A stretch of DNA of 29,307 bases, taken from positions 1 to 29,307 of the IMG/VR virus record IMGVR_UViG_3300027649_000319; one strand, 5' to 3'. Under the pieces are notes generated by a model. That model was not told the DNA's origin, searched no databases, and was given only the letters and a program-made list of their open reading frames with translations. The stretch is from a virus. A program made the position numbers and the translations under genes. Below, piece by piece: positions 1-29,307 of the stretch; positions within the stretch are counted from its first letter, which is position 1; each line of letters begins with the position of its first letter.

Positions 1-462
1 GTTAAGAGTCTCCCATTTAAGGGGGGCGACATGAAGGCCCAAGACTTTAGGGGGCTTATCGGCAAGGTCCAAAAATTCCAACAGATGTCTAATCAGTTAA
101 AGAAAATCTACTCTGGGAACACCTACCTAGGTACATTAGACCCGTCTGGAGACTCGGCTATGGCCAAGGCACTAGAGTCTAATATCAAGATGGACTATCT
201 GAGCATCATGAAAGACATGAAGGGCATGGGCGGCTCCGTCTCTGACAACGATATGGCGATTGCTGAAAGCATGGTGCCCCAAAGAGCGTCAACCATGTTC
301 ACAAGACTTGGTGGCAACGAAATGATGTTGTTAGACAACGTAAGAGAAGGCGTCTTGATGAAATTAAAAGATGTTGCAGGAAACAACGGCATCGACCTAA
401 TCGACGGAAGACAGCAATCTAAGCAGTCACACATGATGCGAGGAACTGTCCGAGGCCGATAA
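1..462 (+). CDS. Probable virion protein, C-terminal part (ORF open at left edge)
   Basis: The frame is open from the first base, so this may be the C-terminal part of a longer protein. The alternative is a complete 143-aa protein from the ATG at 31, which is preceded at 4 nt by a purine run (AAGGGGGG) that could act as a Shine-Dalgarno. The protein is mostly helical and has a segment around SVSDNDMAIAESMVP. In my recollection similar 'short helix, S.xD, MP' endings occur at the C-termini of phage internal virion or DNA-transfer proteins. It ends in TAATG, sharing one base with the giant gene, which implies translational coupling. Position directly before an ejection-type giant protein fits a virion or ejection role, but no catalytic motif is visible and the function is inferred. 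Confidence 0.6.
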   Translation, partial: VKSLPFKGGDMKAQDFRGLIGKVQKFQQMSNQLKKIYSGNTYLGTLDPSGDSAMAKALESNIKMDYLSIMKDMKGMGGSVSDNDMAIAESMVPQRASTMFTRLGGNEMMLLDNVREGVLMKLKDVAGNNGIDLIDGRQQSKQSHMMRGTVRGR

Positions 463-3400
463 TGGAAAACAACTACCCTAACTTAAACGCCAACGAAGAC
501 GCCTTGTTCAGCAAGGCGGCTAACGAATTGTTCAAGGGTGGGGCGATGGAGCAAAGCCATCTCTCTTACCCTATTTCGACTGGCAATATTGATGAGGCTT
601 CTAGCGGAGTCCTTTCAAATGATGAGGTCTATGACTTCATGCAGGAAAACAGGGACAGAACCTTTGACCATACGACCCCAGAGGGGCGTAATCTTTTTAG
701 ACAGTTTGAGGAGGCCAACGAAAGGCGTAACAAGTTCTCCTTCAGTCATTTCAACAAGATGGTTGGTACTGTTGCGGAAGTGCCTTCTGAAATCTTGAAG
801 GGGGTTTTTTCGAACAACCCTGTTAAGACAGCGGTCTCTGTTGCGGACGGCATCGCAAGAGACGCAAGAGACCTTTACGCACTATTAGCCCAGTCAGAAG
901 ACCCAGCGTCCCCCTTATTTAGGTTTAAAGACTTCATTACTGGCGGGGGTACAGTTGAAGATAGAATGAAACAGTTTAACGAAGCGAGATGGTGGGGCAA
1001 CAAAAGCAATGCCCTTGAAGAAGGAAAAGACACTGTCCTTGAGCATTGGGTTCCTGATGACTACAGGCAGTTCGCACGTTCATTAATTGACCCTAAGTTT
1101 GCCAATGCCGTTTCGTACATTGGCCTAGACGCTCCTTATTTCATTAAAAGTGCATTTAAGCGAAACGGGCTAAAATCTTCTATTAACGCTTTTAAGGAAG
1201 TTGGCGAAGACACCTCCAGAATGATTGTAGCACAGGAGGCAAAGCAGGCTGAAGACTGGTTCTCTACGAACGCTACTAAATTTAAAAACCTTTCACAAAA
1301 ACTTACTGGTGAAACCATTGTCGGCGTGGCCGAAACGGTGTCTAAGCCTTTTGATTTCATTAAGGAACGAATTGCGAGAGGCTCTACCGCAATTGAATCT
1401 AGGCTTGGTTTTGTACCTAATGAATTTGCAAACGGCTCTTCGACGCTTTTAAGTGATGTCACTGAAACTGTGGCTAGGGGCACCGAACTCGGCCCAGTTA
1501 GAAGCGTACTATTTTCCTTAGGGGTTAAGCCTATCACTGAATACGCTAGCGTGTTTGGAAACGAACTAATTGATGCCGCCCAAGGCGTTGTCAAAATTAA
1601 CCCTGCGTACTCGGGCATGGACCTCATGGGACGCCTTGCCCTCAATGGAGGAAGAGTCGCCATGAGCAAAGAGGCTCAGGTGGTTGCTAAATTTGCCAAT
1701 GTTGTAGTTGGCTGGCCTGCGTCTATGGCCTTCCCCACTTTTAAAAGGGCAATCGGTGACGCCGCATACATGGGCGTTCTCGGCTACGCAAACGCTAGAG
1801 GAGAAGGTGCGTCAAGCGGCTTAGGGGTTGGCTTTGCTTGGGGTGGATTTTCTGGCGGACTTAGACACATCCACAACGTCTACAACCATAGCATCGCACA
1901 CTCTAGAATCATTGATAATTTTGATAACGCACAGATTATCGAGATTTCAAAGACCAACCCAAGGCATGCCGATGAGGTCAGGGAATTTCTTAAGTTCGTA
2001 GACTCTAAGGGTTCGGCAAGAGTGTCTGCCACTGTCAGGGCACAATTCATGATGGGATGGGTAACTTCCCCAGACTCAGAAGTGAGGTTTAGAAGTGCCG
2101 AGGAAATGATTAAGGAATACGGCCAAAACGAATTTATGGATGAAGTTGGTGGAGACTTTGAGTCTGCTCGTCGCTCAAAAGGCGGAGACCTGACATTTAG
2201 CGGCAAGTCTATTATTTGGCTCAACAAGGAAGCCGCTACCCCAGAAACGGGCGTACACGAATACTCGCACAGGTTCCTAGACACGCTGTTCAGGAGAAAT
2301 GACAATACCGCACACGAAGCAGTAAGAAACTTCATTGGTAAAACTGTAGACACAGGCGTAATTCCAGACCGACTGATGGCCGAATTTATTGGCCGATACA
2401 GCAAGGACAGGCTTGGCCTTGATGACGCTTGGCTGTATAACCCGAACCCGATTGCTTCGCAAGATGGTGGGCATGGCAACATTGCTTATGCCATGGCTCA
2501 AATTGCCGATGCCAGAACTGAGTTATCGGTAGACCCCCAAAATCCATTTACGGCAGAAGAAAGAGATACTGGCTCAGGTAAGGTCACAAAGTTTAGACTT
2601 TTTCACGACCACCCAATTCTTGAAAGAATGGTGCATGAGGTGTTTGCCTACAATCAGTCGAATAGCCTTTTAAGAAAATCGCCAGACGCATTTTTGCGTG
2701 ACCCAAAGTTTAAGTCCATTAGGTACACCATGGAGAATTGGTTTACCCTAATGAACCAAAGAAAGGTCAATGACATGGAAGCCGCTGGCATCCTTGTTAG
2801 GAAGAAATCTAATGAAGGCTCAACATTGCTTGAGTCTGTATTTTGGGACAATGGAGAGTTTCAATCACTTGGATTACTAGACGAATGGACGGATAAGACC
2901 ATGAAAGACGTTCTCAGGTACGGGGACGTCAATGTCATGACGCTTTCGGGAGACCGAGCCGAAGTCTACATGAAGCAAAACGGGAAGCAAAGATTCCTTA
3001 AGGGCGGAAAAGTTAAGAGTAAGAAAGAGATTGAAGCCCAGATTAACGAGGACTCAGACAAGATTGCCGCTTCGCTTGAAAATCTGCCAGATGCCGTAAA
3101 GCCCAAGTGGGATGTGATGTCCAATGGAACAAAGAAGATAGACCTTACCAATCTTTCTAATGAAGCATGGCAGGCTGTTTACGACACTGGCGTCTACAAC
3201 AAGGAAGAGTTCGACATGCTTAGAGGTATGACCGACATCATTAGTCAGGTCGATGCTGGCAAGCCAGTGTTCAACACTCTTACGTGCCAATACTTGGGCT
3301 TCAGCACACAGGTCGTCGAAGCCTCCCTTGGCGAAAGACTAAAAGGCCGTCAAGTCCCTGTTACCCTTAGGCATTTCGCCCCTTTCTCAATTGAGTTAAC

Positions 3401-6400
3401 TATCAGCAAGGTGGACGAGAATGGCTCTCCTTTAAGAAACCCACGCTCCCATGTCACAGTCCATGCCATGGATGTAAACGTTTTAAACAGACGCAAGATG
3501 AACATGTGGCAGAGGGCTGACGTTAAGTCCATGTTCATGGACTTTGGTCACTTCTCTGAGACCTTTGTGAACTGGTTTGAGCAACAGTCACTAGACCCAA
3601 GTCAAAGAAAACCATCCGCCGAGTTCCTTAGACCAGAGTTTGGCTCCAAGGCCGAGCGTGTAAGAGATGTAATGTACGAAACTTGGGGTGGTCGTAAGCG
3701 TAATGACGAATCTTACATCAATTCCCCAGAGGGATACGCAGGGGGCAAGGACGGACCCAACTACCCTATTCACTCACTCAGGTTTGATTTGATGGCGAAT
3801 ATCCTAAGGCAGTCTCAGGTATTCCCAGAAGCCTTTAGGGGTCAACTGGGTGCTCTTAGATTTAACAAGGGTGTTGCCTACGAGCCGATGCGTAGAAATG
3901 CCATGATTGGAAACTTCGTAAGGAGAGAACTTCAAGGTGGCCGCAGTTTCTACAGCGATGGAAATGGCTATGAAATCAGAGGCTCAGAATCGTCCTTCAA
4001 ACTTTTCAACCCGTTTGGCAACCTGCTTGGCATTTTTAAGACTGTCGCAAAGGCTCAGTCTGCCGCAGACCGAAACATGGCTAAGTTGCCTAAAGAGGAA
4101 CTCATGCCTAAAACCTCGGACTTCGGGGATGCACCTACTACGGAAACCCTAGCCGACTACCTGCCTAAGCGTGGCGACGTCTATTCTGGCAGAGCAAATC
4201 TGATGCTCTACAGGGACAAGGACGGAAGATACGTGTCAAGTTCCCTTAAGGTTAACCACGCCAAGGTCACAAAGTTCGTCAACGTCTCTCTCGCTCAGGT
4301 CGCAACTAAGAACTACGACCTTAACGCCGTCCACGCTGTTAAGTTAAAAGACCTTATTGATGGCCCTCAGGAATGGAGCAATGTTCTTGGGAAATTCTTT
4401 GATAACCTAGAGGTTACAACCTCACCCTTTGCCACACTTCACGGCGGGGTAATCTGTGGATTGCGTACTGGCCCTCAAGGCATGAGAATGATTGCAGTGG
4501 ACCCGCAACTTCTCAGCGGGAAAGGCATTGATTCTTTTAAATTCAAGGTATCCGTGTGGCTTCAGGCAATGATTGCGGTTAAGCAAAAGGACGCTTTTGC
4601 AATAAGCACTCCCTTGGCTTTGTATGATGCAGATTTCATGCACATGGTTAGGCTTTCGGGGATGATGAATGAACTTCACCAGCAATTCCTTGCTGACCAA
4701 AAGTTGGCCTCAGTTTTACAGCCTGTCTCTAGCGGCGACGATGTAGACATGTTTTCTAAGTGGGCTGAAGAGAAAATTGCGGATAAGAAAGAAAGTGCGG
4801 CCCTAGAAATGCTTTTTGATGAGAGCATGAAAATGCCTAAGTCAGTCCCAAAATGGGCGACAGGCACTATCACAGACTCTCAGGGTAGAACATATCCAAG
4901 GTACGCCCACTCCCTATTTACTTATTTAGGCAGAAGACCCAAAGACGCCAACGGCACTGACATTGCCTCTCCCGTTTCGCTTATGCCCGATGAGGTCAAG
5001 GCTGACTTAAATAACTGGGCATGCACTATGGCTGAAGATTTTTTGAGCGGCAAGGCTTGGACCTTCAAAGTCCTAGACATGTTTATTGCGTCACTTAATT
5101 ACGATAAGTATGAACTTCCACGTTCTGTAAGTAATTTCCTCAAGACAGTAAATCAGTCATCTTTCCCAACTTACTATCTAGACCGAAAGAAAAACCAAGT
5201 TGTTCAGGAGGATGTCGGGTACCTTAGCACTCAGTTGCAAAGATGGAAGAGTGACGCTTTCTACCTGCATGCGGTAACCAAGGTAGGCGACAGAGAAGCC
5301 GCCAAAAACAAGAACAAGCCACTCAATGACTTGTTCGTAAAAACTAATCAAGAAACCGCAAAAGACACTATCGACGCAAAGCCTATTGCGTTTATTGGGA
5401 ATGATGCTGTCGAATTTACGGCTGAAGATTCAAACATGCCAGTTCAGGTGCTTAGACTAATGTCTGGCATGGATGGCATGCGTTCTTTTGTGCTTGTTGA
5501 AAGGTCTTCTCATAAAGGCGGATTAGGTCAGGCTAGATTCTCGGTAAACATGAGCGATATTACGCTTATCGGTGCACACAGAACCCAGTTAGACAAAGCG
5601 GGAAATCCTGCACTTGATGCTGACAAATTTACCACAGACCCTGCGTATGGGAATAACAGCCCTCTTCATTCTCTGTTAGGCGAAAAGGGGATAGCAGAGA
5701 TGCCAACAGAACTTATTGCTGGCGTCCTCGGCGTTCTCCCCTTCTCTGGACCAAAGCAGGCTGGAACGCTTCATGCCCATTACGATACTGGGTGGCATCT
5801 TGCACACATTAGTAAAATTGCTGGCGACTTAGGAATTACAGTTAATCCAAGTCAGGACTTTACTATGGCTGGATTGCAGAACCTTTCAAACAGCCTGTTT
5901 ACTGCTGGAATTGATAGTGCTGAAAAAATGTACTTCCACATGGTTGTAACTGGGGCGATGCAGGCAGAAATGGGACGCTCGGTGCTTAACGGAGACCCTA
6001 CAAACCTGCATGGCAAGTTGGGCAGTCAGAGCAAATCTAGGGATTACATTACATCTAGCGTGAAAGATTTTGGTCAAGCACTGGTAGACAGGGGCTACTC
6101 CATGATTATCCATGCCGCCGCCACGGCCTCACAGGGTTCGATGGGGGTCAAGGCGAAGGGAAGAGGGTGGGAAGTCGGAGCAGATAGTTCTATCATTAGT
6201 TCGGCGTACTCCTCCAAAGGAATTACTGGGAAGCAGGCCACGTTGAGTAAATCAATTCAATCTTCAGTCAAGATGGTCATGAATGAGATGGCTAAAAATG
6301 GCTACAATCCTGAGAGAACTAGTAAACTGATTGGCGGTCCTGCCAAACTAATGCTTGGCGGAACAATTGCTAAGGAGCAGGACATGATTGCCTCTGGTTC

Positions 6401-9400
6401 AATGCGTATCGTAAAGACAGACAGCGGCAAAACATACAAAGCCTTTGAGTTTAGTGACAAAAATGCCAGACTGCTGACTGAAAAAGTTGGTGGAAAATTG
6501 CACTTAATGCCATTTACAAAGGGTGGTGAATCAGAATTTAACGCATACTACAAAGATTTTGTCCGTGGGCAGGCTCCCATGATGTCAACCGACTCACTAA
6601 AACTTAGTGAACTCATTGACCATGATACCCTTTTTGCTCATTACCCCACTCTTAGGGATGTGCGTGTTGACTGGGACCATGGCTATGGTGCCCAGTATAA
6701 CCCCGAATCGGACACCATCACTTTAGGAATTGACCGATACATCGGCAAGGAAATGAACGAACGTGGCTCTCCTGAGCACGTTGATTACGCTTCATTTGGA
6801 ATTGATTTTGAACGTAAAGCGACAGAAACAATTCTTCATGAAATCCAACACGCTATACAGCGGCGTGAACAATGGACTGACTCGGTTTCTGTAAAAGAAA
6901 GTGCCGTATTCCAAGGTGCTGGTTTGATTGCGGCCAATAACATAACTGGCGTTTCTGGAAGAACACTTAGCACTGAAAGATTAATAAATGATAGCGGTAG
7001 GGTCTTTTTCACTAACGACCCATCTGGTGCACCTACTCAGTTCCAAAACGCACAGGTAATTCAGTCTATCATTAAGATGGCTGACTCTCCGATGCATCAG
7101 CAATTAAGGCAATACGCCTACCCTAACCTTATCAAGGTTTCGGAAGAGGTCATGCTTGGCTTGGCGGATGCCCATATGCACCACCCCGCTGGACAGATGT
7201 CTAGGGTAAACGCTGAAAAACTTTCTATCAAACTTGGTGAAATCCGAAAAGGAGCCATAGAATCTATGGAGTCCTTTAAGCGTGGAGACCTTACCGAAAA
7301 ACAGGCTAAAGACGTTGTGTGTGAGCATGTGATTAAACTTGAAGAACTTATTGAGAGAGGAGTCGGAATGCTTACTTTAGAAAATTCACCAATAGCAGAC
7401 AGGTTGTACAACGGTATGAACAACTCGTTAAAGTACATGAGAAGGTCAATGCAGGCACTTAACGCATTTCAGGCCATTAGTAAGATGGCTGACGCTGGAC
7501 CCAATGGCCTTGATGTCGGTTCTTTTACCGCCAAAGCAAAAGAGATTTTTAGCACTGTGAGTACAATGCAGTATTTATCTCAAAAGCATGAGATTGAGGC
7601 TGACCTTACTGAAAGTAGGTCGAGAATGACCCAAGAACAGTTAAATCAAACTGGCATTAACCCCGATATGACTAGGGTCAATGGACTTGACGCCATTAGT
7701 GGAGCAATGGATATCGGCTATGCTGGAAATAGCATCAGAGCCATAGGAATTGCCCTGAAAAACAAAACCCCTATTCGTGTAGCCAATTTGATGATTGGCG
7801 GAACTGGAGACCACAAATTAAAACCCGAAGAAAAATCTAACGAGCCTCTTAAACTAATGGCTAAGGGTGCACTTGTATCTTGGGTGGTCAGAACTTTAGA
7901 GAATGAACTTCAGCAACTTAATGCCGTGGCTTTTTATGGAAGGGGATGGGAAATTGACAAAGAAGGCGTTGCTCGCCTTACCTTTAGGCAGGGTGTTATC
8001 AGGGTTAAAGGTAACAAAAACGTAGCCCTTGACGTATTACGAATCCATGGTGTTGGCGAATTTGATAAGGCCAGCATACAGCAACAAGGCGAAGGCAACT
8101 TAGGGATTTATGCCGCTATTGCGAGAGACGGACAGTCCACCATAACCCTTCAAGACATTGCTAGAATTATTGACGGTATTGTTGTCACAGAAAGTGAATT
8201 AACTACTCCTACGGAAGCCATGGACATCATCACCAGAGATGATTTCCCTTCTGTCATAAAGGTAAAAGAACTCCCTGAAATCCTTAAAAGCAGGGGCATC
8301 AGCGATGACGGTTTGTTGCTTTCTAATGCCGCCCTATTTGCTCAAATAGACCTAGCAGACTTTCCCCAGACTCTTACTAAGGGCGAGTTGATTGACATGG
8401 TGTCTATTGTCCACAGGCAGTTGGTGCATGAAAGAGTTGCCACTAGGTCTATGGGCTCTGGTACGCTAAGAAAGGCCAAATTTGAAAAAGGACAAACAAG
8501 TCCAGAAAAGTTGCTTACTGTTATAGATGATAATTTTGGGGGAAATTCATACGCAAACAACCCAGTAAAAGATTTTGTAGATACGCTCTTAGGGAGCGAT
8601 GCGATGCCACCGCAGTTTGATACAAACACGATTCGCCCTGAACTCACAAATAATTCTTACAAATTTGGCATTCTTAATGTTAATTTTGAAACTGGAATGG
8701 CAATATTGGACCCTAAAAAACCAGACTGGGTTGAGCCAGAAATTTGGACTAAATTATTAGAAAAGTGGAAAAAGAAGGGCTACATGGACGCAGGTTATTT
8801 TGGAATGAAACAATCTTTGCAAGATACCGATGCCAACCGCCATATGAGATTTGAAGTGCAAGCAAAGGCGGACCAACTTAACAGAAATCTCACAAGAAAG
8901 ATGTTTTTGATAAAACCGTTTTATGAACAAATCCTGACTAAACTTAGTTCCGACTTTGAAGGCTATAACGATAGTTCTCAGAAATTAATTGCTGTTAAAT
9001 TTTCCCTTCTTGATGAAGTTTCGTTGGCTATGATTGAGCCAGACCTTGCTGGATTTAGAACTGGAATTAACGTTGGAATTGGCACTTCCTCAAATAGGGG
9101 ATTTGGAAACAATATGAACTGGGCAGAAAGTGAAATGGATGATAGGTATACCGAAACGGGCAGAACTTACAATCAACTTGGTATTGCTCCAGCCATTTAC
9201 GCCAGTGGTTATAGCCCAGAAATAAGAGATGCTTTTGTTGAACTACAAACTCTTATGCCAATGGTCGGATTTACCTCCGAAAGTAGTGCTAGGGGCGGTA
9301 GTCTAAGTAATACAGATGTTGTTATTGGAAGGCGTACAGTAAATTTATACCAATTAATTGACGGCATGGGAGACAGAAAACTCGCCGCCGACGGTAACAA

Positions 9401-12400
9401 TATTCAAGACAATTTACTGACAATTACTACATCTGCTTTGGCTACTAAGAGTGTAGTTGAACAAATGTTAAGTGAATTGTCTGACACTGAAAACGTTGAC
9501 CTAGAAAGTATGCGGTTCTTAAGCAGGCTGTCCGTCCAAGCCGCCACCCTCGCCCAGACCGCTACCCATTTAATCGGTGATGCAGACAACGCTAGCAGGG
9601 AATATGTTCATCGAAACGTACAAAGAGACGCACCAAACGAGTCGGTTCAAAATAGGTTTATTCAAGAACTGGCTTTATTAAGAGGTTATCGTGGGGCCGA
9701 TGGTGGTGTTGTAATTCAAGAAAACTTAGTTGCAGACACGTCTGCCGCAATGTCTCACAAGAGGAACGTTGAAATTCCAATCTGGAATCATACGCTTGCT
9801 CCTGCTGGTATTGGAGGTTTGGATTTTAACGCTCCTGCTGTGCAAGCCTCGGTCATGAAAGATTTAGCGGCTCGGTCTATTATCTTTGGTGCCATTAATG
9901 ATGGTGCTGGTAATGTAACTAGGCCGATGTCCTACATTGGGCCTTTGTCTGACCTTGCAAGAACAATTGTCGCATCCCAGCAACAAGGAACACGTTCTCA
10001 GCACCCAGTAACAATTGATTTATCAAGTCCGTTTACCAGCGGAACTCATGCTTTACATTCTATTTTGTATCTTGCTTCGCAGGAGAGGGGCGTTGGGCTT
10101 ACTGACGCTTTAACTGCGGATTCTGAATTCTACAAAATGTGGGCAGACCCAATTAAAATAAGCGAATTTAATCGTCAGCATATCAGTGGGCATAGCGTTG
10201 AAAGTTTTGCCGTAGGCGTTGCTCCTTTCTTAGCGGTGGCAATGTCTGAAAGGGCTCCATTGCTTAAAGACGGAAAACTTACTGTAGGTGATATCCTTAG
10301 TGTAGAACAAAGAGCATTATTGCAATCGGCTAGACAGGCCTACAGAGACCACGATTTTGCCAACAAGTTTACTCCAGAAATGGATGCGGCAAGACATGCG
10401 TTCTTTTTCACCTTAAGTAGTCAGCAAATTTCTGCAATCGTAAGCCATTTAGTCTCTGGGAACTCTACCTATGGGATTATTACGATGCTTGGGGTTATGA
10501 ATGCACACCAAAACATCAAAGTGCTTCCAGAGGCTCCAAATCTTTCTCAAAAATTAGGCAATAACGCACGTGCTGAAATGAATAGACAGTTGGATTACTA
10601 CCTTACCGAGGGCAGGTACCAAACTGAAATGGGCACTAATGACACTAATGGAGTTAAAGATGTCTACCAGAGCGGGAAAAATCACGTTTGGGTCGAGATG
10701 ATGGCTAATATTGTACTTACAGACCCTTTAACTCAAAACGCATTACTAGCCGCTTGGTCTGTTATGGATAATTCGGCAAGGGCTTACGTTCCCGATATGG
10801 TTAATGGGACGCCACAAAGAAATAGACCGCACGTTAGTTTAATTACGCATATTTCCCCCGTTAATTACGCCTACCAGCAACCTACCTTCCTTGCATCAAA
10901 TACCCAAGTTGGTCGTAACTTTGCTTTATCAAGTACACATCCAACAAGAGTGCACTCTATTGTAGCCACCGATACTAACCAAATTAAAGAAAGAGAATTG
11001 GACATGCCAGCAATTGAATTCTCTGGAGAGCAAATGGGAATGGCTGAGGCTTTATTTAAAATTTATGACCCTGCATCGGTTAATGCGGATGCTTTTTCCG
11101 CTCCGACTGACAACGTTGCAATAATTAACCAACAATCAGATGCTTTAATGGGTGTCCATAAGGCAGAAGTTGGATTTAGAGGTTCTGAAATTAGCCAAAA
11201 GTTTATTAGAAAAAATGTTGTTGATTCAATTATCGCTCAAGCAAAACGTATGGGTACTGATAAGGTTAGCATTGAGCCAGCCAGATTTAGGTTAAGTGGA
11301 CGAAGTGTAACAAGAAAATCTTCAAGAATAACCGAAAGCGAAGGTGGCTCTAGTGGCAATAAATACAGGTCACACGCACAAGGGTTTTCCTCTCTTTTTG
11401 CTGGAATGGGACTTGTCCCTGACAAGGAAAATGGGGTTTCCGTAATGGCCAACAATAGCGAAAATTACCCCTTTATGACAAGCCCCATGCTTGGGTTTGC
11501 TTGGAAGCGTCTTGAGGATGGAAGGCTTGTTGTCAATATGACTGGAGACCATGCTGGTTACAAATCTGGTTATTTAGGCACTCAATACACTCCTACTACT
11601 CAATCTCCAAGAACAAAAATTCCAATTGGTTTTAACATTCAAGAATCACTTGGCTATAATCCATACAGCGGGGAAATAAGTCCTCCAAACATCCATTTAG
11701 CCCTATTTGGAGGAATGTCTATGGCGAATTACAACACGGAGCCTGCTGGCATGAATGCCGCTATGTCTATTGGTGGAGAATCTTGGCGTAAACAATTGGT
11801 AAAATCTGCCAGAGAAAAAATTAACATGGGTGATGGAGTTAGGACTAGGTATGAAGGTGTTGATATTAACAAAAGCGGTATTGTGTATAAAAATGCAAGA
11901 ATGCATGCAGGGCTAGACACCTTAATGTCGTCCAATGAAGCACACAATGACGCTGAGGCCATTAATATGGCTTATTCAATTCTTAACCACAGAACTGGTC
12001 ACCAATACGCAACTTTGACGCTTCCCAAAGATTCATCTCCAGAAGTTGTTCGTGCGTTTATTCATAACATTTTGATTGGGGCATCAATGTCTAGTTTAAT
12101 GCAGACGCTTTCAAGAAATGCTAACGCACAGGGATTTAATACGCCTTTCCTTGGAGACGGAAATCAAATTTACGCCACCATGCTGAACATTCCTGATGGC
12201 CTAACGCCTAACAAGTTAAGCAGAATTAGTGCACTTATGAGTAATTCGGAAACGGGTGGCCTTAAGGATTCAATGGATATGGAGGGAATTATTAAAAATT
12301 CCAAAGGCAGTCAGGTCAGACAGTTCGGAGGAAGTTTAAGCCCAGAAGAGCAACGAGGCGGTTTGGCCCGAAGGGCTAGCATGGTACTTGCCAGAAACCC

Positions 12401-15400
12401 AAGATTGTTAGCCGACATTGAGTCACTTGCTGAAAAGGCTACAAAGTCTGACCATGGATGGTCTATTCCTGACGCAGAAAGGCACCTAACCAAAAATGGC
12501 GACACCTCACTTGCCATTGAACTAATGTTCCCAAATAGACCTGAAATGCAAAAGTTTGCTTGGGACGGCAAGGAATCTAACGGCGTGTCTATTGTCCACA
12601 GGGGGCCCAAGGCTAAGCCTACTGGTTATTTTGTTACTTACGATTATCAGACTGGCATAGACCAGTACGGAAACCCTATCACAACCAGAAAGGTAGTCCC
12701 CGCTAAAACGCTTTCCGAAGCCGAAGGTATTAGGTCTAAGTTTGGTGTTACGGCAAGCAAAGCAATCATGGCTCAAGCCTTGGTCGCCGCAGGCATGGCT
12801 GAGCCACAAATTAAACAAGGCGTTACTAACGCAGATTCAAATGTCGATTTTAGCGTTCAGGACGGCAAATTGTTAAGGCAAAATGAAACAGGATTAGCCA
12901 TGGTTTTTAGCAAAAATTATTACGTGGGCGATTTCGGAAAGCCGATGTCTCGGGATGAGGCTACGGCTGTTAGCCAAACCTTAAGTAATGGCTCCGTTCT
13001 TCAAACTCAATTGCCATCCATAAAGGCAGGAACTGCTAATCTTATGATTGGGAACAGGGACGCCAAGGAACTGGAAGGCTTGCTCAGAAGAAAACTTACC
13101 TTTGGCAACGGAAGCGGACCTATCGAGTTCTCGTCTAAATTGATGAGGGTTGTCGCTTATGGTAAGCGTAAACAGGGAAGAGACCTTTACCCAGACAGCA
13201 TGACTGGAAATGAATGGTACAAGTTTTTTAAAGAACATACTATTTCCAAGGACGAAATGCGTATGACTGGCATTGTGCATTTACTGCACGAAAACCTTAA
13301 TACACCCCTCACCAGACAAGACCTTGCCGAATTTATTTATACTGTTTACCCAAGAACCAGCAGGCAGGTTAGAAGGGCCAACAACAACAAGATTATTGCA
13401 GAAAACGCTAACATTAAGTCTGGCTCCCTAAGTGGCGTTTATAATCTTCCGTTTATCGAAGACGTTCAGGCAAAAGAAGATTTCGTTGTTAACACGCACT
13501 TGGATAACCTGCAAAAGGTCTCTGACTTTATTGACCTTCATAGGGGCGTGGATGAGTTTAAGGCGGACACCGTAGCCCTCTCTGAGGCCCTTCGTAAATC
13601 TATCCAATTTGCCGTACAAGAGATGGGTCTTCCAGCAGACGCCTCGCCTCTCACGAACTTTGATTTAAAAACCTCCATTGAGTACATGCGTAATGTTTAT
13701 AAAAACACTACAGAAACATCTGCAACAATTGAAGGATTTTTTGGAGAAGGAAGAGGCATAAGACCAGCCCACTTAGATTACATTATGAGAGATGCAGTTT
13801 GGGGAAGGCTTAGCGACCAATACAAAACCATTGAGGGTTCACTTGGTGATTTAGGATTTATTAATCCGTATGAAATTGAATACGCTAACCAGACTAAGGA
13901 AAGAAATCCATTTAACCCAACTTCGGTACTTGAAATTGCTAATTCAGAATCATTACACGGAGGCATAGGCGTAATGAGAACATACCCATATTCTAGTGAA
14001 ATTCCGCCTTATCCATCTTTCAGCCAGCAGGGTGTTTATTACCACGGAGGAAATGCTCACGCTAGCATGGCTACGTTTACGGGACACTATCAATCAAGTC
14101 CACATTTTGTTGAAGTTACCAATTCCAGATTATTAAAGGAGTCACAAAATGCTAAAGATGCCCTTAAAAAAAGAATGGAAAATTCTTATGTTTCCGAAGA
14201 AGAAAAAAAGAAGATTCAAAGCGTTATAGACACCATTGAGCGTGTTCAATTTGTCAGAAAATTGGTTGGTAGTTCGGTTGCCGATTTCAGTCATTACAGC
14301 GATAATGACACTGGGACATTCCAATTAGGACATGTCAGAAGTACAGAAACGGTACTTTCTGGTGAATACGGAATAGCGAGCCCCCTTGAACCTGCCTTCC
14401 ATGGAACTGACTCAGTTAGTGGATATGTTTACAAGCCTGAAACAATTATTGGGATTGAAGAAATACAATCTGATTCCTTTCAGTATCACACATTTGGTCC
14501 ACCCAATAAAGTCGAGCAGTCGCTTCCAGATTCAATAGAACAAATTGAAGGATTAAAGAAGGCTGGGGATTTAGCCAAACTTGTTGAAACTCAAAGAAGA
14601 CTCCAAGCCTCTGTAAAAGATGCTCAAACGATTATTAACCAATATCTAAGAAAACAGATGATTAGTAATCTTGGTGACAACAGAATGAACACAATGTTTT
14701 TGCAAAAAAACCTTTCTATTCTCTCTCCGTTTGAACGCTACATGTTAAGGGATAGTCTTAAACTTAAAGATACTGGCAGGACTATTAAAGTACCAGAGCA
14801 CTACAGGCAGTATATCGGGAAAGACACTATACCTGTTTACGACCACATTGATTATGAAATTTTTAGAGACGATGATAATACTTTATTTGAAACGGAAGAA
14901 AACCGCCGTATGAGTGTTCAAGTTGGAAGAAAAATTGCTATCCAGATTAACCACCTTGCTCACGGAGACGTTTTAGCCTCTTTGCTTCCTCCTTCTTTTA
15001 TGGGGTTAAAATTTGAAGAAGATACATTCCATTATAGAGAAGACGCTTCAGGTAGACCTATGCCAACTCCAAGTTTTGTATTTATGGTATATGCGGCTCA
15101 AGACCCAGAAGTAATTAATAAATCTGTGCATATTGGTGAATCTCAAAGCAACATGGTTGGTGCTTCTGAAATCGACTGGGACGCAGTAGCGGCCCGAACC
15201 GTTGATAGAATTGAATCAATGAAAGAAACAGTTGTTAATTTGGAAGCCTCAATGGACCAAAACAATCTTCGTGAACTTGCTGGGAATAAAGCCAGCAAAC
15301 TTGCCAAGGCTAAGTTCTTTGAAAACCTTATAGCCACCTATCGTGAGCGTTTAGAGTCTCCAAGAAATCAAATGTTAATGCCTGATACCACAATTTCTGG

Positions 15401-17423
15401 CAACCCTTTGTTTACTACGCAAGGGCAGGGTGGGGTTGGGCCATTAGAAAATCAAATTAAACAAAACCCAAACAGGTACACACTTGTTAATGCTGAACTT
15501 CCAGTGGACAGGATGCATCCCGCACAATTGTTATTTCCTCATGGAGGAATGCTTAAAGACGTTGTGAATCGTCACGCTTTAGATTTTGGTTCTTTTGAAA
15601 TTACGTCAGAACATGATTTTGGAGTTGATGCAAACCAACTGGGTATTCAATTTGTAGCGGCCAATACGGCTCTTGGTCAATTTGCCGCAAGTTCTATTTC
15701 TTCGCTTATAGCACATGCTCTTAATATGGGCAACGTCCCTGCTCAAATTAATGATTTACAAAAAGCAATTGATACCCTTAAGCCTCAAATACCAATTTCT
15801 AACAACGAAAGAAATGTAGAAATTGCAAATTCTCTGCCTTTCGGGGTGGAAGACATTTACAAGCCAGTTGCCCTTATGAGTACCGTACTTCGGGCCGCTA
15901 ATGCTGGGCTTGGTGCAATTACTTACGCTGACGCAAGAATGCAGGTACTAAGGGGTCACTCTATGCAGGTTTCCCCTGCGTTGCTTATTGGAAGACAGGC
16001 TAATTTATTCCCCCTTTCTTCTGATAGTACTTTTGGGCTAACAATGTCTCAGATTTCTTTGTTACCTGATGCTATTAAAAACAAATTACACGGAGGTTTG
16101 TTTGAAAGGTTTGCACAGGCAGATAATGACTTCTTTATTTCCGCATTTAGGACTGGCAAAGATTTTGAACACAACGGGGTGGCGGGTGATTTAAGAATTC
16201 ATTTAACGTACGCCGCCAAAGAAGCATTACCTTACCTCATGGTTGATGGCATAGGCCCAGATGATTTTCAAAATAATACAGAGTTTTGGAGATTTGTTAG
16301 CAAGGGTGGCGACAAAATTATTGATGCGGCAAATAACTTGAACCGTCCAAATGATTCCGTTGGAGCGACTGTTCAAAGCAACCTTCTTGACGCTGACGGC
16401 AAGCCTTACAGGCCAAAAGACGGGGCCACCACATTCCTTAAAAAATATTATGGTACTGTTGTCAGTGGGGAGAAAAATGAAAATCAACGAATTATTGATT
16501 CTGCTGTAGCCAATGCTGGGTCTTCAATCATTTATTGGGCGGAGACTGGCAGGGCTATGGGCTACGTATCGCAGTATGGTGCCCCTTCTTGGTTTATTGA
16601 GTCTATTATGTTCGGGCAAAAAAGGTCCGCTATTGACGCCTTTTCTACTGACGCATTTAAGAGGCCCGTTGTAACTATTGCTAATGATGGCTCTTATACG
16701 CTGATAGACCCAAACACAGGACGTGCAATAATGGAAAAAATTACTAATCCGCAAATGCTGAGAGAGGCGTTTTTCCAAAATTCTAAATACCAAGGCAAAT
16801 TGCCATACATTTCTAAATTCTTAAGTGAATGGTCACAGGTTGGTGCATATGTAACTCAAGGCCACACCAACGGATTGGTAGCAGGAGAATCAATAAGACA
16901 ATCTTTATCAGACACTTTTGACCCGTTAAATTTTCAAAATAAAGGAAATATTATTCCTACTGATTTTGGCGGTGTTGTTCGTGGCAAACCTGATAACCTT
17001 GGCTACATGAACCAAGGGTCTTCTTTCACTACCGCACGTACTAAACAAATGCAACCGATGGGCAACGTTGCTAATTTTATTGGACCAAAAGTTTGGATGA
17101 AACACATTAACAAGGTTAATGTCGGTGACTCTCAAGCGTTGTCGAATGCCATGAGCACCTATTTTTCCTGTGGGGGTCCAGTCCTCAGATTTAAGCCAAA
17201 CATGCCTACCGAGGCCCACAAAAAGGCTTTTAGAAAGAAAATTGTTGAAGGCATTGCTTTACTTATGCCCTCTAACGGCGGGAAAGGTGGAGCCCAAGCC
17301 AACACCCAAACATTAGAAACTCTTTCAAACATGTACAAAAATTTCAGCAAAATAACCATGGGTCGCAAAATCCCAACACAAGGCGAATCCCTTGAAGACG
17401 AGTATGAATCCTCCAGACCCTGA
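462..17423 (+). CDS. Giant 5,653-aa polyvalent protein (putative ejected virion protein) with two HExxH metallopeptidase motifs
   Basis: A single open frame of about 17 kb. Visible landmarks are: a hydrophobic, glycine-rich stretch at about residues 410-473 that could interact with membrane; a zinc-peptidase motif HEYSH at 599-603, preceded by WLNKEAATPETGV as in polyvalent-protein metallopeptidases; a second motif HEIQHAIQ starting at 2126, whose context (LRDVRVDW upstream, HAIQRREQW) resembles the LPD23-type domain; a 'GNEW..SKDEM..TG..LTRQDL' module near 4249-4300; and IEEIQSD at 4665-4671. The last two are recurrent elements of phage large polyvalent proteins. Such proteins are thought to be packaged and delivered with DNA to act early in infection. 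Position between a probable virion gene and the holin supports late expression. The start overlaps the previous stop (TAATG). Base composition varies strongly along the gene. Enzymatic activity and possible self-processing are inference. Confidence 0.88.
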   Translation: MENNYPNLNANEDALFSKAANELFKGGAMEQSHLSYPISTGNIDEASSGVLSNDEVYDFMQENRDRTFDHTTPEGRNLFRQFEEANERRNKFSFSHFNKMVGTVAEVPSEILKGVFSNNPVKTAVSVADGIARDARDLYALLAQSEDPASPLFRFKDFITGGGTVEDRMKQFNEARWWGNKSNALEEGKDTVLEHWVPDDYRQFARSLIDPKFANAVSYIGLDAPYFIKSAFKRNGLKSSINAFKEVGEDTSRMIVAQEAKQAEDWFSTNATKFKNLSQKLTGETIVGVAETVSKPFDFIKERIARGSTAIESRLGFVPNEFANGSSTLLSDVTETVARGTELGPVRSVLFSLGVKPITEYASVFGNELIDAAQGVVKINPAYSGMDLMGRLALNGGRVAMSKEAQVVAKFANVVVGWPASMAFPTFKRAIGDAAYMGVLGYANARGEGASSGLGVGFAWGGFSGGLRHIHNVYNHSIAHSRIIDNFDNAQIIEISKTNPRHADEVREFLKFVDSKGSARVSATVRAQFMMGWVTSPDSEVRFRSAEEMIKEYGQNEFMDEVGGDFESARRSKGGDLTFSGKSIIWLNKEAATPETGVHEYSHRFLDTLFRRNDNTAHEAVRNFIGKTVDTGVIPDRLMAEFIGRYSKDRLGLDDAWLYNPNPIASQDGGHGNIAYAMAQIADARTELSVDPQNPFTAEERDTGSGKVTKFRLFHDHPILERMVHEVFAYNQSNSLLRKSPDAFLRDPKFKSIRYTMENWFTLMNQRKVNDMEAAGILVRKKSNEGSTLLESVFWDNGEFQSLGLLDEWTDKTMKDVLRYGDVNVMTLSGDRAEVYMKQNGKQRFLKGGKVKSKKEIEAQINEDSDKIAASLENLPDAVKPKWDVMSNGTKKIDLTNLSNEAWQAVYDTGVYNKEEFDMLRGMTDIISQVDAGKPVFNTLTCQYLGFSTQVVEASLGERLKGRQVPVTLRHFAPFSIELTISKVDENGSPLRNPRSHVTVHAMDVNVLNRRKMNMWQRADVKSMFMDFGHFSETFVNWFEQQSLDPSQRKPSAEFLRPEFGSKAERVRDVMYETWGGRKRNDESYINSPEGYAGGKDGPNYPIHSLRFDLMANILRQSQVFPEAFRGQLGALRFNKGVAYEPMRRNAMIGNFVRRELQGGRSFYSDGNGYEIRGSESSFKLFNPFGNLLGIFKTVAKAQSAADRNMAKLPKEELMPKTSDFGDAPTTETLADYLPKRGDVYSGRANLMLYRDKDGRYVSSSLKVNHAKVTKFVNVSLAQVATKNYDLNAVHAVKLKDLIDGPQEWSNVLGKFFDNLEVTTSPFATLHGGVICGLRTGPQGMRMIAVDPQLLSGKGIDSFKFKVSVWLQAMIAVKQKDAFAISTPLALYDADFMHMVRLSGMMNELHQQFLADQKLASVLQPVSSGDDVDMFSKWAEEKIADKKESAALEMLFDESMKMPKSVPKWATGTITDSQGRTYPRYAHSLFTYLGRRPKDANGTDIASPVSLMPDEVKADLNNWACTMAEDFLSGKAWTFKVLDMFIASLNYDKYELPRSVSNFLKTVNQSSFPTYYLDRKKNQVVQEDVGYLSTQLQRWKSDAFYLHAVTKVGDREAAKNKNKPLNDLFVKTNQETAKDTIDAKPIAFIGNDAVEFTAEDSNMPVQVLRLMSGMDGMRSFVLVERSSHKGGLGQARFSVNMSDITLIGAHRTQLDKAGNPALDADKFTTDPAYGNNSPLHSLLGEKGIAEMPTELIAGVLGVLPFSGPKQAGTLHAHYDTGWHLAHISKIAGDLGITVNPSQDFTMAGLQNLSNSLFTAGIDSAEKMYFHMVVTGAMQAEMGRSVLNGDPTNLHGKLGSQSKSRDYITSSVKDFGQALVDRGYSMIIHAAATASQGSMGVKAKGRGWEVGADSSIISSAYSSKGITGKQATLSKSIQSSVKMVMNEMAKNGYNPERTSKLIGGPAKLMLGGTIAKEQDMIASGSMRIVKTDSGKTYKAFEFSDKNARLLTEKVGGKLHLMPFTKGGESEFNAYYKDFVRGQAPMMSTDSLKLSELIDHDTLFAHYPTLRDVRVDWDHGYGAQYNPESDTITLGIDRYIGKEMNERGSPEHVDYASFGIDFERKATETILHEIQHAIQRREQWTDSVSVKESAVFQGAGLIAANNITGVSGRTLSTERLINDSGRVFFTNDPSGAPTQFQNAQVIQSIIKMADSPMHQQLRQYAYPNLIKVSEEVMLGLADAHMHHPAGQMSRVNAEKLSIKLGEIRKGAIESMESFKRGDLTEKQAKDVVCEHVIKLEELIERGVGMLTLENSPIADRLYNGMNNSLKYMRRSMQALNAFQAISKMADAGPNGLDVGSFTAKAKEIFSTVSTMQYLSQKHEIEADLTESRSRMTQEQLNQTGINPDMTRVNGLDAISGAMDIGYAGNSIRAIGIALKNKTPIRVANLMIGGTGDHKLKPEEKSNEPLKLMAKGALVSWVVRTLENELQQLNAVAFYGRGWEIDKEGVARLTFRQGVIRVKGNKNVALDVLRIHGVGEFDKASIQQQGEGNLGIYAAIARDGQSTITLQDIARIIDGIVVTESELTTPTEAMDIITRDDFPSVIKVKELPEILKSRGISDDGLLLSNAALFAQIDLADFPQTLTKGELIDMVSIVHRQLVHERVATRSMGSGTLRKAKFEKGQTSPEKLLTVIDDNFGGNSYANNPVKDFVDTLLGSDAMPPQFDTNTIRPELTNNSYKFGILNVNFETGMAILDPKKPDWVEPEIWTKLLEKWKKKGYMDAGYFGMKQSLQDTDANRHMRFEVQAKADQLNRNLTRKMFLIKPFYEQILTKLSSDFEGYNDSSQKLIAVKFSLLDEVSLAMIEPDLAGFRTGINVGIGTSSNRGFGNNMNWAESEMDDRYTETGRTYNQLGIAPAIYASGYSPEIRDAFVELQTLMPMVGFTSESSARGGSLSNTDVVIGRRTVNLYQLIDGMGDRKLAADGNNIQDNLLTITTSALATKSVVEQMLSELSDTENVDLESMRFLSRLSVQAATLAQTATHLIGDADNASREYVHRNVQRDAPNESVQNRFIQELALLRGYRGADGGVVIQENLVADTSAAMSHKRNVEIPIWNHTLAPAGIGGLDFNAPAVQASVMKDLAARSIIFGAINDGAGNVTRPMSYIGPLSDLARTIVASQQQGTRSQHPVTIDLSSPFTSGTHALHSILYLASQERGVGLTDALTADSEFYKMWADPIKISEFNRQHISGHSVESFAVGVAPFLAVAMSERAPLLKDGKLTVGDILSVEQRALLQSARQAYRDHDFANKFTPEMDAARHAFFFTLSSQQISAIVSHLVSGNSTYGIITMLGVMNAHQNIKVLPEAPNLSQKLGNNARAEMNRQLDYYLTEGRYQTEMGTNDTNGVKDVYQSGKNHVWVEMMANIVLTDPLTQNALLAAWSVMDNSARAYVPDMVNGTPQRNRPHVSLITHISPVNYAYQQPTFLASNTQVGRNFALSSTHPTRVHSIVATDTNQIKERELDMPAIEFSGEQMGMAEALFKIYDPASVNADAFSAPTDNVAIINQQSDALMGVHKAEVGFRGSEISQKFIRKNVVDSIIAQAKRMGTDKVSIEPARFRLSGRSVTRKSSRITESEGGSSGNKYRSHAQGFSSLFAGMGLVPDKENGVSVMANNSENYPFMTSPMLGFAWKRLEDGRLVVNMTGDHAGYKSGYLGTQYTPTTQSPRTKIPIGFNIQESLGYNPYSGEISPPNIHLALFGGMSMANYNTEPAGMNAAMSIGGESWRKQLVKSAREKINMGDGVRTRYEGVDINKSGIVYKNARMHAGLDTLMSSNEAHNDAEAINMAYSILNHRTGHQYATLTLPKDSSPEVVRAFIHNILIGASMSSLMQTLSRNANAQGFNTPFLGDGNQIYATMLNIPDGLTPNKLSRISALMSNSETGGLKDSMDMEGIIKNSKGSQVRQFGGSLSPEEQRGGLARRASMVLARNPRLLADIESLAEKATKSDHGWSIPDAERHLTKNGDTSLAIELMFPNRPEMQKFAWDGKESNGVSIVHRGPKAKPTGYFVTYDYQTGIDQYGNPITTRKVVPAKTLSEAEGIRSKFGVTASKAIMAQALVAAGMAEPQIKQGVTNADSNVDFSVQDGKLLRQNETGLAMVFSKNYYVGDFGKPMSRDEATAVSQTLSNGSVLQTQLPSIKAGTANLMIGNRDAKELEGLLRRKLTFGNGSGPIEFSSKLMRVVAYGKRKQGRDLYPDSMTGNEWYKFFKEHTISKDEMRMTGIVHLLHENLNTPLTRQDLAEFIYTVYPRTSRQVRRANNNKIIAENANIKSGSLSGVYNLPFIEDVQAKEDFVVNTHLDNLQKVSDFIDLHRGVDEFKADTVALSEALRKSIQFAVQEMGLPADASPLTNFDLKTSIEYMRNVYKNTTETSATIEGFFGEGRGIRPAHLDYIMRDAVWGRLSDQYKTIEGSLGDLGFINPYEIEYANQTKERNPFNPTSVLEIANSESLHGGIGVMRTYPYSSEIPPYPSFSQQGVYYHGGNAHASMATFTGHYQSSPHFVEVTNSRLLKESQNAKDALKKRMENSYVSEEEKKKIQSVIDTIERVQFVRKLVGSSVADFSHYSDNDTGTFQLGHVRSTETVLSGEYGIASPLEPAFHGTDSVSGYVYKPETIIGIEEIQSDSFQYHTFGPPNKVEQSLPDSIEQIEGLKKAGDLAKLVETQRRLQASVKDAQTIINQYLRKQMISNLGDNRMNTMFLQKNLSILSPFERYMLRDSLKLKDTGRTIKVPEHYRQYIGKDTIPVYDHIDYEIFRDDDNTLFETEENRRMSVQVGRKIAIQINHLAHGDVLASLLPPSFMGLKFEEDTFHYREDASGRPMPTPSFVFMVYAAQDPEVINKSVHIGESQSNMVGASEIDWDAVAARTVDRIESMKETVVNLEASMDQNNLRELAGNKASKLAKAKFFENLIATYRERLESPRNQMLMPDTTISGNPLFTTQGQGGVGPLENQIKQNPNRYTLVNAELPVDRMHPAQLLFPHGGMLKDVVNRHALDFGSFEITSEHDFGVDANQLGIQFVAANTALGQFAASSISSLIAHALNMGNVPAQINDLQKAIDTLKPQIPISNNERNVEIANSLPFGVEDIYKPVALMSTVLRAANAGLGAITYADARMQVLRGHSMQVSPALLIGRQANLFPLSSDSTFGLTMSQISLLPDAIKNKLHGGLFERFAQADNDFFISAFRTGKDFEHNGVAGDLRIHLTYAAKEALPYLMVDGIGPDDFQNNTEFWRFVSKGGDKIIDAANNLNRPNDSVGATVQSNLLDADGKPYRPKDGATTFLKKYYGTVVSGEKNENQRIIDSAVANAGSSIIYWAETGRAMGYVSQYGAPSWFIESIMFGQKRSAIDAFSTDAFKRPVVTIANDGSYTLIDPNTGRAIMEKITNPQMLREAFFQNSKYQGKLPYISKFLSEWSQVGAYVTQGHTNGLVAGESIRQSLSDTFDPLNFQNKGNIIPTDFGGVVRGKPDNLGYMNQGSSFTTARTKQMQPMGNVANFIGPKVWMKHINKVNVGDSQALSNAMSTYFSCGGPVLRFKPNMPTEAHKKAFRKKIVEGIALLMPSNGGKGGAQANTQTLETLSNMYKNFSKITMGRKIPTQGESLEDEYESSRP

Positions 17424-17712
17424 TTTTAATTCTAGATTGGCTGACCTAAAACAGGGAGGATGGGTCATGGCTTTTTTAGGTGCCCTTGGAGCCACGGTAA
17501 GGTTGCTGGTTAGTAATGAAGACTTAGGGTGGGTAATAGCGGTAAGGCGTGTAGTTGGCGGCGGTATAATTGGTATTGTTGCTTATTTCTCTGTTCATGG
17601 GTTGGTTGAACCACTTTATGAGGCTGTGACCTACAGTATCTGCGGGTCATTTGCCCCTGAAATAGTTGAAGGAATAAGGTTAAAGATTAAAAATTTCCGC
17701 TTGAAAAAGTAG
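17404..17712 (+). CDS. Holin-like small membrane protein
   Basis: A 102-aa protein with three hydrophobic segments (about residues 18-36, 48-67 and 71-91) and a very basic C-terminus (RLKIKNFRLKK). This topology and size fit phage holins, and GGWVMAFLGALGATVRLL resembles the first segment of the holin superfamily that includes LydA-type proteins. It would form pores in the inner membrane and release or activate the lysozyme. The ATG at 17404 lies inside the end of the giant gene (20-nt overlap). A TTG at 17392 is an alternative start but would add only four residues. No clear Shine-Dalgarno is present, so coupling to the giant gene is likely. The neighbouring spanin candidate supports a lysis cassette. 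Confidence 0.75.
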   Translation: MNPPDPDFNSRLADLKQGGWVMAFLGALGATVRLLVSNEDLGWVIAVRRVVGGGIIGIVAYFSVHGLVEPLYEAVTYSICGSFAPEIVEGIRLKIKNFRLKK

Positions 17713-17734
17713 TCCGTATTGGCACACTGCTTAC

Positions 17735-17839
17735 ATGGATAAAATCAAAGAAGTCTCCAACTACTTATGGGCAAACCTCACTATCAGATGGTTAACTATT
17801 GGATTTATTTTTGGCTTCCTGTTGTCGTTTATCTTTTAA
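17735..17839 (+). CDS. Nested 34-aa single-TM membrane ORF
   Basis: A short ORF from ATG 17735 to TAA 17837-17839. It has a charged N-terminus (MDKIKEV) followed by the hydrophobic run WLTIGFIFGFLLSFIF up to the stop. It begins before the lipoprotein gene and overlaps its first 73 bases in another frame, so one DNA segment encodes a TM helix in one frame and a lipoprotein signal peptide in the other. Overlap of lysis genes in different frames is common (Rz/Rz1, holin/antiholin). It could be an antiholin, a second holin or a chance ORF. No Shine-Dalgarno is seen. Confidence is limited by length. Confidence 0.4.
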   Translation: MDKIKEVSNYLWANLTIRWLTIGFIFGFLLSFIF

Positions 17840-18522
17840 GCGGCTGTTCAACCGCCCCAGTTGCACCTCTTATCAAGGTGGTGGATAATCCTGAGCGAGA
17901 AAAGTACATCACTAGGATTGAGCATGAAACCTCGGAGGCTTCTGCCGCCTTAAAGGTGGCCAAGGACGGGGTAAGCCCTCTTTACTCAAAACTTGTAGAC
18001 CTGACCATTGTCAGGCTAGATGGCATTAAACTACCCACCTCAAAGCAGGTAGAGGCGTTTAGGGCTACGCTTGGCAACACCAGCGAACTTAAGAAAGCCG
18101 AGGACAAGGCTGGAAGGGTAAACGAAGAGACCAGCATGCTTTACGACTTGGTCGAGGAGCGTGACATGGAAAACATGTCCCTCAAGGCGGAGAACGAAGC
18201 CATCCGCAAAGAACAGGCGTTTGCGGAACTTAGGGCAAAATGCTTTACTCTTGGCTCATGGTTTACCATTGGTGGCGGTCTATTGCTTGTTGGTGCCAGT
18301 GTGCTTGGTTTGCCCAGATTTGGCGGGGCTATCATGTTGCTTATTGCCGTCCTTTGTTTTGCGTCACCTTTTGTAATTCAGGACGTTGTTAACGCCCTGT
18401 GGTTTAAGATTGTAGTTGGGGCCGTGATTGTTTTGAGTGTCATTGCGTTTCTTATTGAGGCTTATGGTCACCATAGCCACGTAAAGGGCCGCTTGACCCC
18501 GCAGAACAAACAAGCAACCTAA
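17767..18522 (+). CDS. Spanin-like lipoprotein with coiled coil and C-terminal membrane segments
   Basis: A 251-aa protein. The N-terminus has a hydrophobic signal and a lipobox LSGC, with Cys27 as the predicted lipidated residue. A largely charged helical region with heptad-like spacing follows (about 105-157, for example DLVEERDMENMSLKAENEAI). Three hydrophobic segments then lie at about 160-181, 185-205 and 211-231, and the tail is polar. Unimolecular spanins (T1 gp11 type) join an outer-membrane lipoprotein end to an inner-membrane C-terminal helix through a periplasmic linker; this protein has that plan but with three TM segments instead of one. Position after the holin fits a role in outer-membrane disruption. 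The start is chosen so that the signal peptide is intact; Met8 is also possible. A non-lysis membrane lipoprotein remains an alternative. Confidence 0.6.
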   Translation: MGKPHYQMVNYWIYFWLPVVVYLLSGCSTAPVAPLIKVVDNPEREKYITRIEHETSEASAALKVAKDGVSPLYSKLVDLTIVRLDGIKLPTSKQVEAFRATLGNTSELKKAEDKAGRVNEETSMLYDLVEERDMENMSLKAENEAIRKEQAFAELRAKCFTLGSWFTIGGGLLLVGASVLGLPRFGGAIMLLIAVLCFASPFVIQDVVNALWFKIVVGAVIVLSVIAFLIEAYGHHSHVKGRLTPQNKQAT

Positions 18523-18534
18523 CTTTGGTAATCA

Positions 18535-18603
18535 TGTGTTGTGAGGGTGCCGAGAGGTTAAATGGGGGTCACAGTTGGTTCTGTCCCTACAGCCCATAAC
18601 ACA
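18535..18603 (+). other. Structured intergenic element at the lysis/early junction
   Basis: The 130-nt gap between the convergent blocks holds a long stem: 18535-18546 pairs with 18593-18603 (11 bp with one bulged A). Inside is a second hairpin, GGGG (18565-18568) plus ACAG (18571-18574) with CTGT (18581-18584) plus CCCT. The internal segment GCCGAGAGGTTAAA recalls the D-arm of serine or tyrosine tRNAs, but no proper anticodon or T arm can be drawn. It lies in the 3' end of the lysis transcript and abuts the terminator. It may be a decayed tRNA or a 3' stability element. Confidence 0.35.
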
Positions 18604-18631
18604 AAAAAGGAGCACCCGTTTGAGTGCTCCT
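18603..18631 (-). terminator. Intrinsic terminator of the minus-strand block
   Basis: A perfect 8-bp stem, AGGAGCAC (18608-18615) and GTGCTCCT (18624-18631), with an 8-nt loop. Read on the minus strand it is followed by a run of six T. It lies 22 nt past the stop of the last minus-strand gene. On the plus strand the hairpin follows six A and is trailed only by GCTTGTTTG, so termination of lysis transcripts there would be weaker. Confidence 0.85.
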
Positions 18632-18652
18632 GCTTGTTTGATTTGGCTTCTT

Positions 18653-18994
18653 TTACTTTAACGCAAGGGCGGCGTTAAACGCTCTATACGCTATGGCAAT
18701 CTGTTCGGCATACTGTTCGGCAGAATGCTTGGCAGATTCAATATCTTTAGCGTTTTTTCCGTATTCGAAGCCACCACCGATTTCGTGGGATGGGATGTTC
18801 CGCTTACCGATGTAAGAACGGAATGCCACCTCACGGACGATTGCAGAACGGATGAAATCCGAACGGCTGATACCCTCTGAGTCAGAGAGAGTATCAATAT
18901 CTACAGCCAAATCTTTGGAGATGTTGGTGCAGACGATGGTTTGACCTATGACGGATTGAACCGCTCCGTATTTCCTGTTGTGTTTCTTTTTCAT
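18653..18994 (-). CDS. Ribbon-helix-helix DNA-binding protein
   Basis: A 113-aa protein whose residues about 17-55 (IGQTIVCTNISKDLAVDIDT then EGISRSDFIRSAIVREV) match the beta strand, helix, turn, helix layout of CopG/Arc/MetJ-type regulators. These act as dimers inserting a beta ribbon in the major groove. The C-terminal half (EYGKNAKDIESAKHSAEQYA) is helical, perhaps for oligomerisation. It is the last gene of the minus-strand block before the terminator. Its start follows a GAAA-tetraloop hairpin and a G-free leader, with no Shine-Dalgarno. A role in repressing early transcription is inference. Confidence 0.75.
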   Translation of the reverse strand: MKKKHNRKYGAVQSVIGQTIVCTNISKDLAVDIDTLSDSEGISRSDFIRSAIVREVAFRSYIGKRNIPSHEIGGGFEYGKNAKDIESAKHSAEQYAEQIAIAYRAFNAALALK

Positions 18995-19010
18995 GTGTGT
19001 GTTTTGTTGT

Positions 19011-19022
19011 GCCCTTTCGGGC
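19011..19022 (-). promoter_or_regulatory. GAAA-tetraloop hairpin in the 5' leader
   Basis: On the minus strand the sequence reads GCCCGAAAGGGC, a 4-bp GC stem closed by a GNRA loop. It lies 16 nt upstream of the ATG at 18994 and 6 nt after the tRNA-Arg(UCU) 3' end. The linker to the start codon is ACAACAAAACACACAC. An identical hairpin with a near-identical linker occurs at 25655-25666. A 5' mRNA-end stabiliser after tRNA processing is one interpretation. Confidence 0.55.
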
Positions 19023-19028
19023 GAAAGT

Positions 19029-19100
19029 TGCTCCCTCTAGGAATCGAACCTAGATTCACTGCTTAGAAGGCAGTTGTTCTATCCATTGAACTAAGGAAGC
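19029..19100 (-). tRNA. tRNA-Arg (anticodon UCU)
   Basis: Full cloverleaf on the minus strand. The acceptor stem is GCTTCCT/AGGGAGC with one G-T pair, and the D arm is GTTC/GAAC. The anticodon arm is ACTGC-CTTCTAA-GCAGT, giving anticodon UCU. The T arm is CTAGG-TTCGATT-CCTAG and the discriminator base is A. CCA is not encoded. It would read AGA, which is used heavily in the phage genes here. It begins only 6 nt after the ERF stop codon, so it is probably excised from the same transcript. Confidence 0.95.
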
Positions 19101-19106
19101 AAAGGC

Positions 19107-19865
19107 TTAGAACGGTACGTCGTCGCTAGTTGGTTCGGTGGCTTGGCCTTTGGCGTTTTGGATGGCGTTAAGTGCATCACGCAACGCAATGTCTTGAGGG
19201 CTTGGCGGGTTGTCTTTGTAGCCCTTAGGTTGGAATTCTTTAATGTACCACTCAAGCGAGTTGCTGGGTAGTTCAAAGAGGGCCTTACCCTTGTTCTTGC
19301 CGAAGTGCAGGATGGTTCTCATGGCATCTCCGACAGTCTCTGGGTCTCTGGCAACTGCTTTAGATTTGGCAACCGCTTTAGGTGCAGGAGCGGGGTCAAA
19401 TGCAGGAGCGGCGACTGGACTAGGAATGTACTTAGGGGCAGGAGCCTTAACGGTTCTGTCGGTCTCTGCGTCATCATCAGCCGTAGCCAGATTTGCAATA
19501 CCAGCGATGGCGTATCTCCTCAAATAAGAGAAGAGTGAGCCAGCATCCTGACCTTTGAACTTATCTTTATCCACTGGCAGTTCGCAGGTGTAGCCCATCT
19601 GACCGCCACTTTTGTGGACGATGCAAGTACGGATACCTACGGATTCAGCCGAACCGATAGGGAACTGGAGGATAGCCAGACCATGTTTGGCAAAGATTGC
19701 CTTAGTAGCCGCAATATGGGCACTTAGGGTTGCATAAGATGAGTGATGAAACGGGTTCTCCGCATCTGGACTCACGTCACGGGTTTCACTGCATGCGGCC
19801 ACTATTGCGGCGGCGAGTTCTGGTCTGATGTCGTACACGTAGGTAGGATTAGTTGGGCTGGTCAT
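19107..19865 (-). CDS. erf: ERF-family single-strand annealing recombinase with SSB-like tail
   Basis: A 252-aa protein. Residues 37-132 carry the ERF signature: NPFHHSSYATLSAH, HGLAILQFP, a HKSGG segment, then GSLFSYLRRYAIAGI and the acidic ATADDDAETD. ERF proteins anneal complementary single strands in phage recombination and end joining. A proline/alanine linker (140-170) leads to a second small module, HFGKNKGKALFELPSNSLEW (187-206), resembling DUF3820-type domains. The C-terminus, DDVPF, matches the acidic tip of SSB proteins that docks partner enzymes. It likely works with the RecE-like exonuclease in this block. The start ATG lies 17 nt inside the preceding gene behind CAACAACAACA, without Shine-Dalgarno. 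Confidence 0.88.
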   Translation of the reverse strand: MTSPTNPTYVYDIRPELAAAIVAACSETRDVSPDAENPFHHSSYATLSAHIAATKAIFAKHGLAILQFPIGSAESVGIRTCIVHKSGGQMGYTCELPVDKDKFKGQDAGSLFSYLRRYAIAGIANLATADDDAETDRTVKAPAPKYIPSPVAAPAFDPAPAPKAVAKSKAVARDPETVGDAMRTILHFGKNKGKALFELPSNSLEWYIKEFQPKGYKDNPPSPQDIALRDALNAIQNAKGQATEPTSDDVPF

Positions 19866-20046
19866 TGTTGTTGTTGGTGGAATTGATATTGATGGTTGGA
19901 TTTTTCTCGTTGAGAAATTGGGTAACGACCAAACGGCAGAGTGATGCTCTAGTTAGGTCCCAATTTTGGGCGAGTGAATCTAGCCGTTTAGCGTTTTCAG
20001 TCGGGACTTTAATCCAGATGAGACGGTGGGTTTTGTTGTCTTTCAT
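19849..20046 (-). CDS. Small ribbon-helix-helix-like protein
   Basis: A 65-aa protein. HRLIWIKVPTENAKRLDSLA followed by WDLTRASLCRLVVTQFL fits the strand, helix, helix pattern of ribbon-helix-helix regulators. The C-terminal tail is rich in Asn (about 49-62), encoded by AAC/AAT repeats that also form the leader of the overlapping ERF gene. The start ATG overlaps the preceding stop as TAATG. It may be a transcriptional regulator of the recombination genes; this is inferred from fold and position only. Confidence 0.6.
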   Translation of the reverse strand: MKDNKTHRLIWIKVPTENAKRLDSLAQNWDLTRASLCRLVVTQFLNEKNPTININSTNNNNDQPN

Positions 20047-20351
20047 TATTTGTTGGGTTGGAAAAGGTCTTTAAGGTATTTAGTAATTTCAGGACCACGC
20101 ACAGCGGAGTCCTTCCAGTATATGCTATTAATGCCAGTGTAATTAGACTGCCATTTGTGCCCAAATTCTCTCATTTTATTTGAGAGGGAGCCCCAAGACT
20201 TGTACCCGTCAAGCCAATAGGCCTTGCATAAGTTGTACAGGTTTTCGTCATTACTAATGACATGGGCAGTCCAATAAGTATCGTAATTAGACCAGCCGTT
20301 GTGTGGCTTATCCTTGTCTAAAGGAACGCTGGTTTTTATTTTTAATTTCAT
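20046..20351 (-). CDS. Hypothetical protein with WSNYDTYW motif
   Basis: A 101-aa protein starting at ATG 20351, which follows the typical ACACACAC leader of this block; an in-frame ATG at 20411 would overlap the upstream gene and is less likely. Near the N-terminus it carries HNGWSNYDTYWTAHVISND, which resembles the 'NGWSNYDTW..ALWI.ND' motif of small phage and plasmid proteins of unknown function. The rest is rich in aromatic residues with a basic, Lys-rich end. No catalytic residues can be assigned. Confidence 0.65.
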   Translation of the reverse strand: MKLKIKTSVPLDKDKPHNGWSNYDTYWTAHVISNDENLYNLCKAYWLDGYKSWGSLSNKMREFGHKWQSNYTGINSIYWKDSAVRGPEITKYLKDLFQPNK

Positions 20352-20368
20352 GTGTGTGTAAAATTGGT

Positions 20369-20385
20369 AGGGGCCTTGCTCCCCT
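20369..20385 (-). promoter_or_regulatory. Hairpin in the 5' leader of the 101-aa gene
   Basis: On the minus strand AGGGG-AGCAAGG-CCCCT forms a 5-bp stem with a 7-nt loop. It lies between the stop of the coiled-coil gene and the start at 20351, followed by an A/C/T leader ending in ACACACAC. There is no U tract, so it is unlikely to terminate. It repeats the hairpin-plus-AC-leader arrangement seen elsewhere in this block. Confidence 0.35.
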
Positions 20386-20391
20386 GATGGA

Positions 20392-20631
20392 TTACTTAGC
20401 CTTGGCTTCAAGGGCTTCGACCTTAGCCGTCAATCCTTCAAGACGCTCCATAAAAGCATTGTGCAGGTGGATGACAGATGAGGCCTTGCTCAGGTCGAGT
20501 TCGGAAAACTTGATACCGAGACCCTTGATGGTGGGGTCGGTCAGGTTTGCCTTCTCAGCCTTGATAACAGCGATTTCCTTTTCGAGGTCCTCGATGCGAG
20601 CATTGACTTGATTGATATTGATTTCGCTCAT
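20392..20631 (-). CDS. Small coiled-coil protein
   Basis: A 79-aa protein with heptad-like charged helices at both ends: ARIEDLEKEIAVIKAEKANL near the N-terminus and MERLEGLTAKVEALEAKAK at the C-terminus, joined by a polar segment. It probably oligomerises. No known family recognised. The start ATG follows a G-free leader of CAA/CCA repeats ending in CACAC, and an imperfect inverted repeat lies 28 nt further upstream. Confidence 0.7.
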   Translation of the reverse strand: MSEININQVNARIEDLEKEIAVIKAEKANLTDPTIKGLGIKFSELDLSKASSVIHLHNAFMERLEGLTAKVEALEAKAK

Positions 20632-20659
20632 GTGTGTTGGTTGTTTGTTGGTTGGTTTT

Positions 20660-20677
20660 ACCCAATGTTTATCGGGT
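20660..20677. repeat. Imperfect 18-bp inverted repeat upstream of the coiled-coil gene
   Basis: ACCC-A-AT-GTTT-AT-C-GGGT has matching ACCC/GGGT arms and AT/AT inner arms. It is the most regular element in the 96-nt gap 20632-20727. It may be a binding site for one of the ribbon-helix-helix proteins or an RNA hairpin like those before other starts in this block. No convincing promoter was found around it. Confidence 0.3.
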
Positions 20678-20727
20678 CGTGGTTGAAAGTTGAATGATTA
20701 GGTGTCGGATTGCAATAAAATTAATTG

Positions 20728-20964
20728 TTATTTTTCTTCGTTAACACGGATGCCAAAAGTGTCGTTTCTAACGAACTTAAATTGGTCAGAAGCAAAATGT
20801 CTCAGGACTCCATCGTGGTCTAAAACAACAGCAAACACATCATTGGAAAAAGTGCCGCCGTCTCTGACATAAATAAGCATGCCGTACCCTATTTCAGTTT
20901 CTACAGGCATAGGGTTCCTGAACTCGTAAATCACGACTTTCTGCCCTCCTTGGCGGCGAGCCAT
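20728..20964 (-). CDS. Hypothetical 78-aa protein (or 68 aa from GTG)
   Basis: A small, mainly beta-rich protein (GYGMLIYVRDGG, VFAVVLDHDGVLRHF) with no family recognised. Two starts compete. ATG 20964 lies within the upstream gene. GTG 20934 overlaps the upstream TGA as GTGA and has AAGGAGG 10 nt before it, one of the few Shine-Dalgarno sequences in this block. The GTG start seems at least as likely. Confidence 0.6.
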   Translation of the reverse strand: MARRQGGQKVVIYEFRNPMPVETEIGYGMLIYVRDGGTFSNDVFAVVLDHDGVLRHFASDQFKFVRNDTFGIRVNEEK

Positions 20965-21164
20965 GCGGGGACAGTTGCGGGGTAGCCTTGATACATCAGG
21001 CGGTCAGCCATCGCATCCCCTGCTTTAGTCAGCCGCTCAACCTCGGCCTTGAGTCGGGCGTTCTCGGCATCCTTTACACTAATTGCCGTGTAACAATTTT
21101 GCAGGTCGGCCTTCAGTTCGCCAATGCGTTTCATCATGGTCACCTCCAGCGGTACAGGCTTCAT
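20931..21164 (-). CDS. Small helical protein, possible coiled coil
   Basis: A 77-aa protein with a central helical segment (IGELKADLQNCYTAI and DAENARLKAEVERLTKAGDA) suggesting a short coiled coil. The function is not recognised. ATG 21164 overlaps the loader gene stop as ATGA. However, ATGATG at about 21137-21132 is preceded by GGAGGTGACC, a strong Shine-Dalgarno, so the translated form may begin with MMKRIGEL (68 aa). Confidence 0.6.
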   Translation of the reverse strand: MKPVPLEVTMMKRIGELKADLQNCYTAISVKDAENARLKAEVERLTKAGDAMADRLMYQGYPATVPAWLAAKEGRKS

Positions 21165-21844
21165 TTTGCGGCAACCCTGTCAAACAGGTCAGGGTCTTTA
21201 AGGCGAGCAACGAAAGCCGTTCCAGTCTCCTTGTCATGAAAACGCTCCAGCAGAGTATCACCAGTCAGGTTGGTAGTGATAATAGTAGGACGCCTATGCA
21301 TGGTACGCTGGTCAATAAGTGCGAACAGACATGATGCCATGCGGTCAGTCATCTTCTCCTTGCCTAAGTCGTCAAGGAATAGAAGCGGTACATTAGTCAT
21401 CTGTAGCATAGTTTTATCCCAAGTGCTATTACCCCATGATGAGGCGATACGAGCCTCTAGTTCAAACATAGTCAGGAATAGGTATTTAAACTTAGTTGGG
21501 TTTTCATCCCAAAGCCTTTTGGCAATAAACCAAGCGGTGCGGGTTTTCCCTTTACGGGTTGAGCCGTGGATGAGTAATCCTTTCCCAGAGGGAAGGTAAT
21601 GTTCAGCCACCATTTGAAGTTCACCAAGCCTACTAGGTTCAGTGTCCTTAAATAAGTCAGGTATAGGGGTTTCGGGCTTAATTGCCTTAGGGAGCCCAAA
21701 GGATAATACCATTCTGTCCCAATGAACCATGCAGGGCTTGCACAACGTCTCATAAATGGTGACCCCTTCTGCGTGTTCCCTGATGTGGGCAGGGTTTTCG
21801 CAGTTAAAGTTGCGACAGGGAGGTGGATTAGAATCCGCTGGCAT
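21161..21844 (-). CDS. DnaC-like AAA+ helicase loader with N-terminal zinc finger
   Basis: A 227-aa AAA+ ATPase. Cys10, Cys15, Cys35 and Cys38 form a likely zinc finger. Walker A is GSTRKGKT (94-101), Walker B is PLLFLDD (153-159), and a sensor-1-like IITTN lies at 188-192. A C-terminal ARLKDPDLFDRV follows, as in DnaC/IstB/phage P-type proteins. Such loaders open or place the replicative helicase on single-stranded DNA at the origin. No helicase gene is seen in the window, so the partner is probably host DnaB or a phage gene elsewhere. The start lies 17 nt inside the winged-helix gene, so the two are probably translated together like an O/P pair. Confidence 0.85.
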   Translation of the reverse strand: MPADSNPPPCRNFNCENPAHIREHAEGVTIYETLCKPCMVHWDRMVLSFGLPKAIKPETPIPDLFKDTEPSRLGELQMVAEHYLPSGKGLLIHGSTRKGKTRTAWFIAKRLWDENPTKFKYLFLTMFELEARIASSWGNSTWDKTMLQMTNVPLLFLDDLGKEKMTDRMASCLFALIDQRTMHRRPTIITTNLTGDTLLERFHDKETGTAFVARLKDPDLFDRVAAK

Positions 21845-22493
21845 GGTCGTTGGGGCCCTTGGCCTGTGGACGAGACCTCATGCCCACTTGGGGCCTAAAG
21901 ATGCCTTGGTAGCCATTTCTAAGGCTAGATTGAATGGCGTTGGTGGCATCGACTACCCCCCAAGACTTAAATTCCTCATTCCAGCGGGTAATGTACAAAG
22001 AACTTAATGATTTCTTACTTACTTTACGCCAACATAGGTACTCATCCCAAACCCTAGCCAGTTCTTTATCAGACCTAATAAAGTCATCAGTCGGAGGCGT
22101 AGCCTCCTTTAACTTCTTAGTATCTATATCCTTGTTTCTATATGGGTGAAATTCCTTTCCTACTTGGGGTGAAATTTTCTTCACGTCTGGGGTGCAGTTT
22201 ACTTCACCCTCTAAGGCTTTAGTAACTACATCCCAAACATTCCCACCCGCCCTGACAACCAAGCCAGAATCAGCCAGCCTAGTTAGTGAATACTGTACAC
22301 TACGCACAGACAGGCCCATGTATGAGGCAAGGGTCTCCTTGGTAGCAAAGCACCCCTTCTCATTGGAGAGAATGTGCACAATTGACCAAAGGAACTTGTC
22401 CGATTGGGTCAGCCTATTGTCCATGAAGACCTTGGCTGGAATCCATACCCCCTTGAAGGGGAACTTAGGCGTTGAGGATTGATTCTCCGACAT
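21828..22493 (-). CDS. Winged-helix replication initiator-like protein
   Basis: A 221-aa protein. Residues about 27-85 (LTQSDKFLWSIVHIL, FATKETLASYMGLSVRSVQ, YSLTRLADSGLVVRAGG) form a winged helix typical of phage replication proteins. The C-terminal part (about 138-200) has an 'ITRWNEEFKSWG..ATNAIQSSLRNGYQGIF' pattern seen in many phage initiators and thought to mediate protein contacts. Directly upstream of, and overlapping, the helicase-loader gene, it is the natural origin-binding partner. The start overlaps the end of the exonuclease gene by 29 nt. No origin iterons were recognised inside the gene. Confidence 0.75.
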   Translation of the reverse strand: MSENQSSTPKFPFKGVWIPAKVFMDNRLTQSDKFLWSIVHILSNEKGCFATKETLASYMGLSVRSVQYSLTRLADSGLVVRAGGNVWDVVTKALEGEVNCTPDVKKISPQVGKEFHPYRNKDIDTKKLKEATPPTDDFIRSDKELARVWDEYLCWRKVSKKSLSSLYITRWNEEFKSWGVVDATNAIQSSLRNGYQGIFRPQVGMRSRPQAKGPNDHASGF

Positions 22494-23355
22494 AGTCTGC
22501 GGTTCTGGGTTTACCAGCCTTTAGCCATTGAGCGTATTTAACGAGAGCCTGCTTGTACTGTGCCTTGCCACGCTGGTACATCTCTTCAGAGCAAACATAC
22601 CTACGGCTCATATTGGGAGATTCCTTTTCGGTGGCTACATAAACAAACTTGCTGGGTAAAGCCTGATGCTTGAATACGGCGTCTCTGTAGAATGCACACT
22701 GTATAGCCCAATTGTGGGACTTAGCGGAGCCTAAAACATCATTGTCAGAAAGTGAGGCCAGCGACTTAATATCTCTGATTTCAATTACGTCTTTATCATC
22801 CTCCTTAAGCATAGCGACCATGTCACACCTGATTTTAAATGGGAATTCAATACGCTCCTCCTTGCCCTCCCAGACATACTCCAACTCTAAAATTCCAGAG
22901 TATGAAATCTCATTCATGGCGTTAGATTTGTCGGGGCTGATGCCGTCATACATAAGCGGAACGGCACTCTGACGCATACGCATAGCCGTAGAAAGGTCAG
23001 TTTCTTTAATCAAGTCCCTGCCCTCGCTGGCCGCTTCAAATTCAGAGTAAATAAGTTTACCCTCTTTAGTACGCCTATCAATGTCTGGGAGCACTGCGTA
23101 CCTGCCAGAGAACTCATTCTCTTCAAGCACTAGGGTATGGAATAGGCTACCCATCACAAGTGCTGGGGTCTTTTCCATTGGGTTCAGTCTCTGGTTCTCA
23201 GCATGAATTACACCGTGAGTGTAAATCTTTTTGAGGTAAGACTGGTTAAGTCCATCCATGGCCCTGTAATCTGCATCTTCAATGACGTGCTTTTGGCACT
23301 TCAGAAAATGCACCTTAGGCTCACTGGCGTTGAGTATATCTTGGTATTTAATCAT
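22465..23355 (-). CDS. RecE-like PD-(D/E)XK exonuclease
   Basis: A 296-aa protein matching the exonuclease VIII (RecE) nuclease family. It has ALVMGSLFHTLVLE with His73, a PFKIRCDMV strand with Asp178, IEIRDIKS with Asp195 and Lys197 as the D-x-K pair, and WAIQCAFYRDA, the Q-xxx-Y motif at Gln219-Tyr223. These enzymes resect one strand of double-stranded ends to expose single strands for an annealing protein, here probably the ERF protein in the same block. The start ATG follows a leader ending AAAATAACAC, with no Shine-Dalgarno, 3 nt after the 55-aa gene. Confidence 0.87.
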   Translation of the reverse strand: MIKYQDILNASEPKVHFLKCQKHVIEDADYRAMDGLNQSYLKKIYTHGVIHAENQRLNPMEKTPALVMGSLFHTLVLEENEFSGRYAVLPDIDRRTKEGKLIYSEFEAASEGRDLIKETDLSTAMRMRQSAVPLMYDGISPDKSNAMNEISYSGILELEYVWEGKEERIEFPFKIRCDMVAMLKEDDKDVIEIRDIKSLASLSDNDVLGSAKSHNWAIQCAFYRDAVFKHQALPSKFVYVATEKESPNMSRRYVCSEEMYQRGKAQYKQALVKYAQWLKAGKPRTADYVGESILNA

Positions 23356-23358
23356 GTG

Positions 23359-23526
23359 TTATTTTTGAGTTTGAAGTTCAACGGATTGAAGGACTAACGA
23401 TTTAACGTCATCCAAGTCATCGAGTTTGTGGTAGCACAGTAGCCTGTAGGCTTTCCATGCAATTCTACGGGCCTCATCTTCGCTTGCGGCGAGAGCATCG
23501 GCTGGTTGGTTCTGTTTGAGTTTCAT
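23359..23526 (-). CDS. 55-aa hypothetical protein
   Basis: ATG at 23526, TAA at 23359-23361. The protein is acidic and helical, with EDEARRIAWKAYRLLCYHKL followed by an acidic DDLDDVK. The start is preceded by an A/C-rich leader (ACTGAACCAAC), as for neighbouring genes, and the stop lies 3 nt before the exonuclease start, so it fills the gap as a real gene would. No family is recognised. An accessory partner of the exonuclease is conceivable but unsupported. Confidence 0.6.
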   Translation of the reverse strand: MKLKQNQPADALAASEDEARRIAWKAYRLLCYHKLDDLDDVKSLVLQSVELQTQK

Positions 23527-23549
23527 GTTGGTTCAGTTGTTATTGTCTA

Positions 23550-24014
23550 TCAGAATGATTGTCCGTCAAGGGGCATTTTAGAATTCTCTTTCTTTTTACC
23601 ATATTTATTATAATACCCCTGAAGCCAAGTTGAAGTTTTTTTGCATTCTTTTTTATGCGTTTTTTCAAACTGGCTAGCCAAACCATTAGAATGGTCAGTG
23701 TTTTTAGTGCCCCCAGTGCCCTTAAACATTCCACTGGCCTTACCCAATTCCTCTATACTTAAGGTTAGTGGAAGGAGTTTAATGATGACCTTGGTTTGTT
23801 GGCTAGACGGAGAAGTTGCCTTGTGCCCTCTAGTAAGAGACTGAAATTTGGCTCTTCTATTACATGAATTACGATGGCTGTTATTGCCAGTCGGAGCACC
23901 GCAAAGCCTATCAAGTTTCATACCATGCTCAAAGAGAGGATTAGAAACAGATACGCCTCTTTCCTTGAGTTTTTTAACAAGCAGTTTTCTTTGCTTTATG
24001 GCTTCGTTACTCAT
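23550..24014 (-). CDS. Basic hypothetical protein with Cys/His-rich segment
   Basis: A 154-aa protein from ATG 24014, one base after the preceding TAA; an upstream in-frame start at 24056 would overlap the LuxR-type gene. It is strongly basic. A segment LCGAPTGNNSHRNSCNRRAK with a following RGH may be a small zinc site and weakly recalls the 'CGA.T..G..C......HGG' phage motif. The C-terminal half has FEKTHKKECKKTSTWLQGYY. The function is not recognised. Confidence 0.6.
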   Translation of the reverse strand: MSNEAIKQRKLLVKKLKERGVSVSNPLFEHGMKLDRLCGAPTGNNSHRNSCNRRAKFQSLTRGHKATSPSSQQTKVIIKLLPLTLSIEELGKASGMFKGTGGTKNTDHSNGLASQFEKTHKKECKKTSTWLQGYYNKYGKKKENSKMPLDGQSF

Positions 24015-24015
24015 T

Positions 24016-24270
24016 TTAGATTTTGTAAACCTCAGTAACAATGGCCCACTTAACAAGCGTGGCTATGTTATGAACGCCTTGCGACCTAAGTCTATCCATT
24101 GCAATGTGACGATGATTATCAACGGTTTTAATGCTGAGTTTTAATTTTTTGGAAATTTCAGGCCCACTGAGTCCATCACATATGAGTATGATGATTTCTT
24201 TTTGCCTAGGCGTGAGTATCTCACGCCCAATTAGGGCAACTGAGGTGTACTCGTAATGTTTGTCTAACAT
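24016..24270 (-). CDS. LuxR/GerE-type HTH transcriptional regulator
   Basis: An 84-aa protein that is almost only a GerE-type DNA-binding domain: LTPRQKEIIILICDGLSGPE then ISKKLKLSIKTVDNHRHIAM and DRLRSQGVHNIATLVKWAI. All four helices of the domain are present, including the recognition helix SIKTVDNHR. No receiver or autoinducer domain is attached, so it should act constitutively or through dimerisation. It starts 4 nt after the DUF932 gene, behind the G-free leader ACAACTAATAAC. A likely role is switching phage or host promoters. Confidence 0.85.
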   Translation of the reverse strand: MLDKHYEYTSVALIGREILTPRQKEIIILICDGLSGPEISKKLKLSIKTVDNHRHIAMDRLRSQGVHNIATLVKWAIVTEVYKI

Positions 24271-24274
24271 GTTA

Positions 24275-25201
24275 TTAGTTGTTTAGAACTTCGACCCTGC
24301 TCAACAGGTTAAGGCCGTACTCTTCGTGCTCTGAAGCCGTGACGAGTGCACTGAGCAAACGCCCAGATTTACGTTCATTAGCCTCATAACGGTGGTTGCT
24401 GGCTTCGTGCGTGAACACTTCAGTGAAAGCGTTGTACAGATTCCACATGGAACGTTCGGAGTCATGCTCGAATGAGGGAGCCTGCCAACGTGCAAGGACA
24501 CGATTGCCATCGAAACTACTGACCACTCCACGATTGACTAGATTTTGAATGGCATTTTCTCCCATGTTATTGGAAATTTGCTTACTGGCTAGCGAGGTGC
24601 TATTACGCTTGAGCACCTCCCATTGAAGCAGTGCGTTGTCGAGCACGCCAAGTGCGAACTCAGGACGGATATGCGTGTTGTGCTTGCTCGTAAGGGTCAG
24701 TTCATCGCAGAAGGAAGTCATGCCATTGGTGCATACAAGACGTACAGCACCCACAGAGACTGCCGCAGGTGCGGAGCCATTGAACGAGTTGTGCGTGATA
24801 AGACGGAGACAAATGATGTCCCCCTTTTTCTGCGTAGGCACCTCGAAAGATGCGTCACGGAAGTCATAACGCACGTGAACACGTGAGCCATGCTTGGCTA
24901 CAATGCCCTCAGTTTCGCTAGGCTGTAGGTTACGCTCACGCAGACCGCTAAGGATTGCGTCTTCGAGTTCGTTGTTTTGGAGGATTCCATAACGCTCGGA
25001 CGTAACACCAATGACGATGTTAGTGTCCTCACGGACGTTGCCCCAAGCGTTGGCAGGGATGCCATCCTCAGTGAAGAGGGGCACGGATTTGACGCAGAAA
25101 CGATGTGCGTTTTGGTCACGCACGATTTTCTGGTTGTTGAGACGGCTGATGTTGACACGGGACCTGTATAGGGAACGTGCTTCTTTGTTGATGTTACTCA
25201 T
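24275..25201 (-). CDS. DUF932-family phage/plasmid protein
   Basis: A 308-aa protein with recognisable DUF932 features: VTSERYGILQNNELEDAI near residues 68-85, GDIICLRLITHNSFNGS in the middle, and VGAVRLVCTNGMT, the conserved R-x-x-C-x-N-G segment. The family is widespread in phages and plasmids; its biochemical role is not established. The start follows CAAACAAAACAAAC without a Shine-Dalgarno. It lies between the histone-fold-like and LuxR-type genes in one transcription unit. Confidence 0.85.
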   Translation of the reverse strand: MSNINKEARSLYRSRVNISRLNNQKIVRDQNAHRFCVKSVPLFTEDGIPANAWGNVREDTNIVIGVTSERYGILQNNELEDAILSGLRERNLQPSETEGIVAKHGSRVHVRYDFRDASFEVPTQKKGDIICLRLITHNSFNGSAPAAVSVGAVRLVCTNGMTSFCDELTLTSKHNTHIRPEFALGVLDNALLQWEVLKRNSTSLASKQISNNMGENAIQNLVNRGVVSSFDGNRVLARWQAPSFEHDSERSMWNLYNAFTEVFTHEASNHRYEANERKSGRLLSALVTASEHEEYGLNLLSRVEVLNN

Positions 25202-25219
25202 GTTTGTTTTGTTTGTGGG

Positions 25220-25423
25220 TTAGAATGATTGGATGCCTACGTGCCCAGCACAGGCTGGACTGATGGTCTTAGCACCGCCATTGTGGACGAGTGCCGCATC
25301 CTTGACCTTCCTTTCAAGGAAGGAGTCTAGGACGGAAAGAAACTGTGAGGAGACCCTCTTGCCATTGAAGGCCTTGACCATTGCCTTAACGGCAGAGGGT
25401 TTAATGTATTTGTATTTAGCCAT
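25220..25423 (-). CDS. Small histone-fold-like DNA-binding protein (candidate)
   Basis: A 67-aa basic protein with the order of a single histone fold: helix KPSAVKAMVKAFN (9-20), loop GKRVS (21-25), long helix SQFLSVLDSFLERKVKDAAL (26-45, continuing to 48), loop GGAKTIS (49-55) with the characteristic K/R-T-I, and a short third helix. The spacing between the VS and KT elements is shorter than in archaeal histones and, from memory, close to bacterial single-fold histones such as Bdellovibrio Bd0055. The C-terminal tail is short. It would bind or bend DNA as a dimer. The ATG follows AAACACACAC. Fold assignment is from pattern only. Confidence 0.5.
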   Translation of the reverse strand: MAKYKYIKPSAVKAMVKAFNGKRVSSQFLSVLDSFLERKVKDAALVHNGGAKTISPACAGHVGIQSF

Positions 25424-25475
25424 GTGTGTGTTTGGAAAATTTAATGTAGGCTCGTTTATGAGACGACTTACGCAC

Positions 25476-25503
25476 CTAGGCTATGTACCCCTACGTTGCC
25501 TAG
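25476..25503 (-). other. 28-nt two-step hairpin before the histone-like gene
   Basis: CTAGGC (25476-25481) pairs with GCCTAG (25498-25503). After one T-T mismatch, ATGTA (25483-25487) pairs with TACGT (25492-25496), leaving a 4-nt loop. On the minus strand the loop is GGGG. It lies in the 114-nt gap between the 33-aa gene and the start at 25423. There is no U run, so it is more likely a processing or stability element than a terminator. Confidence 0.45.
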
Positions 25504-25519
25504 ATGACCTACAAATTGG

Positions 25520-25531
25520 GCCCCGAAGGGC
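25520..25531 (-). other. UUCG-tetraloop hairpin after the 33-aa gene
   Basis: On the minus strand the sequence is GCCC-TTCG-GGGC, a cUUCGg tetraloop, one of the most stable RNA hairpin types. It begins 6 nt beyond the stop codon of the small membrane gene. With no following U tract, 3' end protection or a processing boundary is more likely than termination. Confidence 0.45.
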
Positions 25532-25537
25532 TTAGCA

Positions 25538-25639
25538 TTAGTTCCAGAGTAATCCGACTGCTACACAGACAGCCACTAATATAGCGGTGTCGATGATTAC
25601 AGCGAAGACCCAGAGGGTGCTGATTTGTTTGTTGTTCAT
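25538..25639 (-). CDS. 33-aa single-TM membrane protein
   Basis: ATG at 25639. The protein has a short polar start (MNNKQIS) followed by one hydrophobic helix, LWVFAVIIDTAILVAVCVAV, to near the C-terminus. The frame is open further upstream, but ATG 25639 is preceded by a GAAA-tetraloop hairpin and the leader ACAACAAACAACAAC, matching other starts in this block, so the short form is favoured. Small early membrane peptides can modulate host membrane processes; no specific role can be given. Confidence 0.6.
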   Translation of the reverse strand: MNNKQISTLWVFAVIIDTAILVAVCVAVGLLWN

Positions 25640-25654
25640 GTTGTTGTTTGTTGT

Positions 25655-25666
25655 GCCCTTTCGGGC
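25655..25666 (-). promoter_or_regulatory. GAAA-tetraloop hairpin in the 5' leader (second copy)
   Basis: An identical copy of the minus-strand hairpin GCCCGAAAGGGC, 15 nt before the ATG at 25639; the linker also begins ACAACAAA. The gap upstream to the tRNA (25667-25830) contains several further short stems, for example CTCGT/ACGAG around 25719-25735 and CCTCT/AGAGG around 25780-25799, but no gene beyond a possible 8-codon ORF. Confidence 0.5.
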
Positions 25667-25793
25667 GGTAATTGCAAGGGGCCCACCTATGCCTAGAGTG
25701 GCTTGCGTCCCGCTCGTCCTTTTAACGAGTTTAGGGAACCCCAAATTGTGTGAGGGTGATAGGATAGCCCTACCTTCTTACCTCTTTGTCTTA

Positions 25794-25820
25794 TTAGAGG
25801 CCCAGCACTGTTGTAATCAT
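25794..25820 (-). other. Possible 8-codon minigene or leader peptide
   Basis: ATG 25820 is preceded by TTTCACACAC, the same leader type as real genes here, and follows the tRNA-Arg(ACG) CCA end by only 10 nt. It encodes MITTVLGL and ends in two consecutive TAA stops. It may be a leader peptide, the relic of a lost gene, or chance. Confidence 0.2.
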
Positions 25821-25830
25821 GTGTGTGAAA

Positions 25831-25905
25831 TGGTGATTCAGGGGAGATTCGAACTCCCATCATCAGGTTCGTAGCCTGAGGTCCTATCCGTTAGACGACC
25901 GAATC
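25831..25905 (-). tRNA. tRNA-Arg (anticodon ACG), CCA encoded
   Basis: Complete cloverleaf on the minus strand. The acceptor stem is GATTCGG/CTGAATC with one G-T pair. The D arm is GTCT...AGGAC. The anticodon arm is TCAGG-CTACGAA-CCTGA, giving ACG (read as ICG after deamination). The T arm is GGGAG-TTCGAAT-CTCCC, the discriminator is A and CCA is encoded (25831-25833). It reads CGU/CGC/CGA codons. Unlike the other tRNA-Arg in the window it carries its CCA, suggesting a different origin. Confidence 0.96.
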
Positions 25906-25946
25906 GTAGATATTTAATGCATGAACTGTTGATTTGAAAGAGCGAG

Positions 25947-26020
25947 GTTGGCCTTAACTGATAGACTAGGTAGTACGTCGTACTCACCCTTTCAGTTACT
26001 GGTATTACCCAGCGGCCAAC
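25947..26020 (-). ncRNA. Predicted compact three-way-junction RNA element
   Basis: On the minus strand P1 is GTTGGCC/GGCCAAC (26014-26020 with 25947-25953). After one G comes P2, CTGG-GTAATA-CCAG (25999-26012), with no gap before P3, TAACTGA/TCAGTTA (25992-25998 with 25955-25961). P3 carries an apical extension with AGG/CCT and AGTAC-GAC-GTACT. One A closes the junction. It lies 41 nt upstream of tRNA-Arg(ACG) in the 210-nt gap 25906-26115, which holds no credible gene. Three perfect helices of 7, 4 and 7 bp in one nested order are unlikely by chance. No known ribozyme or riboswitch core was recognised; the plus strand could fold too. Confidence 0.4.
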
Positions 26021-26115
26021 TCCAGTGAACATGTACAGCCAGCCACCTCATGCAAGCAACAATGTGTAGATGTTTTGTAAATATCTGTAAGTTACTGATA
26101 ACCAACGAAATAAAC

Positions 26116-26511
26116 TTACAACAATACTGACAAATTTGGCCTAATCAGGGGCTTATTGTGCCCAGCATAGGCCATTCCACGTATGGCACTGTATTCAATA
26201 TACTCTACGCATGAATCATGGAAGTGGTCATCCTGTTTATTGTATTCAACTTCTAATGACTTAAATGTTTTGTATTTGTTTAGTTCATACAACGTCATGA
26301 GCGTGTGCCAATAGACCAGCATTACTCTATCATACACTACGTGATATGACCAATCACTTGGGTCTTGCACTATATCAACGATTGCATGGTCATACCATTC
26401 TCTCGGCTCCAGCACCGTCATGTTAACGCCTTCAATATCAGAGAACTCATTGATGACTTCCCCAAGAGCACTTTGGGGTAATTTAAATCCACTAATCTTT
26501 TTCTTGGCCAT
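26116..26511 (-). CDS. Hypothetical 131-aa protein
   Basis: The first gene of the minus-strand block. It has a basic start (MAKKKISGFKLP), then acidic and aromatic segments (DPSDWSYHVVYDRVMLVYWH) and histidine-rich QDDHFHDSCVEYIEY. No family was recognised. It starts 38 nt from the divergent lysozyme gene; the two share an intergenic region with tandem palindromes, so joint regulation is likely. There is no clear Shine-Dalgarno. Confidence 0.65.
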   Translation of the reverse strand: MAKKKISGFKLPQSALGEVINEFSDIEGVNMTVLEPREWYDHAIVDIVQDPSDWSYHVVYDRVMLVYWHTLMTLYELNKYKTFKSLEVEYNKQDDHFHDSCVEYIEYSAIRGMAYAGHNKPLIRPNLSVLL

Positions 26512-26521
26512 TACTCATTTT

Positions 26522-26541
26522 GTGTGCACACTGTGTGCACA
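26522..26541. promoter_or_regulatory. Tandem palindromes, probable operator
   Basis: Two copies of the perfect palindrome TGTGCACA (26523-26530 and 26534-26541) are separated by CTG, an 11-bp repeat close to one helical turn. The first is embedded in GTGTGCACAC. They lie between the divergent starts at 26511 and 26549, where a dimeric repressor or activator would control both directions. Confidence 0.5.
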
Positions 26542-26548
26542 GGGCAAC

Positions 26549-27094
26549 ATGAGACTTAACTACGACAAGTATATTTTAATTGGAGGCATCTCTATTATAG
26601 AGTCGAACAACAACGATATGGCGGTGGGTGATAGAAGTAACCAAGATGGACCAGCCCTTGGGAGATTCCAGATACACCAAAGTGCTTGGATAGACATTGA
26701 TAAATTGCGTAGGGCCAGAGGTGAAACCATTTACCCATACCATAAGGCTCACGACCCAGTTATTGCTGAGTCCTATGCAACCACGTTAGTTGACGTTATC
26801 ATGGACCAATTCATTAAGCATTACGGTTACAGGCCCAGCCCAGCCATGCTGTATGCCTGCTATTCATTAGGCCCATCATTTGTCTCCAAGATACCATTTA
26901 TGTGTGGCACTAAGTCATATGGCATTGGACCAGACAAACTGGTGGTTGCTACATCTATGGAAGCCACGCTTTGGGGCTTGGGCTATTCGACCAGCCTCTC
27001 CAAGCGTAAGGCCAAGCAAGCACAGAAGTATGAGAACCTGATTGTGGCCCATTACCTATCAGTGCGGGACCTTGGTATCCGCCTTATCAAATGA
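26549..27094 (+). CDS. Lytic transglycosylase-like lysozyme (candidate endolysin)
   Basis: A 181-aa protein. GGISIIESNNNDMAVGDRSN followed by GPALGRFQIHQSAWIDI matches the SLT/goose-lysozyme core: Glu18 as catalytic acid and the ALGRFQI segment (36-42) of the substrate cleft. It would cleave the glycan strands of peptidoglycan. The ATG at 26549 has AGGG 4 nt upstream and no signal peptide, as expected for a holin-dependent endolysin. A longer in-frame form would add a hydrophobic N-terminus but runs antisense into the divergent gene. It could instead be a virion lysozyme. It ends in an ATGA overlap with the nuclease gene. Confidence 0.72.
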   Translation: MRLNYDKYILIGGISIIESNNNDMAVGDRSNQDGPALGRFQIHQSAWIDIDKLRRARGETIYPYHKAHDPVIAESYATTLVDVIMDQFIKHYGYRPSPAMLYACYSLGPSFVSKIPFMCGTKSYGIGPDKLVVATSMEATLWGLGYSTSLSKRKAKQAQKYENLIVAHYLSVRDLGIRLIK

Positions 27095-27528
27095 ATGACC
27101 GAGCCAAGTTTGATATAGACCTCCAGTACGGTCAGGCAGGTGAGAAGTGGCTTGCATGGCTAGGCACTGACCAAGCCAAGGTTGAAGTGAAGACTGAACG
27201 TGGCACTTGGGCCACCACAGGTAATGCCGTATTCGAGTTCAAGTGCAGAGGCCACAAGTCAGGTATAGCCGTAACCACGTCAGACTTCTGGGTGCATAAT
27301 TTCATGTTAGGTGGCAAGCATTGCATGACCTTTGTCTGGCCCACTGACGACCTTAGGTCATTCCTCAGGATGTGCCATTCGACCACTGGACTTCACGGCT
27401 CACGTGTGGTATCAGGTGGTGATGATGATGCCTCTGAGGTTATCCTAGTGCCCATCTCAGCCCTTTGGAGGATTAGTTGCCACTCACTACCTATGTCAGT
27501 CAATCAGAGCCGTCCTAGTCAATCCTAG
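27091..27528 (+). CDS. PD-(D/E)XK nuclease-like protein
   Basis: A 145-aa protein. GQAGEKWLAWL (14-24), then AKVEVKTERGTW with the E-x-K pair at Glu32-Lys34, and TGNAVFEFKCRGHKSGIAVT (43-62) followed by TSDFWVHNF form the core of a small phage PD-(D/E)XK nuclease family. A DNA-processing role (branch resolution, packaging or host DNA degradation) is likely but the substrate is unknown. The start overlaps the lysozyme stop as ATGA, so the two are co-translated. Confidence 0.72.
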   Translation: MNDRAKFDIDLQYGQAGEKWLAWLGTDQAKVEVKTERGTWATTGNAVFEFKCRGHKSGIAVTTSDFWVHNFMLGGKHCMTFVWPTDDLRSFLRMCHSTTGLHGSRVVSGGDDDASEVILVPISALWRISCHSLPMSVNQSRPSQS

Positions 27529-27545
27529 CCCTATTGGGTGATGTA

Positions 27546-27593
27546 AGGTATTAGGTTGGTATTAATGCGTCACGTAAGGCAATGGTAATACCT
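27546..27593. repeat. GGTATTA repeats and inverted arms in convergent gap
   Basis: AGGTATTA (27546-27553) and TAATACCT (27586-27593) form an 8-bp inverted repeat, with a further direct GGTATTA near 27558-27564. They lie in the 213-nt gap between the convergent nuclease and HTH genes. The arms could make a hairpin with a 32-nt loop or bind a regulator. No terminator with a U tract and no credible gene were found in the rest of the gap. Confidence 0.3.
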
Positions 27594-27741
27594 AAGAAAG
27601 GATGAGCCATGTCAAGCCCCTATCTGATGCACACTGCTATTTGACCTGCTTTCTCCTTAACCCTGACCTATTGACCCATGATTCGATAACGATTAGACAT
27701 AATACATATTGTGCGAAGTCGTTACCTGACCTAATCACTCA

Positions 27742-28353
27742 TCATTCAAGGGGGGGAGGGGGGTCGATGCGAGGCAGGTCGCTTGCTTGTAACGGGTTAG
27801 GAGACTTATCCCTTTCGTGCAAAAAGGAATTCCTTGGATTTTTAGACCAGTCCAGAAAAGCCTGAGTAGAATCTGGCTTTGATACAACCACCTCGGCATC
27901 AATAGCCTCTTCTTTGGCCTTTCTGAGGGCATCGCCACGCTCTGTAAGTAGTTTATTGATAGTATCATGTGAAATACTAAAGCGGTGTTCTATGACACTT
28001 TGGGGCTGGTCTTGAAGGGTTTGAATCTTGTCGATGGAGATACCCATAGCGATTGGGATTTGGGAAACGTGCAACTGGTCTAGTTCATCAACTAATTTCT
28101 GGGAAGCCATCTGAACGAAGGCTTTCAGGTTTCTGACGGTAGTTGCCTTAAATTCGTCCTGAAGGCCAATTGACTCAGGCATCAGCCTTTTAACCGCCAT
28201 GACGTTATTTGGCGACATTTTGGTTTCCTTGGCAATATCGAGGATTCGCACCCCTTGGCGTAATAGTGCCTCTGCTTTGTCTTTACGCTCTTTTGGCACC
28301 TTGGTCGCTTTATGCTTTGAAGAGGGGTTAGTGTTCAATCGTTCATTATCCAT
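27742..28353 (-). CDS. Helix-turn-helix protein, terminase-small-subunit-like or regulator
   Basis: A 203-aa protein. Residues 26-58 (KAEALLRQGVRILDIAKETK then MSPNNVMAVKRLMPE) form a helix-turn-helix resembling homeodomain-like resolvase or terminase small-subunit HTHs. The middle (about 70-135) is helical, with DELDQLHVSQIPIAMGISID and IEHRFSISHDTINKLL. The C-terminus ends in a proline run and LE. Small terminase subunits recognise the packaging site and often have this size. Divergent from RusA with only 38 nt between starts, it may regulate that promoter instead. No large terminase is in the window to decide. Confidence 0.55.
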   Translation of the reverse strand: MDNERLNTNPSSKHKATKVPKERKDKAEALLRQGVRILDIAKETKMSPNNVMAVKRLMPESIGLQDEFKATTVRNLKAFVQMASQKLVDELDQLHVSQIPIAMGISIDKIQTLQDQPQSVIEHRFSISHDTINKLLTERGDALRKAKEEAIDAEVVVSKPDSTQAFLDWSKNPRNSFLHERDKSPNPLQASDLPRIDPPPPLE

Positions 28354-28391
28354 AGTTGACTCCTAAGTGCTATTTGACCACCTGTCAACCT

Positions 28392-28883
28392 ATGCCAGAC
28401 GACCAGCCAAATTATCACGAACGGAAGTTCAGGATAAACCTTACCCCTATTCGCACGACCCACCAGTCTGACCTTAGAATCTTAAAGTCTAAGGATGGTC
28501 GTATGTTTGTCGGTAAAACTTCCAAGTCGGAAGTGGTCAAGTGGATGAAAGAATTTGCACTATGTGCGGCCCACCACGTTCCCGACCTGCCATTTGCAGG
28601 GCCATTAGAGGTAACCCTCTACTTTGGCTTTCCCTTAATCCAGTCCGATAAAGGCAAGGACGGTCCAATGACGACCAAGCCAGACTTTGATAATCTAGCC
28701 AAATCTATGCTTGATACCATGACTAAGATGAAGTTCTGGGGTGACGACTCCCAGATTGTCTTTGGCAAGGTGATGAAGTTCCGCACCAAGAACCCTTTTG
28801 TCGGAATCTGGATTAAACCCTGTAACTTTATTGATTCCGAATACTGCGAACAAATCCGCAAGCACCTCCATGAGGGAGTCTGA
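28392..28883 (+). CDS. rusA: RusA-like Holliday junction resolvase
   Basis: A 163-aa protein with the RusA signature TTKPDFDNLAKSMLDTM (94-110), where Asp98 and Asp100 are probable metal ligands, and FWGDDSQIVFGKVMKF (115-130), with Asp118/Asp119 as the third acidic site. The family cuts four-way junctions symmetrically as a dimer. It would resolve recombination intermediates made by the ERF/RecE-like pair before packaging. ATG 28392 is chosen; the longer frame from TTG 28356 adds an unlikely extension across the divergent promoter region. The stop region overlaps the next gene by 14 nt. Confidence 0.87.
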   Translation: MPDDQPNYHERKFRINLTPIRTTHQSDLRILKSKDGRMFVGKTSKSEVVKWMKEFALCAAHHVPDLPFAGPLEVTLYFGFPLIQSDKGKDGPMTTKPDFDNLAKSMLDTMTKMKFWGDDSQIVFGKVMKFRTKNPFVGIWIKPCNFIDSEYCEQIRKHLHEGV

Positions 28884-29307
28884 ACTAATCCGAATGTATG
28901 GCCTCCCCAAGGAGGAACTCAGGGAATACCGCCTTACCCTCGTTAGGGGGGTGGACTGGGACAAGGAGAGGGTGGGCGATAAGCCTGAGAAACTGTGTCC
29001 TGTAAAATTTTTCCCTGTGGGAATGGCTAAGGTTCTCGAACGTTTTGGCGTTAAGGAGGCCAAGCCAGCCGAAATCGAACCAACCACCTTCAAAGCGAAG
29101 GTGGTTAGGTGTGACTTCCCTAATCAACGCCTCATGACTGCTGTGGCGGACGGTAAGCATAACGTCATTACAGTGCAGACATTTGACTCTAGGCTTTTTT
29201 ACCGAGGTGCGGAGATTCTGGTTACAATTAAGGGGGCCTCATTTTTTTGCTCGCAACGGCCAATTTCTAAGCAGAGACTCTTCAGCACGTCTACTAAAAC
29301 TAAACCA
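28870..29307 (+). CDS. Hypothetical protein, truncated by right window edge
   Basis: A frame open from ATG 28870 to the window end (146 codons, no stop). It begins MRESELIRMYGLPKEELREY and continues with RGVDWDKERVGDKPEKLCPV and GMAKVLERFGV, a layout seen in small phage proteins of unknown function. It then has a long basic segment. The start overlaps the RusA end by 14 nt; ATG 28894 is an alternative. The product is not recognised. Confidence 0.65.
   Translation, partial: MRESELIRMYGLPKEELREYRLTLVRGVDWDKERVGDKPEKLCPVKFFPVGMAKVLERFGVKEAKPAEIEPTTFKAKVVRCDFPNQRLMTAVADGKHNVITVQTFDSRLFYRGAEILVTIKGASFFCSQRPISKQRLFSTSTKTKP

Follow-up and report, generated by a model that had tools for sequence, protein, structure and literature searches.

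A putative hairpin-then-boxA antitermination signal with a hypervariable arm at the head of a phage early operon

What does a compactly folded RNA do in front of a tRNA at the start of a phage early transcript? The question is raised by positions 25947-26020, minus strand, of the stretch of DNA analysed here (the window, 29,307 nucleotides), which comes from a virus record. A first-pass annotation had described a three-way junction at this place and proposed a riboswitch, a ribozyme or a small RNA domain heading the early transcript. The evidence assembled below favours a reading absent from that annotation, with a probability of roughly two in three: the element would be the structured half of an rrn-like antitermination signal, a hairpin and then a boxA, at the head of the early operon. 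Bacteria and phages employ boxA sequences to let RNA polymerase read past terminators.

The three helices of 7, 4 and 7 bp are present exactly as annotated. Read on the minus strand, the element runs GTTGGCC-G-CTGGGTAATACCAG-P3-A-GGCCAAC, then CTCGCTCTTTCAAATCAACAG. The closing helix P1 pairs GTTGGCC (26014-26020, minus), which is predicted to lie on or beside the transcript's 5' end, with GGCCAAC (25947-25953, minus); both arms are supported by the fold and by covariation, over 22 distinct leaders. P2 (25999-26012, minus) is a 4-bp hairpin, CTGG-GTAATA-CCAG, supported by the fold and by comparison of relatives. P3 (25955-25998, minus) is a hypervariable arm composed of a basal 7-bp helix (TAACTGA/TCAGTTA), an internal loop and an apical stem. 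The joints also agree with the annotation: P1 is flanked on each side by a single unpaired base, P2 abuts P3 directly, and P3 bears the apical stem. The plus strand folds with a minimum free energy of -27.8 kcal/mol (z -4.26, 0 of 200 shuffles as stable) and the minus strand with one of -29.4 kcal/mol (z -3.6, 1 of 200), so the fold withstands comparison with shuffled sequence, the first of two tests by which the annotation proposed it could be refuted. Stability alone does not single the element out, as 7 of 3655 minus-strand windows of 74 nt are equally or more stable, and in a longer sequence context the z-score of the fold is only -1.5.

The annotation had also set the element apart from tRNAs and hammerheads and had recognised no known class in it. 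ARAGORN and Rfam detect only the neighbouring tRNA-Arg, and the Rfam scans support the absence of a hammerhead. These scans covered the window, a 600-nt sub-region at E<=10 and the relatives; only tRNAs were significant, and the element has no Rfam match at the gathering threshold or at E<=10, in the window or in the relatives.

The functional strand is taken from the sequence to be the minus strand, because the surrounding genes all lie on it: gene and tRNA scans of the window place there a 131-aa open reading frame (26116-26511), a tRNA-Arg with anticodon ACG (25831-25905; ARAGORN and Rfam) that is the first gene of the leader transcript, and the early genes. The first conserved open reading frame after the leader encodes a predicted membrane peptide of 33 aa (25538-25639, minus) and is conserved in L003, L005 and L007. 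The minus strand also carries genes for recombination and replication (Erf-like, exonuclease VIII-like, DnaC-like and O-like), and the early operon of about 7 kb terminates at a T-tailed hairpin near 18600-18632. One or more tRNAs also lie downstream in most relatives' leaders. The pairing itself points to the same strand: across leaders, P1 contains about ten G-U wobbles when read as minus-strand RNA and one A-C, as would be expected if the minus strand is the one transcribed and folded.

Upstream of P1 lies a predicted promoter, with a -35-like hexamer TTGCAT (26050-26055, minus) and a -10-like hexamer CATGTT (26028-26033, minus). In nearly every relative's leader TTG(A/C)xx is followed by N16 and a CATxxT-like -10, which reads CATGTT, CATGGT or CATTGT at one register about 7 nt before P1. 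The arrangement TTGxxx-N16-CAxxxT, 7 nt and then the 5' arm of the stem holds in every leader checked except that of L098, which has TTGACG at the right place without a -10 that matches the pattern. From the usual distance between a -10 hexamer and the start site, transcription is predicted to begin at about 26020-26022 on the minus strand, which would place the stem at the 5' end of the transcript. A generic consensus promoter scan does not list this promoter because its -10 is CATGTT and not TATAAT; the case for it is therefore one of conservation.

More than 25 related contigs were collected by scans for neighbouring proteins and for DNA patterns. Even where protein identity falls to about 30%, the promoter-like element, the 7-nt gap and P1 keep one register in almost all leaders, and the layout common to the family is TTGxxx-N16-CATxxT, 7 nt, the 5'-terminal stem P1, 2-3 nt and boxA. 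The full P1-P2-P3 arrangement precedes the same tRNA-Arg in six distinct relatives (G002-G006 and L068); G001 duplicates the window almost exactly. The three-way junction of L033 is more distantly related, and in the remaining relatives a plain hairpin alone occupies the homologous place. Judged from these sequences, what was a simple hairpin has expanded into a three-way junction in the window's lineage. Within this lineage, P1, P2 and boxA are conserved; the P2 loop reads GTAAYM, and the fourth pair of the P2 stem varies between G-C (some genomes) and T-A (G002 and G003). A match to the P1-P2 pattern in L067 was set aside as a chance match in coding sequence.

The second refuting result named by the annotation, a lack of compensatory changes in homologues, is contradicted most strongly by P1. 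Over the 22 distinct leaders, standard pairs fill 92% of P1 cells against 70.2% in shuffled controls, and 36 cells are double changes against 11.6; the covariation score is 0.631, against 0.092 or less for slid versions. The 3' arms were chosen by their pairing, which makes the covariation partly circular, with the register fixed on the 5' side by the promoter and on the 3' side by boxA.

Three nucleotides after P1 lies a boxA-like sequence, GCTCTTTCAAA (25933-25943, minus), which is unpaired in the predicted fold and matches the consensus GYTCTTTAANA (PMC5725501) at 10 of 11 positions. The mismatch is a C for an A at position 8. The match is 10/11 throughout the window's lineage, and the six distant relatives L088, L091, L092, L096, L098 and L099 reach 11/11 at the corresponding place; for each of these six, 0-1 of 200 shuffled leaders match as well. 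In most lineages boxA lies 2-3 nt downstream of the stem, and the junction of stem and boxA reads TGTTCTTTAACAA in L088 and CGCTCTTTAACAATCAA in L098. In 239 kb from the window's lineage, searched on both strands, GYTCTTTMANA occurs at the element in all seven records and once elsewhere; in the three complete genomes G004-G006 it occurs only at the element. Matches are weaker in L083, L085, L087, L090 and L093-L095 (8-9/11, not significant alone), and in L033 boxA is no longer recognisable. The boxA of L077-L081 is partial (YCTCTTTACAA) and displaced downstream, beyond a second long stem. This second stem (AACTGAAG...CTTCAGTT) stands, in L077, L079, L080 and L081, in place of the three-way junction, encloses a variable multi-hairpin region and abuts the partial boxA.

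Because the constants of the family are a promoter, a 5' stem and a boxA that follows it, we infer transcription antitermination and, with it, promoter activity and Nus binding. Polymerase would start at TTGCAT-N16-CATGTT, with P1 within a base or two of the 5' end; the RNA would fold into P1-P2-P3 without drawing the downstream boxA, GCTCTTTCAAATCAACA, into any pairing. As in rrn operons, where a boxB hairpin is followed by boxA, host NusB-S10 would bind boxA and, together with NusA, NusG and SuhB, make the polymerase Rho-resistant. This resistance could carry polymerase past the untranslated leader and the tRNA and along the early operon of about 7 kb, while the junction might present or space boxA, prevent it from pairing and shield the 5' end. 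An intrinsic terminator was considered for the same position and rejected: a terminator would have a T run after a GC-rich stem, but the stem here is followed by CTCGCTCTTTC, and the consensus scan does not list it.

The rrn leader, ordered boxB-boxA-boxC (PMC10250234), is the closest parallel. As there, a hairpin is closely followed by boxA just downstream of a promoter, in front of an untranslated structured RNA, and the boxA consensus is matched, perfectly so in some relatives. The stem directly 5' of boxA covaries and ends 2-3 nt before it, and the predicted promoter is conserved at a fixed distance in nearly all relatives. In contrast to rrn leaders, the signal here belongs to a phage early operon, its hairpin occupies the predicted 5' terminus itself, and the window's lineage has elaborated that hairpin into a three-way junction, one arm of which is hypervariable. 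Lambda-type nut sites likewise combine boxA and a hairpin in a phage early transcript, but their order is boxA-boxB, whereas here the hairpin precedes boxA wherever a boxA is recognised and is much larger. No N-like arginine-rich protein was recognised by eye among the early open reading frames.

The position of P1 invites another explanation, in which the stem only shields the 5' end of the early transcript from pyrophosphohydrolase and RNase E and its shape alone matters. This would account for P1 beginning at the predicted start site in all relatives and for helices that are kept as their sequence drifts; it leaves unexplained the boxA, the 2-3 nt spacing between stem and boxA, and the conserved P2 loop, and is considered unlikely.

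The antitermination reading must also accommodate P3, the part of the element that changes most. Among the seven distinct genomes every P3 is unrelated in sequence to the others (pairwise identity 18-58%), and this divergence is independent of the identity of the upstream flank (69-99%); the sequences flanking the arm match at 70-100%. G005 and G006 make the point most clearly. These circularly permuted genomes of 47.6 kb are about 95% identical in their alignable parts and 99-100% identical for hundreds of bases around the element, where P3 is wholly different. Among the low-identity patches between the two, P3 is the only swapped block inside a conserved RNA with flanks that are 99-100% identical. 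Most of the other patches fall in broadly divergent or replaced stretches; one is a small intergenic insertion, and one is probably a record-end artefact, where the circularly permuted records overlap. Separately, a stretch of about 470 nt in the early region (L050, 9708-10176) is replaced between these two near-identical genomes.

Each of the seven P3 arms nevertheless closes with a basal helix of 5-7 bp. With L033 added, the basal helices sum to a length of 46, whereas 5000 shuffles average 26.7 and never exceed 40. The partly shared P3 of G002 and G003 is, taken alone, weak evidence of covariation, with only 1 of 9 common pairs changed on both sides. Since the basal helix is kept while its sequence is replaced, the shape of the arm appears to be selected and its sequence either not selected or selected to differ.

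This behaviour bears on several other readings of the element. HK022 putL, a structured RNA of about 70 nt, lies just downstream of the early promoter PL (PMC9378689), and a put-like RNA would bind RNA polymerase through the junction and antiterminate without protein factors, the boxA match being secondary. Comparable size, position and multi-stem form, together with P1 and P2 sequences conserved within the lineage, speak for such an RNA. However, put is built of two side-by-side stem-loops that no stem closes and acts independently of boxA, whereas the conserved features here are the closing P1 and boxA; distant relatives keep only a plain hairpin and a perfect boxA, and a P3 sequence with no conservation at all is not what a surface contacting polymerase would be expected to show. 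A put-like mode of action is thus judged quite unlikely.

A hypervariable arm in otherwise identical genomes also resembles a specificity determinant, as in the immunity or antisense RNAs of the P4 CI and P1 C4 type, likewise small structured RNAs in early leaders; P3 would then be the region that pairs with a target, and a location at the head of the early operon would suit such an RNA. The search for an exact complement to P3 in its own genome argues against it, with none longer than in unrelated genomes, the complete genomes G005 and G006 included. In contrast to those RNAs, neither a cognate complementary target nor an Rfam match, to C4 included, was found for the element, nor was a convincing opposing promoter. 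Antisense pairing is accordingly a very improbable role.

Of the earlier proposals, that of an RNA domain heading the early transcript stands, while that of a riboswitch or self-cleaving ribozyme does not fit an arm that is replaced wholesale. The compact three-way junction in a 5' leader does recall both, but there is no Rfam class, no ligand-binding-like or catalytic core conserved beyond the P2 loop, and only a plain hairpin in distant relatives; what follows is a tRNA, with no regulated open reading frame or expression platform directly after the junction. Either function would be extremely surprising. Equally remote is a site that acts as DNA, for example a recombination, attachment or origin hairpin whose P3 is exchanged by recombination. 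Replacement of P3 as a block between identical flanks would suit it; against it stand the excess of G-U over A-C wobbles in P1, which fits minus-strand RNA, a register tied to promoter and boxA, the lack of any integrase noticed nearby, and a neighbouring conserved dyad that is absent from genome contigs. This dyad (TTTCGTTGGTTATCA...ACTTAC, 26088-26119, minus) lies just 3' of the 131-aa gene, is kept in distant relatives and does not occur in GTDB genome contigs; operator, processing site and terminator are all candidate roles for it.

Under the preferred antitermination reading, the swapping of P3 hints at an arms race over an antitermination control switch. The classic precedent for conflict over an antitermination RNA is the action of HK022 Nun on lambda nut. 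Nun excludes lambda by binding lambda nut RNA (PMC5386594), and antitermination RNA can therefore be a target in conflict between phages. By extension, P3 might be a specificity tag under diversifying selection, an arm that phages swap to evade sequence-specific attack while keeping the fold. The attackers would be co-infecting or resident relatives, or the host, and would recognise sequence as Nun does on nut RNA. This proposal is speculative and on balance doubtful; if true, P3 would define exclusion groups among near-identical phages.

Known phage antitermination signals come mostly from lambdoid coliphages. What is added here is an uncultured phage family with one conserved hairpin-then-boxA signal at the predicted transcript start, and within it a lineage in which the hairpin has turned into a three-way junction, with an arm that is swapped among genomes otherwise identical there. 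A shape kept while its sequence is fully replaced constitutes a rare natural experiment, and it makes testable the idea that conflict among phages, or between host and phage, is directed at antitermination RNAs.

Neither the locus nor P3 gave a BLAST match in phage or plasmid records, two scans of genome contigs found no host or prophage relative, and no close cultured relative was found. The DUF932 protein has no match among the phages searched, and the exonuclease shares only about 25-30% identity with cyanophage and enteric phage proteins. More than half of the window is occupied by a single open reading frame of 5653 aa (462-17423, plus), without a Pfam match in the two long pieces searched.

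Further structured motifs and a small protein were observed along the early transcript. A motif GGTTCCC...GGGACGCAAG with a variable loop recurs in the part of the leader that separates the tRNA from the first open reading frame (L003 5340-5380 and 5540-5590; window about 25690-25740, minus). A short hairpin, GCCCGAAAGGGC, with an A-rich tail lies 5' of the start codons of two early genes (about 25640-25675 and 19000-19030, minus), one copy after each tRNA region and without an obvious Shine-Dalgarno sequence. A conserved early gene (25220-25423, minus) encodes a basic protein of 67 aa, with a predicted structure consisting of a helix at residues 9-20, a long helix at 26-47 and a short helix at 56-61. 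Its five best fold matches in the PDB are all the Bdellovibrio histone HBb, at low confidence (pLDDT 65, E 0.14-0.34), and a phage-encoded histone-fold protein is possible on this structural model.
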